Assembly: GCA_026000155.1 (NCBI GenBank)
Contig: BNYG01000007.1
Location: 1 to 64,000 of the forward strand
From: Bacteroidia bacterium
GTDB lineage: Bacteria; Bacteroidota; Bacteroidia; Bacteroidales; Azobacteroidaceae
DNA length: 64,000 bases
Direction: 5' to 3'
A program made the position numbers and the translations under genes. The first letter of the stretch is position 1; every line of letters begins with the position of its first letter. The notes under the pieces are model-generated. The model searched no databases. It was not told the DNA's origin and saw only the letters and a program-made list of their open reading frames with translations. Shown here in pieces: positions 1-64,000 of this stretch.

Positions 1-40
1 ATGCATTTAGCTTTGTCATAGTTTTTTTATTTATTTAACT

Positions 41-110
41 GGTGACAATCTGTCACCGGTTTATTTTCTCTATATTTTTTCGGACAGTTGGTTACAATTT
101 GTAACCGACT
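41..110. repeat. Two short perfect palindromes downstream of mutS
   Basis: A 7-bp-stem palindrome (GGTGACA/TGTCACC) lies at 41-57 and a second 7-bp-stem one (GGTTACA/TGTAACC) at 90-106, directly after the mutS stop. Neither is followed by a T-run in the mutS direction, so a classical intrinsic terminator is not supported. They could be decay-protecting 3' hairpins or protein sites. Bases 1-109 hold no other recognisable feature. Confidence 0.4.
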
Positions 111-2722
111 CATTTCCCTTTCACAATCCGTTTAATATCATTCAATTTATTTAACGCATCTACCGGCGTTAAATTATTAATATCCAAATTATTTATTTCA
201 TCGCGGATTTGCGAAAGCACCGGATCGTCCAATTGGAAGAAACTCATCTGGTAGCCTTCCCGCTCGGTAGAAATTTTGTCCATGGGTTTGGCAATGCCGT
301 TTTTCCGGTTGTCCGTTTCCAATTGGGACAAAATTTCGTTGCCTCTTTTGACAATACTTTGCGGCATCCCGGCCATTTTCGCCACGTGAATACCAAAACT
401 GTGTTCGCTTCCTCCTTTTACTAATTTCCTCAGAAAGATGACTTTATTATCGACTTCTTTGACGGAAACATTGTAATTCTTAATTCGTTTAAACGTTTTT
501 TCCATCTCATTCAATTCATGATAATGGGTGGCAAAAAGCGTTTTGGCATGTCCGCGCGGATGTTCGTGGATGTATTCGACTATAGCCCAGGCAATTGAAA
601 TTCCGTCGTAAGTGGAAGTTCCACGTCCCAATTCATCAAAAAGGATCAGGCTCCGGTCGGAAAGATTGTTCAGGATGTCTGCCGCTTCATTCATTTCCAC
701 CATAAACGTAGATTCGCCCAACGAAATATTGTCGCTGGCGCCCACTCGCGTAAATATCTTATCTACCAATCCTATTTTTGCCGATTCTGCGGGAACGAAC
801 GATCCAATTTGAGCCATCAGCGTAATCAAAGCCGTTTGGCGCAACAAAGCCGATTTCCCTGCCATGTTAGGCCCTGTAATGATAATAATCTGTTGGGTTT
901 TATCGTCTAAATAAACATCATTGGGAATATACGGCTCACCCGGAGGCAATTGCGTTTCAATGACCGGATGGCGACCGTTTTGAATGTCAATGATTTTACT
1001 GTTGTCTATCTGCGGACGGATGTATTTATTGCGTTCGGCTACTTTGGCAAAAGCAAGCAAGCAATCAATTTGGGCAACGAGATTGGCATTTGTTTGAATC
1101 GGAGCAATGTATTCCATCAATTCCAAGACCAGTTCGTTGAATAAACGGGCTTCCAAAGTCATGATTTTATCTTCCGCGCCCAGGATTTTTTCTTCATATA
1201 CCTTGAGTTCTTCCGTAATATAACGCTCGGCATTCACCAAGGTTTGTTTCCGAATCCAGGTGGACGGCACTTTGTCTTTATGCGTATGGCGAACTTCGAT
1301 GTAATAGCCGAAAACATTGTTGTAACTCACTTTCAACGACGGAATTCCGGTTTGTTCGCTTTCCCGCTGTTGAATTTGAAGCAAATAATCTTTTCCCGAA
1401 TAAGCAATCTGACGCAATTCGTCCAATTCGGTATTGACACCTTTGGCAATGACATTGCCTTTGTTCAGTAACACAGGTGGCTCAGGCACCAATTCCCGTT
1501 GAATTTTGTCCCGGATAATCGAACAAAGATTCAGTTGTTCGCCAATCCGTTTCAAACTCTGTTCATCGGTATTCATGCAAGCATCTTTGACCGGTTCGAT
1601 CGCATTGAGAGCGACTTTCAATTGCGCCACTTCCCGCGGATTGACACGTCCTACCGCCACTTTGGAAATGATTCGTTCCAAATCTCCGATCAAAGTGAAT
1701 TGCTGTTCCAGCAAATCCTTCAATTCCGGATGCCGGAAAAAATATTCCACCACGGACAAACGGTCTTCTATTAGCTTAACCTCTTTTAATGGAAAAACAA
1801 TCCAACGCTTCAACATGCGCGCACCCATCGGTGTAATCGTTTTATCCAGTACATCTAAAAGGGCTTTTCCACCTTCGTTCATTGTATCCAACAGTTCCAG
1901 ACTGCGAACGGTAAACTTATCCAAACGGACATAACGGTCTTCTTCTATCCGCGACAAAGCCGTAATGTGAGCCGTTTGCGTATGTTGTGTTAAATCCAGA
2001 TAATGCAAAATCGCACCGGAGGCCACAATCCCATTCGTCAAATGCTGTACGCCGTATCCTTTGAGGTTTTTCGTTTGAAACTGTTTCAACAAACGTTCCC
2101 GGGCGGTATCTTCCGTAAAAACCCAATCTTCCATTTCGAAAGTCAGCCATTTACTGCCGAAAGCTTCTTCAAAGGGTTTGCGCTTGCTCCGTTCCAAAAG
2201 GATTTCCTTAGGAGCAAAATTATTGAGCAGTTTATCAATGTAATTAGGAACTCCTTCGGCTGTCAGAAATTCACCTGTAGAAATATCAAAAAAGGATACT
2301 CCGCAGATATTTTTATTGAAATGAACGGCAGCAAGAAAATTATTTTCCTTGTGGTTCAATACATTATCATTAATAGAAACGCCGGGAGTCACCAATTCTG
2401 TAATTCCCCGTTTTACTATTTTTTTTGTTAATTTAGGGTCTTCGAGTTGGTCGCAAATAGCAACCCGTTTCCCGGCGCGGACCAATTTAGGCAAATACGT
2501 ATCCAACGCATGGTGCGGAAAACCGGCTAATTCAACAAATTGAGCCGCACCATTGGCACGGTGCGTAAGTGTAATCCCTAAAATTTCCGAAGCGATAATG
2601 GCATCCTCTGAAAAAGTTTCGTAAAAATCGCCCACCCGAAACAATAAAATAGCGTCGGGGTGTTTGGATTTCACCTCGAAATACTGCTTCATTAATGGCG
2701 TTTCAACTATTGTTTTTGACAT
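110..2722 (-). CDS. mutS: DNA mismatch repair protein MutS
   Basis: Cytoplasmic ATPase that clamps onto DNA, recognises mismatches and small loops, and recruits MutL. The 870 residues match the usual length of bacterial MutS. The mismatch-reading motif GDFYET is at residues 31-36, with Phe33 and Glu35 as the expected base-contacting pair. The ATPase domain has a Walker A motif GPNMAGKS at about 617-624, the Walker B/signature stretch [16 protein letters not shown], and the THYHEL histidine loop. The gene lies 22 bases downstream of maf on the same strand, so the two may be co-transcribed. The start at 2722 gives the short leader before the conserved ETPLMKQY sequence that is common in this phylum. 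No motif is missing, and it appears intact. Confidence 0.98.
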
Positions 2723-2744
2723 GGCACCGCAAAGATAATAAATT

Positions 2745-3326
2745 TTACCATTCCTTGAGATATTGATACAGCATTCTCACCGGCAAACCCATGACGTTGT
2801 AAAACGAACCGTTCAAACTTTCTACGCCGATATAACCGATCCACTCCTGTACGCCGTAAGCGCCGGCTTTATCGTAAGGCTTGTATTTTTGGATGTAATA
2901 TTCGATTTCTTTTTCTTTCAAATCGGCAAATTTAACGGAAGAAACGGCATAAAATGTTTGCTGTTTTTCCCGGGTAGTCAAACAGACGCCTGTAATGACC
3001 TCGTGAGTCTTACCGGATAAGGTGCGGAGCATCACTTTGGCATCTTCCTCATTCCGCGGTTTGCCATATACTTTTCCGTCCAACCAGACAATCGTATCGG
3101 CAGTAATCAGGAAGGTATCGGCGCTCATTACTTCCTTATACGCTTTCGCCTTTAATTGAGCCACATACACCGGTATTTCTTCTTTCCACAATGTTTTTGG
3201 ATACACTTCTTCAATATCGGGTATCAACCGGACTTCAAAGTCTATATCCAATCCCGATAATAATTCCCTTCGCCGGGGCGATTGCGAGCCCAATATTATT
3301 CTGTATTTACTTAAATTTTCTAACAT
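2745..3326 (-). CDS. maf: Maf family nucleotide pyrophosphatase
   Basis: Maf/YhdE-type house-cleaning pyrophosphatase expected to hydrolyse dTTP, UTP or modified pyrimidine triphosphates to monophosphates, limiting their incorporation. The 193-residue length is typical. The N-terminal phosphate-binding signature [10 protein letters not shown] is at residues 14-23, and the conserved [17 protein letters not shown] segment contains the catalytic acidic residue. Further family motifs ([12 protein letters not shown], and [12 protein letters not shown] near the C-terminus) are present. It sits between a kdsC-type phosphatase and mutS, all on the minus strand. I recall maf next to a HAD phosphatase gene in other Bacteroidales. 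Which pyrimidine it prefers cannot be decided from the sequence. Confidence 0.95.
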
Positions 3327-3346
3327 AATTTTTTAACGATATTCAT

Positions 3347-3374
3347 GGGATTGCGGGTCAAGCCCGCAATGACA
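3347..3374. repeat. Extragenic palindrome, copy 1
   Basis: A 28-base element centred on the palindrome TTGCGGG-TCAAG-CCCGCAA (3351-3369), in the gap between maf and the kdsC-type gene. The reverse complement of all 28 bases occurs exactly at 14386-14413, and a variant in the same orientation as this copy occurs at 14449-14476. It is therefore a dispersed repeat family rather than a gene-specific terminator. Confidence 0.8.
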
Positions 3375-3382
3375 GAGGGAGG

Positions 3383-3904
3383 TTACCATCCGAAGGCATC
3401 GCCTCCCATCCATTTGCTTTGCGCTTTTAATATTTGCTCAATTATATCGCGTCCCACACCCATACCTCCCGTTTTATGGGAAATATATTTGGAAATCGCT
3501 TTAATTTCGGGAACCGCATCGGCGGGGCAGGCAGGCAGACCTACCCTTTCCATCACTTCGTAATCGGGAATATCATCGCCCACATAACAAATTTCCTCCG
3601 GCTGTAATCCGGTTTTTTGCAGGAAATCGTTGAATTCGTTCATCTTGTATTTGGCTTTCAGATAAACATGCTGAAATCCCAGGCTTTCAAACCGTTTGCG
3701 TACCGACTGCGTATCGCCACCGGTAATAATTCCCAATTTAAAACCCTGTTTAACAGCCAATTGCATGGCATATCCGTCTTTCGTATTAATAACACGCATC
3801 GGTTCGCCATCAGGATGCAAGGGAATGGAATCGGGTGAAAGCACTCCGTCCACATCAAAGATAATTCCCTTTATTTTTGTTAGATCGTAATTAATATTAC
3901 TCAT
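3383..3904 (-). CDS. kdsC: KdsC-type HAD phosphatase
   Basis: Small HAD-superfamily phosphatase of the KdsC type, which in lipopolysaccharide synthesis removes the phosphate from 3-deoxy-D-manno-octulosonate 8-phosphate. The 173 residues match the family's cap-less tetrameric form. HAD motif I DVDGVLSP has the nucleophile Asp17 and the acid/base Asp19. Motif II is the Thr of ITGGDT, and motif III/IV is in YVGDDIPDYEVM. The C-terminal glycine-rich KTGGMGVGRDIIEQIL is characteristic of KdsC. The first Asn-rich residues (MSNINYDL) directly precede the domain, supporting the chosen start. HAD phosphatases of this shape also act on other sugar phosphates, so the exact substrate is inferred. Confidence 0.85.
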   Translation of the reverse strand: MSNINYDLTKIKGIIFDVDGVLSPDSIPLHPDGEPMRVINTKDGYAMQLAVKQGFKLGIITGGDTQSVRKRFESLGFQHVYLKAKYKMNEFNDFLQKTGLQPEEICYVGDDIPDYEVMERVGLPACPADAVPEIKAISKYISHKTGGMGVGRDIIEQILKAQSKWMGGDAFGW

Positions 3905-3964
3905 ATTTCGGTAACTTTTATGTAATTTTTATGCGAAGATAAGCATATTTTTCAAAATATTGAT

Positions 3965-3972
3965 TATCTTTG
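3965..3972 (+). promoter_or_regulatory. Probable -7 element of Bacteroidota promoter
   Basis: TATCTTTG matches the TAnnTTTG element and lies 29 bases before the ATG of the Uma2-type gene at 4002. No clear TTTG -33 element is seen at the usual distance, so this rests on the -7 box and its position. Confidence 0.5.
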
Positions 3973-4001
3973 CCTAAGTTTTTAAATTAAAATAAAGTAC
4001 T

Positions 4002-4670
4002 ATGATAAGAGAAGGAAAACGCTATCCCACAGAAGAAGAATTGGACGCCACAGAAGAAAAATTAATTCTTAAAGAGCCTCCGGTAGAATATGGATTAAGT
4101 AATCCGCTCCGTTACACCTACGCCGACTATATGTCGTGGATGGACGATCAACGGCGGGAATTGTATGATGGCGTAGTGTATGATTTATTCAGCGCACCCT
4201 CGCGTTTGCATGCTGAACTATCTTCTACCTTAATACATCGCATGATAGGTTGGTTTATTAAAAAAAGAAAAGGTAAATGCAAGGTTTTTCATGCGCCGTT
4301 TGATGTCCGTCTGCCCAAAAACGGAGAAACAGCCTGGAATAAAATCTATACGGTTGTCCAACCCGATATTTGTGTGGTTTGCGATCCTAAAAAATTAGAT
4401 GACGACGGTTGTATCGGCGCCCCGGATTTAATTGTCGAAGTGCAATCGCCTTCTACCGGCAAGCGCGATTTGAATGAAAAATTTCATCTGTACGAAGAAG
4501 CCGGAGTGCGGGAATATTGGGTGGTTTTTCCAAAAGAAAAGACGACGGTTTTTCTATTGCAGGAAACCGGAAAATTTGATCAAGGAACGACATACGTGTA
4601 TGGAGCGAAAGTAGAATCAACCATTTTCAAAGGATTGGAGGTTGATCTTAAAAAACTTTTGGAAATGTAA
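4002..4670 (+). CDS. Uma2 family (DUF820) putative endonuclease
   Basis: Member of the Uma2/DUF820 family, which has a PD-(D/E)XK nuclease fold; the biological role is unknown. Of the 222 residues, the core runs from about residue 40 to the end. It includes the acidic site of QPDICVVCD, the EVQSPST strand (usually E-V-x-S-P-S-T in this family) and the helix LNEKFHLYEEAGVREYWVV, whose Lys and Tyr are conserved. An N-terminal 35-residue charged extension precedes the core. It stands alone, with its own -7 box upstream and an AT-rich gap downstream. Such genes are usually scattered in many copies in cyanobacteria and some Bacteroidota. It appears intact. Confidence 0.85.
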   Translation: MIREGKRYPTEEELDATEEKLILKEPPVEYGLSNPLRYTYADYMSWMDDQRRELYDGVVYDLFSAPSRLHAELSSTLIHRMIGWFIKKRKGKCKVFHAPFDVRLPKNGETAWNKIYTVVQPDICVVCDPKKLDDDGCIGAPDLIVEVQSPSTGKRDLNEKFHLYEEAGVREYWVVFPKEKTTVFLLQETGKFDQGTTYVYGAKVESTIFKGLEVDLKKLLEM

Positions 4671-5065
4671 AATTTAATTAATTTTTTGGTTATTACTAAG
4701 ATAATGACTAATTTTGTATGATATTTCACAAAAAATTGAAATAGATAGTATTTTAATATTACATAATTAGAAAAAGCGTTATAACTTTTATTCTTGCTTT
4801 CTGAAATTAGTACCTTCAAAAAAGCAATCAAGAAGTAGAGGGGGTAGCGCTCACGGGTAACCGTGGGCTTTACTTTATTTATTTGATTGCATAGGTTGGT
4901 ACTAAACCTCAGAAAGCAAATAAAAAGTTAATGTCCCACGTTTTTTCATTTTAAACAGTTTCATTTTAAACCGCTTCTTCGGGACTTGGGAGCAATAAAT
5001 TCATTATTGCAACAACTAATCACTTTTTTACGTAGCACAAGTATTAATATTTTAATTTTAAAAAA
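4671..5065. other. Gene-free stretch with structured element
   Basis: This 395-base stretch has no credible reading frame. It is AT-rich apart from the long nested hairpin at 4794-4919 described separately. It also carries a near direct repeat of TTTCATTTTAAAC around 4945-4975, before the DUF1566 gene. Confidence 0.6.
4794..4919 (+). ncRNA. Candidate structured RNA or MITE-like hairpin
   Basis: Four nested stems close on one another. TTGCTTTCTGA (4794-4804) pairs perfectly with 4909-4919. TTAGTACC (4807-4814) pairs with GGTACTAA (4898-4905). GCAATCAA (4824-4831) pairs with TTGATTGC (4883-4890). GCTCACGG (4849-4856) pairs with CCGTGGGC (4861-4868) around a GTAA loop, which as RNA would be a GNRA tetraloop. 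An additional AAGTA/TACTT pairing fits between the last two stems. It lies about 145 bases upstream of the DUF1566 gene. The strand is assigned by that gene; no known riboswitch class was recognised, and a miniature inverted-repeat element remains an alternative. Confidence 0.5.
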
Positions 5066-5938
5066 ATGAACAAAAGAATGTTTTTTTTAATGCTGACACT
5101 CATGCTTTTGGGTGCAGTAAGTGTGAACGGACAGGAAATCTCAGACGATCCAATAATGGTAGTCACAGGAAGTGTAGTGAATACAGGAACGCTGATTTCG
5201 AAAGGTCCTATTGATTTGCGGACGAACCCCGCAAAAGACAGTCAAATCAACAATACCGCTACCGGTGATATACAGACCCCGGCTTTGACTGTTGGTGAAT
5301 TTACTTTGTTGAATAATGAAGGCAATCTCTGTGTAGGCTGTGAATGGTGGCCTGCTGCGTTGCTGTTGAAAGATGCAGCGAGAGATTACGAAGATGGCGT
5401 TGCCGGTGACATAGCGAAGGATTGGACCGACATTGTCGACGGAGGGTCGAGAATAGGAAAATCTTATTGGCCCGCTCCTACCAGCGGAGTTGCACCGGGT
5501 ACTGGTAGAAACTTGATGGTTTCACAATATGTGTATGCCGGTACTGATGCCGGTGAAACAAAGGTTTTGTCAATAACGGCCGGTGCGGACGAGTGGACTG
5601 CTGCCGCTGACTTGAGTCCTCTAATGGACGGTATTAACTGGTACGACGCCGTGCGGTTATGTGCGCGATCCGAAGAAGGCGGTTACACGGACTGGTACCT
5701 GCCGTGGTACGTTGAACTAAAGACTCTGCAGGTGAATAACTTACTGGGATATTATGAATATGAACAGGGAAACATAAACGTGAATTATGCGAGCAGCACT
5801 GAATATGCGAGCGGAAGTTATCTTGAATTAAAAATATACACGGCATCTTCTGGGGATTCCTATATCAGCAAACCTTATAAAGGACACCCAGGGCCGCCTT
5901 TCAGTCCTACATTAATCCGCTGCGTCCGAAGATATTAG
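5066..5938 (+). CDS. Secreted DUF1566 protein
   Basis: Exported protein of 290 residues with a clear signal peptide (cleavage after about residue 22, VNG-QE). The second half has the DUF1566 pattern: a WYDAVRLCA helix, the GGYTDWYLPWYVELKTL motif (usually W-x-L-P-x-x-x-E-L) and an ending in LIRCVRRY. This is a C-type-lectin-like fold also seen in target proteins of diversity-generating retroelements. The middle has short acidic and glycine-rich stretches, and a CVGC pair lies near residue 90. Function is unknown; an outer-surface or binding role is inferred. No reverse transcriptase or template repeat was seen nearby. A terminator-like hairpin lies 103 bases beyond the stop. Confidence 0.75.
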   Translation: MNKRMFFLMLTLMLLGAVSVNGQEISDDPIMVVTGSVVNTGTLISKGPIDLRTNPAKDSQINNTATGDIQTPALTVGEFTLLNNEGNLCVGCEWWPAALLLKDAARDYEDGVAGDIAKDWTDIVDGGSRIGKSYWPAPTSGVAPGTGRNLMVSQYVYAGTDAGETKVLSITAGADEWTAAADLSPLMDGINWYDAVRLCARSEEGGYTDWYLPWYVELKTLQVNNLLGYYEYEQGNINVNYASSTEYASGSYLELKIYTASSGDSYISKPYKGHPGPPFSPTLIRCVRRY

Positions 5939-6040
5939 TAAAGTAACGGTCTGTAAATTAGCGGCATGAATGCATATCACCCGTGTTTGCATTGAGATTT
6001 ACAATAGCCGTTAAAAATAAAATTAGGGTTGAATAAATAG

Positions 6041-6090
6041 AGAGTTGAGCGAAGCGCCAGAACAAGCGTTTGTTCAACTCTTCGTTTTTT
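6041..6090 (+). terminator. Intrinsic terminator after DUF1566 gene
   Basis: AGAGTTGA (6041-6048) pairs with TCAACTCT (6074-6081), with a second inner stem GAACAA/TTGTTC, followed by TTCG and six T residues (6085-6090). Confidence 0.7.
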
Positions 6091-6177
6091 AGTTTAGCAA
6101 ATTGTTGGTCGTAAGGTGGAAATAGCGATACAAAAAATGATAATTTACAGCAGTTTCAACTTAATATTTAGGGATTT

Positions 6178-6209
6178 TTTGATTTTTTGAAAAATAATTG
6201 CTACTTTTG
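6178..6209 (+). promoter_or_regulatory. Bacteroidota promoter of the TA module
   Basis: TTTG at 6178-6181, a 20-base gap, then TACTTTTG at 6202-6209. It lies 40 bases upstream of the antitoxin ATG at 6250. Confidence 0.7.
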
Positions 6210-6249
6210 CAATTGTGTTAATTACCCAAAAAAGATAAAGAGTAAAATT

Positions 6250-6477
6250 ATGGCAACCGTTACACTAAAATATGATGCACGTAGCGCTATCTTTAAAAAT
6301 ATTCTGAATATCGCTGTACTATCAGGGGCTACAATAGTATCACCAAAGGAAAACGAGCGTGCAGATGTTTACCAAAAACTATACGGCAAACGAAAAAACA
6401 ATAAATATACCGAGAATGAAATATTTATTGCTAATGCTAAATTAAATGCAGCCAAATCTTTTGAAAAATATTTATGA
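6250..6477 (+). CDS. Putative antitoxin of PemK/MazF-type module
   Basis: A 75-residue protein directly upstream of a PemK/MazF-like gene, expected to neutralise it. The start at 6250 (MATVTLKYD) is preferred over an upstream in-frame codon at 6187, because the promoter -7 box at 6202-6209 lies inside that longer version. The sequence opens with a short beta-like stretch and the hydrophobic segment FKNILNIAVLSGATIV, then a basic KKNNKYTENE region and a helical tail. This resembles small Bacteroidota antitoxins that bind DNA through the N-terminal part and the toxin through the tail. No named antitoxin family was recognised, so the role rests on position and size. Confidence 0.6.
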   Translation: MATVTLKYDARSAIFKNILNIAVLSGATIVSPKENERADVYQKLYGKRKNNKYTENEIFIANAKLNAAKSFEKYL

Positions 6478-6499
6478 AACCTGCTACAAAAAAATACAC

Positions 6500-6832
6500 A
6501 TGAAATACAAGCAAGCCGATATCGTAGAAATAAATTTTATGTTGCCTGATTTTCAGTTCAAACCACATTTGGCTGTAATTGTATCGAATGACGAGTTAAA
6601 TGAAAAAGAAGATTTCTTCTATTTGGTACTTATTTCGTCCAAATCCTATTTTCCTGAATATTCGTATCCACTTTTCGATGAAATGATTAACTTTAAACTT
6701 ACAAAAAAGAGCTATGTAAAATGTCAAATAATTACTTCCGATCAGGAGAAAGGTGTTTTGCGAAAAACAGGAAAAATGAACGAGCCTTATTTTACAGAAA
6801 TGGTAGATAAAATAATTTCTTCTATTTTCTAA
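6500..6832 (+). CDS. PemK/MazF-like mRNA interferase toxin
   Basis: A 110-residue protein with the PemK/MazF SH3-like barrel pattern: [29 protein letters not shown] at the N-terminus (usual form G-D-I-V-x-x-x-F, then K-x-R-P-x-x-V), a central strand YLVLISSKS, and [12 protein letters not shown] before the final helix. It is expected to cleave mRNA when free of antitoxin. The usual Arg-Pro of the substrate loop is Pro-His here. The ATG at 6500 is chosen because it directly precedes the conserved first strand. The upstream ATG at 6446 would add an 18-residue extension overlapping the antitoxin gene. The gap to the antitoxin stop is 22 bases. Confidence 0.7.
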
Positions 6833-6876
6833 AATTGATTTTTGTTAATTATTTCCGTTACCTTAATTTTATATAT

Positions 6877-6884
6877 TATCTTTG
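6877..6884 (+). promoter_or_regulatory. Probable -7 element before panB
   Basis: TATCTTTG, 19 bases before the panB ATG at 6904. A -33 match at the normal spacing is not evident. Confidence 0.5.
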
Positions 6885-6903
6885 CATCCTAAAATTTTCT
6901 ATT

Positions 6904-7722
6904 ATGTCAACATATACAGAAAATCTTCGTACCGTTACTACACAACGGCTGATAGAGATGAAGCAGCGGGGTGAAAAAATTTCCATGCTCACGGCTTACG
7001 ATTTTTCTATGGCTACGATCATCGATCAAGCCGGAATGGATGTCATCCTGGTGGGCGATTCGGCTGCCAATGTGATGGCGGGACATACCACGACTCTTCC
7101 GGTTACTTTGGATCAAATGATTTGGTATGCAAAAGCCGTGCGAAAAGCCGTAAAACGGGCATTGGTAGTTGTAGATTTGCCTTTCGGCTCCTATCAGGGC
7201 AATTCCAAAGAAGCGGTTTGTTCGGCTATCCGTATCATGAAAGAAACAGGAGCGGATGCCGTGAAAATGGAAGGTGGAAAGGAAATCAAAGAATCGGTCG
7301 AACGGATTTTATCAACAGGTATTCCCATCATGGGACATCTGGGACTAACGCCTCAATCCATTAATAAATTCGGCTCGTATGCTGTCCGGGCAAAGGAAGA
7401 AACAGAAGCCCGGAAATTAGTCGAAGACGCACATCTGTTGGAAGATTTGGGCTGCTTCGGTATTGTCCTGGAAAAAATACCGGCGCAATTGGGAAAACAG
7501 GTAGCCGAAGAATCGGCTATTCCGATTATCGGCATCGGCGCCGGTCCCTACGTGGACGGACAGGTATTGGTGATGCACGATATGCTGGGCATCAATAAAG
7601 AATTTTCCCCGCGTTTCCTTCGCCGTTATGCCGATCTGCATGATGTGATTCAAAATGCGGTGGAACATTATATTCAGGATGTGAAAAGCAACGATTTTCC
7701 AAACGAAAAAGAATCTTATTGA
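6904..7722 (+). CDS. panB: 3-methyl-2-oxobutanoate hydroxymethyltransferase
   Basis: First step of pantothenate (vitamin B5, coenzyme A) synthesis: transfers a hydroxymethyl group from methylene-tetrahydrofolate to 2-oxoisovalerate, giving ketopantoate. At 272 residues it matches PanB decamers. Family motifs are the metal-binding [19 protein letters not shown] and [15 protein letters not shown], then [19 protein letters not shown] and the C-terminal [12 protein letters not shown] 6904 is chosen since the upstream in-frame ATG at 6835 adds a hydrophobic stretch foreign to the family and lies before the promoter. The stop overlaps the nspC start by one base (TGATG), so translation is probably coupled. 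No other pan gene is in the window. Confidence 0.97.
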
Positions 7723-8861
7723 TGATTGATTTCGAAAAAATACCTTCTCCCGCCTATATCCTGGAAGAAGATTTGCTTCGCAAAAATCTTTCCCTGATAC
7801 GGTCGGTCAAAGAACGTGCCGGAGTAGATATTATTTTGGCTTTCAAGGCATTTGCCCTTTGGAAAGCGTTTCCTATTATCAAGGAATATATTCAATATTC
7901 GACGGCAAGTTCACCCTGGGAAGCGCAATTGGCTTGGGAAGAAATGGGAAGCAAAGCCCATACTTATTCTCCGGCTTATATCGAAAAGGATTTTCCGGTG
8001 ATTAAGGCTTGCAGTTCCCATATCACGTTTAATTCCCTGTCGCAATTCCATCGTTTTTATCCTGAAACTTTTGACAATCATTCTATTTCCTGCGGATTGC
8101 GGATTAATCCCGAATATTCGGAAGTAGAAACCGATTTGTACAATCCGGCGGCGCCGGGTTCGCGACTGGGCATGGTACGGGAAGAGTTAGGAGACCATTT
8201 GCCGGAAGGCGTGGAAGGCTTGCATTTTCATACCCTCTGCGAATCCAGTTCTTATGCTTTGGAAAATACCTTGCAACGGGTAGAAGCCAAATTCGGCGAT
8301 TTACTTCCGAAAGTGAAATGGCTGAACATGGGCGGAGGGCATTTGATGACCCGCAAAGATTACGATGTAGAGCATTTGATCCGCTTGTTGCAAAATTTCA
8401 AAAAAAAATACCCGAATCTGGAAATTATTCTGGAACCGGGCGCTGCTTTTGTCTGGCAAACCGGTGTATTGCTAGCCTCGGTGGTGGATATTGTACACAA
8501 CAAAGGCATTCAAACGGCGATTCTGGATATTTCTTTTACCTGCCACACGCCCGACTGCTTGGAAATGCCTTACAAGCCGGTTATCCGCGGAGCGTATCAG
8601 GAACCGGTACCGGGCAAACCTACTTACCGTTTAGGTGGAAATTCCTGCCTGAGCGGCGATTTTATAGGCGATTGGTCTTTCGATCAAGAATTAAAAACCG
8701 GCGATCGCCTGGTGTTTGAAGATATGATCCATTACACAATTGTGAAAACGACGATGTTTAACGGCATCCCCCATCCCTGTTTGTGTTTATGGAAAAAAGA
8801 CGACTCGCTTGAAATCTACCGGAATTTCACTTATGAGGATTATAAAACCCGCATGAGTTAA
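7722..8861 (+). CDS. nspC: Carboxynorspermidine decarboxylase
   Basis: PLP enzyme of the alanine racemase/ornithine decarboxylase fold that decarboxylates carboxyspermidine or carboxynorspermidine, the last step of the alternative spermidine pathway found in Bacteroidota. The 379 residues fit NspC. The PLP lysine is in LAFKAFALWK (about residue 42). The glycine-rich phosphate site is LNMGGGHLMTRKDY, and the second-subunit Cys/Asp motif is in ISFTCHTPDCLEMPYKPVIRGA. Typical NspC segments GFHFH-like (EGLHFHTLCE) and RLGGNSCLSGDFIGDW are intact. It overlaps the panB stop by one base, and a TTG three bases upstream is not needed. speA, which supplies agmatine for the same pathway, lies at 57731. 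Confidence 0.95.
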   Translation: MIDFEKIPSPAYILEEDLLRKNLSLIRSVKERAGVDIILAFKAFALWKAFPIIKEYIQYSTASSPWEAQLAWEEMGSKAHTYSPAYIEKDFPVIKACSSHITFNSLSQFHRFYPETFDNHSISCGLRINPEYSEVETDLYNPAAPGSRLGMVREELGDHLPEGVEGLHFHTLCESSSYALENTLQRVEAKFGDLLPKVKWLNMGGGHLMTRKDYDVEHLIRLLQNFKKKYPNLEIILEPGAAFVWQTGVLLASVVDIVHNKGIQTAILDISFTCHTPDCLEMPYKPVIRGAYQEPVPGKPTYRLGGNSCLSGDFIGDWSFDQELKTGDRLVFEDMIHYTIVKTTMFNGIPHPCLCLWKKDDSLEIYRNFTYEDYKTRMS

Positions 8862-8866
8862 GTGCT

Positions 8867-8898
8867 TTTGGCAGATTCAATTTTTTGTATTACATTTG
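8867..8898 (+). promoter_or_regulatory. Promoter of the first kelch/SARP regulator
   Basis: TTTG (8867-8870), a 20-base gap, then TACATTTG (8891-8898), 28 bases before the ATG. The surrounding sequence TTTGGCAGAT...ATTACnTTTGTGG is shared with the promoter of the paralogous regulator at 43502-43532. Confidence 0.75.
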
Positions 8899-8926
8899 TG
8901 GTGGAAAAATCTGAAATTCTAATCTA

Positions 8927-11491
8927 ATGAAATCTATAAAAAGTTTATGCCTTTTATTGTTTCTTATGATTACAGGTTCTGTTTATGCGCAACTCCCGCA
9001 AACAGGTTTGTATTTCTATGCTCATGGCTCTAATATTGATAAAAGAACTTCCCTGATTTTAAATGAAGGAGAGTTTTATAAATTAGACGCCCAGGATAAT
9101 TTTACACTCGAATTTGATTTTTACCTGAGGAACGAGCCGACTAAATTCGGTTACATTTTCCGGATTATTTCAAATACAGGTGAAAATTTCGATTTTATTA
9201 TCAATAACGAATTAGACCTTTTTTTCGTAACGAATCATCAGGATACCCAACTGAAAAATATTCCGGTTCCGGAAGAATGGGGTCATGTAGCTGTCTCGTT
9301 TGATAATAAACGAGACAATATTTCCCTCCGTTTCAACGGAGAAACCATGAATTATCCTTATAATCTGGACAAGATCCGGTCGTTGAGTATCCGTTTCGGA
9401 CAATGTGATTTTAAAAATTTCCAGACGAGCGACGTTTCGCCTTTTATCCTGAAAAATGTTCAGGTCACCAAAAATAACAAAGCCATCCATTATTGGCCCT
9501 TGGATAAGCATGGAAGAGAAGATATCGTTCTGGATGAATGGAAGCATGTTCCCGCCATCGCCCATCATCCGCATTGGTTGATGGATAACCGGGTTTTTTG
9601 GAAAAAAGTGGCCGGATTGGATACAGACGCTTTCCCTCAGATTACGTTCGACTCCATCAACAACCGTATTTATATACTCAAAAAAAACGAATTGGTCCGG
9701 TATGCTTTAACGACCGATTCCACAACGATTTTTCCAAGCGCTATCATTCCAAGCAAATTGTATAACCAATTAATGTTTAATCCGGTTTCCGGAAAATTAC
9801 TGTTTTACGGATTTAATTCCGGTAAAATCAATTGGTACGATTTCGGTGAAAATGCGTGGGCAAATACCGAAAACCAGAATGAGAATACCGATCATACCCA
9901 GCATAACCGGTATATTTCCCGTGCCGATTCGTCCCTGTATTTGTTTGGAGGGTACGGACAATATAAATACAACAGTTATTTTTTCCGTGTTGATTTAGAG
10001 ACACAGGAACAGGCTACTTTTGATTTTTCAAATCGCATCACGCCCCGTTATTTAGCGGCTATGGGCGGTAATCAGGCGGGAGATAAGATTTATATCCTGG
10101 GCGGTAGAGGCGCTGAAATGGGCAGGCAGGAACTTTCCCCTAAAAATTTTACCGACTTTTTTGAGGTGAATTTAAAAACCAATGGAGTAAAACTCTTGTT
10201 TGATTTAGCCGATAAAGACAATGCGGAAGAAAATGTGTATTCCAACAGTTTGGTAATGACTGAAAATGACTCCTGTTTTTATGTTTTAGCTTATCCGAAC
10301 AGTAAATATTCTTCTGCTATCAAATTAAAAGAGATAAACATTAATACACAGGAAATAAAGACTTTAGCCGATTCTATCGAATTTTATTTCCGGGATGTGA
10401 CTGCTTATTGTGATTTGTATTTCTCTCCGCGCTTATCCAAATTAATTGCAGTAGCAGCTTATGCCTCGGAAGATCAAGCCAACTCGCGGGTAGATATTTA
10501 TACTTTGGATTTTCCACCGCTTCGATTAGAGGATGTGATACAAGCTGATTTTTCCTCCCATTCCGATAAAATAAAATTGTATTTGTTTGTTGCCAGCTTG
10601 TGTATCCTGATGCTTTTGTTCGTTTTTGGAAGAAAATTATTTTCTTTCGGTAAAAAATCAAAAAATGCCGGTTTTACACCGGAACCGGTACGTGAAGAGC
10701 CGGGCGATTTGAAAACAGAGGAAAACAAGAAAGAAAAGTCTTACTACGATTTCAAGACAAAATCCATTCTGTTCCTGGGAGGTTTTCAGGTTTTTGATAA
10801 AGACGGAAAAAATATTACCGGTGAATTTACGCCGACTTTGAAATATATCCTCGTGCTGATTGTCCTTTATACCTTGAAAAACAATAAAGGAATATCCTCT
10901 TCCAAGCTGCAGGAACTGTTATGGTTCGACAAGACGGAAGAAGCCGCCCGCAACAACCGGAGTGTCAATGTGCGGAAATTGCGCGTACTCTTGCAAAGTT
11001 TGGGCGCTATCGATATTACCAATGAAAACAGTTACTGGACCATTTCCCTGGCAGACGATATTCTTTTGGACTATAAGGAAGCTTTAAGGTTAATTCGGAA
11101 AATTCAGGAAACAGATACTACGACGAAAGAAGACCTGTTGCGCTTGTTGGAATTGCTTGATTCCGGCACGATGCTCCCGAATATCCAGTTTGAATGGGTG
11201 GACAATTTCAAAACCGATTTTTCAAACGCTGTGATTGATGTGCTGATACAAATCGTCAATAATCGCAAAAATTCTTTTTACGACAATCAGGATGCCCGCC
11301 TGAGAATATCCGACTGCATCCTGAAAATCGACCCGATCAATGAAGAAGCTTTAGTGATCAAATGCAATACCCTGTATGCCATGGGCAAGAAAAGTTTAGC
11401 GAAAGCTGCTTTTGATAATTTCACGAAAGAATACCAGCTTTTGTTGGGAGAACCTTATCAAGGTTCCATTAAAAATTTCATCGGACAATAA
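8927..11491 (+). CDS. Membrane kelch/SARP-like transcription regulator (copy 1)
   Basis: An 854-residue single-chain transmembrane regulator. In order: signal peptide (to about residue 21, VYA-Q); an LamG/concanavalin-like domain (about 25-195); kelch-type beta-propeller units (about 215-535, for example SLYLFGGYGQ and KIYILGGRG); one membrane helix (about 548-567, LYLFVASLCILMLLFVFG); a charged cytoplasmic linker; and a winged-helix DNA-binding domain of the OmpR/SARP kind (about 612-710, with KGISSSKLQELLWFD and NVRKLRVLL). A helical BTAD/TPR-like tail follows. The layout suggests a periplasmic ligand sensor coupled directly to a DNA-binding domain without kinase or receiver. A full paralogue lies at 43550 beside susC. 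No adjacent polysaccharide genes identify a target here; the convergent alcohol dehydrogenase starts 3 bases away. Confidence 0.8.
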   Translation: MKSIKSLCLLLFLMITGSVYAQLPQTGLYFYAHGSNIDKRTSLILNEGEFYKLDAQDNFTLEFDFYLRNEPTKFGYIFRIISNTGENFDFIINNELDLFFVTNHQDTQLKNIPVPEEWGHVAVSFDNKRDNISLRFNGETMNYPYNLDKIRSLSIRFGQCDFKNFQTSDVSPFILKNVQVTKNNKAIHYWPLDKHGREDIVLDEWKHVPAIAHHPHWLMDNRVFWKKVAGLDTDAFPQITFDSINNRIYILKKNELVRYALTTDSTTIFPSAIIPSKLYNQLMFNPVSGKLLFYGFNSGKINWYDFGENAWANTENQNENTDHTQHNRYISRADSSLYLFGGYGQYKYNSYFFRVDLETQEQATFDFSNRITPRYLAAMGGNQAGDKIYILGGRGAEMGRQELSPKNFTDFFEVNLKTNGVKLLFDLADKDNAEENVYSNSLVMTENDSCFYVLAYPNSKYSSAIKLKEININTQEIKTLADSIEFYFRDVTAYCDLYFSPRLSKLIAVAAYASEDQANSRVDIYTLDFPPLRLEDVIQADFSSHSDKIKLYLFVASLCILMLLFVFGRKLFSFGKKSKNAGFTPEPVREEPGDLKTEENKKEKSYYDFKTKSILFLGGFQVFDKDGKNITGEFTPTLKYILVLIVLYTLKNNKGISSSKLQELLWFDKTEEAARNNRSVNVRKLRVLLQSLGAIDITNENSYWTISLADDILLDYKEALRLIRKIQETDTTTKEDLLRLLELLDSGTMLPNIQFEWVDNFKTDFSNAVIDVLIQIVNNRKNSFYDNQDARLRISDCILKIDPINEEALVIKCNTLYAMGKKSLAKAAFDNFTKEYQLLLGEPYQGSIKNFIGQ

Positions 11492-11494
11492 AGA

Positions 11495-12670
11495 TTATTC
11501 GGCAGCAATCGTGTAGATCGCACGCGCATCCTTCATATCTAATTTGCGGAAATTTCCCAAACTGCCTCTCGAATTGATTTTCAATGTATCTATCAACTGA
11601 TCAATATCTGCCGCTTTGGCTCCCAATTGGGCAAAATTAACCGGAAGTCCAAGGGACGAGAAGAAATCTTTCAAGGCTTGAATTCCCTTTAATGCGACTT
11701 CCTTCTTATCGCCTGTATCTTCAATTCCCCATACGCGGATAGCAAATTGCACAAAACGATCCACACCGGAAGTATAGACATATTTCATCCACGCCGGAAA
11801 CATGACCGCCAGTCCGGCGCCATGAGCCACTCCGTATAAAGCGCTCAATTCGTGTTCCAAACCATGGGTCGCCCAATCTTCTTCTCTGCCGACACCACAA
11901 ATGCCGTTGTGAGCCACCGTTCCCGCCCACATGATATTCGCCCGCGCTTCGTAATTTTCCGGTTCGCGGATCACTACCGGCGCTTCTTTAACGACTGCCA
12001 GCAAAACCGCTTCGCACATCCGGTCGGTCACTTCCACGCCGCGGGTTTGTGTAAAATAACGTTCCATCACATGCGCCATCATATCGGCAATACCGTAAGC
12101 CGTTTGATTCGCCGGGAGCGTAAACGTCAACACCGGATCCATAATCGAAAATACCGGACGAAGCAACGGACTGCCAGTCCCTCGTTTCAACTTGCCTGCG
12201 GTTGTTTTGGTGATCACCATGTTGGGCGAACCCTCGCTTCCGGCAGCCGGAATGGTCAGAACAGTAGCTACCGGCAACGCGCGGTTGATCGTGACGGTTC
12301 CTTCAAAGAAATTCCAGAAATCGCCGGCATATAACGCTCCGGCAGCAATCGCTTTCGCGGAATCGATCACACTGCCGCCGCCTACCGCCAAAACAAAATT
12401 CACATTTTCCTTGCGGCACAAATCAATCCCTTCGTAAACCAATGTATCGACCGGATTGGGTTGAGCGCCGCCTAATTTAACGTATTCGATGAATTCGTTC
12501 TGCAAGCTGCTTTCCACTTGCGCCAATAAGCCGCTTTTCACCGCCGATTGTCCGCCATAGTGGATTAATACCTTTGTTCCGCCGTACTGTTTGACCAATT
12601 GTCCTACATTGCCGACCGTATTCTTTCCGAATACAAATTCAGTCGGACTCCAAAATCTGAAATTATTCAT
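11495..12670 (-). CDS. Iron-containing alcohol dehydrogenase (YqhD/BDH type)
   Basis: A 391-residue group III alcohol dehydrogenase, expected to reduce aldehydes to alcohols with NAD(P)H in the cytoplasm. The N-terminal start NFRFWSPTEFVFGKNTV, the nucleotide-binding motif GGGSVIDSAKAIAAG (97-111) and the metal-binding histidines of MMAHVMERYF and THGLEHELSALYGVAHGAGLAVMFPAWMKY place it with butanol dehydrogenases and YqhD. The specific aldehyde is unknown. It is convergent with the upstream kelch/SARP regulator and separated from it by only three bases. It is followed by a 203-base gap that should hold its promoter and that of the divergent sigma factor. All metal ligands appear present. Confidence 0.92.
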   Translation of the reverse strand: MNNFRFWSPTEFVFGKNTVGNVGQLVKQYGGTKVLIHYGGQSAVKSGLLAQVESSLQNEFIEYVKLGGAQPNPVDTLVYEGIDLCRKENVNFVLAVGGGSVIDSAKAIAAGALYAGDFWNFFEGTVTINRALPVATVLTIPAAGSEGSPNMVITKTTAGKLKRGTGSPLLRPVFSIMDPVLTFTLPANQTAYGIADMMAHVMERYFTQTRGVEVTDRMCEAVLLAVVKEAPVVIREPENYEARANIMWAGTVAHNGICGVGREEDWATHGLEHELSALYGVAHGAGLAVMFPAWMKYVYTSGVDRFVQFAIRVWGIEDTGDKKEVALKGIQALKDFFSSLGLPVNFAQLGAKAADIDQLIDTLKINSRGSLGNFRKLDMKDARAIYTIAAE

Positions 12671-12873
12671 AATATTCTTTTCCTTTTGCTACAAAAATAG
12701 GCAGATTTTCTGAATCCGGGAAACATCCGGTCAATTATTTTTTGTTAAAAAGTTTGGAAGATATTTAAATATTTATTTTCTTTGCAGAACGAAGTTTAAT
12801 TTATTGTCTAATTTTTTTAAAATATTTTTGCCTATCGCATAGCGTTACACTTAAACCTATTTAGAAAGAAGTA

Positions 12874-13467
12874 ATGATTCAATTAAAACAAATGACTGAC
12901 GAGGAGTTGGTCGTTGCTTATGCACAGGGCAATAATGCTGCTTTTGATATTCTTTTGAATAGACACAAAAGTACAGTTTATTCCTATATTTATTTTATTG
13001 TTCGCAACCGGGAAATGGCGGAAGACATTTTCCAGGAAACTTTTGTGAAAGCGATTATGACCATCAAGCAGGGACGATATACCGAAAACGGTAAATTCCG
13101 CGCCTGGATCAACCGGATTGCTCATAATCTGATTATTGATAATTACCGTCAGGAAAAAAACGAACAAACGATTTCCAACGACGAGTGCGAGGTGGACCTG
13201 TTAAATAATTCCAAATTGTCCGACGGAACCATTGAGGATAAAATGATTAAAGACCAAATCCTCTCGGATGTGAAAAAACTGATCAATTATCTGCCTGAAA
13301 ATCAGAAAGAAGTATTGATGCTTCGCTATTATCAGGATTTGAGTTTCAAGGAAATTTCCGACATGACAGGCGTCAGTATCAATACGGCTTTGGGCCGTAT
13401 GCGGTATGCCATTCTGAATATGCGCCGGATGGCTGAAGAAAAAAATATGATCCTTACGATGGATTGA
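12874..13467 (+). CDS. ECF RNA polymerase sigma factor
   Basis: A 197-residue group IV sigma factor. Region 2 is visible in SYIYFIVRNREMAEDIFQETFVKAI, with the -10-recognition helix in FRAWINRIAHNLIIDNYRQ. Region 4 is LPENQKEVLMLRYYQDLSFKEISDMTGVSINTALGRMRYAILNMRRM. No anti-sigma gene with a membrane segment follows, only a 59-residue soluble protein and rpe. I recall sigma factors of this size upstream of rpe in other Bacteroidales, so this may be a conserved stress or growth regulator rather than a SusCD-linked one. The regulon cannot be read from this window. Confidence 0.93.
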   Translation: MIQLKQMTDEELVVAYAQGNNAAFDILLNRHKSTVYSYIYFIVRNREMAEDIFQETFVKAIMTIKQGRYTENGKFRAWINRIAHNLIIDNYRQEKNEQTISNDECEVDLLNNSKLSDGTIEDKMIKDQILSDVKKLINYLPENQKEVLMLRYYQDLSFKEISDMTGVSINTALGRMRYAILNMRRMAEEKNMILTMD

Positions 13468-13547
13468 TTTTTTTTATTGGCTTTAATGCAATATATTGAG
13501 TAAGCTTTCGTTTTTATATACAGAGCACGAACAAAATAAATTTGCCT

Positions 13548-13727
13548 ATGTATCTAAAATTTACTCAAGAAAAGCATGAAGAACATTGTAATGTATTGGA
13601 CGAAGAAATATCTTTCCATTCGATGAATCCCCGGAAAGCAACACTGGCATTTATCCTGCAATTTGCGTATGCCTATCATGTGGAAAAAGAATTGCCGGTG
13701 AGAATGTCGGAAATGATACTTAATTAA
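13548..13727 (+). CDS. Small conserved-looking protein between sigma factor and rpe
   Basis: A 59-residue soluble protein with no signal peptide or membrane segment and no recognised family. It starts 80 bases after the sigma factor stop and ends two bases before the rpe ATG, so it is probably in the same transcript. It has an acidic N-terminal half with two His residues and a central hydrophobic helix (ATLAFILQFAYAYHV). ATG 13548 is chosen; a TTG six bases upstream is also in frame. By position it could modulate the sigma factor, but this is only a guess. Confidence 0.55.
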   Translation: MYLKFTQEKHEEHCNVLDEEISFHSMNPRKATLAFILQFAYAYHVEKELPVRMSEMILN

Positions 13728-13729
13728 TT

Positions 13730-14374
13730 ATGATCCTTGCACCTTCTTTATTGTCGGCAGATTTTCTTCATTTAGAACAGGAAATCGAAAAAATCAACGC
13801 CAGCGAAGCCGACTGGTTGCACTTGGATGTGATGGACGGTGTTTTCGTTCCCAATATTTCTATGGGATTTCCGGTCATGCGGCACGTGGCCAAAACATCC
13901 GTCAAGCCTTTGGATACTCATTTGATGATTGTCGATCCGCAAAAATTTATTACTCAATTCCGTGATATTGGCGTACAGAGCCTGAGTGTGCATTACGAAG
14001 CCTGTAACAATCTTCACCGGACATTGGTACAAATCAAAGAAGCCGGGATGAAAGCCGGCGTGGTGCTGAACCCCCATTCTCCCGTTGAATTACTGGCCGA
14101 TATTTTGGAAGAAGCGGATATCGTATTGCTTATGTCGGTCGATCCGGGTTTCAGCGGACAGAAATTTATCCCGCACGCTTACGACAAAGTGCGCCGTTTA
14201 AGGAAAATGATTGATCAAAACGGTTTGAATACCTTGATCGAAGTGGATGGCGGAATGAATTTGGAACGGGGGAAATTAATGGTGGAAGCCGGCGCAGACG
14301 TTCTGGTCGCCGGTAATGCGATTTTTAAAGCCGATGACCCAATCGAAATGATCAAACAATTAAAATTACTATAA
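13730..14374 (+). CDS. rpe: Ribulose-phosphate 3-epimerase
   Basis: Interconverts ribulose 5-phosphate and xylulose 5-phosphate in the non-oxidative pentose phosphate pathway. The 214-residue TIM barrel carries the metal and catalytic motifs LAPSLLSADF (residues 3-12), WLHLDVMDGVFVPN, THLMIVDP, the phosphate-binding VDPGFSGQKFI and the second catalytic acid in IEVDGGMN. It follows the 59-residue gene by two bases and precedes a 115-base gap filled with extragenic palindromes. Complete and typical. Confidence 0.98.
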   Translation: MILAPSLLSADFLHLEQEIEKINASEADWLHLDVMDGVFVPNISMGFPVMRHVAKTSVKPLDTHLMIVDPQKFITQFRDIGVQSLSVHYEACNNLHRTLVQIKEAGMKAGVVLNPHSPVELLADILEEADIVLLMSVDPGFSGQKFIPHAYDKVRRLRKMIDQNGLNTLIEVDGGMNLERGKLMVEAGADVLVAGNAIFKADDPIEMIKQLKLL

Positions 14375-14385
14375 TTCTAAATATC

Positions 14386-14413
14386 TGTCATTGCGGGCTT
14401 GACCCGCAATCCC
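14386..14413. repeat. Extragenic palindrome, copy 2
   Basis: This is the exact reverse complement of the 28 bases at 3347-3374, with core TTGCGGG-CTTGA-CCCGCAA. It lies 11 bases after the rpe stop and could act as a 3' hairpin. Confidence 0.8.
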
Positions 14414-14448
14414 CTGCTAATCGTTAAACACCTATTAACGGACATCAT

Positions 14449-14476
14449 GGGATGGCGGGTCATGCCCGCCATGACA
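14449..14476. repeat. Extragenic palindrome, copy 3 (covarying variant)
   Basis: Same orientation as copy 1, with three differences. One is in the loop; the other two change a stem T-A pair to G-C on both sides (ATTGCGGG/CCCGCAAT becomes ATGGCGGG/CCCGCCAT). It ends 13 bases before the comEC start. Confidence 0.8.
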
Positions 14477-14489
14477 AAGACAAAATACT

Positions 14490-16031
14490 ATGATTCACCA
14501 AACGCCTTTTCTCAGGCCACTCCTGTTTCTGATTGCGGGTATCGTTGTGCAATCCCGGTGGAATATTCCGTACGCGGTTATCTTCTGCCTTTTTTTCGTT
14601 GCCTTGCTTTTTTTCGTTTGCGCTTCTATTCCCCAGCTGAGCCGCCGGTATCCGTTCCGGTTTTTGTTTGGTTTCGGACTGTTCTTTCTGTTATTTGCTT
14701 CGGCGAGTTGGATTACCAAATTAGCGTGGCAAGAATCGGAATGGAATCTTCCGTCCGGCGACTGTCTGTATCAAGCAGTTGTGATTGACGAACCGGTGCT
14801 AAAACCGAAAACCTGGATGTGTAAAATCCGGATCAGGACTGCTGAAAATCCGGTTTACCAGGAAGCAACCGGTAAAAAAGCCGTCATTTATTTACCGCTC
14901 GACAGCCTGTCGCCGGCCATTGTTCCCGGAGATTGCCTGTTGTTTTCCGGGCAATTGGAATCTTCCCCACCCTATTTGAAACGGCAATCTTTTGCTGCTG
15001 CCGGCTTTATCCGGAAAAATCGGTGGCAGCCGGTCAAAAATCCCGATCCTTCTTTTTCAATCTTGATTCAGGCTTTGTCCGTTCGCCGGATGTTGCTGGA
15101 ACGCTTGCAACTAATGGTTCCCGAACGTCAATCCTACGCTCTGGCGGCCGCCTTGATGTTCGGTTACCGGAACGAGTTGGACAAAGACCTGCAACAAGCC
15201 TTCAGTCATATCGGAGCCGCCCATATCCTGGCGATCAGCGGAACGCATTTTACCCTTTTGTTCGGCATGCTGTATTTTATGCTGTCGTTTACCGGCAATT
15301 CCCGGAAAGGGAAAATCATCCGGCAAGTGATTTTGTTGCCCTTGATTTGGGGTTTCGCTTTCCTGACCGGTTTTTCGCCTTCGGTGATCCGGGCAGCCTT
15401 GATGCTGAGTATCTGGGGAATCGGAAACGCTTTTTTCTTCCGCGCCTTTACGCTGAATACCATCGCTGCCGCCGCTTTTTTTATGCTTTTGTTTTGTCCG
15501 CTGTATTTATACGATGTCGGATTTCAACTCAGTTTTCTGGCTGTCATTTCCATTGTCCTGATTAATCCGTATTTAGTGAAACTGTATGAATCAAAAAACG
15601 TATTGATCCAATACGTTTGGGATTTAATTTGTGTTTCCGTTTCGGCACAAGTGGGTGTTTTACCGCTTTGTATTTATTATTTTCACCAATTTCCGTCGAT
15701 TTTTCTATTGACCAATATTTGCCTGATGCCTTTAGCATCTATATTGTTGTTCCTCATTCCGGTTTCCCTGCTTTTACATTTCCTGTTCGGATCCTTTTCA
15801 GGGATGCTGTTTCCACTGAATAAAACGCTCGAATATTTCATTTCCACCGTACGCACCCTGGACAAGTTTTCGTATGGAAATATCACCGGCTTAACGATTG
15901 ATTCGCAAGGCTTGACGGCGCTGTTCCTGGCAATTATCTTCATCGTTTTATTATTGATAAAAAAACGGGTGGTTTATCTTTATTTGCTACTGATTGTTGT
16001 TGCATTCCAAGTAATTTTTTATCTTATCTAA
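14490..16031 (+). CDS. comEC: ComEC/Rec2 family DNA-uptake channel protein
   Basis: Polytopic inner-membrane protein of the ComEC/Rec2 family, which translocates single-stranded DNA in competent bacteria. Residues 1-75 hold several hydrophobic segments, and the DUF4131-like soluble part follows (about 90-190). The competence domain from about 215 contains ALAAALMFGYRNELDKDLQQAFSHIGAAHILAISGTHFTLLFGMLYF, with the hallmark H-[IL]-L-A-[IL]-S-G motif. Multiple membrane helices continue to the end. The 513-residue chain lacks the C-terminal metallo-beta-lactamase domain, which I understand to be usual in Bacteroidota. It appears intact. Confidence 0.9.
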   Translation: MIHQTPFLRPLLFLIAGIVVQSRWNIPYAVIFCLFFVALLFFVCASIPQLSRRYPFRFLFGFGLFFLLFASASWITKLAWQESEWNLPSGDCLYQAVVIDEPVLKPKTWMCKIRIRTAENPVYQEATGKKAVIYLPLDSLSPAIVPGDCLLFSGQLESSPPYLKRQSFAAAGFIRKNRWQPVKNPDPSFSILIQALSVRRMLLERLQLMVPERQSYALAAALMFGYRNELDKDLQQAFSHIGAAHILAISGTHFTLLFGMLYFMLSFTGNSRKGKIIRQVILLPLIWGFAFLTGFSPSVIRAALMLSIWGIGNAFFFRAFTLNTIAAAAFFMLLFCPLYLYDVGFQLSFLAVISIVLINPYLVKLYESKNVLIQYVWDLICVSVSAQVGVLPLCIYYFHQFPSIFLLTNICLMPLASILLFLIPVSLLLHFLFGSFSGMLFPLNKTLEYFISTVRTLDKFSYGNITGLTIDSQGLTALFLAIIFIVLLLIKKRVVYLYLLLIVVAFQVIFYLI

Positions 16032-16235
16032 ATGATTGAATCGTTATTTTTACAAATTATTTATTTCAATGGAGGGGCTAATTGAACCGGTTTGAGAGAT
16101 TTCAAAAAATAATCACTCAAATTCTTTTCGGATTAAAAAAATCTGTTTATTTTTGTAATCGGTTGCAATCATCGATTACAATTGTTTTTTGTCTTTGATT
16201 TCAACCAAAACTTTACGTTATTAACTAATTGAAAC

Positions 16236-17120
16236 ATGAAAGCAACAGAGTCAAAGACAACAAGCAGGTATATAAATCTCCTGAACGATTGGGGATTTAA
16301 ATACATTTTTGGTAAAAAAGAGAATTTAATTCATTTCCTGAATGAAATTTTTCAGGGAAAAGAGAAAATAACCGATATTGCCTATTTGCCGACGGAGCAA
16401 TTGGGTAAAACGGAAAAAGAACGAATAGCTATCTTTGATGTCTATTGCCGGAATAACCGGGGAGAATTCATCCTGCTGGAAATGCAGAATATGCCGCAAT
16501 TGCATTTTTATGAACGGTCGTTGTTGTATTCGACGTTTCTCATCAGGAATCAGGCAGTTAAAGGAGAATGGAATTATGAATTAAAATCGGTATATGTTAT
16601 TGGAATACTGAACTTTATTCCATCAGAGGTAGCGGTTGACGATAAACAGTATGTAGATCGAGTCAGTTTGTTTAATGAACGAACGAAAAAGAAGTTCTCA
16701 GATATCCTGAATTTCATCTATATTGTATTGCCGAAATTCAATAAAAAGCAGGAAGAATTGAATAGTCAGTTAGATGATTGGTTGTATATTTTGAGGCATT
16801 CAAAACAAATGGCTATACAACCGGAAACAATACGAGGTAAATTATTTGATGAATTATTTAAAGAAATGGAAATAAAACGTTTAACACCTAAAAATATGAA
16901 ATTACATGGTCGTAGTGAACTCAAGTATGAAGATGCTTCCCTTTTTACTGATTATGCAGAAATGAAAGGAAGGGAGAAAGGCATGCTTGAGGGTGAGAAA
17001 AGAGGAATTCTTGAAGGGAAAAGAAACATATCCAAAAATTTATTGGAAATGGGTATGTCTATCAGTGATATTTCAAGAGCAACAGGATTGACACCACAAC
17101 AAATTCAACAATTAAATTAA
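16236..17120 (+). CDS. Rpn family PD-(D/E)XK nuclease
   Basis: A 294-residue member of the Rpn/PDDEXK transposase-like family (recombination-promoting nuclease, RpnA-E relatives). The start NDWGFKYIFGKKENLIHFLNEIF, the nuclease core ERIAIFDVYCRNNRGEFILLEMQNMPQ with D and E-x-Q residues, and FYERSLLYSTFLIRNQ are diagnostic. The C-terminal part has the repetitive segment GREKGMLEGEKRGILEGKRN and the short helix-turn-like ISDISRATGLTPQQIQQ. It is flanked by gene-free stretches of 204 and 150 bases and separates comEC from the DHH gene. Such proteins cleave DNA in vitro; their role in the cell is unsettled. No terminal inverted repeats were found around it. Confidence 0.88.
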   Translation: MKATESKTTSRYINLLNDWGFKYIFGKKENLIHFLNEIFQGKEKITDIAYLPTEQLGKTEKERIAIFDVYCRNNRGEFILLEMQNMPQLHFYERSLLYSTFLIRNQAVKGEWNYELKSVYVIGILNFIPSEVAVDDKQYVDRVSLFNERTKKKFSDILNFIYIVLPKFNKKQEELNSQLDDWLYILRHSKQMAIQPETIRGKLFDELFKEMEIKRLTPKNMKLHGRSELKYEDASLFTDYAEMKGREKGMLEGEKRGILEGKRNISKNLLEMGMSISDISRATGLTPQQIQQLN

Positions 17121-17213
17121 ATACTCCATGCTGAACTCATTTAATTAAGTATCTTACCATAATTGTATTTCAGTATCCAAGTCTTCGTCAGTAATAAAAT
17201 TACCGTTTTCAAC

Positions 17214-17244
17214 TTGTAAGATTGCCTCTGATTGACTACCTTTG
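17214..17244 (+). promoter_or_regulatory. Promoter of the DHH phosphoesterase gene
   Basis: TTG (17214-17216), a 20-base gap, then TACCTTTG (17237-17244). It shows that the in-frame TTG at 17232 is not the start and supports ATG 17271. Confidence 0.7.
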
Positions 17245-17270
17245 TACCTATTTTACAAAGATTAAAAGAA

Positions 17271-18305
17271 ATGCTTAATAAAATCATTCCTGAACAGAGT
17301 ATTCAGAAAGCCAAAAAGATCATTGAAAGATGTGATAAAATCGTCATTGTGACGCATGTCTCGCCGGATGGCGATGCCATCGGTTCTTCTTTGGCTTTAT
17401 ATCATTTTCTGCTTCAGTTGGGAAAATCTGTCAATGTGTTGGTTCCTAATAATTTCCCCGGTTTCCTGAAATGGATGGACGGAGCTAAAGACATCATTGT
17501 CGGCGAGTGGAAAGAAAACCTTGCCAAGGACTTGATCAAAGCGGCGGATTTGATTTTTTGCCTGGATTTTAATACTTCCAAACGGATCGATCAACTGGGA
17601 CCTTGGGTAGTAGAAGCGCCGGGAAAAAAAATCATGATCGATCATCATCCGTATCCGGATACTTTTTGTGATGTCACGATTTCCCATCCCGAAATATCTT
17701 CCACCAGCGAATTGATGTTCCGTTTCATTTGCCGGATGGGACTGTTTGAATTTATGGATAAATCCTGTGCGGAATGTATTTATGCGGGCATGATGACCGA
17801 TACGGGCGCGTTTACCTATAATTCCAATTCTCCGCAGATTTATTTCATTATCAGCGAATTATTGGAAAAAGGAATTGACAAGGACGCTATTTACGATAAG
17901 GTATATAATCGTTATTCCGAATGCCGGTTGCGTTTGCAAGGCTACGTTTTGTATGAAAAAATGCGGCTTTTCCCGGAATATCATGCTTCCCTGATCGTCC
18001 TGTCCTACGAAGAGCAGTTGAAATTTCAATGGAAAAGGGGCGATACGGAAGGTTTTGTCAATATGCCGTTAAGTATTGAAGGCATTATCTTTTCGGTATT
18101 TATCCGCGAAGAAGAAAATATGATCAAAATTTCGCTGCGTTCCAAAGGGACATTTGCCGTCAATGAATTTGCGGCCGATGTATTTAACGGTGGAGGTCAT
18201 TTGAATGCTTCCGGAGGTGAATTTTACGGCAAGTTGGAAGATGCAGTCGCCTTGTTTGAAACAGCATTGCCGCGGTACAGTGAACAATTGTCAATTAACA
18301 ATTAA
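17271..18305 (+). CDS. DHH/DHHA1 phosphoesterase (NrnA-like)
   Basis: A 344-residue cytoplasmic phosphoesterase of the NrnA type, expected to degrade short oligoribonucleotides (nanoRNA) or dinucleotides and perhaps pAp. The DHH domain has IVTHVSPDGDAIGSSLAL (motif I), the DFN of FCLDFNTSKR, and DHHPYPD with the name-giving Asp-His-His. The DHHA1 domain ends in the substrate motif FNGGGHLNASGGEF. Manganese ligands are all present. The ATG at 17271 follows the promoter by 26 bases. It is followed by an inverted-repeat stretch and the DUF4827 lipoprotein gene. Confidence 0.92.
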   Translation: MLNKIIPEQSIQKAKKIIERCDKIVIVTHVSPDGDAIGSSLALYHFLLQLGKSVNVLVPNNFPGFLKWMDGAKDIIVGEWKENLAKDLIKAADLIFCLDFNTSKRIDQLGPWVVEAPGKKIMIDHHPYPDTFCDVTISHPEISSTSELMFRFICRMGLFEFMDKSCAECIYAGMMTDTGAFTYNSNSPQIYFIISELLEKGIDKDAIYDKVYNRYSECRLRLQGYVLYEKMRLFPEYHASLIVLSYEEQLKFQWKRGDTEGFVNMPLSIEGIIFSVFIREEENMIKISLRSKGTFAVNEFAADVFNGGGHLNASGGEFYGKLEDAVALFETALPRYSEQLSINN

Positions 18306-18362
18306 CAATTATCCATTAACGTTTTTTTACTGATAATTGATAATGGATAATGGATAATTGAC
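18287..18362. repeat. Imperfect inverted repeat of TTAACAATT/GGATAATTG type
   Basis: A run of CAATTAACAATTAACAATT and ATCCATTAA followed, after a T-stretch, by GATAATTGATAATGGATAATGGATAATTG. The two halves pair imperfectly. The T-run between them (about 18322-18328) and the position right after the DHH stop could make it a weak terminator. The right end abuts the promoter -7 box of the next gene. Confidence 0.5.
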
Positions 18363-18370
18363 TACCTTTG
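18363..18370 (+). promoter_or_regulatory. Probable -7 element before DUF4827 gene
   Basis: TACCTTTG, 15 bases before ATG 18386. The upstream -33 region lies in the inverted repeat and is not well matched. Confidence 0.5.
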
Positions 18371-18385
18371 TCCGCAAGAAAAATA

Positions 18386-18964
18386 ATGTATATGAGAAAA
18401 ACAATCATTTTTATTTTGTCGGCTATCTTTCTGGCTATTGCCAATATGGCTTGTGATAATCAAAAAACCATGCAGGAATATATCCGGGAAGAAAAGAAAG
18501 CCATTGAACGTTATATCGACAAGCAAGGGATTATTGTCTTGAATGAATATCCTAAAGATAAGGCTTTTAAGGAAAAGGAATATTTCAAAACCGGTGATGG
18601 ACTCTATATTCATGTGGTCGATTCCGGCAACGGTAAGCGAGTCACAGCCCCGGACAATTACGACAAGAATGTCCAGGTACGCTTTGATTATATGGTGTAT
18701 CTCAAGGATTATATTTCCGGCACGACAGACAGTTTAGTGCTGAGTTCCGTTTGGTTTCCCATTGGATTTGAATATGGGGTGCCGGGAAGTTACACTTCAG
18801 ATCCGACCCAGTTGGCTTGCAATGGTTGGGCTATTCCGTTGACTTATGTGGGTGAAGGCGCTATTGTGGATTTGATTATTCCTTCGCAATTGGGCAACTC
18901 AACCGACAACACCAGTTTTAAACCGGTATTCTACAAAAATTTAAGATACACAAAATTTTATTAA
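18386..18964 (+). CDS. DUF4827 lipoprotein (FKBP-like)
   Basis: A 192-residue exported protein: a basic N-terminus, the hydrophobic stretch IIFILSAIFLAIANMAC with a probable lipobox Cys, then a helical EEKKAIERYIDKQGI segment and a beta-rich domain. It matches DUF4827 of Bacteroidota, which resembles FKBP-type peptidyl-prolyl isomerases (LACNGWAIPLTYVGEGAIVDLIIPSQLGNS near the end corresponds to the FKBP core). An enzymatic role in the periplasm is inferred only. It ends three bases before glmM, and I recall the same neighbour order in Bacteroides. ATG 18392 is an alternative start two codons in. Confidence 0.75.
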   Translation: MYMRKTIIFILSAIFLAIANMACDNQKTMQEYIREEKKAIERYIDKQGIIVLNEYPKDKAFKEKEYFKTGDGLYIHVVDSGNGKRVTAPDNYDKNVQVRFDYMVYLKDYISGTTDSLVLSSVWFPIGFEYGVPGSYTSDPTQLACNGWAIPLTYVGEGAIVDLIIPSQLGNSTDNTSFKPVFYKNLRYTKFY

Positions 18965-18967
18965 TCC

Positions 18968-20338
18968 ATGTCTTTGATAAAATCCATTTCCGGTATCCGG
19001 GGAACCATCGGAGGGAAAGCAGGCGAAGGCCTCTCTCCGCTTGATGTGGTAAAATTTACCGCAGCTTATGCTACTTTGATTCAATCTACCCATCCGGCTT
19101 CACGAACCATCGTTGTGGGTCGCGATGCACGTATTTCCGGTGAAATGGTGCGCAATATAGTGGTAGGAACCTTGATGGGAATGGGCTTGGATGTAGTGGA
19201 TATCGGTTTGGCCACTACGCCTACGACCGAATTGGCGGTAACGATGGAAAAAGCGGCCGGAGGTATTATTCTGACGGCTTCGCATAATCCCAAGCAATGG
19301 AATGCCTTGAAATTATTGAATAGTAAAGGAGAATTCCTGAATGCGGCGGAAGGAAATGAAATTTTGCAAATCGCTGAAAGCGAATCCTTTTCGTTTGCTG
19401 AAGTAGAGAAATTAGGAAAAGTAAGAACCGATAATTCTTATACCCAAAAACATATCGACCATGTCCTGGCATTAAAATTAGTGGATGCGGATGCTATCCG
19501 GAAAGCCGATTTTACGGTAGCCATTGATACGGTGAATTCGGTCGGAGGCATTGTTCTTCCCGAATTGTTGAAAGCCTTGGGTGTCAAGCATATCATTGAA
19601 TTGAATACCGAACCGACCGGAATTTTTGCCCACAATCCCGAACCGCTTCCTCAACATTTGACGGAAATTGCGGAGGTCATGAAAACCCGGAAAGCCGATG
19701 CCGGTTTTGTGGTGGATCCGGATGTGGACCGCTTGGCGATTATTACGGAAAAAGGTGATATGTTTGGTGAAGAATATACCTTGGTTGCTGTCGCCGATTA
19801 TGTTTTATCCCATACACCCGGCAATACGGTTTCCAATATGAGTTCGACACGCGCCTTGCGGGATGTAACCGAAAAATACGGATATACCTATACCGCTTCA
19901 GCCGTGGGTGAAGTAAATGTGGTGGAAAAAATGAAAACTACAAATGCTGTCATCGGTGGCGAAGGCAATGGAGGCGTTATTTATCCGGAATCGCACTACG
20001 GGCGGGATGCCCTGGTGGGAATCGGATTGTTTTTAACGCAATTGGCCAAGTCCGGCAAGACAGTGAGCGAACTCCGCGCCACGTATCCGGATTATTATAT
20101 GGCGAAACAACGCTTGGATTTGACGCCCGATACGGATGTGGATGCGCTTTTAGAGACCATTAAAAAGAAATACGCCGCTTATCCGGTCAATGACATTGAC
20201 GGTGTGAAAGTGGATTTTCCGGACCGGTGGGTCCACTTCCGGAAATCCAATACCGAGCCGATTGTCCGTATTTATACGGAAGCGCCTACCCAAGCCGAAG
20301 CCGAAGCATTGGCACAATCGGTAATAAATGCGATATGA
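18968..20338 (+). CDS. glmM: Phosphoglucosamine mutase
   Basis: Converts glucosamine 6-phosphate to glucosamine 1-phosphate for UDP-N-acetylglucosamine, hence peptidoglycan and lipid A. The 456 residues fit the alpha-D-phosphohexomutase family. The phosphoserine loop ILTASHNPKQWNALKLL has Ser105. The metal loop is VVDPDVDRLAI, the sugar-binding loop GGEGNGGVIYP, and the phosphate-binding loop RKSNTEPIVRIYTEA. The phosphomannomutase/phosphoglucomutase subtypes share these motifs. GlmM is preferred because of the ISGIRGTIGG start and because this is the only such gene here. Its stop overlaps the next start by four bases (ATGA). Confidence 0.9.
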   Translation: MSLIKSISGIRGTIGGKAGEGLSPLDVVKFTAAYATLIQSTHPASRTIVVGRDARISGEMVRNIVVGTLMGMGLDVVDIGLATTPTTELAVTMEKAAGGIILTASHNPKQWNALKLLNSKGEFLNAAEGNEILQIAESESFSFAEVEKLGKVRTDNSYTQKHIDHVLALKLVDADAIRKADFTVAIDTVNSVGGIVLPELLKALGVKHIIELNTEPTGIFAHNPEPLPQHLTEIAEVMKTRKADAGFVVDPDVDRLAIITEKGDMFGEEYTLVAVADYVLSHTPGNTVSNMSSTRALRDVTEKYGYTYTASAVGEVNVVEKMKTTNAVIGGEGNGGVIYPESHYGRDALVGIGLFLTQLAKSGKTVSELRATYPDYYMAKQRLDLTPDTDVDALLETIKKKYAAYPVNDIDGVKVDFPDRWVHFRKSNTEPIVRIYTEAPTQAEAEALAQSVINAI

Positions 20339-20715
20339 AATGCTTTACCGCCCATTATTTGTTTTTTCCTCCGAACGAACGGTTGAAATTCCATGGTATC
20401 CAATTGGATGAAGAGAATCGTTTCCAAAATATTTTTCCTTTAGTGGGAGAACCGGCAAGAGCGGTTTTTGCCAATGGAATTATTTTTCCGGTGAAACAGG
20501 AAATCTGTACCCAAAGTTTGTTGCAAACCTTGAAGGAAGAAGCACAAAGCAATCCCGAAGCCTCCGTTTTTCAATTATTGGAAAACCGGCATTTCCCGGA
20601 AATCCAACCGGACGAACCCGTTTTGGTGTATGTTTTAGACGGCATAGATTTGTTGGCGGCGAAACTCGGCGCAGATAACGGCCGTCGCCACAGCTACATT
20701 CAACGACTCTGTTGA
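20335..20715 (+). CDS. Hypothetical protein coupled to glmM
   Basis: A 126-residue soluble protein with no recognised family. The ATG at 20335 overlaps the glmM stop by four bases, typical of translational coupling. It is a mixed alpha/beta sequence, including VGEPARAVFANGIIFP and a predicted helix SLLQTLKEEAQ. The last 26 codons overlap the 3' end of the convergent methyltransferase gene by 81 bases, so its C-terminal residues are constrained by the other gene or the true protein is shorter. A role with hexosamine metabolism would be a guess from position only. Confidence 0.6.
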   Translation: MKCFTAHYLFFPPNERLKFHGIQLDEENRFQNIFPLVGEPARAVFANGIIFPVKQEICTQSLLQTLKEEAQSNPEASVFQLLENRHFPEIQPDEPVLVYVLDGIDLLAAKLGADNGRRHSYIQRLC

Positions 20716-21396
20716 TTCGGTTCCGGGCGGAAAATTAGGAATATACAAACGGTTGGTGATGCGTTTGGCCAATGCGGGACGAATTCCTTTCCCTTCATTC
20801 CCCATGACAATGAATCCGGTGGAAGCTAATTTTTCCTGATAAATCGTTTTTCCATCCAAAAAAGTACCGTAAACGGGAATGTCTTGCCACTCGTCCAATA
20901 AGTCCGGTAAAGATTCGTAAAATACTTTTACATGGGCAATGCCACCCATACTGGCCTGCACGGTTTTAGGATTATAAACATCGGCCGTATCGGGAGAGCA
21001 AATCAGGTTTTTGATTCCGAACCAATCCGCCAAACGGATAATCGTTCCCAGATTGCCGGGGTCTTGAATACCGTCTAAAATCAGCGTTAATTCGTTCTTG
21101 AGCAGTTCTTTATCCAAATGATTAGCCGGTTGGACAAAAACCGCAATCACATCCTGCGGCGTTTTCAGCAGGCTGGCTTTTTTGATATCTTCTTCGTCAA
21201 CCGCGAGAAGTTCTTTGGCTTTTATATCCCCTTGAGTGGCCATCCAGGAAGATTGGGCAACCAATAGTTCGCACTCGAAAAAAGGCAAAATATCAGCTAC
21301 CAATTTGTTTCCTTCGGCTAAAAAAAGCCCGGATTCCGCCCGCTGTTTTTTATTTTCCAGCGAGCGAATGAATTTGATTTTATTTTTACCGAGCAT
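20635..21396 (-). CDS. TrmH/SpoU family RNA 2'-O-methyltransferase
   Basis: A 253-residue SPOUT methyltransferase. The N-terminal RNA-binding part (KFIRSLENKKQRAESGLFLAEGNKLVADI) is of the RlmB/TrmH type. The knotted catalytic domain has motif 1 ILDGIQDPGNLGTIIRLADWFG, motif 2 FIVMGNEGKGI and motif 3 LYIPNFPPGTESTESLNVAVATAVICAEF. It uses S-adenosylmethionine to methylate a ribose in rRNA or tRNA; the target cannot be assigned. Its 3' end overlaps the glmM-coupled gene on the other strand. It is preceded on its own strand, six bases away, by rubrerythrin. Confidence 0.92.
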   Translation of the reverse strand: MLGKNKIKFIRSLENKKQRAESGLFLAEGNKLVADILPFFECELLVAQSSWMATQGDIKAKELLAVDEEDIKKASLLKTPQDVIAVFVQPANHLDKELLKNELTLILDGIQDPGNLGTIIRLADWFGIKNLICSPDTADVYNPKTVQASMGGIAHVKVFYESLPDLLDEWQDIPVYGTFLDGKTIYQEKLASTGFIVMGNEGKGIRPALAKRITNRLYIPNFPPGTESTESLNVAVATAVICAEFRRQQIYAV

Positions 21397-21402
21397 TAAT
21401 GA

Positions 21403-21954
21403 TTACTTAAAATAGCGATTATACAATCCTTCAAATCCTTTTCCGTGACGCGCTTCATCTTTCGCCATTTCGTGTACGGTATCGTGGATGGCATCCAGAT
21501 TTTGTTGTTTCGCCAAAGTAGCAATGCGTTTTTTGTCTTCGCAAGCGCCGGCTTCCGCTTCCATCCGTTTTTTGAGGTTGGTTTTCGTATCCCAAACCAC
21601 TTCGCCCAACAACTCAGCGAAACGGGCGCAATGGTCGGCTTCTTCGTAAGCATACCGTTTGAACGCTTCGGCAATTTCGGGATAACCTTCTCGGTCGGCT
21701 TGACGGCTCATCGCAATATACATCCCTACTTCAGTCGCCTCGCCCATAAAATGCGCCTGCAAACCTTCCCAGATTACCGGGTCAACACCTTTGGCAACGC
21801 CAATCACATGTTCGTCGGCGAATTTCAAAGCGCCTTCTGTTTCTTCCAATTCTTTGAATTTTTCTTTCGGTTGTTTACATTGAGGACATTTTTCAGGAGC
21901 CTCATCACCTTCGTGAACATAGCCACAAACGGTGCAAATCCATTTCTTTTTCAT
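21403..21954 (-). CDS. Reverse rubrerythrin (rubredoxin at N-terminus)
   Basis: A 183-residue peroxide-reducing non-haem iron protein. Rubredoxin cysteines Cys7, Cys10, Cys23 and Cys26 (ICTVCGY, CPQCK) are at the N-terminus. The ferritin-like di-iron domain follows ([48 protein letters not shown] and [22 protein letters not shown]). This rubredoxin-first order is that of reverse rubrerythrins, which reduce hydrogen peroxide with electrons from NAD(P)H oxidoreductases in anaerobes. The Fur/PerR-like gene immediately upstream on the same strand suggests peroxide-dependent control. Confidence 0.95.
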
Positions 21955-21993
21955 GATGTTTAATTTTTTTTCGTTAGTAATAAAATTATTAAA

Positions 21994-22395
21994 TTATTTT
22001 TGACATTCTTCGCAATAGCCTTTATAGTAAACCTGACAGCCGGTTATCTTTAATTTATCGTTGTCCGGTACGGTTTGAGGATTTAAATCACCACTATGGA
22101 TATCTACTATCCGGCCGCATTTCTTGCATTTGAAATGGGCATGCAGGGAAATATCTGCATCGTAGCGCACATTTTTTTCATCAATACTGATGGTTTGGAT
22201 AGCGCCTTGTTCCTCCAATAATTTCAAGGTATTGTAAACCGTTGTTTTGGATAGCGTTGGAATAGAAGGAGATAAATGATTGAAAATCATATCCGCTGTA
22301 GGATGTACGGGATTTTCCACCAAATATTCCATGACTGCCATCCGTTGCACAGACGGTTTGATACCGAATTTCAATAAATGGTCTTTTGTATTCAT
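21994..22395 (-). CDS. Fur family repressor, probably PerR-like
   Basis: A 133-residue Fur-family regulator. The winged helix spans about residues 10-80 (IKPSVQRMAVMEYL, LSKTTVYNTLKLLEEQGAI). The structural zinc site is Cys90/Cys93 and Cys128/Cys131, and HAHFKC carries regulatory-site histidines. It lies 39 bases upstream of rubrerythrin in the same direction, which favours a peroxide-sensing PerR-like role over iron uptake control. The Asp that distinguishes PerR from Fur was not decided. Its own promoter region is AT-rich (22396-22500). Confidence 0.85.
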   Translation of the reverse strand: MNTKDHLLKFGIKPSVQRMAVMEYLVENPVHPTADMIFNHLSPSIPTLSKTTVYNTLKLLEEQGAIQTISIDEKNVRYDADISLHAHFKCKKCGRIVDIHSGDLNPQTVPDNDKLKITGCQVYYKGYCEECQK

Positions 22396-22510
22396 TCTTT
22401 ATTTATAATTATTACAATTTTAATTTTAACGCAAATTTAGATATAATTTTTAGAATAACAAGTATTTTGAAATAAATATTTTTTATCGGACTAATTACAA
22501 TTTCTATCAA

Positions 22511-22555
22511 CATAAAAACCGGAGAGGAAAAGATTAAAAATCCTCCCTCTCCGGT
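22511..22555 (-). terminator. Intrinsic terminator of the small lipoprotein gene
   Basis: ACCGGAGAGG (22518-22527) pairs with CCTCTCCGGT (22546-22555). Read on the minus strand, the hairpin is followed by five T residues. Confidence 0.8.
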
Positions 22556-22603
22556 ATATTTGAAACTTATCGTTAATAAGTTGTTCTCTGTAGCGCTTAA
22601 TCC

Positions 22604-22984
22604 TTATTTTTTAGAGCCGCCGGAACTTACGTCGGTAATAATTTTCAGGGCTTTTTCGTAGTCTTTCACTTGTTGCGGAGTCAAATCCACTTTGATACGT
22701 TCCAAGTCAGCCACTTTTTGTTGCACCTGGCCGGCTAACTTGCTATATTTCTGCGGGTCTTTCGTAATGTTATTAAATGCTTCTCCATACTCTTTAGCAA
22801 AATCCTGGAAAGCTTTCAAAGCTTCTGCCGGAGTAGGTTCAACATAAGCGGGTGTTTCAGGAGCCGGAGTTTCCACCACTGCTTCTTCCACAATTGCCAC
22901 TTCTTCCGTTTTTTTAGTGCCGTTACAGGCTGCGAATGCTATCATTAAAACAGCAGCAAAGAGAATCATCGAAATCTTTTTCAT
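22604..22984 (-). CDS. Small lipoprotein with helical domain
   Basis: A 126-residue exported protein. The signal sequence ends in the lipobox FAAC (Cys19-20 region). A low-complexity Glu/Val/Pro linker (EEVAIVEEAVVETPAPETPAYVEPTP) follows, then a roughly 65-residue helical domain rich in Lys and Gln. No family was recognised. It has its own terminator and is separated from the tRNA by a 144-base promoter region, so it is probably monocistronic. An outer-membrane or periplasmic attachment is inferred from the lipobox. Confidence 0.7.
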   Translation of the reverse strand: MKKISMILFAAVLMIAFAACNGTKKTEEVAIVEEAVVETPAPETPAYVEPTPAEALKAFQDFAKEYGEAFNNITKDPQKYSKLAGQVQQKVADLERIKVDLTPQQVKDYEKALKIITDVSSGGSKK

Positions 22985-23128
22985 TTTAAACTCGTTTTTA
23001 AGATTAATACTAAAGTAGGAACCATTATCGTTACAAAAGTAGGTATTTTTTTGTATTTCACCGAATTTTTCAATTCCTTTTTTGTAAATTCCTTTTTTGT
23101 TCGTATCTTCGTGCCGCTTTTAGTACAA

Positions 23129-23216
23129 GGAGAGGTGCTCGAGTGGTTTAAGAGGCACGCTTGGAAAGCGTGTGAACTCCAAAAGGGTTCCGGGGGTTCG
23201 AATCCCTTCTTCTCCG
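23129..23216 (+). tRNA. tRNA-Ser (anticodon GGA)
   Basis: Acceptor GGAGAGG pairs with CTTCTCC (one G-T wobble). The anticodon GGA is at 23163-23165 in the loop CTTGGAAAG, closed by an ACGC/GCGT stem. A long variable arm (about 23173-23192, class II) and the T loop GTTCGAATC follow. Discriminator G is at 23216, and CCA is not encoded. It reads UCC/UCU serine codons. Confidence 0.95.
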
Positions 23217-23220
23217 CAGA

Positions 23221-23260
23221 AAAAGAGCGAGTTATTTTTAGGATAACTCGCTCTTTTTTT
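23221..23260. terminator. Bidirectional terminator between tRNA-Ser and esterase gene
   Basis: AAAAGAGCGAGTTAT pairs perfectly with ATAACTCGCTCTTTT around a short loop, with T-runs on both strands. It serves the tRNA on the plus strand and the esterase gene on the minus strand. Confidence 0.85.
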
Positions 23261-23267
23261 AATACGC

Positions 23268-24572
23268 TTACCGCCATCTATGCTGTAACACAGCATAAGC
23301 GGATTCCAGATTGGCGTGATTGACGGTACTGATAAACAGAATGGATTCTTTCTGGTCTGCCGGTTTTGTAAGGATGTATTTCAACTCAGGGACTGACAGG
23401 GGCATCGTATTGTCGCCATTGGTATCGAATGTTTGATAATCACCGGAAGCAGGGAATCTTTTTGTTTCGCCGTCTTTGATTCTTATCGTAAAATACCGGA
23501 TGCCGGATTCGATGTCGGCGTCCGCTTGCCAGGTAAGAACAGCGGTGGTGTCGTTGGTTTGCCGAATCTGCAGGTTATATGGAGTGGGGGGAGGAGTTAC
23601 ATCGGCAACGGTGCCAGTAATCACATATTCCCTCCATTTGACTGCCGTAATGGAATCAGGAAACACATTCATGCTTGCTTTATCTCCCGGATAACTTGTG
23701 CTTTTATAAATATTGTAGGTAAGTGTATCGCCTAACCATGCTTTGGATGCATCCAGCTCGCGCAGTTTGCCGGAATTATTCTTCGGTAAACGCTGTGATA
23801 GAACCGATTCGTAAAAAGGAATAGCCATATAGCGTACATAGCTGAAATTGTGGTTTTGCCCGGATGTATAGGCCAAACTCACCGGACTGTTTTTTGCTTT
23901 TAACCGGCTGAAGGTATTCAGGGCGGTTTGCCAACACGCTACATTGCGTCCATTGAGGTCGGCAGCTCCGGCATGACGTATCAGGATGGGAATTTGATAC
24001 GCCAAATCAGGATATTCCCATTGCGGGTCGAAAGCGGGCGAATAAGAAAATACGCCGATAATCCTTTCCGGATAGTTTTTCATCATGGAAAGCGTCCAAT
24101 ATCCGCCGCCGGAATGTCCCCACAACAGCCATGGAACGGCTTGCAGTTCAGCATGACCCGAAGCCTTGGCCACTTCTTTTAAAACCCGCAGGAGTGCATC
24201 GCCCGTACCTTTTTCCGTATCTATCCAATCGAAACATTGGCGGCCTTCTTTCGGGAAAATATCGGGGGATATAACCGCCAATCCCCATTTTTTGGCAAAC
24301 GCCTGATATTGCAGGTCGAATGCGGTAGAGGCGCCGATGCCTTCCATGGTGCAACCGTGCTGATGTATGAACACGCCTCGAAGGGGGATTCCTTCGGGAA
24401 TGAATACAGCATAATCAGCACGGTCGAAAAGATATGAACTATCGCGTAGCGTTGTTTGGTAAACCACACCGTTCGTGACTTGAGTGGTTTTGATTTGCCC
24501 CCAAACCAATTCGGGCAACCAGCAGAGCAACAAGGCTCCCATGGTCAGTCTTATTTTCCAGGAAATAGTCAT
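23268..24572 (-). CDS. Secreted alpha/beta hydrolase with fibronectin-III-like end
   Basis: An exported protein of about 434 residues with a signal peptide ending near VWG-Q. An alpha/beta hydrolase domain (about 30-290) has the nucleophile elbow WGHSGGGYW and the oxyanion-type stretch GVFIHQHGCTMEG. A likely catalytic His is in GQNHNFSYVRY. A beta-sandwich of the fibronectin-III kind follows (PPPTPYNLQIRQTNDTTAVLTWQADADIESGIRYFTIRI). It is the last gene of the minus-strand polysaccharide cluster, so it may remove ester groups (acetyl or feruloyl type) from the glycan; the ester is not known. It starts about 15 bases after the (alpha/alpha)6 protein gene. Confidence 0.75.
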   Translation of the reverse strand: MTISWKIRLTMGALLLCWLPELVWGQIKTTQVTNGVVYQTTLRDSSYLFDRADYAVFIPEGIPLRGVFIHQHGCTMEGIGASTAFDLQYQAFAKKWGLAVISPDIFPKEGRQCFDWIDTEKGTGDALLRVLKEVAKASGHAELQAVPWLLWGHSGGGYWTLSMMKNYPERIIGVFSYSPAFDPQWEYPDLAYQIPILIRHAGAADLNGRNVACWQTALNTFSRLKAKNSPVSLAYTSGQNHNFSYVRYMAIPFYESVLSQRLPKNNSGKLRELDASKAWLGDTLTYNIYKSTSYPGDKASMNVFPDSITAVKWREYVITGTVADVTPPPTPYNLQIRQTNDTTAVLTWQADADIESGIRYFTIRIKDGETKRFPASGDYQTFDTNGDNTMPLSVPELKYILTKPADQKESILFISTVNHANLESAYAVLQHRWR

Positions 24573-24587
24573 ATCCAAAGTATTTTA

Positions 24588-27278
24588 TTAAATATCAAAA
24601 CTATACAAATGTCCGGCTTGCGCATCAAAGACAATACATTCTCCGTTGGAGGTATCCATCGTGTAGGAAACCTTTTGACCGGTGGTGGTATCGGTCACCG
24701 AAGGTTTTTTACCTGCCCAGGGATTCATCAGTTGAAGCGGAATACTGCGCCGCGCTTTCACGGTTACCGCCTGAATGCCGTTTTCGTCTTTCGCTGCACT
24801 CACCTCAAAACCGCCCCGGGCCAGGAAATTGCGGAATGCGCCTACCGTCCAGTCGGGCACTACCGGAAAGAGATAGATGCGACCCGAACGGCTGTTCATC
24901 AAACGTTCCGGCACACCGGTTATCTGGCTCGCCAACACATTGTAGCCTTCTATTTTCTGTGCACCGTAAGCGTAACGGCGGGGTATATCATCTTTCGCCA
25001 AACCAATCAGGATATAGGCATTCGCATTGTTGCCATGTCCGATGATGTCTGCGGAACGCGAAATCAGGTCTTTATCCGCTTGCGGACTGTCCAAGGTAAT
25101 TTCATCGGCCAGCGTTACCGGATAAAATCCGGAATACATGCCGTGGTCACCACGTGTGTAACGCGGGAAAGCTTTTTCATTGGCGCCTAAAACCTCACCC
25201 ATTTCAACGCGGAATTTCGGATAGGGCGCCAGATTATCAGCTACTTCCTTCCAACCCGGAATCAAGTCGGCATCCACTTTCAAATACTCGGCAGCTTCAA
25301 CAGCAAGATTCAGAATCTTGCGGAACAGGGTCAGCGCGCCGGTATTGTTGCGGGTGAATTCCATCCGGTAAGAGATGCCGTAACTTTCCGTTTCCACCGT
25401 CGGCTCCAGATTGAACACTTTGCCATCCCAACCCCGGCGGGCAAAGGCTTCGTAGAAAATAGCGAGGTCTTTGAGCAAGGGATAGCAAGTTTCTTTCAGA
25501 TAGGCTTCATCGCCGGTGTAATCCCAAAAATTCCAAATCACTTTCATTATCTGACCGGGAACATCCATCGTGAAATCGAGTACGGCATTTTCCACATACC
25601 AAGGACTTTGTTTCGCGGCAGGCAGATAACCGTGGGCAATCATCATACCGGGCAAGCCAAATTTCAAACGCGCTTTTTCCTTAAATGTTTCGTGCCAATG
25701 CGAAACCAACCAGGGCCACTGAATTTTAGGCTCGTACTGGTTGCGCATAAAGAAACGTCCTTCGGTAAACAATTCGTTGTAACAAGGCAGCGAATGCCAA
25801 CTTTGAGCATCCACATCGAAAGCGGCGTAACTGGCGCTGCCCTCGTACTTGCGCGGGTCGGGAAAACAACTTCCCATGTGTCCGGTCGTCCAACTTTTAT
25901 AGGTTTCGTTGAAGAAACTGTTGGCGGCCTGCTTTTTCTCTTCTTCTGTTTGACCGAGCAAAATGCGACCGTTTTCGCGTTTCTCGTACAACTTATTATA
26001 CCAGGCTTCATTTTCAGCGACTAACCCTTCATAACCTTTCTTTTCAGCATCAAGCAACAGTTGTTTGGCCCGTGCCATATAGTCCGGTGTTTCATTCAGC
26101 GTAGCAATGGCAATATACAATCTCGCTTTCCCTTTTTTGGGAGTCTTGAGCGTTGCATCCACAGCCACTCCGGGCGCATTGGCAACATACGAATAATTGA
26201 GCGCTTGCAATTCCGTCATTTCGGGATGGGTCATGGTACGGATATTCGGCACCATCAGATAGCCCTGATTGTCGCGCGGGATAATGGGCTTGGTGCCCAA
26301 ATCTTTCTGAAGCGGGTGTTCCGTGTAATCGTATTTGGCATTGGAAACCATGGCCATGATGACGTAACGGAAGCCTTGCGGGAAAGTTTCTTCGGCAGGA
26401 AAAACCTGTTCAATCCAGAAAAAACGGCCGTCCGTACCGTAAGTGGGCGCTTCGAAAAGTCCGTTTTTATCTTTATCGGCTTCAAAATTGTAATATTCCA
26501 AAGGCTCATTGGTGTCGGCCGGTTGGAAAACCACAAATTTCTTGTACGTGCCATCTTCTTCCATATAGCGCCGGTGACCTTGGTCAAGGTCGCGATAAAG
26601 GCGAAGCGTGATGTTGTCGTCCAAATTTTCAAAATTCAAATCCAGCGCCGTCACATTTTTTTCCATGGATAGCAGGTAACCGATGTCCAATTTTTTGTTG
26701 CCGCTGCTCAACTGGATGTCGATTTCACCGCTGTTCAGATATTCTACGGCTTCCGGCGCTGCTGTTCCTTTGAAGTCGGGAGCTTTGATGATAACCTGTC
26801 CCACCGGTTTTTGGCAGGGGAAAGGATAGATTTCACTCCACAATCCATGATTATACCGTCCGCCCCGTTTATCCAGCGAAGCAAAAGAAGGGCGGGTCAT
26901 GCCGGCCATCGGCATATCGTTCAAATCTTTGTTGGCCTCGGAATAGGCGCCTTCAATGATATCGGCCATCGTATAATGGTCTTTATCAATATACCGGCGG
27001 TCGATAATATCCGTCTTGAGCATACTGATGGTGATATTATCCGCTCCACCCCACAAAGCCGCCCTGGTGGTTAGAGAACTCGTTGACATGCTTCTGTCGG
27101 GCTGAAGCGGATTCAGCTTGCGCGTAGAAGTCCTGGTTTTTGCCATCTCTTTCAAGGTCTTTTCCTTGGCGAAAAGAGCATCTATGCGTTCTTTGGAATT
27201 GGACTGTCCCATCAAACGACAGGAAGAGCCTGAAAACAAAATCAGGCAAATGAGCCATTTATAAATTGTGGTTTTCAT
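24588..27278 (-). CDS. Secreted (alpha/alpha)6-barrel glycosidase-like protein
   Basis: An 896-residue exported protein with a signal peptide (cleavage near LMG-Q). The N-terminal half is beta-rich (about 60-390). The C-terminal half, from about 400, has the helix-pair pattern and trailing beta-sandwich seen in GH95-type and related (alpha/alpha)6 barrels: EAWYNKLYEKRENGRILLGQ, PGQIMKVIWNFWDYTGDEAYLKETCYPLLKDLAIFYEAFA and NLEPTVETESYG. The closing part is LFPVVPDWTVGAFRNFLARGGFEVSA, which fits the conserved end of that clan. I cannot assign a GH family. The gene lies 12 bases from the next DUF5703-like gene, so both belong to the same operon. Confidence 0.65.
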   Translation of the reverse strand: MKTTIYKWLICLILFSGSSCRLMGQSNSKERIDALFAKEKTLKEMAKTRTSTRKLNPLQPDRSMSTSSLTTRAALWGGADNITISMLKTDIIDRRYIDKDHYTMADIIEGAYSEANKDLNDMPMAGMTRPSFASLDKRGGRYNHGLWSEIYPFPCQKPVGQVIIKAPDFKGTAAPEAVEYLNSGEIDIQLSSGNKKLDIGYLLSMEKNVTALDLNFENLDDNITLRLYRDLDQGHRRYMEEDGTYKKFVVFQPADTNEPLEYYNFEADKDKNGLFEAPTYGTDGRFFWIEQVFPAEETFPQGFRYVIMAMVSNAKYDYTEHPLQKDLGTKPIIPRDNQGYLMVPNIRTMTHPEMTELQALNYSYVANAPGVAVDATLKTPKKGKARLYIAIATLNETPDYMARAKQLLLDAEKKGYEGLVAENEAWYNKLYEKRENGRILLGQTEEEKKQAANSFFNETYKSWTTGHMGSCFPDPRKYEGSASYAAFDVDAQSWHSLPCYNELFTEGRFFMRNQYEPKIQWPWLVSHWHETFKEKARLKFGLPGMMIAHGYLPAAKQSPWYVENAVLDFTMDVPGQIMKVIWNFWDYTGDEAYLKETCYPLLKDLAIFYEAFARRGWDGKVFNLEPTVETESYGISYRMEFTRNNTGALTLFRKILNLAVEAAEYLKVDADLIPGWKEVADNLAPYPKFRVEMGEVLGANEKAFPRYTRGDHGMYSGFYPVTLADEITLDSPQADKDLISRSADIIGHGNNANAYILIGLAKDDIPRRYAYGAQKIEGYNVLASQITGVPERLMNSRSGRIYLFPVVPDWTVGAFRNFLARGGFEVSAAKDENGIQAVTVKARRSIPLQLMNPWAGKKPSVTDTTTGQKVSYTMDTSNGECIVFDAQAGHLYSFDI

Positions 27279-27290
27279 ATAATCTATTTA

Positions 27291-29798
27291 TTAAAATGGT
27301 AATTTTTCTCCTTTGGGCACCAACGTAATTAATTCGCCTGATTTGGATGGCAAGCTTAACAATTTCCCGGAAATATTTTTAGACTTTTTCCCGTTGCGAT
27401 AAACGGTTAATTCCTCTGTGCCCCAAGGATTTTGAATCAAACAGGTACCGCCTTTCGTGGATTGTATTTCAACAAATTCAACTTTCCCTTTTACCATAGA
27501 GGCGCTTATCACAAAGGCATTGCGGGCGGCAAGCGTGAATTGGGCATCCCATTCTTTGGGCCAAGCAGGGAAAATATAATTGACAGGCTCTTTGCCGGGT
27601 GAAGGAGGGACACTTTGTAACAAAGCGGTACATACGGCTTGTGCCGCTAAGCCCAATCGCTCGCACTCGATAGCTCCCGGACCTTCCCGGAGCATTAAGC
27701 GGTTTCGTAACACACCCAATCCCGATTCACCGCTTCCGGGAATGTCGCAGTTGTCTTCTTTTGTAGAAGCTATCTGATTGGGAATAAGATATTTCACATC
27801 ATCAGCCAATCCAAGATTTGCTGCTGCAACAGGCGTTCTGGATAATACCCGCACAATTGTATTTTTATCTACATTCGGATTCCTTTTTTTATAAGCCTCC
27901 AGCGTAGCATTGAAGAATTGCGAATCTTTATTTCCAATATTGACGTAATCATAATACTCGGCAGAAATGGACGAATTAGGCAGCGGGGTTAAATTGTCGA
28001 GAATCTCTTTCCATACCGGACGGCGGTCGGCGTCTATTCCCAGAATTTCCGAAGCGCGAATGGCGATGGGAATCATGGCATTCATGGCCAAGAGTTCTTC
28101 CGGAGTGTCTTTTCCGCCCCAGCTGCTTTCCAGATTATTCACATAATGCAGATGGTATTTTCCGTCTGCTTCTTTATACAAGTTCGGGAAATTACAATAA
28201 AATTCCACAATGCCTTTGATGATTGGATAACCGGTTTCTTTCAGCCACTCTTTATCCGGATGATAGGCGTAATTCAACCAATATACGTATGCTATCTTTG
28301 CTGTTGACGACATGATATGCGAAGTCCAGGCAAAGGGACCGCCTGTTTCTCCGGTTTTCGATGAACGGCGCAGGAAAAGAAAATTCCACCGGCTGTTCAG
28401 GTCGTTTTTTGTTTCAGCAAAATCTGAAAAAACTTTGGAACGGTCGTCCCATTTTTTCTTGACCAGGTACAAGTCTCTCAATTCTTCAGCTATATTGCCG
28501 GGAAGTTCTTCCGGGCCGTTAAACCAAGTAGTTTCAGGTATCCAGATTCCCTTGCTTCCCCATTGTTGTTCGGCTGCTTTTGCATACGCATCATAATGCC
28601 GCATGAACGTTTTAAACACCGGTTCCAGCAATTCAGGCCGGTTTACCGGAGTCAATCCGTTGAAATACGTGCCCTGATTATTCCACCAATATTGAGAACC
28701 CCACATGGCTAAATCACCGTTGGTGTACCACAACATTCCCCTAAAGCCCGGCATATACTCCCCGCGTGAGCACGATGCCATGATATAGAGATAATAGGTG
28801 AAATTTTTCTCCACTTCATCCGCCACATTATCAGCACTATGCAGGCGTACAAATGCTTTGGGCCAGTAGTTCGCCCACCAAGCCCTGCTTTCTTGCAACA
28901 AGCCGGTGAAACCTTTCGGTTGTGCGGCTTCCAATTGTTCCAAAGCCAGTTGGGCAATATCTTCTTTCGGGTCGAAACTGGAAGCGCTGGCGGTTAATAT
29001 GGTGAAACTGCCTTTACCCGGCTCTGCCGACAGGCGTACGGTGGCTTCATTATAATAAACCGCTTTGCTTTTCCTGCCGGCAACACCGATGGCCACTGCG
29101 GAAGCATTGTAGTAGTCACCTTCTTTAAATTCTTGTATCAGAATGATTTTACCCTCTCTGATTTCAAAACGCGAAGTAGATGTATGTTCGCCCTGTTTGA
29201 TCTGAATGGCATGATTGCTGGTAAGCTCCCAGTTTTTGGCGTCGATAAAATTAATGGCATACCGCAACATCCGCAAATCAATATTGATGACGGAAGGATT
29301 AGCCCGCTGGTCGTCAATTTCCGTAGCAATTACATCCCCATCCGTCCAAGCCAGTACACGCGCCTTGAGTCCATTGCCGTTGACTGTTGTAAGCCCATCG
29401 TAAACCGATAAATGCTGGCTGAAAGCGCTTCCTGAGAAAACCTCATCGCCGTAGTCAACGGTGTTGATATCAATATATCCCAAGCCATTGGAATAGTTGG
29501 TATGCCCATCCTGAAAACTGTTGGTATTGTTCCCCATGGCAAATACATCCACCCGATTTATTTGATAGTGAATGGCATTGGGAGTTGTCCATACCAAGGT
29601 ACCCATACGGCCATTGCCAACAGGCATCCCTTCTTCGCTCCTGACAACCGGCGTATGGTATGTCAGGTCAGCTCTTGAAACTAAACTTTCAAAGTTCACT
29701 TTCATAGCGCTGTTGCTTTGTGTCTGCGCATGGATTCCAATGATACACAATTGAAACACAAGCAACAGGCACATTATTTTATCTATCCCGCTTTTCAT
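27291..29798 (-). CDS. Secreted DUF5703-like glycosidase-type protein
   Basis: An 835-residue exported protein with a signal peptide ending at IHA-Q. The N-terminal domain opens with EEGMPVGNGRMGTLVWTTPNAIHYQINRVDVFAMGNN, a beta-sandwich start shared by DUF5703 proteins and GH95-like enzymes. An (alpha/alpha)6 region (about 330-700) contains the WNNQGTYFNGLTPVNRPELLEPVFKTF helix, YLKETGYPIIKGIVEFYCNF and NLESSWGGKDTPEELLAMNAMIPIAIRASEILGID. The end, IFPAWPKEWDAQFTLAARNAFVISASM, is again the clan's closing motif. The reaction is unknown; exo-glycosidase is inferred. It lies between the GH3 gene and the other barrel protein. Confidence 0.7.
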   Translation of the reverse strand: MKSGIDKIMCLLLVFQLCIIGIHAQTQSNSAMKVNFESLVSRADLTYHTPVVRSEEGMPVGNGRMGTLVWTTPNAIHYQINRVDVFAMGNNTNSFQDGHTNYSNGLGYIDINTVDYGDEVFSGSAFSQHLSVYDGLTTVNGNGLKARVLAWTDGDVIATEIDDQRANPSVINIDLRMLRYAINFIDAKNWELTSNHAIQIKQGEHTSTSRFEIREGKIILIQEFKEGDYYNASAVAIGVAGRKSKAVYYNEATVRLSAEPGKGSFTILTASASSFDPKEDIAQLALEQLEAAQPKGFTGLLQESRAWWANYWPKAFVRLHSADNVADEVEKNFTYYLYIMASCSRGEYMPGFRGMLWYTNGDLAMWGSQYWWNNQGTYFNGLTPVNRPELLEPVFKTFMRHYDAYAKAAEQQWGSKGIWIPETTWFNGPEELPGNIAEELRDLYLVKKKWDDRSKVFSDFAETKNDLNSRWNFLFLRRSSKTGETGGPFAWTSHIMSSTAKIAYVYWLNYAYHPDKEWLKETGYPIIKGIVEFYCNFPNLYKEADGKYHLHYVNNLESSWGGKDTPEELLAMNAMIPIAIRASEILGIDADRRPVWKEILDNLTPLPNSSISAEYYDYVNIGNKDSQFFNATLEAYKKRNPNVDKNTIVRVLSRTPVAAANLGLADDVKYLIPNQIASTKEDNCDIPGSGESGLGVLRNRLMLREGPGAIECERLGLAAQAVCTALLQSVPPSPGKEPVNYIFPAWPKEWDAQFTLAARNAFVISASMVKGKVEFVEIQSTKGGTCLIQNPWGTEELTVYRNGKKSKNISGKLLSLPSKSGELITLVPKGEKLPF

Positions 29799-29819
29799 GT
29801 GTATTGTATTAGAAAGACA

Positions 29820-32414
29820 TTAAAGGCTTATTGTTTGCTGAGCGCTTTGCTGATGGCTCAGTGAAAGCGCAGAAGGTTGTCCGCCTCCTACGGAAATAAT
29901 CACTTCGCCCTTCATGGGTTCCGAACTTCCGGTTCTATTTACGACAGCCAATTCTTTTGGTGTCAGGGTAAATTCTACGGTTTTCGATTCGCCCGCTTTC
30001 AGATGAATCCGTTGAAATCCTTTCAATGCCCGGATAGGTGTTGTGAAATCCCGTTTGTTGGACAAATAAAGTTGTACGACTTCATCCCCGTCTTTTCCGC
30101 CGGTATTGGTGACCGTCGTTTTTACTTTAACCGATTGACCTTCCTGAGCTGTTTCCAGCGTATTGTATTGGAAAGTGGTATAGCTTAAACCGTATCCAAA
30201 CGGATAAACCGGTGTTCCTTTAAAGTAGCGGTAAGTACGGTTGGCCATGCTGTAATCTTCAAAATCCGGTAAATCATTCACGCTTTTATAGAAAGTAACC
30301 GGTAAACGTCCGGCAGGATTATAGTCGCCGAACAGTACATCGGCAATGGCTTGTCCGGCAGCTTGTCCGCCGTACCAGGCATTGACGATGGCCGGGATAT
30401 TTTGGGATTCCCATTCCAAACCAATCGCGCTACCTGTCATCAACACAAAGACAACCGGTTTGCCGGTAGCTTTCAGTTCTTTCAGCAAGTCTTTTTGGAT
30501 AGCCGGCAAATCAATGGAAGTGCGGTCGCCCCGCTTAAATCCGTCGATGACTACACCCATTTCTTCGCCTTCCACTCTCGATGAGATGCCTCCGGCAAAA
30601 AGGATGATGTCGGCATCTTTCACCGCCGCAGCCGTTGCTTTGACGTTGGCTTTCTTCAATGTTCCCAAATCGAATGTTATCTCTGCATTATCGGCGCTTT
30701 GACGATAGTTAATATCTATTTTATAGGTCTTGCCCTTTTCGGCTTGCAAGGGATAATAAGCGTTGATATTGCCTGTTTTTTCTTGTTTTACTCCGTCGAT
30801 ATACAATTCCGCCCAATCGTCTGCTTTGAGTTCAAAAGCGACATCGGCGGTTTGTTCCGGTGTATAAACCGTTGACCAAACAGCCGACATTTGACGGGTA
30901 ATAATGCCGTCGGCGATATCCTGTCCGTCGCCCCATTGATAATCCACTTTCTTTTCTATCCGTGTAAGTCCCGGATCGCCTTCCCTGTTTGTATTCTGAT
31001 AGTAATTCGCTTGAAAACCTTGCGCTCCATTATAAGTGAAAAGTTCATCCTTGTAATTGGAAGTGAAAACAAAATCATCGGTCAGATTGACGCCTTTTTC
31101 ATAAACGACTTCCACGGCGTTGCCCACCTTGGCGCGAATACCTTCCAAAAGTGTAGTCACTTCGGTAGGATAGCCGTAATAGTTAGCCAACAGAACACTT
31201 TCGCTGTCTGCATTGGGACCTACAACCGCTATTTTCTTTATCTGTTGTTTATTCAGGGGCAGTAAGTTATTTTCATTTTTCAGCAATACAATGGATTGTT
31301 GCGCCATTTTAAGTGCATGCGCCTGATGTTCGGGAGCTTCCAAAACATCTACGGAAGTTTTGGCGTAGGGTACCCGGTCGTCGGGGTCGAACATACCCAA
31401 CCGGAAGCGTATTTTGAACAATCTTTTCACCGAAACGTCGATGTCAGCTTCCGTAATCAGCCCCTTATCAATCGCTTCCGTCAAAGCTTCGTAAACCCCA
31501 TTGCCACATTCGCAATCCGTACCGTGCAATACGGCATCGGCTGCTGCCGCTGCTGCATCCGGCTGTGTCTTATGCGTCCGGTAAAAGTCTGAAATGGCTC
31601 CGCAATCGGAAGTTACATAGCCGTCGAAGCGCCACTGATTTTGCAGAATATCCTGCATGATCAGGTCGCTACCGCAACACGGTTGGCCGAAGAGGGCATT
31701 GTAGGCGCACATCACGCCGGTTACCTTGGCGTCCACCACCAACTCCTGGAAAGCCGGCAGATACGTATCCCATAAATCAAAATTGCTGACTTCGGCATTA
31801 TAGGTATGCCGGTTCCATTCCGGTCCGCTGTGTACGGCGTAATGTTTGGCGCAAGCCGATGATTTCAGGTAAACCGGGTCGTCTCCTTGCAAACCTTTTA
31901 CAAAAGAAGAACCAATGGTAGCTGTAAGGAAAGGATCTTCACCGTAGGTTTCCTGACCGCGTCCCCAGCGAGGGTCCCGGAAGATATTGATGTTCGGACT
32001 CCAATAGGTAAGTCCCAAAAAGATGCCTGTTTTTCCTTTATTGGAAGCATCGTGGTAAATGGCACGACCTTCATCGGAAGCATATTCCGCCATTTGATGA
32101 ATAGATTCTACATCCCAAGTGGCCGCCATCCCGATTGCTTGCGGAAAAGAGGTTACCGGATACGGACTGCGGGCTACTCCGTGCAAACATTCGTTCCACC
32201 AGTTGTAAGCCGGAATTCCCAAGCGTTCAATGGCAGGCGCGGTATTAATCATCTGAGAGATTTTCTCTTCAAGGGTTAATTGACTGACCAAATCATCTAC
32301 TCGTTCATCAACCGGCAAATCGGGATTCTGAAATGCGTATTGGTACGTTTGTTTTACATTACAAGCAGACAGGGCTAACAGCAGTCCGCAACTCAGGATA
32401 AAAATCTTTTTCAT
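29820..32414 (-). CDS. GH3 beta-glycosidase with PA14 insert (lipoprotein)
   Basis: An 864-residue enzyme of glycoside hydrolase family 3, xylosidase/glucosidase branch, anchored by a lipobox (LSAC, Cys18). The TIM barrel has KHYAVHSGPEWNRH (Lys190-His191) and the nucleophile Asp270 in GYVTSDCGAI. The acid/base lies in the second domain, near RVEGEEMGV. A PA14-type beta domain is inserted at about 465-600 (FQANYYQNTNREG and DDWAELYIDGVK), and a fibronectin-III-like C-terminal domain ends the chain. NWWNECLHGVARS and DPRWGRGQETYGEDP resemble beta-xylosidases and arabinofuranosidases of the family. It is expected to trim oligosaccharides in the periplasm. Confidence 0.93.
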   Translation of the reverse strand: MKKIFILSCGLLLALSACNVKQTYQYAFQNPDLPVDERVDDLVSQLTLEEKISQMINTAPAIERLGIPAYNWWNECLHGVARSPYPVTSFPQAIGMAATWDVESIHQMAEYASDEGRAIYHDASNKGKTGIFLGLTYWSPNINIFRDPRWGRGQETYGEDPFLTATIGSSFVKGLQGDDPVYLKSSACAKHYAVHSGPEWNRHTYNAEVSNFDLWDTYLPAFQELVVDAKVTGVMCAYNALFGQPCCGSDLIMQDILQNQWRFDGYVTSDCGAISDFYRTHKTQPDAAAAAADAVLHGTDCECGNGVYEALTEAIDKGLITEADIDVSVKRLFKIRFRLGMFDPDDRVPYAKTSVDVLEAPEHQAHALKMAQQSIVLLKNENNLLPLNKQQIKKIAVVGPNADSESVLLANYYGYPTEVTTLLEGIRAKVGNAVEVVYEKGVNLTDDFVFTSNYKDELFTYNGAQGFQANYYQNTNREGDPGLTRIEKKVDYQWGDGQDIADGIITRQMSAVWSTVYTPEQTADVAFELKADDWAELYIDGVKQEKTGNINAYYPLQAEKGKTYKIDINYRQSADNAEITFDLGTLKKANVKATAAAVKDADIILFAGGISSRVEGEEMGVVIDGFKRGDRTSIDLPAIQKDLLKELKATGKPVVFVLMTGSAIGLEWESQNIPAIVNAWYGGQAAGQAIADVLFGDYNPAGRLPVTFYKSVNDLPDFEDYSMANRTYRYFKGTPVYPFGYGLSYTTFQYNTLETAQEGQSVKVKTTVTNTGGKDGDEVVQLYLSNKRDFTTPIRALKGFQRIHLKAGESKTVEFTLTPKELAVVNRTGSSEPMKGEVIISVGGGQPSALSLSHQQSAQQTISL

Positions 32415-32444
32415 TATTTAATCAATTTAATTGTTCCAAATGTA

Positions 32445-33743
32445 TCAGGGCAAAATGGTGCCGTCGTCGAGCCGGTGTTCACCTGGACCCGGTTTGTCTC
32501 TCATAAGACCCGACAATATGTAATAGTTCTCTAATTGCTTAATCATGACACGCTCGCCTGCGCCTACTTCGATTTGACCACCGCCTTGGTCGGCGCCAAA
32601 TCCGCCCAAAGCGGAAGAGCGTACATCGGGTACATAACCCGGCGAACTGCCTCCGCTGGTGGCATAACCGAAAAAGAAAGGCACCAAGCCGTATTGCGAA
32701 AGTTCATTTTTCCAATCAAGTTGGAATTTGATGAAAAATTCACCCGGAACAACGGAAAAGACATAGCGATTGTTGATGGCAACCACCGAAAAGTGCGGTG
32801 TCCGTTTTTGGGTTTTATCGAAGCGTCCGGTGAAAGTGAGTGAATCGGTTTTCACTTTTACGCTGGCTTCGTCGTAAGGATTAGGATAGAGTTCTTTCGC
32901 CAATTTTACCGTTTCGATGGAGAGCAGTTTTCCCATGCGTTCAATTAAATCATAATTGGCTTTGCGCGGGTCGTCGGGGCCTTGTCTGCCGCCGTCTTTA
33001 AACAGAGGCGCTTGATTGCCGGCTGCTCCGTTCACAAATAGACAATGTATCTTATTGCCAAAGGCTTCTTCTGTATAGCGTGTGGCATAACCCACATAGT
33101 CGCCCGATACTTCAAAATTATTCCAGATTACATCGGGATGACAAGCGTAGTTCATAATCAGGATGCGGGGATTGCCGTTGGCATCGTCAATCCGGATAAC
33201 ACCTACCGAATTGTCCACCGGGCCGTGCGGCAGGCGTTCGCGGTTGATGTAACGGTAATGGTCGTCGGCAAACCAGGATTCGCGGGCATGACCGTCGTCA
33301 CGAACAATCAAGCGGTTGAAACTCAAAGACGGAAAACTGCGGTGTCCACCCGATAGCGTGGCATCGAACATGTTTTTGGAGGCTTCGTCCAGCACTTTGG
33401 TGAAATTGGCTTCCGTCCATTCTTTGGTACCTGAGGCGCCTGAATGGTCGTGCGACTGGCAGAAAAAGAGTTCGTTCAAGTTGAATTTCTTTTTGAGACT
33501 TTCGATAAAAGCATCGCTGCCATTGCCGCTATCGTAAGTGAGAAAACCGATTCTTACGCTGCCGGCATCTAAAATAAGACTGCGAGCGTATAAAGAATCA
33601 TGCACCGGATACCTCGTTGAAGGAGGTGTGATATTGATTTTTGCCGAGCCTGCCCTGAGTTTACCGGCGGCTTGGATGTCTGTATTTGAACAAAACAGGA
33701 AACTGAGTCCTACTAAAAGATAGAATAAATGATGTGTTTTCAT
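32445..33743 (-). CDS. Ceramidase-like (neutral/alkaline, N-terminal domain) exported protein
   Basis: A 432-residue exported protein with a signal peptide (to about IQA-A). It matches the N-terminal domain of neutral ceramidases: AGSAKINITPP, LTYDSGNGSDAF, the zinc-type CQSHDHSGASGT and ILIMNYACHPDV. The position that carries the Ser nucleophile in true ceramidases (N-x-G-D-x-S-P) reads NGAAGNQAP here, with Ala in its place, and the C-terminal ceramidase domain is absent. Ceramide hydrolysis is therefore unlikely; a metal-dependent hydrolase acting on a carbohydrate decoration is possible but inferred. It lies between GH3 and the GH43 fusion in the operon. Confidence 0.75.
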   Translation of the reverse strand: MKTHHLFYLLVGLSFLFCSNTDIQAAGKLRAGSAKINITPPSTRYPVHDSLYARSLILDAGSVRIGFLTYDSGNGSDAFIESLKKKFNLNELFFCQSHDHSGASGTKEWTEANFTKVLDEASKNMFDATLSGGHRSFPSLSFNRLIVRDDGHARESWFADDHYRYINRERLPHGPVDNSVGVIRIDDANGNPRILIMNYACHPDVIWNNFEVSGDYVGYATRYTEEAFGNKIHCLFVNGAAGNQAPLFKDGGRQGPDDPRKANYDLIERMGKLLSIETVKLAKELYPNPYDEASVKVKTDSLTFTGRFDKTQKRTPHFSVVAINNRYVFSVVPGEFFIKFQLDWKNELSQYGLVPFFFGYATSGGSSPGYVPDVRSSALGGFGADQGGGQIEVGAGERVMIKQLENYYILSGLMRDKPGPGEHRLDDGTILP

Positions 33744-33773
33744 GGTATTATAATTTATTTTTTCATATACTAA

Positions 33774-35924
33774 CTATCTGGGTTTGTTTTCTTTCCAGAT
33801 TTGTTTAATCGTTTCTTCCTGGGAAAAACCTACGGGGCATTTTTCGCTTTTTGTATTGGCAAAATACGAACGGAGCGTGGCAGGAGCAGTCGGTCCGGAA
33901 ATCATCCGGATGACACACATCTGCAAATGACCGTTGGGATCGGTTTTCTTCAGCCAATCGTTTGCATAGTGCAACCATTGATTGCGATAATCTTCTGTTT
34001 GAATGGCAAACCAGGTGATGTCGTCGTAGCCCCAGCAAAAATGGTCGTTCAGATTCGCTACCCCCATCTTGTCTCTACTTACCCCGAAATTGTCGAATTC
34101 AACCAGATAAGGCATGCTTTCGGCTTTCCAACCGCTGGGCGAAATGGCTCCCTTACTTCTCAGATAGAGACCGTCGCTGTTGCCCACTTCCAAGATACCC
34201 TCTAACGGTTTGTCAACCACTTCCTTGATGCGGAGGGGGAATGAATTGAAATCCAATAAACTGATACCGTCTTTAATAAAACCGCCGGAAGGGGTATGTG
34301 CATCCAAAAGCACATAATGGCGGCGTGCATTTTTCTGAGCATAATCGCGTATTTTTTTCAAAATTTCCGCATAATGCGTTTTGTCGGGGTCATCTCTTCC
34401 GATAATGCCTACCTGACCGAGGTGAAAGGCTTCGCAACCTATGTCGATATAAGATTTGGCGAGAAAATAAAACCAATATTTTGTTTCGAGGTTATTCACA
34501 ATGGGTGAACCGCCTCCGCGACTGGCCATCAACGTTTCGCCTCCGGCTACTCTTTTTATCATATCTTCCACCCTGAAATTCCTGTCTTCCACCGGCTGAT
34601 TAAAGGCTCTGAACACCCAAGCCGGAATTTTCAAATTATTGACATCGGGACTTACATGCTCGAACAAACAGCCTTGGAAAATAATTTCCGGGTCGTATTT
34701 GTGCATCCTTTCAATCAGGTTTTTGGCGTATGCTAAAAATTCGGGGTCGCCGAGCTTGCTTTCTTCACTCCAACGGTAAATGGCTCGTCCGATAAATTTG
34801 GCTCCGATGTTTTTCAACATGCGAATATCGTCTTCCCGATAAGGAAATTCATAGTTTTCAGGTGTACCCGGTACAAGAAAATAACCGGCTGTAACAGCCC
34901 TGTCTAAATAATTTTCCAAAACATCTCTCGAAATAGATCCGTCGAAAGCATATTTGGTGGGAGGAAGGGTTTGATTTACCAATTGGATGCTTCCATCCGG
35001 ATTGTAGTACAGTTTGTCCACGCAGACAGACCTTGTCCAGTCGTTGAACGCGCCGTTGTCGGCAGATAAGCGGCTGTTGTGATAAAACGCATACCATTGT
35101 CCCTTGTATTCGACAATCGAACCGTGATTGGTATAGCTGTCGGTCGGATTCATGTAAACGCCTTTGTTTACCCAGGGACCGTAAATGCTGTTGCTGGTAG
35201 CATACCGCATCCGGTTGTCGCCTTTAACGCCTTCGCGGTCGTTGCCTTCATCGTGATTGTCGGAATACGACAGGTAGTAAATGCCGTTGCGTTTGTGAAT
35301 CCACGAAGCTTCGTGAAAATCGCCCAGTCCCTCTACGGTTTGCAGTTCGCCGTCGATTTCCATCATATTGTCTTTCAGTTTACCCATCATGCAACGGGCG
35401 CCGCCGCCGTAGAACAGGTAAGCCTGCCCATCGTCGTCAACGAAAACACAAGGGTCAATCATGGGCGGAATATCGGGAATGTATCCCTTCACGGTAAAGT
35501 CCCTGTCGGGATATTTGCTGGTGGCAACACCGATTTTCCAGTTTCTGCCCGAAGGCTCTTCGCTCGGATGCGGAAAATAGAAATAATAAGTGCCGTTCTT
35601 GTAAGCGCAGTCCGGCGCCCACATCAGTTTGGCGTCGTTTCTCAAGGGTTTGCCCCAAGGTACATCTGCGGCGCGAAGGATTTCACCGTGGTCTTTCCAG
35701 TGAATCATGTCGTCGGTAGAGAACACATGATACTCGTCCATCAAATCGCATCCGCGAGGAGGTACAATATCGTGCGAAGCATAAACATACAAACGACCGT
35801 CTTGCCACACGTGCGCCGACGGATCGGCGGTGTACATGTGGGTGATGAACGGATTTTGCTGGGCGAAAAGCCCTACCCATACAATTGCAAGCAACAGTAT
35901 TAAAACGTTTCTTTTAGAATTCAT
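33774..35924 (-). CDS. GH43-type glycosidase fused to an unrecognised C-terminal domain
   Basis: A 716-residue exported protein, starting at MNSKRNVLILLLAIVWVGLFAQ, a good signal peptide. An upstream in-frame ATG at 35984 would place 20 foreign residues before it, and the relic at 36979-37074 aligns with the MNSKRN start. Residues about 25-325 are a GH43 five-blade propeller with base Asp34 (YTADPSAHVWQDG), pKa-tuning Asp156 (PPMIDPCVFVDDDG) and acid Glu204 (DFHEASWIHKRNGIYYLSYSD). From about 340 to the end is a separate domain beginning DVLENYLDRAVTAGYFLVPG, with TIM-barrel-like alternation (KFIGRAIYRWSEES, EIIFQGCLFEHVS, ASRGGGSPIVNN, HYVLLDAHTPSGG) that I do not recognise. Arabinofuranosidase or xylosidase activity is expected for the first part. 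Confidence 0.8.
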   Translation of the reverse strand: MNSKRNVLILLLAIVWVGLFAQQNPFITHMYTADPSAHVWQDGRLYVYASHDIVPPRGCDLMDEYHVFSTDDMIHWKDHGEILRAADVPWGKPLRNDAKLMWAPDCAYKNGTYYFYFPHPSEEPSGRNWKIGVATSKYPDRDFTVKGYIPDIPPMIDPCVFVDDDGQAYLFYGGGARCMMGKLKDNMMEIDGELQTVEGLGDFHEASWIHKRNGIYYLSYSDNHDEGNDREGVKGDNRMRYATSNSIYGPWVNKGVYMNPTDSYTNHGSIVEYKGQWYAFYHNSRLSADNGAFNDWTRSVCVDKLYYNPDGSIQLVNQTLPPTKYAFDGSISRDVLENYLDRAVTAGYFLVPGTPENYEFPYREDDIRMLKNIGAKFIGRAIYRWSEESKLGDPEFLAYAKNLIERMHKYDPEIIFQGCLFEHVSPDVNNLKIPAWVFRAFNQPVEDRNFRVEDMIKRVAGGETLMASRGGGSPIVNNLETKYWFYFLAKSYIDIGCEAFHLGQVGIIGRDDPDKTHYAEILKKIRDYAQKNARRHYVLLDAHTPSGGFIKDGISLLDFNSFPLRIKEVVDKPLEGILEVGNSDGLYLRSKGAISPSGWKAESMPYLVEFDNFGVSRDKMGVANLNDHFCWGYDDITWFAIQTEDYRNQWLHYANDWLKKTDPNGHLQMCVIRMISGPTAPATLRSYFANTKSEKCPVGFSQEETIKQIWKENKPR

Positions 35925-36262
35925 AACTCTTTTCACTTTAATATTAGATTTGATAACAGATATTTTTAGAATGTAATTTTTCATGAAATTGATTTATTAA
36001 TTTTCGGTGCTATTTTCAAGTCCGACCTTTCAGGTCTTCTGTGGCAGTGAGTCTGATTCCGCAGGTCGTTGACCTACGGTTATGAAAATCCAAGCTTTCA
36101 GGTTTTCAATGCAAACAGAACTTCATCGTTCTGAAAATAAAGCCGATAAATTGTCTGAAAGACAATATTTTCATAACCGCGGGTCAACGACCTGCGGCTA
36201 TTAAACTATGAATATAAAGAATTTACAGGTAGAAAAAATAGCACTGCAAAAAAAGATTTAGC
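35925..36262. other. Gene-free stretch with long inverted repeat
   Basis: About 338 bases without a supported gene apart from a doubtful upstream extension of the GH43 fusion reading frame. It contains the inverted repeat at 36059-36197. Confidence 0.6.
36059..36197. repeat. Long inverted repeat with palindromic arms
   Basis: A 31-base arm at 36059-36089 (starting CCGCAGGTCGTTGACC) pairs with 36167-36197 at 29 of 31 positions. Each arm is itself nearly palindromic (CCGcAGGTCgttGACCTaCGG). The 77 bases between contain smaller repeats such as TTGTCTGAAAGACAA. It sits between the GH43 fusion and the preceding gene of the operon and could fold in the transcript. Confidence 0.7.
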
Positions 36263-36931
36263 CTATTTTTTCGGTAAAGAAAACGCATACTCGAGAATTG
36301 CTTTTACATCTTCCGGTTTACTGAAATCCGTTTGATTGGTTTGTGCAAAATTTTCGATCTCTTCCTCGTGATTTTTAAATAATTTCCCCAGGGTTTTTGC
36401 AGAATTAAATTTTACCAGTTTTTTTCCGTTTTTCAAAAAATAATCTTGTTCACGTATTCCTTTAAACAGTTCATCCTTTCTCAATTGCCGAACCCCTCCG
36501 CTTCCACTATTAATCATGCCGACACTACCAACAGAAGCAGTCGGAGAATAGCTACCATACCCGGTCATTTTCCCGTCAGAAATAATGCGGACTTTCCAAC
36601 GGATATAAAATTCATTGTTATCAGCCAAAGAAATCAATTCGTTGAAAGCATTTTTTTCGGCGGGATAAAAATAACGCCCGTCAATAACAACAACGATTAC
36701 TTCGCTTGCACTTAACTCAGTAACGCTTAAGTCCTCATCTTGAAACAACATTCTTTCGTCCACAAGGTCGTAATTTAAACGCGCAGCTATTTTTGCATTA
36801 TTTTCTTTCAACATGACATATCCTGGCATGTAATCAGAGAACAGGTAACTCGTTGTTTCTTCTTCCTGAGCGGAAACCAAGACAGTGGACAGATAGAAGG
36901 ATAAAACTAAGAAAAAAAGATGGTGTTTCAT
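36263..36931 (-). CDS. Secreted protein of unknown function in the PUL
   Basis: A 222-residue exported protein starting at MKHHLFFLVLSFYLSTVLVSAQ, a clear signal peptide. The upstream ATG at 36988 is rejected because its first codons (MPY) belong to the gene relic at 36979-37074. The mature part is mixed alpha/beta with an AKTLGKLFKNHEEEIENFAQTNQ helix and a Gly/Ser-rich stretch (SVGMINSGSGG). No family was recognised. It lies between DUF3823 and the GH43 fusion, all on the minus strand, but its sequence shows no carbohydrate motif. Confidence 0.65.
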   Translation of the reverse strand: MKHHLFFLVLSFYLSTVLVSAQEEETTSYLFSDYMPGYVMLKENNAKIAARLNYDLVDERMLFQDEDLSVTELSASEVIVVVIDGRYFYPAEKNAFNELISLADNNEFYIRWKVRIISDGKMTGYGSYSPTASVGSVGMINSGSGGVRQLRKDELFKGIREQDYFLKNGKKLVKFNSAKTLGKLFKNHEEEIENFAQTNQTDFSKPEDVKAILEYAFSLPKK

Positions 36932-36978
36932 GATGATAATCGTTTTTTTAATGAATGAATATAAAATGCTAACTATTA

Positions 36979-37074
36979 AATAAGGCATGCTTTCGGCTTT
37001 CCAACCGCTGGGCGAAAAGCCCTACCAGTTACGATTGCAAGCAACAGTGTTAATATATTTCTTTTAGAATACAT
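36979..37074 (-). pseudogene. Chimeric relic of a second GH43-fusion gene
   Basis: Bases 36980-37017 are identical to 34107-34144 (the C-terminal domain of the GH43 fusion gene). Bases 37007-37074 match 35858-35924 (its signal-peptide end) at roughly 87 percent with one inserted base. The two matches meet in the 11-base sequence GCTGGGCGAAA that occurs at both 34134-34144 and 35858-35868. This is what remains when a former tandem copy loses its middle by recombination between the short repeats. What is left encodes MYSKRNILTLLLAIV and then leaves frame. Confidence 0.8.
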
Positions 37075-37162
37075 AAGCATGTGATTTAACGTTAAAAGCA
37101 CAAAAATACAAAAAATATTGGAGGAAACCGCCAAAGACGGTTTCCTCCAATAAATAAAAACA

Positions 37163-37942
37163 TCAGGGTACTACGATTTTGACAATCGGCGAATAGTTGT
37201 GTCTGCGTGATAATACATCTACACTGGCACCTATACGTACATAGTAAGTATAGCCGGATTTTAAGGGCATAGGTTTAATTTCATAAACACCACTGATTTC
37301 CGAGTCGGCAGGTAAACCAAATCGGTCTGCCATCTCTGCGTTCCACTCCTTTTCAACATTGACTCTCACATAGCTGTTGTATTCATTTCTATCTATGCAG
37401 TTTGAAGCACCACAAAAGTTAGCCAAAAGGCTAATAAAAGGACGAATACGGTACACTTTGGGCAAGCCTGCGCGAATAGGCGCTTTCAAACGGCATTTCA
37501 TTGTCAATGCAGGCCATTCTTTTCCCTCAAATTCCATTGTGGTTAATGTAGCTTCAAAATCAACGATTTGCAGGTAAGGCGTAACGGTGAAGTCTTGTAC
37601 TGTTCCTTTTTTTGTAAAAGCGACACCTTTCACTGTATCTATCGGCCAGAACGGTCCATCGTAAGGTAACATATCGTAGGTGCCTGCAAACAATTTATCA
37701 TTGTTGTAAGTACCATCGTTTTTAACTGCCAAAGATTGTTCGTTTGGAACGGAAACTGTCCAAGACCTTTCCCAAATTTTGATTTGCCAGTCGTTATGAT
37801 CCATAACTAAGTTTTCACCGGTGTAAGAATCTATAATCCTGCCATGTATGTTTGCATCCGGTGCGTCCCAGTTATCTATTTCCATACAGGATGTAAAGCC
37901 TAATAACGCTATTCCTGCGATTAAATAAAAGATATTTTTCAT
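37163..37942 (-). CDS. DUF3823 lipoprotein downstream of SusD
   Basis: A 259-residue lipoprotein (lipobox GFTSC, Cys19). The N-terminal part NIHGRIIDSYTGENLVMDHNDWQIKIWERSW and the transthyretin-like first domain are typical of DUF3823, which occupies the third position in many SusCD operons. The second half is another beta domain (YYVRIGASVDVLSRRHNYSPIVKIVVP). It is expected on the outer membrane as a surface glycan-binding partner of the SusCD pair. It is 30 bases downstream of susD. Confidence 0.85.
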   Translation of the reverse strand: MKNIFYLIAGIALLGFTSCMEIDNWDAPDANIHGRIIDSYTGENLVMDHNDWQIKIWERSWTVSVPNEQSLAVKNDGTYNNDKLFAGTYDMLPYDGPFWPIDTVKGVAFTKKGTVQDFTVTPYLQIVDFEATLTTMEFEGKEWPALTMKCRLKAPIRAGLPKVYRIRPFISLLANFCGASNCIDRNEYNSYVRVNVEKEWNAEMADRFGLPADSEISGVYEIKPMPLKSGYTYYVRIGASVDVLSRRHNYSPIVKIVVP

Positions 37943-37972
37943 ATTTTTTTTATTTATATTAGTTAATTAAAA

Positions 37973-40123
37973 TCAACGAAGCGGATTTTTCGGCAACAAA
38001 TTGGGATTGTTGTTGATTTCGTCCTGCGGAATGGGCATCCAATAAATATTCTTATTGGTTGCCGAATAAGTTTTACCGCCCTTATGAAAATGGTTCAAGA
38101 AAATCCAATCCTTGGTATCAGCCACATAATAGCACATCAATGCCCGAGGTCTGAAATTTTCCAAAACCTGATTGCAAGTTCTCCAACGACGCAAATCCCA
38201 CCAGCGATGATTTTCAAAGGCTAATTCGCGTTGACGTTCATCGCGGATAAATTGCAGATTTTCATCAATTGCATAGGGAGTTGAGTGTGTGTATAAAGGA
38301 TAACCATTTACTGCCTTTGTACTTACATCTGCCGGAGCCGCTTTATAAGGATTAGCAGTGATACAACCGGCACGCTCGCGAATCGGTCGGATATAGTTAT
38401 CAAATGCTTCCTGTTTTTTGCCTAATTCGTAAGCGGCTTCAGCTGTATTCAGATAGATTTCACCCAAACGAAAAACGATCCAGTCCGTTTCACTTTGGAA
38501 CAGGTTGACACGATTTACCGGAAGATTCGGATCCACGTATTTGCGGGTAAACACACCCGTATAAGTGTTGTTTTCACTTCCATTTCCCTCGTGGATGCCA
38601 TGTCTTCCTGCCGTAGTGATTTTTGTTCCACTGGGCAATACACCTGTAGTAGCAGGAGGAAGTTTGTAGGTAAATTCTCTGTTATTGGCATTTTGACCTA
38701 ACAGACGATTGCCTTCATTGTAAAATCCATCTTCATCCCCGATTTTTTTGGTTGTAACGGTCCGATTTGCCGGCTCATAACCAGATTGACCATCTCCTGA
38801 TGCCCCTGCAGTCCAAGTAGCAGGATAGGTCAAGAATGCGCCGCGTTGAATATCAAACTTTGTGCCTCGCAATTCATCGCCGTGAAAGTAAACTGTTCCT
38901 CGCAAACGAGGCTCAATGGTGATGCCGTTACCTTGTACGATACTGCCATCCGCACTGTTCCGAATTTTGATGTTGCCATGAACAAAACGTTCTCTATCCG
39001 GAAAACGAATCGGCGCATATGCCGTGTCTAAGCCATTGGGCGCTTCTGTAAGCGCCGGAAAATCGTAAAGCATCATCAATTCCAGCGTGGGACTGCAATG
39101 GGAGCCCGGACCAGAACCCATATCGGGATTCGGACTCATCATGGCGTCATAACAATGTCTCAACCTGGTGTTGCCGGGTGCCTGATCATCAAATATCTTT
39201 ACAAAAATATTTTCCTTTGAAGTATTATCCAAAAACAATTGAGCATAATTGGTTGCCAAATCGCTGGGATATTTCTTGTAAAGCTCATACGGACCTTTAT
39301 CAATAATGAGTTTACCCGCATCGTAAGCATACTGGAAGAATTCATTGGCTTTGTCGGGAGCAATGCCGGCAAAACCACCGATAATAGCTGCTTCCGCGTC
39401 TAATTGCAAATATTGTGTATATTTCGCAATCGTACCGGCATAAAGCATGGCGCGCGACATCAAAGCAGCGGCTGTATATTTATTGGCTTTATTGGGTTGA
39501 CTTACATTTTTAGTATCAACTTGCTTATCATACAGATTGTCTATGGCAAATTGCAAGTCATCGTGTATGAATTTCCATGAGTCATACTCCGTAGCTCGAG
39601 GAGTTTGAATAGTTTCCAATGGAGCTAAAGGGTCTTGCACTTCTGTAATGATGGGAATTCCGCCGTAACGTTTTACCATAGCAAAATAAATAAACGCTCT
39701 CAAGAAACGAGCCTCGCCTAAAATATTGTTGTAATCAGCGTCCGTGAAATTATCTTTATACCCTGCAAAAGTAGTGATAAAGGTATTTATTTCGCGAACT
39801 CTACCCCATTCCCAATATTTGGGATTATCACCGGTTTGAACGCCACCCCAATCGTCCGCTACTTCGCCGGATGCTTGAGTCAAAGAGCCTTTATAGGCTT
39901 CCCAATTATTGCTGCCTCCGTTGCCGAAATTTTCACCGGCATAAAAACCGAAATCTTCAATAGGCAAGTAATTGTAAAAGCGAGTCAGTAATGCCTGGAC
40001 GCCATATTTATTTCCATACAATTCGTCATTGCCTAATTGCCCTACAGGCACTGTATCTAAATCTTGACAGGCATTCATAAACAAGCCTGCAATTGCTGTT
40101 AATAATATATATTTAATTTTCAT
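37973..40123 (-). CDS. SusD/RagB family outer-membrane lipoprotein
   Basis: A 716-residue SusD-like lipoprotein (lipobox MNAC, Cys19) that lids the SusC channel and binds the polysaccharide. The N-terminal region (LDTVPVGQLGNDELYGNKYGVQALLTRFYNYLP), TPR-like helices (FLRAFIYFAMVKRYGGIPII) and the conserved C-terminal ELAFENHRWWDLRRW with final PIPQDEINNNPNLLPKNP are all present. It is longer than the common 500-600 residues. An insert between about 320 and 540, rich in Gly and Asn, may enlarge the binding surface. It is 11 bases downstream of susC. Confidence 0.96.
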   Translation of the reverse strand: MKIKYILLTAIAGLFMNACQDLDTVPVGQLGNDELYGNKYGVQALLTRFYNYLPIEDFGFYAGENFGNGGSNNWEAYKGSLTQASGEVADDWGGVQTGDNPKYWEWGRVREINTFITTFAGYKDNFTDADYNNILGEARFLRAFIYFAMVKRYGGIPIITEVQDPLAPLETIQTPRATEYDSWKFIHDDLQFAIDNLYDKQVDTKNVSQPNKANKYTAAALMSRAMLYAGTIAKYTQYLQLDAEAAIIGGFAGIAPDKANEFFQYAYDAGKLIIDKGPYELYKKYPSDLATNYAQLFLDNTSKENIFVKIFDDQAPGNTRLRHCYDAMMSPNPDMGSGPGSHCSPTLELMMLYDFPALTEAPNGLDTAYAPIRFPDRERFVHGNIKIRNSADGSIVQGNGITIEPRLRGTVYFHGDELRGTKFDIQRGAFLTYPATWTAGASGDGQSGYEPANRTVTTKKIGDEDGFYNEGNRLLGQNANNREFTYKLPPATTGVLPSGTKITTAGRHGIHEGNGSENNTYTGVFTRKYVDPNLPVNRVNLFQSETDWIVFRLGEIYLNTAEAAYELGKKQEAFDNYIRPIRERAGCITANPYKAAPADVSTKAVNGYPLYTHSTPYAIDENLQFIRDERQRELAFENHRWWDLRRWRTCNQVLENFRPRALMCYYVADTKDWIFLNHFHKGGKTYSATNKNIYWMPIPQDEINNNPNLLPKNPLR

Positions 40124-40134
40124 AAATTATGTTT

Positions 40135-43100
40135 TTAAAATTTAATATTAAAACCTAAAGTATAAGTTCTATTGATAGGATAATTATAGAAATCTATATA
40201 ATTAGAAGAAGCTCCTCCGGAAGAACCGGGGCGTTCCGGATCAACAAATTTCAACGGAGAGAATGTCAACAAATTGTATCCGCTCGCATAGATTCTCAGA
40301 TTCTTTATTCCTGCTTTAGCTATCAAGGATTTGGGTATTGTGTAGCCCAGTTCCAAGGTTTTCAAGCGGATATAAGAAGTGTTGTTTACATTATTTGACT
40401 GATCTACACGTCCTCCACGACCGGTAATAGGATAATATCCCTCTATCCATTGGGTATCCATCGCCCATTTATCTGCCGTTTCATTTACCGGATGCCATCT
40501 GTCTGTCCACATTTTCAAACCATTAGCTTGACCGAAAGGTAAAGCTTCCGTCAAAACTTCAGAATAAGCGGCATAAACGCCATAAGCTCCCTGGAAGTTC
40601 ATAGCCAAGTCGAAATTATTATAGGAGGCTCCTGTGTTGATACCATAATTGAATATCGGCAGTCCGTAAGTAGCATAAGGAAATTGGTCTTGGTCATTGA
40701 ACACGCCATCACCATTCCAATCCCGTTGATACCAATCGCCCGGTAAAGCGTCTTGTCCAACCGGAATGGTTGAATTCCGAATTTGTTCCAAAGAAGTCCA
40801 CATTCCTGCCATTTCTCTTGACCACCAAATATCCGTATTGCGGTTAGCGCTGCGATTACGCCAATAATCGTATGAGTTGTTTGCCGGATTTTCTATCCAA
40901 TCCAAGCGTCGATGCTTGGTGGCTGAAATATTTGCACTGACAAAATAGTTCACTTTCCCTACTTTGTTGCGATGTTCTAAAACAATCTCCCAACCAAAGT
41001 GGCGGTCGTTGTTCAAGTTTTCCTGGGGTAAAGAGGCGCCTGTTGTACCGGGAAGAATCGCCGCCTTTGTCGCCAGCAAACCGGTGCGGTCGCGGTTCCA
41101 AATTTCAAAAGTACCGCCTAATAGACCTTTCCATAATTTATAATCAACAGCTAAATTGGAAATTTTAGTTCTATACCATGATAGCTGTTTATTGGTAATA
41201 CCCGGAAAGGACATGCCCGAAGACAAGATTGACTCATCAAGTCCATAATACCATGCCCTATCAGCGGAAGAAGAATAAGAAGTGAATATTGGAGCATAAT
41301 CACCTGCTGATGAGTCATCTCCCATTTCTCCGTAAGAAGCCCTTAATTTCAACTGATCTAAAAAGTCTATCTTGTCTTTGATAAAGGATTCTTCGCTGAT
41401 ATTATAAGCTGCCTGAACCGTAGGGAAGAAACCCCAACGAGCCTGCGCAGGAAATCGGGAACTGCCATCGTAACGGAACATAAATGCAAACATGTATTTG
41501 CTGGCATAATCATAATTAAATTGGCCGATAATACCTTCACCTACACGCTCAATAGGTCTGCCTCCACTTCCTTTTTGATTGGTGGCTTCTCCCACTGAAA
41601 TTTGGTCGCTGTTAACTAAAAGTTCCCGACTGGCGCTTACACCCCAGCCCCAAGAATTATAAGTTTCTTCAAATGTTAAAGCGCTATTAATGCCGTGGTT
41701 TCCAAATTTGGCGACGTAGTTCAAACCCAACTGCATATTGGTATCGTAAGCAAAATCGAAACTGCGACTGGCAGTAGTAGGCGAACTTCCTTTTTGGATA
41801 GGAGAGTAAGTGTCATCGCCTGAATTATATTTATACAGAAAATAACTTCCTGCATAGCCACGACTGCTTGGCAGACTCATATTATAGTCATACATACCTT
41901 TTACCGATAAACCCTTTATTCCCGGAATATCGTAAGTCAAAGTCAGCCCCGCATTCATTGTTCTCCGTTGGTTGATATTATAACCGTTGTTTTCTTTATA
42001 TATACTCGCCAATGGGTTGTTACCATCTTGCAATATTGAATTGTCTCCATTATAATAATTAGGATTGTTGTTGGCATAGATGGGCGCAGCCGATTTCGTC
42101 AACCATACATTTTTGTAAAGCGACCAGTCGGTACGCGGATTTTGCGTAGTTCCCAAAATGGCGCTAAGAGAAACGCGCGCTTTCAAACGTTTAGTAATTT
42201 GAGCATCCATATTGGAACGGAAATTATAACGTTTGTCCCATAAATCGTTACTTACCAAATTACCATCCTGTTGAAAATAGGATAAATTGAGAAAATACCT
42301 CAATTTTTCCGAGCCTCCGTTAATACCGAAGTTGTGTTGTTGTTGAGGCGTTGTCTTTTTGAAAACAGCATCCATCCAATTGGTCATTGGTTGTTCTCCT
42401 GTTACGAAAGGCTTGATAAACGTATCATAATCTTTCGATGCCGGTTGCACTGTCAAATAGTTGCTGCCAAAATTCTGCCAACCTGCTTCATTAACCAATG
42501 TATAATATTCGATGGCATTAAGAGCCTCCGGCACATAGAGAAATTGCTGAAAAGTGAAATTGCTACTATAGCTGATATCGACTTTCCCATTTAGATTTTC
42601 TCCCTGCTTGGTGGTAATCAACATAACGCCATTGGCGGCACGTAAACCGTAAATGGCGGCTGTACCATCTTTCACTACACTTACGGATTCAATTTCTTCC
42701 GGATCCAAACGATTGAAATAATCCTTATTGCGGATAACACCATCAATAACGAAGAGTGGCGTACCCAAACCACGAATATCAATTTCCGTGTCGTATGCAC
42801 CCGGCTGACTGCTCTTCTGCGTGATACGGACTCCCGGCAATTTACCGGCCAACGAATTGATTACGTTTTCGTTTTTGGTAACAGTAATTTCCTTGTTGCC
42901 TACCGTAGAAACCGACCCTGTCATGGTAAGTTTCCTTTGAGAAAGATTACCGATGACAACAACTTCATCCAAAAGGGCTTCGTCCTGCTGTAATTGTACG
43001 TTGATTTTTGTGTTGTTCCCAATCGCTACTTTTTTTGCAACATAGCCGACATAAGAAACGGTGAGGGTTTCATTGGGAGCGGCTTCTAAAGTAAATGCAC

Positions 43101-43299
43101 CGTCAATATCGGTGGCAACTCCTCTTGTGGTACCGGTAACGGTAACTGAAGCCCCAATAACCGGCTCCCCTGTTTCATCAGTTACAGTTCCGCTAATCGC
43201 TTTTGTTTGAGCAAAAGCAGGAAGTGTAATTCCCAGACAGATAATACAGATTGAAAACATCCGAATTATCCGGTGATTAATTTTTAGGTGTTTTTCCAT
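40135..43299 (-). CDS. SusC/RagA family TonB-dependent transporter
   Basis: A 1054-residue outer-membrane importer. A signal peptide (cleavage after PAFA) is followed by a carboxypeptidase-D-like regulatory domain (KAISGTVTDETGEPVIGASVTVTGTTRGVATDIDGAFTLEA), the TonB-box-like DEVVVIG, and a plug domain with ENVINSLAGKLPGVRITQKSSQPG and the SusC hallmark VKDGTAAIYGLRAANGVMLITTKQG. The beta-barrel ends in the aromatic TLGFNIKF. No anti-sigma-interacting N-terminal extension is present, consistent with control by something other than an ECF/anti-sigma pair. The kelch/SARP regulator is divergently transcribed 250 bases upstream and is the obvious candidate. An internal ATG at residue 14 would still leave a signal peptide. 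Confidence 0.96.
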   Translation of the reverse strand: MEKHLKINHRIIRMFSICIICLGITLPAFAQTKAISGTVTDETGEPVIGASVTVTGTTRGVATDIDGAFTLEAAPNETLTVSYVGYVAKKVAIGNNTKINVQLQQDEALLDEVVVIGNLSQRKLTMTGSVSTVGNKEITVTKNENVINSLAGKLPGVRITQKSSQPGAYDTEIDIRGLGTPLFVIDGVIRNKDYFNRLDPEEIESVSVVKDGTAAIYGLRAANGVMLITTKQGENLNGKVDISYSSNFTFQQFLYVPEALNAIEYYTLVNEAGWQNFGSNYLTVQPASKDYDTFIKPFVTGEQPMTNWMDAVFKKTTPQQQHNFGINGGSEKLRYFLNLSYFQQDGNLVSNDLWDKRYNFRSNMDAQITKRLKARVSLSAILGTTQNPRTDWSLYKNVWLTKSAAPIYANNNPNYYNGDNSILQDGNNPLASIYKENNGYNINQRRTMNAGLTLTYDIPGIKGLSVKGMYDYNMSLPSSRGYAGSYFLYKYNSGDDTYSPIQKGSSPTTASRSFDFAYDTNMQLGLNYVAKFGNHGINSALTFEETYNSWGWGVSASRELLVNSDQISVGEATNQKGSGGRPIERVGEGIIGQFNYDYASKYMFAFMFRYDGSSRFPAQARWGFFPTVQAAYNISEESFIKDKIDFLDQLKLRASYGEMGDDSSAGDYAPIFTSYSSSADRAWYYGLDESILSSGMSFPGITNKQLSWYRTKISNLAVDYKLWKGLLGGTFEIWNRDRTGLLATKAAILPGTTGASLPQENLNNDRHFGWEIVLEHRNKVGKVNYFVSANISATKHRRLDWIENPANNSYDYWRNRSANRNTDIWWSREMAGMWTSLEQIRNSTIPVGQDALPGDWYQRDWNGDGVFNDQDQFPYATYGLPIFNYGINTGASYNNFDLAMNFQGAYGVYAAYSEVLTEALPFGQANGLKMWTDRWHPVNETADKWAMDTQWIEGYYPITGRGGRVDQSNNVNNTSYIRLKTLELGYTIPKSLIAKAGIKNLRIYASGYNLLTFSPLKFVDPERPGSSGGASSNYIDFYNYPINRTYTLGFNIKF

Positions 43300-43501
43300 G
43301 AAATAAATTTTAAGAAGTTTAACAATAATACAGAACTAGTTTTCATAAATTACTTTTTTTAGATTTAATAATAAAATTTCACAAAACTTTGTAAAAATAT
43401 AAAAAAGAGGATTAATAAAGATATTAATAAAATGGTTAATATGAAAAAAAATAAATATACATGATATTTATTCATCCGATGGAAAGTTTTTGTAAAAAAA
43501 C

Positions 43502-43532
43502 TTTGGCAGATGAAATCATTTAATTACCTTTG
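43502..43532 (+). promoter_or_regulatory. Promoter of the second kelch/SARP regulator
   Basis: TTTG (43502-43505), a 19-base gap, then TACCTTTG (43525-43532), 17 bases before the ATG. TTTGGCAGAT and TACnTTTGTGG are shared with 8867-8898 upstream of the paralogue. The rest of the 43300-43549 gap is AT-rich and should contain the susC promoter on the other strand. Confidence 0.75.
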
Positions 43533-43549
43533 TGGGTTAACTTTTAAAA

Positions 43550-46084
43550 TTGATGAGAATACTTCCGGTTTTTTTAATCTATTTTCTTTCTCTGATGACT
43601 GTATCCGGTCAGGAAGTTCAATATGGTTTGAAATTTAACTCGTATGAACTGGAAAAAGAGAAGCGTACCGGTTTGAATTTAACACCGGAGAAGCCCTTTT
43701 CTTTTCCGGACGGATTTATCCTGTCTTTTGATGTCAATTTTAATTCCAAAACGATTCATCCTTTTGGATCTGTCTGCCGGATTTTGAATGAAGACGGCAA
43801 TCTGATTGATATTGTGTTGAACGGCTCCAACGATGCGAGTCAAACGCTGATTTCTCTCATTTCGCCTTCTTATGGAATCTATTTTGATCAACCGTTCGAC
43901 AGTACAAGCATTACGTACGACCGGTTCATTCCGGTTATCCTGCAAGTGGATGCCAAAAAGAATACCGTCCGGTTTGCTGCCGGCGGAAAGGAATTTGTCA
44001 AGCAAGAACTTGACTTGTCTCATTTAGGAAAAATCAAGATTCTGTTCGGAAAAAATAATGTACCCGGTATTCAAACGACGGATGTACCCTCCTTTCAATT
44101 GAAAGATATTAAAATCAATACGGTTTCCGGGCATCCGCTTTATCATTGGGAGCTTTCCATGCATTCCGAATCCGGCGTATATGATAAGCTGAAATCGCGT
44201 TTTGCTTCTTGTGAAAATCCGGTGTGGATATTGGATAATCACTTATCCTGGGTGAAGCGGGCAACGTTTACCACCCGCATTAATCCGCAGCTTAGTTATA
44301 ATCCGGATAAGAATGAGATAGGCATTTTCGATCAGGATAAATTGATTCATTTCGATCTCAATGGCTATACCTTTACCGAAGAAGCAGTGGATAATCCCTT
44401 GATTTTTCGTTATTCCAATCTGAACAATTTAATCTATAATTCCGTAACCAAAGCGTATAATTGCTATATTTTCAACCGGAATAATGAACGGGAAATCGTA
44501 TCTTACGATACGCTTAACAATCGTTGGAATAAAGATCCGAAAACCCGGATGTATCCGGGTAATTGGCATCACAGCAATCTTTTCTCCAATCGGGACAGTT
44601 GTTTGTATCTGTTTGGCGGATACGAATACCATCAATATAAAAATGACATCGACCGCTACAGTTATGCCCGGCAGAAGTGGGAAAGCCTTCCGTTGACAGG
44701 CGACCGGATAGCGCCTCGTTACCTGAGCGGGTTGGGGGAAACCGAAAACGGGAATATACTTTTGTTTGGCGGATACGGGAGTGAAGCCGGTACCCAGAAA
44801 ATATCGCCTCATTGCTTTTACGACCTGTATCAAATCAATGTAAAATCCATGGAAATCAAGAAGATATGGGAAATGAAACCGCCTTTGGTCGATTTTGTGG
44901 TGGCGGGTTCCCTGATTCCCGATGCGAGACAAAAATCATTTTATGCCTTGAGTTTTCCTATCCAGCAGGTTCATACGAATTTATCCTTGATCAAGGTTTC
45001 GATGGACAAGCCGGAATATCAGGTCGTAGCGGATGCTATTCCTTTCACGTTTGAAGATACAAAAACTTCGGTTGATTTATTTATCGACAAAACACTGAAT
45101 CAATTGATAGCGACTATTATCAATACGCAAAGCGATAATTCCTGTCTGGTTTCCATCTACACCTTATCCAATCCGCCGCTTTTAGACAGTGAAGTGCATC
45201 AAACAGAGAAAAAAACATCTTTCTTACCGGTAATACTTGGCATGATAGGATTATGCATGGCAGCCGGACTTTTTGTCTTTATTTTTATTAAAAAGAAGAA
45301 AGCCGGCAAACCGGCGAAGCAAGCATTATTCGTGCCGGTTCCGGAAAAAACGAAACAATCCATTTTCCTTTTTGGCGAATTTCAACTCTTTGATAGAGAA
45401 GGAAAAGATATCACCAAGAATTTCTCACCCATGTTGAAACAACTTTTTATCCTTATTCTCCTTTATACATCGAAGTGCGGAAAAGGGATTTCGACCCTTA
45501 AAATGAGAGAGTTGTTGTGGTATGATAAATCCGATGAAAGCGCCAAAAACAATCAGGGCGTATTGATCAATAAACTCCGGCATACCTTGGGTTGTATCGG
45601 CGACATCCGGATAAAAACTCAAAATATGTTCTGGAGTATTGAGTTGGATGATCAGGTCTATTGTGATTATTTAGAGGCATTGTCTTTGATGAAAAAACTG
45701 GAGCAAGACACAAAAAATCCTCGTACAGAAGATCTTCAAACCCTCCTTTCGATTGTTTCCAAAGGTGAATTTTTACCCAATATACAAATTGAATGGATGG
45801 ATGCTTTTAAGGCTGAATTTTCAAATAACCTGATTGATTTGTTATTGGATTTATATAACCAATCCGGCGGCAAGGTATCGCCTGTGCTTGCCATTCTGCT
45901 TGCCGATGCCATTTTTGTACACGATTCGCTGAGTGAAGAAGCGCTAAACATCAAGTGCCGCAACCTGGTAAAAATAGGAAAAAACGAATCCGCCAAAAAA
46001 GTGTTTACCACTTTTTGTAAAGAATACGAATTATTGCTGGGAGACCCTTATCAAGGTTCGTTCCGGAATTTATTGAAAGACTAA
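43550..46084 (+). CDS. Membrane kelch/SARP-like transcription regulator (copy 2)
   Basis: An 844-residue paralogue of the protein at 8927, with the same order of parts: signal peptide (ending near VSG-Q), a concanavalin-like domain (about 22-205), kelch-type blades (LYLFGGYEYHQYKND and ILLFGGYGSEAGTQ), one membrane helix (about 560-580, VILGMIGLCMAAGLFVFIFI) with a Lys-rich cytoplasmic flank, and an OmpR/SARP-like winged helix (IFLFGEFQLFDREGKDIT, KGISTLKMRELLWYD, INKLRHTLG). The helical tail ends LLGDPYQGSFRNLLKD, against LLGEPYQGSIKNFIGQ in copy 1. It is divergent from susC and upstream of the uronate genes, so control of the surrounding utilisation genes is likely but not shown. Confidence 0.82.
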   Translation: MMRILPVFLIYFLSLMTVSGQEVQYGLKFNSYELEKEKRTGLNLTPEKPFSFPDGFILSFDVNFNSKTIHPFGSVCRILNEDGNLIDIVLNGSNDASQTLISLISPSYGIYFDQPFDSTSITYDRFIPVILQVDAKKNTVRFAAGGKEFVKQELDLSHLGKIKILFGKNNVPGIQTTDVPSFQLKDIKINTVSGHPLYHWELSMHSESGVYDKLKSRFASCENPVWILDNHLSWVKRATFTTRINPQLSYNPDKNEIGIFDQDKLIHFDLNGYTFTEEAVDNPLIFRYSNLNNLIYNSVTKAYNCYIFNRNNEREIVSYDTLNNRWNKDPKTRMYPGNWHHSNLFSNRDSCLYLFGGYEYHQYKNDIDRYSYARQKWESLPLTGDRIAPRYLSGLGETENGNILLFGGYGSEAGTQKISPHCFYDLYQINVKSMEIKKIWEMKPPLVDFVVAGSLIPDARQKSFYALSFPIQQVHTNLSLIKVSMDKPEYQVVADAIPFTFEDTKTSVDLFIDKTLNQLIATIINTQSDNSCLVSIYTLSNPPLLDSEVHQTEKKTSFLPVILGMIGLCMAAGLFVFIFIKKKKAGKPAKQALFVPVPEKTKQSIFLFGEFQLFDREGKDITKNFSPMLKQLFILILLYTSKCGKGISTLKMRELLWYDKSDESAKNNQGVLINKLRHTLGCIGDIRIKTQNMFWSIELDDQVYCDYLEALSLMKKLEQDTKNPRTEDLQTLLSIVSKGEFLPNIQIEWMDAFKAEFSNNLIDLLLDLYNQSGGKVSPVLAILLADAIFVHDSLSEEALNIKCRNLVKIGKNESAKKVFTTFCKEYELLLGDPYQGSFRNLLKD

Positions 46085-46164
46085 AATCCGGTTGTTACTT
46101 TGGAATTTGTCATAGACCCATTCTTCTTTCCGGCTTCTTTAAATTTTGCGTACAGGGCAATCGT

Positions 46165-46962
46165 TTAAGACGGTTGCTTCCCTATATAGGCCAAAATCCC
46201 TCCATCGACATACAATACATGTCCGTTTACAAAATCAGAAGCGGAGGAAGCCAAAAAGACTGCCGGTCCGGCTAAATCTTCCGGCGTTCCCCATCGTGCA
46301 GCCGGTGTTTTGGCAAGAATGAAAGCATCGAAAGGATTCCTTGACCCATCGGCTTGCCGTTCGCGTAAAGGAGCGGTCTGCGGTGTGGCGATATAACCCG
46401 GACCAATGCCGTTGCACTGGATATTGTATTCGCCGTATTCGGATGCGATGTTGCGGGTCAGCATTTTCAAACCGCCTTTGGCGGCAGCGTACGCCGATAC
46501 GGTTTCGCGACCCAATTCGCTCATCATCGAACAGATATTGATAATCTTTCCGCCTCCTTTTTTAATCATATTGGGAATAACCGCTTTGGAAACGATGAAA
46601 GGCGCATTCAAATCCACATCAATCACTTGCCGAAATTCGCTTGCCGACATTTCTATCATGGGAATCCGCTTGATGATGCCGGCATTATTGACCAAAATAT
46701 CAATCACGCCCGCTTCCGTTTCTATTTGTTTGACCATCGCATTCACTTGCTCCTCGTCTGTGACATCACAAACATAGCCTATGGCGGCAATACCAGCGGC
46801 TTTGTATGCCGCCAAACCTTTATCCACAAATTCTTGTTTCAAATCGTTAAACACAATTTTTGCTCCGGCATTCGCCAAAGCGGAAGCAATGGCAAAGCCG
46901 ATACCATAAGACGCCCCGGTGACCAAAGCTATTTTTCCCTGTAATGAAAATGGATTATCCAT
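46165..46962 (-). CDS. kduD: KduD-like SDR dehydrogenase
   Basis: A 265-residue classical short-chain dehydrogenase with NAD-binding TGASYGIG (15-22), NNAG (92-95), Ser145 and the catalytic Tyr158-x3-Lys162. The sequence matches proteins annotated as gluconate 5-dehydrogenase or 2-dehydro-3-deoxy-D-gluconate 5-dehydrogenase. Its neighbours KduI and DUF4861 favour the KduD reaction: reduction of 2,5-diketo-3-deoxygluconate to 2-keto-3-deoxygluconate. It is the last of a minus-strand run KduI, DUF4861, KduD with gaps of 2 and 12 bases. The downstream KDG kinase and aldolase are not in the window. Confidence 0.82.
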   Translation of the reverse strand: MDNPFSLQGKIALVTGASYGIGFAIASALANAGAKIVFNDLKQEFVDKGLAAYKAAGIAAIGYVCDVTDEEQVNAMVKQIETEAGVIDILVNNAGIIKRIPMIEMSASEFRQVIDVDLNAPFIVSKAVIPNMIKKGGGKIINICSMMSELGRETVSAYAAAKGGLKMLTRNIASEYGEYNIQCNGIGPGYIATPQTAPLRERQADGSRNPFDAFILAKTPAARWGTPEDLAGPAVFLASSASDFVNGHVLYVDGGILAYIGKQPS

Positions 46963-46974
46963 ATTGATTGTTTT

Positions 46975-48096
46975 TTAATAATTGATAATGAAAGGCTGTT
47001 GCAAAGCCTCCGAAAAATGTTGTATGTATTGTTGAAAATCCTCCAGCGAGACAAAGCCGAATTTCGACCATCCGTATCCGGTATAATAAGTCACCGGCGC
47101 ATTGGGTTGATAAGTGGTGATTGCCAATACGTGCGAAGCGGCGTCGTTATAGACATCAATTGTGCTGCTTTCAAATTTTTCCGGAAACACAAGCGCCAGA
47201 TACACTTGGTCAACCACTTGACTGAAAGGCTCCACGTAAATAATGAAATCGTTTTTAGGCGATACGATGATGGAATCGTTTCCGCGTTTTACCAATCCGG
47301 CGGCAACCGGTGTTTGTGCTGTAAATCCATATTCCTGAATCACTTTTGTGAGTTGTGAACCTGCGTCAATAGAAAATGTACGTGTTTCGGAATACGTTTT
47401 GCCTGCCACATCCACGTCTTTATACGTAAGTTTGAAAGTCGTGCGCAGCGGGCCATTTTCAAATACTTCCTGCAACACATAATTTTCATTCAGCCACAAT
47501 TTATTGTCTGTGTATGGAGCCATGGCTCCGGCGCCCAACGTGCGACCTACTTTATAATCATCCTGTCCTTCGCCGTTATCATTGTGGTAAGAAGCAATGC
47601 CTGCCAAGTCTTTTTCATACCATTTGTCGATGATTAAGTTGGATGTGCGTTTGTACCACACATCCAATCCGTTGCTTGGGCCGTCGATGGGCACCAAGGC
47701 TTGTCCGTAAATTCGGAAAGCCACCCGGTCGTTTTCCCAGGCAAAATCATCTTTCCGTTCGGGAATCAACCGGCCGAAAGTTTGAGCCTGAAAGGTCTGC
47801 GATTTGCCCGGTTTGATATTGAATGTTCCGGTTTCTTTGGCTTTCAAATTGGCTTGAAAGATGAGTTTTCCATCAAAGGTGAGCTGCGAGGGCACAATTT
47901 CTCCTTTGGAGTCAGTCACTACAAATACGTCATTCTTTGTCAACGTAATTTTAGCTTTTATATCTTCAACGGGTATTTCTACCATTTCGGACAAGCGGTC
48001 GAAATCACTTGGATTTTCGACTGTTACTTTTATTTCTTTTGTTGTACAGGAAATAAAGCATGTTATCAGGAGGAAAAATACAAATAGCTTTTTCAT
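46975..48096 (-). CDS. DUF4861 lipoprotein
   Basis: A 373-residue exported lipoprotein (lipobox FISC, Cys17). It matches the DUF4861 family, frequent beside GH88/GH105 and kduI in pectin-like and uronate loci. Visible parts are a beta-sandwich start (KVTVENPSDFDRLSEMVEIPVEDI), the FAWENDRVAFRIYGQAL segment, the YHNDNGEGQDDYKVGRTLGAGAMAPY motif and a final YYTGYGWSKFGF. It resembles beta-sandwich lyase or epimerase folds, but no reaction is established as far as I know. Its position between KduI and KduD links it to unsaturated uronic acid processing. Confidence 0.8.
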   Translation of the reverse strand: MKKLFVFFLLITCFISCTTKEIKVTVENPSDFDRLSEMVEIPVEDIKAKITLTKNDVFVVTDSKGEIVPSQLTFDGKLIFQANLKAKETGTFNIKPGKSQTFQAQTFGRLIPERKDDFAWENDRVAFRIYGQALVPIDGPSNGLDVWYKRTSNLIIDKWYEKDLAGIASYHNDNGEGQDDYKVGRTLGAGAMAPYTDNKLWLNENYVLQEVFENGPLRTTFKLTYKDVDVAGKTYSETRTFSIDAGSQLTKVIQEYGFTAQTPVAAGLVKRGNDSIIVSPKNDFIIYVEPFSQVVDQVYLALVFPEKFESSTIDVYNDAASHVLAITTYQPNAPVTYYTGYGWSKFGFVSLEDFQQYIQHFSEALQQPFIINY

Positions 48097-48098
48097 TT

Positions 48099-48941
48099 TT
48101 ATCTTAATTTATCTGCGGTGAAAGTATCCATATCGTCATAATCCAAATTTTCGCCGCACATGGCCCAAATGAATGTGTAGTTGCTTGTTCCGGCTGCCGA
48201 ATGAATTGACCATGAGGGAGAAATCACCGCCTGCTCGTTGTCCATGAAAATATGACGGGTTTCCTGTGGTTGTCCCATAAAATGGCAAACCGCTTGTTGT
48301 GCGGGAATTTTGAAATAAAAATAGGCTTCCATCCGGCGTGAATGGGTGTGAGGAGGCATGGTATTCCAAACGCTGCCTTCCTTGATTTCCGTCAAACCCA
48401 TTTGCAACTGGCAACAGGGCACAATTTCGCTGAGAATAATCTGATTCAGCGTACGCTCGTTGGAGGTTGCTTTTGCTCCCAATTCGCGTGTACGGCGCAT
48501 GGCGCTTGTGATAAGTGCGCTTGGATAGGCTGTGTGTGCCGGGGAAGAAGCAAAATAAAACTTGGCCGGTTGGGCGCTGTCTTTGCTTTTGAAACTGATT
48601 TCTTTCGAGCCGCGACCCACATACACCGCATCTTTGTAAGCCAATGCATACTCCACTCCATCCACCGAAATAATTCCTTCGTTTTCGATACAGATAATGC
48701 CCAATTCGCGTCTTTCGCAAAAATACGCCGAACGGATCAAATCGACCGTTTCCAATTTCAGGGATTCATGAACAGGAAATGCACCGCCGATAATCAACCG
48801 GTCGTTGTGCGTATAAGTCATTAATACCGAATCTGCTTCAAAAAGTTTTTCGACTAAAAATTCTTTCCGCAATTGTGCCGTATCATACTTTTTTACATCG
48901 TCGGGATGTGTTCCCCAACGTTCTTCAATGGTTGTTTGCAT
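48099..48941 (-). CDS. kduI: 5-dehydro-4-deoxy-D-glucuronate isomerase
   Basis: A 280-residue cupin isomerase converting 5-keto-4-deoxyuronate (from spontaneous opening of the unsaturated uronate) to 2,5-diketo-3-deoxygluconate. The zinc-binding histidine/glutamate motif PPHTHSRRMEAYFYF is complete. The N-terminal ERWGTHPDDVKKYDTAQLRKEFLVE and the C-terminal ISPSWSIHSAAGTSNYTFIWAMCGENLDYDDMD are typical. The length equals E. coli KduI. It is upstream of DUF4861 by two bases and forms the first gene of the short uronate operon. Confidence 0.96.
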   Translation of the reverse strand: MQTTIEERWGTHPDDVKKYDTAQLRKEFLVEKLFEADSVLMTYTHNDRLIIGGAFPVHESLKLETVDLIRSAYFCERRELGIICIENEGIISVDGVEYALAYKDAVYVGRGSKEISFKSKDSAQPAKFYFASSPAHTAYPSALITSAMRRTRELGAKATSNERTLNQIILSEIVPCCQLQMGLTEIKEGSVWNTMPPHTHSRRMEAYFYFKIPAQQAVCHFMGQPQETRHIFMDNEQAVISPSWSIHSAAGTSNYTFIWAMCGENLDYDDMDTFTADKLR

Positions 48942-49067
48942 TTTATTATTAGCTTTTATATTGAGATACTTCTTGGAACAAGAAGAGCTACAAAGTTAAA
49001 AATAAATAAAGGCAAAAGCAAGTTTATTCATTGTATTATGTTAACTTTAACCGTAAATATAATGGAA

Positions 49068-49097
49068 TTGTATATTCAAAATAATTGATTACTTTTG
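49068..49097 (+). promoter_or_regulatory. Promoter of the DUF4221-like gene
   Basis: TTG (49068-49070), a 19-base gap, then TACTTTTG (49090-49097), 21 bases before ATG 49119. Confidence 0.65.
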
Positions 49098-49118
49098 GGG
49101 ACTTTAATTATATATATT

Positions 49119-50303
49119 ATGAATTCAGAAAAAACAAAATTAAGTATTTGGTTTTTTATTTGCATATTTATTGTTTCATGCAATAAAAATAAAGATAACC
49201 ATGAATTATCTGATGAATATTCATTAGTAAAAAACACCGAAAAGACACATGTTTTCAAAATTGGAAACGATGTTCATTATTTAACAATCAGTTTATTCCC
49301 TTTTAAAGATGCTGGAGGGAATAAATATCTAACTTTTCAAAATGGAGTAAGTAACGAAATATTATTTTATAATATGGAAAATCCAAATTTATTATTCAAA
49401 GTAACTCCAACTATAGAAGGTCCAAATGGCGTTGGCATGTTTCTTGGATATCATATTGAAGATATTGACAAAATTTATTTAACTGTACCGGGAAGGCCTG
49501 TATTATTTCAAATAAATAAGAATGGAGATATTTTGCAAAAAATTGAATATGAAAAAACAGATAATGACAAACCCATAATTCCTTTTTTTCTTTCCACCTC
49601 AGATGTCTATTCACCACTCATAATAATAAATAATAATTTTTATTTTACTCAAATGCGTAATCATTCATTAACCTTAACAGCGAGCCCTGTTTCAGGCTAT
49701 ATTGATACATTAACACATTCAGTGAACGTATTACCCTTTTATTTTCCACCTATAATGAATGACCAAGACATTGCTAAATATACTATGGGTAATGAATTAT
49801 GCTTTAGTAGAATATTTGATGGAAATAAATTTATATATTCTTTCTTCCTGGACGAATATATCTACTCAACCTCAATTAATCATGAGATAGTAGATAAAAA
49901 AAGGGTCAACAGCAGATATATGAACAAATTGTATAAACCCCAAACACGTCCGGAAGAGATTCAATCAGGACTAAAAAAATTATGCGAAATAGCTATTTAT
50001 GGAAATTTAATTTATGACCAATATCGTCAAGTGTATTATCGCGTAGCTTATCCTGAAACCGAAATGGAGGAAGATGCAGATTATTTGGAAATTTATAGAA
50101 CAGGACGTAAAAAATTCTCTATAATCATATTAGATAAAAATATGAATATCATAGGAGAAACATTGTTCCCTGAATATACTTATATATCAAATGCTGTATT
50201 TGTAGATGAAGATGGTTTGCACATAAGAACTAATCATCAAAAAAATCCGGATTTTCAGGAAAATTTATTTATTTTTGATTGTTTTGAATTGTCAAAAAAA
50301 TAA
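49119..50303 (+). CDS. DUF4221-like / beta-propeller lipoprotein
   Basis: A 394-residue lipoprotein (FIVSC, Cys19) of repeated beta-strand pattern resembling the 6-bladed-propeller/DUF4221 lipoproteins of Bacteroidota. ATG 49119 is chosen since the ATG-like upstream codon at 49095 lies in the promoter. Its DNA is visibly more AT-rich than its neighbours, with many AAA/AAT/ATT/TTA codons. It stands on the plus strand between kduI and GH88, which are both minus, interrupting an otherwise collinear run. It looks like a later insertion. Function is unknown; a surface or periplasmic binding role is inferred. Confidence 0.65.
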   Translation: MNSEKTKLSIWFFICIFIVSCNKNKDNHELSDEYSLVKNTEKTHVFKIGNDVHYLTISLFPFKDAGGNKYLTFQNGVSNEILFYNMENPNLLFKVTPTIEGPNGVGMFLGYHIEDIDKIYLTVPGRPVLFQINKNGDILQKIEYEKTDNDKPIIPFFLSTSDVYSPLIIINNNFYFTQMRNHSLTLTASPVSGYIDTLTHSVNVLPFYFPPIMNDQDIAKYTMGNELCFSRIFDGNKFIYSFFLDEYIYSTSINHEIVDKKRVNSRYMNKLYKPQTRPEEIQSGLKKLCEIAIYGNLIYDQYRQVYYRVAYPETEMEEDADYLEIYRTGRKKFSIIILDKNMNIIGETLFPEYTYISNAVFVDEDGLHIRTNHQKNPDFQENLFIFDCFELSKK

Positions 50304-50336
50304 ATAACTACTTCTAAAGAAAACAAATTGACAAAC

Positions 50337-50429
50337 ATGAGCAATACTTGGAAATCCTTTTTCAGTAACTTGCGCTTCGGCGTTAAAGTATCTGTTATTG
50401 CCATTTTAGGAGAAAAACCGCTTATTTGA
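50337..50429 (+). pseudogene. Truncated 30-codon reading frame
   Basis: An ATG-started frame of 30 codons (MSNTWKSFFSNLRFGVKVSVIAIL, then a frame-ending tail) after the DUF4221-like gene, cut off where it runs into the 3' end of the GH88 gene. The start looks like the amphipathic and hydrophobic N-terminus of a membrane protein. It may be the remnant of a gene lost when this stretch was inserted. Confidence 0.3.
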
Positions 50430-51615
50430 GCAATTCCCGAAATCTTAGTAATGCTTCGATATAGTAATAATCGGCATAAGTAAGCGGTACATCTATTTCC
50501 GAATGGTTGGGCTTGTGTCCTACCGAATGTTTGAGAATAAAATTGCCGTTGCTTCCTTTTTCTGCAAAATATTCCGGGGACGAAAGGGTGCGTATCTGCG
50601 TTTCGGCCACATCCAAATATCTTTTGGCATCGGAGGCATCTACATATCCGCTCAGTTCGATAAGCGCCGAAGCAATGACTGCGCCCGCCGAAGCATCGCG
50701 CAAGGCATCGGGTATAGCGGGGTCATTGAAATCCCAATACGGAATTTTATCAGCCGGAAGATTGGGATGGTTCAGGATAAAGCCGGCAATGTGCTTGGCT
50801 TGTTCCAGGTATTTCAAATCTTGGGTTTCGCGATACATAAGGGTATATCCGTAGAGTCCCCATGCCTGTCCGCGCGCCCAAGCCGATTCGTCGGCATAGC
50901 CCTGATGAGTGTTTTTCTTTTCCGCCTGTCCGGTAATCGTATCATACGAAACCACATGGTAGGTACTGTAATCGGGACGGAAATGGTTTTCGAGCGTTTT
51001 GTCGGCATGTGTGATGCTGATGTCCCGGTATTTGGGGTCGCCCGAAACTTTGGTTGCCCAGAACAGCAATTCCAGATTCATCATATTGTCGATAATCACC
51101 GGATATTGCCATTGGTCTTTGTGGGAATCCCACGATTTGATGGCTCCGGTCACCGGATTGAAACGGCTGCTCAGCGATTCTGCTCCGGTGAGCAAAATGC
51201 TTTGATAAGCGGTGTCGCCGGTAAGCCGGAGTCCGTTGCCGAAAGAGCAATACAACATGAATCCGAGGTCGTGCGTTCCCTTATTGTATTTTTCTTTTTC
51301 GATACGGGCGGTATAATTTTTGGCATACGCCAACAGGGCGGGGTCGTTGCTGTACTGGTACAAATACCATAAGGTGCCCGGCACAAAACCACTTACCCAT
51401 CCGCCGGAAGAAGTAGTACGTAATTTTCCTTCGGCATCCATGCTTACCGGTAATTTATCTGGTTGATCAATCAGCGACTCGGCCATCCCTGCATATTGTT
51501 GCAGGGAACGGTCGAGCCGGTCGGTAATCAGATTTTCCATGGACTCTTGCTTCGGCGCGCATGCAATGAACAATACGCTTGTAATGAAACAGATATAAAT
51601 AGATTTTATTTTCAT
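50422..51615 (-). CDS. GH88 unsaturated glucuronyl hydrolase
   Basis: A 397-residue lipoprotein (FIAC, Cys19) of glycoside hydrolase family 88, which removes the 4,5-unsaturated uronic acid left at oligosaccharide ends by polysaccharide lyases, by a hydration mechanism. The two catalytic aspartates are seen at Asp116 (THDLGFM) and Asp175 (PVIDNMMNLELLFWA). The (alpha/alpha)6 barrel signature YADESAWARGQAWGLYGYTLMY is intact. It is 11 bases downstream of the GH92-lyase fusion gene, whose lyase domain would make its substrate, and its product feeds KduI. Confidence 0.94.
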   Translation of the reverse strand: MKIKSIYICFITSVLFIACAPKQESMENLITDRLDRSLQQYAGMAESLIDQPDKLPVSMDAEGKLRTTSSGGWVSGFVPGTLWYLYQYSNDPALLAYAKNYTARIEKEKYNKGTHDLGFMLYCSFGNGLRLTGDTAYQSILLTGAESLSSRFNPVTGAIKSWDSHKDQWQYPVIIDNMMNLELLFWATKVSGDPKYRDISITHADKTLENHFRPDYSTYHVVSYDTITGQAEKKNTHQGYADESAWARGQAWGLYGYTLMYRETQDLKYLEQAKHIAGFILNHPNLPADKIPYWDFNDPAIPDALRDASAGAVIASALIELSGYVDASDAKRYLDVAETQIRTLSSPEYFAEKGSNGNFILKHSVGHKPNHSEIDVPLTYADYYYIEALLRFRELLK

Positions 51616-51626
51616 TTCAGAATTTT

Positions 51627-54600
51627 TTAATTGTGTTTATTGGCAATAATGGTATTTCCATTGACAAGCGCATCTTCCGCTTTACCAATATAAATACCAT
51701 ACTCGCCATTGTTTTGAGATAAATTATCTTTGACTGTTATTTTGCGTGAGCCATCCATTTCAGCATCGAAAGAAATTCCGTTCGCATCATTTCCTTCCGT
51801 CAGGTTATTGATGACTTGAATATTTTCGCTTTCGGTACACCGGATGCCTGACAATTGGTTACGTGCCGCTTCATTACCTGTGATAATGACATTCCGGGCA
51901 AATGTCAGGTTGATGCCGTTGCCCCAAGGGGAGGTATCAAACCGGCTGTCTTTTACTTCGCAATTATCGACATGCGACAACAGAAGGTTGTGATGAAAAC
52001 CGGCGCCCGGCACCACGCTGGCGCCGTTGTCGCTAAAGTCGCAACGAATAATCTTGACGCCGGATGCTCCCCAAACAGAAACGCCGCTGCGTGTACAGTT
52101 TTGTACGGTCAGGTTTTCAAAACGAATGTTTTTCATTTGTCCGTCTGTCAGCCCAAAGAACAGGATGCCTTCACGAGCCGGCGCATTCATGTACGAACGG
52201 TTTCTCCGGTCGTGGTTGGGGTCGTTGTTGGTGACTGTATTGGTGGCTCCCTCGAGCAACAAATCCCGGATCACTACATCGTGCATATCCCTTTCGGCAT
52301 TGGCGAGCGTTTGCCCGCCTGCGCGGGGCGACAAGAAAAGGATGGATTTTTTTCCCTGTCCGGCGAGTGTAAGACCGCTCTTGAGCATCAGGGTTTTGGA
52401 TAGCGTATGAACGCCTTCCGTCAGCACTATCCATTTGCCGGTATTGGCATACTTGTCGATGACTTCCTGAATCGAATCGCCAGGGTGAACAAATACAGCA
52501 TCTTGAGGCGGTGTGGCGGTGGCATTATCCAATGCGCCCGTTTGCGAAGGCAACAAAGCCCTTTTTTCCGGAACAAGCGATTGAGTGCCGGAGGCATTTG
52601 CTGTATTTGCTCTCAGAGAGGTTAGCACACCGATAGAAGATTTAGCACGAGTTTTGGTATCAATCACTTGATGGATATAAGGAAGTTCGATGCCTTTTTC
52701 CGACAAATAATGATTGTAAATAGATTCATAGATGTCTCTGAATGGTTCTTTATCGCGTTGAGATAAAACGCCGAAAACCGGGATGTCGCCTCCCAACAGG
52801 AACTTGGCCGTATATTCAAAACCGTTGGCCAAGCGGTCGTTGGCCACACTGTAAAAATCCAAGCCTTGTGTCCATGCCGTTTGAGCCGCTTTGGCAAATT
52901 CGCCGATACCCAATTGCACGTGTCCCCAGTCGCGGGTAGTTTCCTGACATTGTCCGGTAGGATACAGGTATTTGGTGATGCCCGAATTGCCTATTCCGCG
53001 GTAATACCGGTCAACGGCGCGTTCAAACATTTCGTGGTCGTCGGTATAAATAGCGATGCAAAGAATGGTATTGATGATGGACGCATCCCAATTGCCGTTG
53101 GCTTCGGTAAAGAAATCTTTGATGGTAGGATAGAATACCGACAACACCAATTGCTTGAATTGCTTTTGGTCTTTTTCCGCCCAATGGGAATGGGTATGTT
53201 TGATAATTTCTGCCGCGTTCAAAAAGTTGGGACTGAACAACCCCACATTTAATTTGGCATTGTTTTCATCAAAATTCCACAACCGGTACGACCAGGCATT
53301 CAGTATTTCAATGGCTTTGCGGGCGTAAGTTTCCTCTTCGGTAATATACCACATCAAAGCGTGGTTGTAGGCTGCGTTGGCGCTCCGCTCGTATTCGCGT
53401 CCGCCCATGCTGTTGGCTCCATAAGGGCCAACGGAAACCGACGTTACCGGCGACGGCTCAAAGTCGAGGGAAGTTTGTTTTTTCAGATTTTCGAAAGCCG
53501 TTTTCCAAGGCTCCTTGCCTGCCGATACCATTTGTTTCATATAATCCAAATCTTCGCGGCTTTGCGCCATTCCCGGATGACGGAAAGATGCAGTTGATTG
53601 AGTCGATTTTCCAAAATTATAATTGGGTTGTTTTCCCATCCGGATAACCATTTTTCCACCTTGTGTAATATCGCTGTGTTTCAAAGTGCTGGAATTATGC
53701 TGTTTTCCATTCAACTCTATGCTTTGGATATAGATATTGGTGGGGGAATTATCAATCGCTTCTATCACAAATTGTTTTCCGTCAGCGAGTTGTATAGTGG
53801 CTTTGTCAAACAGGGGACTTCCGATGATGTACTCGCCGGAAGCCGTAAATACAGGATAAAAGCCCAAAGACGACAAGACATACCATCCCGACATCTGTCC
53901 GCAATCTTCATTTCCGATAATTCCGTCCGGTTGGTCGGTATAAAATTCTTTCAGGATTTTGCGAGTCAATCGAGCCGTTTTCCATTGTTGCCCGACATAC
54001 GCATACAAATACGTAATGTGATGACTGGGTTCGTTGCCATGCGCATATTGCCCGATGCAACCGGTCAAATCCACCAGCACATCCGGGTCGGACTTGTCAT
54101 TTTCGAGCGAGAAGAAAGTATCCAAGCGGTCGATAAAGGCTTCTTTGCCTCCCAACATTTCAACCAAACCGCTCACATCTTGCGGCGCCAGCCAGAGGTA
54201 TTGCCAAGCATTGCCTTCGGCATAATCGGTTGCCCAAGGGCGTACGGATTTGAGCGGGTCAAAAACCGGATTCCAAGAGCCGTCGGCCATTTTTCCATGG
54301 ATAAATCCCACTTCTTTATCGTAATAGAGTTTGTAATTTTGTGCGCGTTTCCAAAAATAGTCGTAATCTTCCGTTTTGCCCAGACTTTTGGCCATCATGG
54401 CGATACTGGCATCCCCAACCGCATATTCAAGCGCGGTAGAAACCGGACGATTTTTCATTACATCGGAAGGAATCGGTTTCAAATCTCTTACATAATCTAA
54501 TCCGCGAATGTCACTCATGGCGGTTGCTTTCATTGCCTGATAAGCTCTTTCGGCATCAAACCCTTTACAACCTTTCAAATAGGCTTCGGCAATCACCTGA

Positions 54601-55835
54601 AAACTGTTGATGCCCACCATGGTGCCGGTTTCGTATCCGCGCAAATGCCAAATCGGCAAGGCGCCGGTTTGGTCGAAAACGGCCAGCATACTGTTGACGA
54701 AATCCCCGACTCGGTCGGGATTCGTAATGGTGAATACCGGATGAGCGGCGCGATACGTGTCCCACAAAGAAAAAATTGTATAGTTGTTGAAAGGCGCTTT
54801 TTTATACACTTTCCAATCTGCGCCCATGTAATCGCCGTTGTGGTCGTTGAACAACGACGGATGGATCATCAGGTGGTACATCGAGGTATAAAATATTCGT
54901 TTATCGGCTTCGTTTTTTGTTTCGACTTCAATTTTGGACAGTTCTTTTTCCCATTTTTCTTCGGCTTGTTTTTTGATTTTTTCAAAATTCCAATCCGGTA
55001 TTTCAGCTTTAATGTTTGCCAAGGCATTGTCGGCGCTGACAGGAGATATGCCCACTTTCAACGATACGGCGCCCGGCGATTGGACAAAACTAATCAAACC
55101 TTTGATGGAAACGCCTTTTCCCTTTTTTCCGGAAACCGGTTTGGAGTCGTCGTAAACGACAAAATCGCTCAATGGAACGGACGATTGGATGGCAAAAAAT
55201 ACTTGCTGTTTTTTCGCCCAACCGGAGGATGAACGGTAGCCTTTGAGCGTATATTTATCCACTTGTTCGATATACGATTCGGTTGCCTTGTCGTTGATTC
55301 CTTCATCCAAGTCGATAATGATGCGGGCGTTATTTCCCGAAGGAAAAGTATACCGGTGAAAACCGGCGCGTTCGGTAGCCGTCAATTCCACTTCCACACC
55401 GTAATCATCTAATTTTACGGCGTAATATCCCGGTTGCGCCTGTTCGTTTTGATGCGAAAAGAGCGAAGCATATCCGCTGAATCGTTTGGTTTCAACACCT
55501 TTATTCAATTGAACATCACCCATATAGGGCATAATCAGAATGTCGCCTAAATCACCGATTCCGGTACCGCTCAGATGCAGTTGCGGAAAACCAATAATGA
55601 CACTGTCCCTGTAATTGTATCCGGAGCACCAATCCCAACCTTTAAAGAAATTGGATGGTCCTACCTGAACAGCTCCGAAAGGAACGCTGGCGCCTACAAA
55701 CACATGTCCGTGCCCTCCGGAGCCGATAAACGGATCAACATAACCGGTGTAATGCTGGGCGTTGGCAATCTTGACGCTGATTGCTAAGAATAGCATCAAA
55801 AAAGACTTGAAGAATACTAAATTTTTAGTTATCAT
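51627..55835 (-). CDS. GH92 - alginate-lyase-like - beta-helix fusion enzyme
   Basis: A 1402-residue exported protein with a signal peptide ending at ANA-Q. Residues about 28-745 are a full GH92 exo-alpha-mannosidase: YVDPFIGSGGHGHVFVGASVPFGAVQVGP, the calcium-dependent core, HLRGYETGTMVG and GNEDCGQMSGWYVLSSLGFYPV (about 641-660). Residues about 748-1065 match the alginate lyase superfamily: FRHPGMAQSREDLDYMKQMV, NGNWDASIINTILCIAIY (about 911) and QETTRDWGHVQLGIGEFAKAAQ. From about 1110 to the end is a right-handed parallel beta-helix. GH92 enzymes are usually about 750 residues, so two further modules have been joined. The reading frame is continuous. It heads the minus-strand run with GH88. 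Confidence 0.85.
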   Translation of the reverse strand: MITKNLVFFKSFLMLFLAISVKIANAQHYTGYVDPFIGSGGHGHVFVGASVPFGAVQVGPSNFFKGWDWCSGYNYRDSVIIGFPQLHLSGTGIGDLGDILIMPYMGDVQLNKGVETKRFSGYASLFSHQNEQAQPGYYAVKLDDYGVEVELTATERAGFHRYTFPSGNNARIIIDLDEGINDKATESYIEQVDKYTLKGYRSSSGWAKKQQVFFAIQSSVPLSDFVVYDDSKPVSGKKGKGVSIKGLISFVQSPGAVSLKVGISPVSADNALANIKAEIPDWNFEKIKKQAEEKWEKELSKIEVETKNEADKRIFYTSMYHLMIHPSLFNDHNGDYMGADWKVYKKAPFNNYTIFSLWDTYRAAHPVFTITNPDRVGDFVNSMLAVFDQTGALPIWHLRGYETGTMVGINSFQVIAEAYLKGCKGFDAERAYQAMKATAMSDIRGLDYVRDLKPIPSDVMKNRPVSTALEYAVGDASIAMMAKSLGKTEDYDYFWKRAQNYKLYYDKEVGFIHGKMADGSWNPVFDPLKSVRPWATDYAEGNAWQYLWLAPQDVSGLVEMLGGKEAFIDRLDTFFSLENDKSDPDVLVDLTGCIGQYAHGNEPSHHITYLYAYVGQQWKTARLTRKILKEFYTDQPDGIIGNEDCGQMSGWYVLSSLGFYPVFTASGEYIIGSPLFDKATIQLADGKQFVIEAIDNSPTNIYIQSIELNGKQHNSSTLKHSDITQGGKMVIRMGKQPNYNFGKSTQSTASFRHPGMAQSREDLDYMKQMVSAGKEPWKTAFENLKKQTSLDFEPSPVTSVSVGPYGANSMGGREYERSANAAYNHALMWYITEEETYARKAIEILNAWSYRLWNFDENNAKLNVGLFSPNFLNAAEIIKHTHSHWAEKDQKQFKQLVLSVFYPTIKDFFTEANGNWDASIINTILCIAIYTDDHEMFERAVDRYYRGIGNSGITKYLYPTGQCQETTRDWGHVQLGIGEFAKAAQTAWTQGLDFYSVANDRLANGFEYTAKFLLGGDIPVFGVLSQRDKEPFRDIYESIYNHYLSEKGIELPYIHQVIDTKTRAKSSIGVLTSLRANTANASGTQSLVPEKRALLPSQTGALDNATATPPQDAVFVHPGDSIQEVIDKYANTGKWIVLTEGVHTLSKTLMLKSGLTLAGQGKKSILFLSPRAGGQTLANAERDMHDVVIRDLLLEGATNTVTNNDPNHDRRNRSYMNAPAREGILFFGLTDGQMKNIRFENLTVQNCTRSGVSVWGASGVKIIRCDFSDNGASVVPGAGFHHNLLLSHVDNCEVKDSRFDTSPWGNGINLTFARNVIITGNEAARNQLSGIRCTESENIQVINNLTEGNDANGISFDAEMDGSRKITVKDNLSQNNGEYGIYIGKAEDALVNGNTIIANKHN

Positions 55836-55967
55836 GATATTATATTAAATGGTTAAGCTACTTCCCGTTTTTCAGACAGAAAATATACCCAACTGAAGGG
55901 TCTCTTTTCAAACTTTGGGTGTAAATTTACGGATTAATTTTCTTTTTTTATTCATCTCAAGAAGAAA

Positions 55968-56066
55968 ATGGACATAAACAATCCTATTTCAGTAGAGAAT
56001 TTCAAGGATGGAGAAGGATTGGGACAGTTTCAAGTTTTATCAGGTCTTCGTTATTATCTAAAATAA
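55968..56066 (+). CDS. Possible 32-residue small protein
   Basis: ATG with a purine-rich AAGAAGA just upstream, 32 codons (MDINNPISVENFKDG..., ending LSGLRYYLK), then a stop inside the left arm of a strong hairpin at 56061-56112. It is the only open frame in the gap between GH92 and HU. It may be a small protein or the 3' remnant of a lost gene. Confidence 0.35.
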   Translation: MDINNPISVENFKDGEGLGQFQVLSGLRYYLK

Positions 56067-56112
56067 AAGCTGCTGCGTTTAATTTTGTAATGAAAAACAG
56101 TAGCTTTTATTT
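56061..56112. terminator. Probable bidirectional terminator beside HU gene
   Basis: AAATAAAAGCTGCTG (56061-56075) pairs with CAGTAGCTTTTATTT (56098-56112) with one mismatch. T-rich flanks are present on both strands. It ends 11 bases beyond the HU stop on the minus strand. Confidence 0.65.
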
Positions 56113-56123
56113 CAGGAAACGGA

Positions 56124-56390
56124 TTACCAGGAAGTAAATTCTGCACCCGGTTTGAATTTGACCACTTTTTTAGCAGCAATCTTAATCGGAGCTTTTGTTT
56201 GGGGATTCACTCCTTGTCTTTCCGCTTTTTCTACTACCTGATAGGTACCATGACCTACCAAGGTTAATTTACCTCCATTTTTGAGTTCTTTGGAAACTGT
56301 GGTCAGGAAACCTTCTAAGGCTCTCTTGGAATCGGCTTTACTAAGTCCCGATTCGTTTGCCATTGCGGCAATTAATTCTGTTTTATTCAT
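56124..56390 (-). CDS. HU family DNA-binding protein
   Basis: An 88-residue histone-like HU protein, which binds and bends DNA as a dimer. The sequence MNKTELIAAMANESGLSKADSKRALEGFLTTVSKELKNGGKLTLVGHGTYQ forms the helical body. The DNA-grasping arm is VVEKAERQGVNPQTKAPIKI, with the intercalating Pro at the tip (here GVNPQT), and the end is KKVVKFKPGAEF. ATG at 56390 is the family start; upstream in-frame codons are spurious. It is monocistronic, divergent from the PatB gene. Confidence 0.97.
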   Translation of the reverse strand: MNKTELIAAMANESGLSKADSKRALEGFLTTVSKELKNGGKLTLVGHGTYQVVEKAERQGVNPQTKAPIKIAAKKVVKFKPGAEFTSW

Positions 56391-56496
56391 AATAAAATTG
56401 AATAAGTAGTATGAAACATTAAAATACAATTTATAGTACAACAAATAACGTTCCAAAAATGTTGCTTGTACGGTATTTTTATCGTTAAACTTGTAT

Positions 56497-56504
56497 TATC
56501 TTTG
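56497..56504 (+). promoter_or_regulatory. Probable -7 element before the C-S lyase gene
   Basis: TATCTTTG, 22 bases before ATG 56527. The -33 position is only T-rich. Confidence 0.5.
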
Positions 56505-56526
56505 CCGAAAAAAGAGGAAAATAGCA

Positions 56527-57711
56527 ATGTTATCATTTAATTTTGATGAAATAATAGACAGGCGAGGCACGGGCGCTTTGAAAACCGATGCCTTGCGGGA
56601 GCGTTACGGTCATCCGGATTTAATTCCGCTTTGGGTGGCGGATATGGATTTTAAATGCGGGGATTTTATTATTGATGCACTCAAAAAACGTTGTGACGAG
56701 GGTATTTTCGGTTATACGCTGCCTTCCGAAGCCTACTATCAATCCATTGTCCGGTGGCTGAAAGAAAATCATGGATGGACGATTGAAAAAGAATGGTTTT
56801 CGTTTATTCCCGGCGTGGTCAAAGGCATTGCTTTTGCCGTCATGCACTTTACCAATCCGAATGATAAGGTGATTATCCAACCGCCTGTGTATCATCCTTT
56901 CCGCTTAGTTCCTACGATGCACCACCGGCAAGTAGTCAATAATCCTTTGATAGTAGAAAACGGACGTTATCGAATGGATTTGGATGGTTTGCGCAAGCTG
57001 ATTGACAAAGATTGCAAGGTGTTGATATTGTCTAATCCGCATAATCCGGTCGGAATTACCTGGGACAAAGATACTTTGAAGGAATTGGCAACTATCTGCT
57101 ATGAAAATCATATTTTGGCGCTTGCCGATGAAATACATTCCGATATGGCGATATTTGGTCATACACATATCTCGTTTGCTACCGTTTCCGAACAGGCCGC
57201 GCAAAACAGTATTACGTTTATGGCTCCCAGTAAAACGTTCAATATAGCCGGAATCGTCAGCTCTTATTCGATTATTCCCAATGAAAAAATCCGGAATTCC
57301 TTTTATTCTTTCCTGCATGCGAGCGAATTGGACGAAGGCACTATTTTTGCTTATACGGCTACGCAAGCGGCTTATACTCATGGATTTGAATGGAAAAAGC
57401 AAATGCTCCGGTATGTAGAGGGAAATATACAATTTGTGGATAACTATTTAAAAGAAAACATTCCGCAAATCAAAGTCTTTATCCCCGAAGCCTCTTTTTT
57501 GGTATGGCTGGATTGCCGGGAATTGGGCTTGAACCAAAAGGATTTGAATGCCTTATTTGTGAACGAAGCGGGCTTGGCTTTGAACGACGGGGAAATGTTT
57601 GGCAAAGAAGGAATTGGATTTATGCGGATGAATGTGGGTTGTCCCCGTACAATATTAGCGCAAGCATTGAATAATCTGAAAAATATTTCGTATTTTCGCA
57701 ACCGGATTTGA
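56527..57711 (+). CDS. MalY/PatB-type cystathionine beta-lyase
   Basis: A 394-residue fold-type I PLP enzyme of the PatB/MalY group, which cleaves the C-S bond of cystathionine or cysteine conjugates to pyruvate, ammonia and a thiol. The start FNFDEIIDRRGTGALKTD and LWVADMDFKC are diagnostic. The NPHNPVG motif (170-176), Asp201 (LADEIHSDM) and the PLP lysine Lys236 (APSKTFNIAG) are present. ATG 56527 is preferred; an upstream in-frame start at 56491 falls before the -7 box. speA follows 19 bases later, so they may be co-transcribed although their pathways differ. Confidence 0.9.
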   Translation: MLSFNFDEIIDRRGTGALKTDALRERYGHPDLIPLWVADMDFKCGDFIIDALKKRCDEGIFGYTLPSEAYYQSIVRWLKENHGWTIEKEWFSFIPGVVKGIAFAVMHFTNPNDKVIIQPPVYHPFRLVPTMHHRQVVNNPLIVENGRYRMDLDGLRKLIDKDCKVLILSNPHNPVGITWDKDTLKELATICYENHILALADEIHSDMAIFGHTHISFATVSEQAAQNSITFMAPSKTFNIAGIVSSYSIIPNEKIRNSFYSFLHASELDEGTIFAYTATQAAYTHGFEWKKQMLRYVEGNIQFVDNYLKENIPQIKVFIPEASFLVWLDCRELGLNQKDLNALFVNEAGLALNDGEMFGKEGIGFMRMNVGCPRTILAQALNNLKNISYFRNRI

Positions 57712-57730
57712 TATAAAAAAGAAGATTGAG

Positions 57731-59623
57731 ATGAGAAAGTGGCGAGTAGAAGACTCTGAAGAGCTTTATAATATCCATGGCTGGGGTCTGGATTATTTTT
57801 CCGTGAATGAAAAAGGGCATTTTGCGGTTACCCCGAAAAAAGGAGGAGCCCAGGTTGATTTGAAAGAATTAATGGATGAATTAGTCCTTCGGGATGTGGA
57901 AGCTCCTCTATTAGTCCGTTTTTCGGATATATTGGATAATCGTATTGAAAAAATTGCCGGCTGTTTCAAAATTGCAGCCGAAGAATATAAATATACCGCC
58001 CAAAATTTTATCATTTACCCGATTAAGGTCAACCAGATGCGCCAGGTGGTGGAAGAAATTGTCAGCCACGGCAAAAAATTCAATATCGGACTGGAGGCAG
58101 GTTCCAAACCGGAACTGCATGCTGTTTTGGCGATTAATACCGGTTCCGATTCGTTGATTATCTGCAACGGCTACAAAGATGAAGATTATATTCAATTGGC
58201 TTTGCTGGCGCAAAAAATGGGCAAAACCATTTTTATCGTGGTCGAAAAATTAAACGAATTGAAATTGATTACCGAACTTTCCAAAAAAATGAAAATTCGT
58301 CCGAATATCGGTATCCGCATCAAATTGGCGAGCGCCGGAAGCGGTAAATGGGAAGAATCGGGAGGCGATGTAAGCAAATTCGGACTGTCTTCCAGCGAAT
58401 TGTTGGAAGCGCTGGATTTTATGGAAAAGAATAAAATGGAAGATTGCCTGAAATTGATTCATTTCCATATTGGCAGTCAAGTCACTAATATCCGGAGGAT
58501 TAAAAATGCCTTGCGGGAAGCGTCCCAATTTTATGTTCAACTACGCAATCTGGGTTATGCCGTTGAATTTGTGGACATTGGCGGTGGACTGGGAGTGGAT
58601 TACGACGGTACCCGCTCGTCGGGAAGCGAAAGCAGCATGAATTATTCCATCCAGGAATATGTCAACGACTCCATTTCTGCTTTGGTCGATGCGAGCAGCA
58701 AAAATAACATTCCGCAACCCAATATCATTACCGAATCGGGACGTTCATTGACGGCGCATCATTCCGTGTTGATATTTCAAGTATTGGAAACCACTACTTT
58801 GCCCGAATGGGAAGAAGACGAAGAATTGCCGGAAAATGCCCACGAACTGGTCAAAGAATTATATAAATTATGGGACGAAATGAACAGTCCCCGCTTGATT
58901 GAGACCTGGCACGATGCGCAACAAATCAGGGAAGAATCCTTGGATTTGTTCAGTTTGGGGATGTTGGATTTAGTGACCCGTGCGCAGGTGGAAAAACTCT
59001 ATTGGTCGATTGCCCGTGAAGTGCACCAGATGGCGATGAATATGAAACATGCGCCGGAAGAACTGCGGAAAATCTCCAAAATGTTGCCGGACAAATATTT
59101 CTGTAATTTTTCCGTTTTCCAATCTTTGCCCGATTCCTGGGCGATTGACCAGGTATTCCCGATTGTTCCGATTTCCCGCCTGGACGAAAAGCCCAACCGA
59201 ACAGCTACCTTACAAGACATTACCTGCGATTCGGACGGAAAGATTGACAACTTCATCAATATGAAGAACTATACCTACCACCTGCCGGTACATTCGTTGA
59301 ATAAAAAAGAGCCGTATTATATAGGTGTATTTTTAGTCGGCGCCTATCAGGAAATATTGGGCGATTTGCATAATTTATTCGGCGATACGAATGCCGTTCA
59401 TATTTCGGTCAACAAAGACAGCTACCAGATTGAACAAATTATTGATGGTGAAACAGTAGCTGATGTATTGGAATATGTAGAATATAATCCCAAAAAATTA
59501 GTCCGGACAGTGGAATCCTGGGTAACAACCTCTATGAAAGAAGGGCGCATATCGGTGGAAGAAGGCAGGGAATTTTTGTCTAATTACCGGTCGGGACTTT
59601 ATGGTTATACTTATTTGGAGTAA
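57731..59623 (+). CDS. speA: Biosynthetic arginine decarboxylase
   Basis: A 630-residue PLP-dependent enzyme making agmatine from arginine, the entry to polyamine synthesis in Bacteroidota. PLP lysine Lys99 is in IIYPIKVNQ. The substrate-specificity motifs FNIGLEAGSKPEL, IHFHIGSQVTNIRRIK and FVDIGGGLGVDYDG, and the C-terminal CNFSVFQSLPDSWAIDQVFPIVPI, are typical of SpeA. The N-terminal WRVEDSEELYNIHGWGLDYFSVNEKG confirms the start. nspC at 7722 would act later in the same pathway. The intermediate steps (agmatine deiminase, carbamoylputrescine hydrolase, carboxyspermidine dehydrogenase) are not in the window. Confidence 0.97.
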   Translation: MRKWRVEDSEELYNIHGWGLDYFSVNEKGHFAVTPKKGGAQVDLKELMDELVLRDVEAPLLVRFSDILDNRIEKIAGCFKIAAEEYKYTAQNFIIYPIKVNQMRQVVEEIVSHGKKFNIGLEAGSKPELHAVLAINTGSDSLIICNGYKDEDYIQLALLAQKMGKTIFIVVEKLNELKLITELSKKMKIRPNIGIRIKLASAGSGKWEESGGDVSKFGLSSSELLEALDFMEKNKMEDCLKLIHFHIGSQVTNIRRIKNALREASQFYVQLRNLGYAVEFVDIGGGLGVDYDGTRSSGSESSMNYSIQEYVNDSISALVDASSKNNIPQPNIITESGRSLTAHHSVLIFQVLETTTLPEWEEDEELPENAHELVKELYKLWDEMNSPRLIETWHDAQQIREESLDLFSLGMLDLVTRAQVEKLYWSIAREVHQMAMNMKHAPEELRKISKMLPDKYFCNFSVFQSLPDSWAIDQVFPIVPISRLDEKPNRTATLQDITCDSDGKIDNFINMKNYTYHLPVHSLNKKEPYYIGVFLVGAYQEILGDLHNLFGDTNAVHISVNKDSYQIEQIIDGETVADVLEYVEYNPKKLVRTVESWVTTSMKEGRISVEEGREFLSNYRSGLYGYTYLE

Positions 59624-59626
59624 ATC

Positions 59627-59666
59627 TTAAGGAGCTTAAGGGACTTAAGATTCTTAAGCTCCTTAA
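59627..59666. repeat. Inverted repeat between speA and xth
   Basis: TTAAGGAGCTTAAG (59627-59640) pairs perfectly with CTTAAGCTCCTTAA (59653-59666), with a further CTTAAG in the loop. There is no T-run after it on either strand, so this is a hairpin of unknown use 15 bases before the xth start. Confidence 0.7.
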
Positions 59667-59681
59667 AAATTAAAAGAAACA

Positions 59682-60443
59682 ATGAAAATAATATCTTGTA
59701 ATTTAAACGGAATCCGTTCGGCAGCGAGCAAGGGCCTTTTTGAATGGCTGGAAAAGGAAAGCCCGGCTGTTTTTTGTGTGCAGGAAACCAAGGCGCAACC
59801 CGAACAAATTGATACAATCACTTTTCAGAGTTTGGGTTATGAAACCCAATTGGTACATTCCGCACAAAAAAAAGGCTATAGCGGCGTTGCGATTTTCAGC
59901 AAAATAAAACCGGATTTTTATTCGATGGGAATCGGCAATTCCTTTTTTGATAATGAAGGTCGTGTGATTCGTGCCGATTTTGGCGATTTGACGGTGGTTT
60001 GCGTCTATATTCCGTCTGGAAGCATGGGCGATGCCCGTCAAGCCCTTAAAATGGAATTTTTGGAACTGTTTATCAATTACTTGGTGCAATTGCGGAAAGA
60101 AAGGCCCAATCTGGTTATTTGCGGCGATTACAATATTTGTCATAAACCGATAGACATCAATCATCCTGAACGCCATGGCAATGTTTCCGGTTTCTTACCC
60201 GAAGAGCGTGAGTGGTTTGACCGCTTAATCGACCAAGGCTTTGTGGATTCTTTCCGTGAATTCAATCAGGAACCCAATCAATATAGCTGGTGGAGTTTCC
60301 GTGCCGGTTCTCGCGCCAAAAATTTAGGCTGGCGCATTGACTACCATATTGTTACGGAAAGTTTGAAAGGAAAATTGAAAAATGCAACGATTCTTCAACA
60401 GGTGGTATTGGCTGATCATTGTCCGGTGGTAGTGGAATTGTAA
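59682..60443 (+). CDS. xth: Exodeoxyribonuclease III
   Basis: A 253-residue exonuclease III/AP endonuclease acting in base excision repair: it cuts the DNA backbone at abasic sites and degrades 3' ends. [18 protein letters not shown] has Asn7, [10 protein letters not shown] has metal-binding Glu35, and [16 protein letters not shown], the [10 protein letters not shown] segment and the final [11 protein letters not shown]is complete the active site. It is downstream of speA across a hairpin. Confidence 0.96.
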
Positions 60444-60450
60444 AACATTT

Positions 60451-60482
60451 TTTGGAAATCTAAATTTTTGTTTATACATTTG
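60451..60482 (+). promoter_or_regulatory. Promoter of the HEPN operon
   Basis: TTTG (60451-60454), a 20-base gap, then TACATTTG (60475-60482), 51 bases before the HEPN start. A 10-codon frame (60509-60541, MNLDNIITYE) lies in the leader and overlaps the HEPN start. Confidence 0.7.
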
Positions 60483-60533
60483 TTCGGTTATTTAGAATTG
60501 CAAAATAAATGAACCTTGATAATATTATTACGT

Positions 60534-60932
60534 ATGAGTAAGCTAAAACTTAAGTCAGATGAGAATTTAAATGCAGCGCAATTGTTAATTAATAATCAGA
60601 AATACAATTCCAGTGTGCATTGTTCGTATTATGGGTGTTTCCAGTTTATGAAGTCTATACTTTGTAATAATCTGAAAATTGGCTACGATCTGCAGGATAC
60701 GAAAAAAGGGAGTGATACACACGATTATATTTTCGGATTATTGTTGCATACCATGGATAATTTTTCTATGCAAAGAAAATTCCGTTCAAATTTTTCAGGA
60801 TTAAAAGAAAAAAGGAAAAGAGCTGATTATGAAAATGCACTGATAGACATCACTGATAGTTTGAATGCTATAGAGGAAGCAAGAATAATAATGTCAAATT
60901 TAAAACAAGCTTTTGGGCCATTAAATATATGA
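60534..60932 (+). CDS. HEPN-domain protein
   Basis: A 132-residue all-helical protein of the HEPN type: SSVHCSYYGCFQFMKSILCN corresponds to the family's first conserved helix with its Tyr-Tyr-x-x-Phe, and KEKRKRADYENAL to its usual R-x-x-A-D-Y. HEPN proteins are often RNases or toxins paired with a nucleotidyltransferase or another antitoxin. The catalytic R-x4-6-H motif is not clearly seen. ATG 60534 is chosen; an in-frame TTG at 60516 is an alternative. The stop overlaps the next ATG by four bases, so the two genes are translated together. Confidence 0.65.
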   Translation: MSKLKLKSDENLNAAQLLINNQKYNSSVHCSYYGCFQFMKSILCNNLKIGYDLQDTKKGSDTHDYIFGLLLHTMDNFSMQRKFRSNFSGLKEKRKRADYENALIDITDSLNAIEEARIIMSNLKQAFGPLNI

Positions 60933-61276
60933 ATATGAAATCTTCTCAACTGCTAAACAATTGGTGCCAATCAATGGTTAATCAATTTCCGCATATTCGG
61001 TTTCGGTATGAGTTAAAAGACAATACCCACTACATTGGAGTATATCCTCCTATCGTAGAAGAAGATTTGGTGTATTGTAAAGCGGAAAACGATTTTTATA
61101 ATTTATTATCAAAGAAATTTCCGGATGAAACATTTCTTTTTGGAGAAGAGGGATTTAATTTTAAACCTTTGAAAAATCCGAAAGTGTTTGAATATGAAGC
61201 AAGTTCAATAATAGACAAACCGGTAAATTTTAGTTTTAATGCGCTCCAAGATGTCCAACGAATATACATCCGGTAA
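60929..61276 (+). CDS. Unknown protein paired with HEPN gene
   Basis: A 115-residue soluble protein with no recognised family, starting in the HEPN stop (ATGA). It is mixed alpha/beta: LLNNWCQSMVNQFPHIRFRYEL, then YIGVYPPIVEEDLVYCKAENDFYNLLSKKFPDETFLFGEEGF. It lacks the G-S-x10-G and D-x-D residues of nucleotidyltransferases that often accompany HEPN. Its last 26 bases overlap the start of the histidine kinase gene. Partner or antitoxin to the HEPN protein is a guess from the coupling. Confidence 0.55.
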   Translation: MNMKSSQLLNNWCQSMVNQFPHIRFRYELKDNTHYIGVYPPIVEEDLVYCKAENDFYNLLSKKFPDETFLFGEEGFNFKPLKNPKVFEYEASSIIDKPVNFSFNALQDVQRIYIR

Positions 61277-62447
61277 AACATTCAAGTACTTTTTTATTCT
61301 TACGGCAGTCATCATTGCCATTGCTTCCGTGTGGGTAACGCATTCGTTGGTCAATGAACTGAAAGAAGAAGAGCGCAAAAAAATTGAAATTTGGGCGGAA
61401 TCGGTCGCTTTAATTTCTACTCAAGCCCTCACAGAAGACATCAATCCGGATGCGTTTAATAACTATAACAGGCTATTGTTGGAAATTATCGAAGGAAATA
61501 TTACAATTCCGCTTATTTTAACGGACGATTCGAATCAGGTAATAGAAAAAAGAAATATTCAATCCTCCAAGATAGAAGACCCCGTTTTTATTGAAAAAAA
61601 AATAAAATCGTTCAAAAAAAAGCACGATCCTATTCCGATCATTATTCCCATTAGCGAGAATGAAAATTTAGTTCAATATGTTTATTACGATGATTCTACC
61701 GTGTTAAAGCAACTCCAACTGTTCCCATTTGTGCAGTTGACCGTGGTTTTTATTTTCATCATCATTTCTTTTTTAGCGCTCAACAGCACCCAAAAGGCGG
61801 AACAGAACAAAGTTTGGGTAGGGCTTTCGAAAGAAACCGCCCACCAGTTGGGTACTCCGATTTCTTCTTTAATGGCTTGGGTGGAATATCTGAAAACCAA
61901 AGATATGGATCCCAAACTGTTGAATGAAATGGACAAGGATGTCCAGCGCTTGAAAACGATCGCCGAACGTTTCTCCAAAATCGGTTCCAATGCCGAACCC
62001 GAACCCATGGATTTGGAAACAGCTATCGGGAATGCGGTGGATTATATGGGCCGGCGGATTTCGTCTAAAGTGTCTATTTCTACCGATGTGCCGGACGAAC
62101 CGGTGACTATCTTCATGAACGAATCGCTTTTCGGATGGACGCTTGAAAATCTGATAAAAAATGCGGTAGATGCCATGGACGGACAGGGAGAAATAAAAAT
62201 CCATGCCTTTCAAAAGGGAAAAAAAGTAATCATGGATATTTCCGATACGGGAAAAGGGATACCCAAATCCAAATTCGATGCGGTTTTCCAACCGGGCTAT
62301 ACTACTAAAAAAAGAGGCTGGGGATTGGGTTTGTCTTTGGTGAAGCGGATTATTGAGTCGTATCAAAAAGGGAAAATTTATGTTTATAAATCCGAAGCAG
62401 GCAAAGGAACGACTTTCCGGATTGAATTAAATCAAATCACAACCTAA
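61251..62447 (+). CDS. Orphan membrane sensor histidine kinase
   Basis: A 398-residue kinase with membrane helices at about 13-31 and 157-177 enclosing a 125-residue periplasmic sensor. The phosphoacceptor His198 is in KETAHQLGTPISSLMAWVEYL. The catalytic domain has the N box ENLIKNAVDAMDG, the G1 box DTGKGIP, and the FQPGYTTKKRGWGLGLSL F/G2 boxes. There is no HAMP domain, and no response regulator gene is in the window. ATG 61251 is chosen over 61239. The start overlaps the preceding unknown gene by 26 bases, and the stop overlaps gldB on the other strand by four. Confidence 0.88.
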   Translation: MSNEYTSGKTFKYFFILTAVIIAIASVWVTHSLVNELKEEERKKIEIWAESVALISTQALTEDINPDAFNNYNRLLLEIIEGNITIPLILTDDSNQVIEKRNIQSSKIEDPVFIEKKIKSFKKKHDPIPIIIPISENENLVQYVYYDDSTVLKQLQLFPFVQLTVVFIFIIISFLALNSTQKAEQNKVWVGLSKETAHQLGTPISSLMAWVEYLKTKDMDPKLLNEMDKDVQRLKTIAERFSKIGSNAEPEPMDLETAIGNAVDYMGRRISSKVSISTDVPDEPVTIFMNESLFGWTLENLIKNAVDAMDGQGEIKIHAFQKGKKVIMDISDTGKGIPKSKFDAVFQPGYTTKKRGWGLGLSLVKRIIESYQKGKIYVYKSEAGKGTTFRIELNQITT

Positions 62448-63427
62448 GGCTTGAATTTCGACTGTTTCAACAATTCGGGATAATCAATATTATTCATTAG
62501 TTCTACCCAACTCGTTTCCGGATGATTTTCCATGTACGTAACGATAATTTGAAATCCTAACCATATTCCGGCTCTTCCCGGTGAATCGGTCGGGAGAGTG
62601 GCTGTGTAGGGCGCTTCTTTCAAGTAGAGTGAAGTAGTCCGGTAATCCGGTTTGAATAAATGTTGATTTTCCAGGACGGATTTCCAGATTTTGGATTGGC
62701 GTTCGGTACACCAGTTGTATTGTTCTGGCGTATAAGCCACCGCCTCCCAGATTTTTCGTTGAGAAAGTACCTGAGACAAGATATAGCGCAATTTTCCTTC
62801 GTATAACATCCTGTCCAATAAGATTTCATCATTTCCTTTGAATGGAAAATTCGCCATCAGGAAACCCAATACATAATCGGGAACCACCCGGTCGGGAGTC
62901 ATTAATTGGCGCTGGTATTCGTAAAAAAAATCTTGATACAACGGATAACCGGCTCCCAGATATTTATCTGCCGAAAGAGATAAAATTTCGTCGGTGACAA
63001 TCACATTTTGATTCAAACCGGAAACGTGCAGGTAGATTTCCGGTGGATGGAGAGCCGGAAAATGTTGCAACAGGATTTCCATCCCTGAAAATAATTCGGT
63101 GCTAATAGCGGAAATATCAGCAAATTCGGCTTGTTCATCCTTATATAATTGCATCAACGTCGGTTCGGAAAAATAATTCCGTAAACGTTCATCAAAACCG
63201 GCGGAATCGGTTTTTCCGATATAAATGATTTTTTCGCCGTATTCATTCAGGAAAGCAGTATCGCCGGTTAATGCTTCATTCCCGCTGTTCTGAGTCAGGT
63301 ATTGATATAAAAAGGTATCAAAACGGTGGATTTGCAAGTCGGAGTTGGACTCGCTGAATGCTTTTTTGTGAGAACAACCCAAAAGCAAAAAGCAGAAAAT
63401 AAAACAGGTATAAATCCGGATATTCAC
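62444..63427 (-). CDS. gldB: GldB-type lipoprotein
   Basis: A 327-residue lipoprotein (LLLGC, Cys18) of the GldB family. In gliding Flavobacteria it is needed for motility, and it occurs widely in non-gliding Bacteroidota. The central LPADVIVTDEILSLSADKYLGAGYPLYQDFFYEYQRQLMTPDRVVPDYVLGFLMANFPF-like segment, with its LSADKYLG motif, and the closing PGRAGIWLGFQIIVTYMENHPETSWVELMNNIDYPELLKQSKF are typical. It is convergent with the histidine kinase. A type IX secretion link is known only in part for this protein; its role here is inferred. Confidence 0.85.
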   Translation of the reverse strand: MNIRIYTCFIFCFLLLGCSHKKAFSESNSDLQIHRFDTFLYQYLTQNSGNEALTGDTAFLNEYGEKIIYIGKTDSAGFDERLRNYFSEPTLMQLYKDEQAEFADISAISTELFSGMEILLQHFPALHPPEIYLHVSGLNQNVIVTDEILSLSADKYLGAGYPLYQDFFYEYQRQLMTPDRVVPDYVLGFLMANFPFKGNDEILLDRMLYEGKLRYILSQVLSQRKIWEAVAYTPEQYNWCTERQSKIWKSVLENQHLFKPDYRTTSLYLKEAPYTATLPTDSPGRAGIWLGFQIIVTYMENHPETSWVELMNNIDYPELLKQSKFKP

Positions 63428-63479
63428 AATAATGTTCTAAAATACATTATTATAACTCATTTTTTATCGAAATATTGTA

Positions 63480-63487
63480 TATATTTG
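63480..63487 (+). promoter_or_regulatory. Probable -7 element before pepE
   Basis: TATATTTG, 40 bases before ATG 63528. No convincing -33 element was seen. Confidence 0.45.
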
Positions 63488-63527
63488 TAGGTGAAATTGA
63501 TATCAATAACAATTAATACTGAATGCC

Positions 63528-64000
63528 ATGAGACTTTTATTATTAAGCAATTCGACGAATCCGGGAGAAGACTATTTGTCATGGGCGAAAGCGGAAATTA
63601 AAGATTTTCTGGGAAATGTGCCTACTACAGCGTTATTTATTCCTTATGCTGCAGTTACTTTCAGTTACGATGAGTATGAGGCGAAAGTGAATAAAGTTTT
63701 TTCAGCATTAGGTTGCAAGATAACCAGTGTGCATCGCGTTTGGAATCCTGTTCAAGCAGTAGAAGGAGCGGAAACGATTATTATCGGCGGTGGAAATACC
63801 TGGCGCCTGGTTCAGCAAATGCGGGAACACGGTTTGATTGAAGCCGTCAAAGCCAAGGTGGAAGCCGGGACTCCGTATATCGGTTGGAGCGCAGGAAGCA
63901 ATGTGGCTTGTCCGACAATGAAGACCACCAACGATATGCCGATTGTGGATCCGCATGGTCTCAACACGCTGAATCTGATACCTTTCCAAATCAATCCGCA
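63528..64000 (+). CDS. pepE: Dipeptidase E (peptidase S51), partial
   Basis: The first 157 codons of a PepE-type alpha-aspartyl dipeptidase; the gene continues beyond the window. The start RLLLLSNSTNPGEDYLSWA and IPYAAVTFSYDEYEAKV are typical. The GGGNTWRLVQ loop and the nucleophile Ser (about residue 121, YIGWSAGSNVACP) in a strand-turn-helix elbow are visible, with a downstream D-x-H region (IVDPHGLNTLNLIPFQINP). It splits N-terminal Asp dipeptides in the cytoplasm. It is preceded by a -7 box and divergent from gldB. Confidence 0.93.
   Translation, partial: MRLLLLSNSTNPGEDYLSWAKAEIKDFLGNVPTTALFIPYAAVTFSYDEYEAKVNKVFSALGCKITSVHRVWNPVQAVEGAETIIIGGGNTWRLVQQMREHGLIEAVKAKVEAGTPYIGWSAGSNVACPTMKTTNDMPIVDPHGLNTLNLIPFQINP

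Follow-up and report, generated by a model that had tools for sequence, protein, structure and literature searches.

The window, a 64,000-nucleotide stretch of a MAG of a Bacteroidia bacterium that probably inhabits the insect gut, contains an open reading frame encoding a protein of 1402 amino acids (51627..55835; this and all features below lie on the minus strand). The frame starts with ATG, has no internal stops and combines a signal peptide, a GH92 glycoside hydrolase, a PF05426 lyase-like toroid and a beta-helix, so that the uninterrupted chain of the original prediction is borne out by the reading frame and by Pfam and NCBIfam matches. Residues 1-26 (55758..55835) form a putative Sec-type signal peptide, assigned by eye from a hydrophobic stretch and ANA-Q, with no lipobox Cys. 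The junction (residues about 740-751; 53583..53618) was placed between the GH92 matches, which end at residues 736-742, and the lyase match, which begins at about residue 748; as predicted, inspection by eye revealed no second signal peptide there. A linker (residues 1086-1109; 52509..52580) lies between the toroid and helix matches.

The source genome is a MAG of 282 contigs, and the fused frame could in principle be two genes joined by an assembly or binning artefact, the case raised as refuting the original prediction. The likelihood of this is negligible. A protein of equal length (P0001, 1402 aa), 98% identical to the fused ORF over residues 745-1402, is encoded on a different contig (longest contig 13,141 bp, with 71,574 bp for the window's own contig), and the GH92-lyase-helix architecture is shared by 46 of the 114 homologous clusters obtained after scoring 7,994 candidates, in some cases on contigs of 89-417 kb. 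Together these results exclude an assembly join. The same count contradicts the expectation that the combination is rare, at least in its niche. In the MAG, which is 87.9% complete, the fused ORF was the only PF05426 match found. The fused protein is probably a genuine multi-domain enzyme of a polysaccharide-utilisation locus (PUL), with a probable periplasmic location.

The N-terminal part comprises the GH92 N-terminal domain (residues 32-264; 55044..55742; PF17678, 275 bits) and the GH92 catalytic domain (residues 270-735; 53631..55028; PF07971, 583 bits), both of which exceed the Pfam and NCBIfam cut-offs (TIGR01180: residues 3-739, 673 bits, cut-off 249.55). In alignments with solved GH92 chains, E540 (in EGNAWQ) and D644 (in GNEDCGQ) are conserved; in BT3990, E533 is the catalytic acid and D642/D644 the base. 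The D642 position of BT3990 is occupied by Asn in the fused ORF, as it is in 7zgm and 6f8z. With both domains and the catalytic Glu and Asp positions present, as in the GH92 alpha-mannosidases 7zgm, 6f8z, 6f91 and 2wvx, the N-terminal part is a complete GH92, as anticipated, and a predicted alpha-mannosidase. Fourteen solved chains were matched, each with its best stretch confined to the GH92 part of the fused ORF. Structure prediction for the GH92 and toroid parts together was of low quality (pLDDT 68, pTM 0.57) and therefore shows no contact between them.

The second part (residues 748-1085; 52581..53594) is a lyase-like (alpha/alpha) toroid. Pfam Alginate_lyase (PF05426) matches residues 811-1014 with 80 bits (cut-off 22.2), and the fold matches PL5 and PL38, which confirms that this part is a lyase relative. 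In a 23-row alignment of sequences from Bacteroidota and several other phyla, the signature NGNW ... GQ..E..RD..H is unvaried, with N913, N915, W916, Q962, E965, R968, D969 and H972 invariant; among 18 aligned remote PF05426 relatives, NGNW is present in 12 and RD..H in 17. At the sequence level there is almost no match to PL38 (BoPL38, 8bdq; 3nfv) or PL5 (A1-III), with 3nfv giving an E value of 0.061 and 16 bits. The BoPL38 chains carry NNHG and Tyr298, the place of the latter being marked by the Y298F entry 9fi5; in the toroid the NNHG His is unmatched and H972 falls at the Tyr298 position. The toroid accordingly lacks the Asn-His pair and the catalytic Tyr after the RT motif that identify PL5/PL38 alginate lyases. 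To our knowledge, no activity has been assigned to any member of the toroid-helix group. One His is described as common to the PL5, PL15, PL17, PL38 and PL39 alginate lyases in the available portion of PMC12088678, and is here taken to be the NNHG His that is absent from the toroid. Alginate is disfavoured as the substrate by the loss of this His. The missing canonical His, together with the change from Tyr to His, may point to a different chemistry, or to no chemistry at all.

The C-terminal part (residues 1110-1402; 51630..52508) is a right-handed beta-helix with the fold of the mannuronan C5-epimerase A-module; Pfam Beta_helix matches residues 1236-1396 with 54.6 bits (cut-off 25.9). The 23 rows share D1205-P-N1207, R1213, R1221, H1282-N1283, E1322, R1325-N1326, E1347 and N1349. 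Conserved polar residues are present in all three parts of the protein. The helix differs from the mannuronan C5-epimerases AlgE4, AlgE6 and the 8ja4 epimerase/lyase in having its own invariant residues in place of YGFDPHE, and in following a lyase-like toroid.

A GH88-family gene (unsaturated glucuronyl hydrolase family; 50422..51615) follows the fusion after a gap of 11 bp and in the same orientation, with a weak PF07470 match (39.8 bits, cut-off 26.6) and no NCBIfam match. The window also encodes KduI, a 5-dehydro-4-deoxy-D-glucuronate isomerase (48099..48941; NF002091, 421.6 bits, cut-off 250), a DUF4861 protein (46975..48096; PF16153) and an SDR dehydrogenase (46165..46962), and a KDPG aldolase match is found elsewhere in the source genome. 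The proposal that these neighbours supply a pathway for the lyase product holds for the GH88-family gene and KduI; the presumed KduD, however, fails TIGR01832 (241.1 bits, cut-off 338.85) and passes the gluconate 5-dehydrogenase model NF005488 (508.7 bits, cut-off 369). The pathway genes are encoded in the window but are not conserved companions of the fusion. In a blastp check against 682 ORFs (the window, L022-L024 and L030-L109), covering 83 other loci of which three are second copies of a contig, relatives of KduI were found at none, those of the SDR and of the DUF4861 protein at one locus each, and those of the GH88 gene at only four, the GH88 of locus G010 being too remote for blastp. 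G010, a second fused locus, encodes a GH88-family protein (294 bits), GH29, GH2, GH3, a SASA esterase and a second GH92.

The origin of the chain was predicted to be the fusion of two neighbouring PUL genes, and this is supported by adjacent orthologues elsewhere. Of the 80 reference-genome loci retained, 72 have lyase and helix in one gene without GH92, and the module is as a rule an independent gene at loci that also carry SusC/SusD and further lyases. At four other loci the orthologous GH92 and lyase-helix genes are 10-38 nt apart, with the GH92 gene just upstream of the stand-alone lyase-helix gene; these GH92s match that of the window with 538 bits (L034, partial), 1116 bits (L035), 1115 bits (L038) and 849 bits (L044, partial). 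These comparisons indicate an in-frame fusion between a GH92 gene and the adjacent gene, which encoded an old toroid-helix protein. A paralogue from the window's own genome was rejected as the GH92 source, as it reaches 640 bits at best, whereas the separate GH92 genes of L035, L036, L038 and L047, all complete or nearly so, score 1099-1307; the better of two other GH92s from the same genus gave 823 bits. A secondary split seems to have occurred at L036, and the relatives at L026 and L062 are spread over two or three frames.

One supported clade of the GH92 tree takes in 40 of the 43 fused domains together with six of the 15 separate genes. Three GH92 lineages occur N-terminal to the module, always in the same order. 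A single origin of all GH92 fusions was rejected on the GH92 tree (AU p 5.2e-6, 12 rows; 1.1e-6, 10 rows, without P0076 and P0077), an analysis in which a warning was raised that long branches meet, and also on the module tree (AU p 2.7e-45, 12 rows). On the module tree a single origin was also rejected within the main group (AU p 9.1e-10, 9 rows), where fused modules are interleaved with lineages that have other partners or none. The trees are LG+G4 'quick' trees, the AU tests used hand-chosen subsets (28 of 66 rows; 35 of 152 rows plus P0115), and the groups were named after seeing a first tree. The module tree suggests that GH92 and the module were joined at least twice, and the GH92 tree that three GH92 lineages were involved, one of which may reflect a swap inside an already fused gene; this may be the case of P0013, which rests on one 6,458-bp contig.

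A homologue (57-62% identity) of the region's separate GH43 gene (33774..35984) is fused N-terminal to GH92-lyase-helix in P0033, P0045 and P0051, while P0076 and P0077 are plain GH92-lyase-helix proteins. Five module partners were judged to be neighbours elsewhere, with best identities of 62-76% and further matches down to 44%. In a control with 13 partner segments taken from remote lyase-only fusions, four gave no match and nine had best identities of 22-55%, so that the two bands touch. In the same neighbour set, no separate neighbour was found for P0016, P0072 or the C-terminal esterases, and that of the GH2 of P0029 was only 27% identical. Judging by these relatives, the two-part toroid-helix piece has been joined, across lineages, to several of the enzymes encoded beside it.

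We consider the stepwise breakdown of a uronate-mannose glycan by the fused enzyme and the pathway genes to be the best explanation (probability about 0.55), with confidence lowered by the scarcity of KduI, SDR and DUF4861 relatives at related loci. The target would be a glycan with successive hexuronate and alpha-mannose residues. Candidate sources of a GlcA-Man motif are fungal glucuronoxylomannan, the glucuronomannan of plants or diatoms, and side chains of the xanthan or acetan type. The uronate linkage would be opened by beta-elimination at the toroid, possibly with the participation of the helix, the GH88-family enzyme would remove the unsaturated uronate, GH92 would cut off the mannose thus exposed, and use of the uronate would fall to KduI together with a dehydrogenase and the KDG route; tethering of the parts would presumably be of benefit.

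The toroid and helix might instead act as an epimerase-lyase pair, in which epimerisation of the uronate by the helix prepares it for cleavage by the toroid. We regard this as doubtful, since the similarity of the helix to epimerase sequences consists of weak single stretches spread over the repeats (best 5.8e-4, AlgE6), the catalytic motif YGFDPHE of AlgE epimerases is absent from the 23-row alignment, and the fold itself is also found in lyases, hydrolases and tailspikes. It is rather unlikely that both domains are non-catalytic and bind a uronate-rich glycan, holding GH92 there like a carbohydrate-binding module. The departures from the NNHG His and Tyr298 would fit such a role, and the N-terminal 'Alginate_lyase' module of another lyase, RiPL8, is reported as seemingly functionless in the available text of PMC13027841, so that the toroid might likewise be inactive; the many polar residues invariant across phyla in both domains, and a module that mostly stands alone beside SusC/SusD and other lyases, argue against it. 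Fusion by drift, with no joint substrate and the fused proteins as tolerated read-through products, is improbable. The probable split at L036, the fragmented frames at L026 and L062 and the failure of the main-group fused modules to form one clade agree with drift, but three GH92 lineages precede the module in identical order, and a number of further partners occur as neighbours at other loci.

A more tentative reading, to which we give somewhat less than even odds, is that the toroid-helix piece may be an undescribed family of two-site uronate enzymes, with a lyase site that has His where PL38 has Tyr beside an epimerase-fold site, and may act as a hub that collapses PUL operons onto single chains. 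Its partners in separate lineages would be GH92, GH43, GH99-like, GH2, heparinase II/III, a second lyase-like toroid, esterases and a deacetylase; the three GH92 lineages would be cases of convergent capture.

Multi-enzyme PUL proteins are already known. In the CE6-CE1 and CE1-CE1 multicatalytic enzymes of Bacteroides ovatus and Dysgonomonas mossii, as described in the available text of PMC8040265, several catalytic domains likewise serve one polysaccharide on one secreted Bacteroidota chain; they join esterases, whereas the fused ORF joins glycoside hydrolase, lyase-like and epimerase-fold domains, and its toroid-helix module has many alternative partners. In putative glucuronomannan PULs of marine flavobacteria, GH92 genes have been interpreted as targeting a backbone of mannose and glucuronate; the available text (PMC9723552) names GH92 and sulfatases, mentions a lyase once and does not mention GH88. 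The analysis in PMC11481507, in its available part, leaves out polysaccharide lyases. The accessible portions of the open-licence literature name no GH92-lyase fusion and hold no description of a conserved lyase-like family with the toroid's unusual active-site signature.

The finding points to such a conserved family. One and the same module is seen on its own as a gene, next to its partners in operons and, with a wide range of them, inside fused proteins. This offers a natural experiment on the reasons for which glycan pathways become fused, and the fusions predict which enzyme activities serve the same glycan. If the toroid-helix piece is indeed a hub of this kind, it would bring stepwise depolymerisation onto single chains.

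The fused ORF (51627-55835, minus strand) runs in an uninterrupted frame of 1402 aa, with GH92N (residues 32-264), GH92 (270-735), Alginate_lyase (811-1014) and Beta_helix (1236-1396) all above their Pfam cut-offs, as expected from the original prediction of a single chain whose second part is a lyase relative. The NCBIfam model TIGR01180 spans residues 3-739, and the N-terminus, judged by eye, resembles a Sec signal peptide that lacks a lipobox. No other PF05426 match was found in the host MAG (2.85 Mb, 282 contigs, 87.9% complete). A search with residues 745-1402 (lyase-like toroid plus beta-helix, here the module; 7,994 candidates scored, some of the entries being incomplete) showed lyase and helix together in 77 of 114 protein clusters and GH92 as well in 46 of those 77, so that the combination, previously thought rare, is not rare in its niche. 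Cluster P0001 equals the fused ORF in length, is 98% identical over residues 745-1402, and comes from a different contig (13,141 bp) than the window's (71,574 bp). Among the source names are Bacteroidia bacterium FACS189474, Candidatus Symbiothrix, Candidatus Ordinivivax streblomastigis, Dysgonamonadaceae and Prevotellaceae, several of which are termite-gut or protist-associated. At least 8 of 38 same-genus genomes (G000, G007, G008, G010, G013, G027, G028 and G036 among those listed) have matches of at least 58% identity extending into the lyase-helix part. The fused gene is real and no artefact. Close relatives in loci L026 (7291-11160, genome G007) and L062 (5685-9555) are spread over two or three overlapping frames, which may reflect a pseudogene or a sequencing error.

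Among the best 80 of 166 loci, kept from a reference-genome scan, a single frame holds lyase and helix in 79; L062, where they are split over two frames, is the sole exception. Record titles place the loci in Bacteroidota, Verrucomicrobia and relatives, Acidobacteria and Latescibacterota. GH92 shares the frame at 7 of the 79 (L030-L033, L041, L042, L045) and is lacking in 72, comprising 61 stand-alone proteins no longer than 800 aa, 10 frames above 1200 aa (heparinase II/III type as in P0058, Pfam-confirmed) and one cut sequence, L046. Lyase and helix are a single old module, and since they mostly form one gene without GH92, the fusion in the window joined GH92 to a pre-existing two-domain protein. 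No description of this module was found in searches of open-licence papers. The PF05426-type toroid is a wide lyase-like family: in remote lyase-only matches within P0079-P0189 it is found without the helix, joined to sulfatase, GH29, GH97, GH28, GH88, GDSL or other esterase domains, and helix-less toroids also occur in proteins named Streptomyces, Arthrobacter and Paenibacillus.

The predicted origin by fusion of two neighbouring PUL genes is borne out by four loci in which a GH92 gene immediately precedes a co-oriented stand-alone lyase-helix gene, L035 and L038 (Chitinophaga), L044 (Mucilaginibacter) and L034 (Sediminibacterium), with stop-to-next-start gaps of 10-38 nt (ORF ends exclude the stop codon; starts are longest-ORF starts). 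Against the window's GH92 these score 1116, 1115, 849 (partial) and 538 (partial) bits, respectively; with the same program the best paralogue in its own genome scores 640 and two further same-genus GH92s score 823 and 808. One supported clade of the GH92 tree takes in 40 of the 43 fused domains together with 6 of the 15 separate genes. In L036 (Bacteroides sp. 51), GH92 and lyase-helix are separate genes with 5 kb between them; because both nest among fused relatives in the trees, a secondary fission is suggested for this locus.

Fusion with GH92 appears to have been repeated. The GH92 of P0013 pairs with a paralogue from a different GH92 lineage (support 97 in the full tree, 92 in the AU-test tree) and its module falls within the main module group, which may represent a GH92 swap. 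In P0076 and P0077 the GH92 belongs to a third lineage; in the module tree, their modules and that of P0115 make up a distant branch. AU tests on LG+G4 quick trees of chosen subsets (28 of 66 rows; 35 of 152 rows plus P0115), with groups named once a first tree was available, rejected monophyly of the fused GH92 domains (p 5.2e-6; 1.1e-6 without P0076/P0077) and of the GH92-fused modules (p 2.7e-45; main group alone 9.1e-10). The GH92 test tree carried a warning of meeting long branches, and P0013 comes from a single 6,458-bp contig. Within the main group, the GH92-fused modules do not form one clade, being interspersed with modules that have other partners or stand alone.

In the GH92 domain, E540 and D644 align with catalytic positions of solved relatives, and the D642 position is occupied by Asn, a feature shared with the solved chains 7zgm and 6f8z. 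In the toroid, N913, G914, N915, W916, Q962, E965, R968, D969 and H972 are invariant in 23 of 23 aligned rows. When 18 remote PF05426 relatives were aligned to this profile, 12 kept NGNW and 17 kept RD..H, where P0103 has a gap. Neither motif is seen in the second toroid of P0017. Six PF05426 proteins from related loci share NNHG and an invariant Tyr, and their profile matches the PL38 lyase BoPL38 (E 5e-97), in which the Y298F and H297N entries identify this Tyr as Tyr298. Compared with these six (probability 95.6), the toroid profile places H972 in the Tyr298 column, a column also given by a weak HMMER match to the PL38 structure 3nfv, and leaves the NNHG His unmatched. PMC12088678 describes one His as common to alginate lyases of five families, with Asn at that position in PL35 enzymes except GAGase III; this His is taken to be that of NNHG. 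Since it is unmatched in the toroid profile, the toroid is likelier a lyase for a non-alginate uronate than an alginate lyase.

A uronate pathway had been proposed next to the fused gene, and it stands in part: a GH88-family gene (39.8 bits, weak) follows after 11 bp and the KduI beyond it passes its model, but the SDR after KduI, named as KduD, fails the KduD model and passes that of gluconate 5-dehydrogenase. At another site, the genome also has a KDPG aldolase match. A blastp against 682 ORFs located relatives of the window's GH88 gene at four other loci, of its SDR at one, of its DUF4861 gene at one and of its KduI at none. The window's uronate genes are no regular companions of the module. 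The wider window contains SusC/SusD, GH43, GH3 and two GH95-like genes. Two adjoining proteins (27291-29798 and 24588-27278, minus strand) give partial GH95 catalytic matches of 43.9 and 50.3 bits, the former with a DUF5703 N-terminal domain besides. The G010 fused gene is surrounded by a GH88-family gene (294 bits), GH2, GH29, GH3, a SASA esterase and a second GH92. At remoter stand-alone loci the companions, by gene cluster (Pfam check of one member each), are DUF4466 (35 of 80 loci), heparinase II/III (18), PL8 (11) and another PF05426 lyase (6). The order SusC, SusD, DUF4466, lyase-helix recurs in L075, L084, L088, L103 and others, often with heparinase II/III and PL8; these are predicted multi-lyase PULs. 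Uronate is the theme common to the loci, to which alpha-mannose is added when GH92 is joined; the most economical guess at the substrate is a uronate-mannose glycan. Two large plus-strand proteins (43550-46084 and 8927-11491), alike by eye, have Kelch-type repeats, a hydrophobic stretch and a winged-helix-regulator-like C-terminal part (Pfam on the former only). Relatives of the former occur at 8 loci including the window, L023 and L031 being the same contig, and it is perhaps a membrane regulator of the PUL.

The other fusion partners of the module were compared with the 682 ORFs of L022-L024, L030-L109 and the window. The C-terminal piece of P0011 resembles a GH99-like gene (PF16317 21.8 bits, under the cut-off of 33) of L036 (63%), L035 (52%), L038 (51%) and L047 (44%), and the N-terminal piece of P0021/P0025 a separate L036 gene without Pfam match (74-75%; L104 and L050 48-50%). 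Three further pieces also have matches: the second toroid at the C-terminus of P0014 (a gene in L048, 67%; L075 and L088, 56-57%), the heparinase II/III at the C-terminus of P0116 (the adjoining gene in L103, 76%), and the GH43 at the N-terminus of P0033, P0045 and P0051 (the window's own separate GH43 at 33774-35984, 57-62%). The L036 genes for GH92, the GH99-like protein, the P0021-type protein and lyase-helix share one strand and fit within 9.4 kb. Among the 682 ORFs, no close separate neighbour gene was found for P0029 (GH2, 27%), P0016 (esterase), P0072 (deacetylase) or the C-terminal esterases. As a control, 13 remote lyase-only fusions gave no match for 4 and best identities of 22-55% for 9. 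The larger point is that the lyase-helix module recurrently fuses with enzymes of its own gene neighbourhood.
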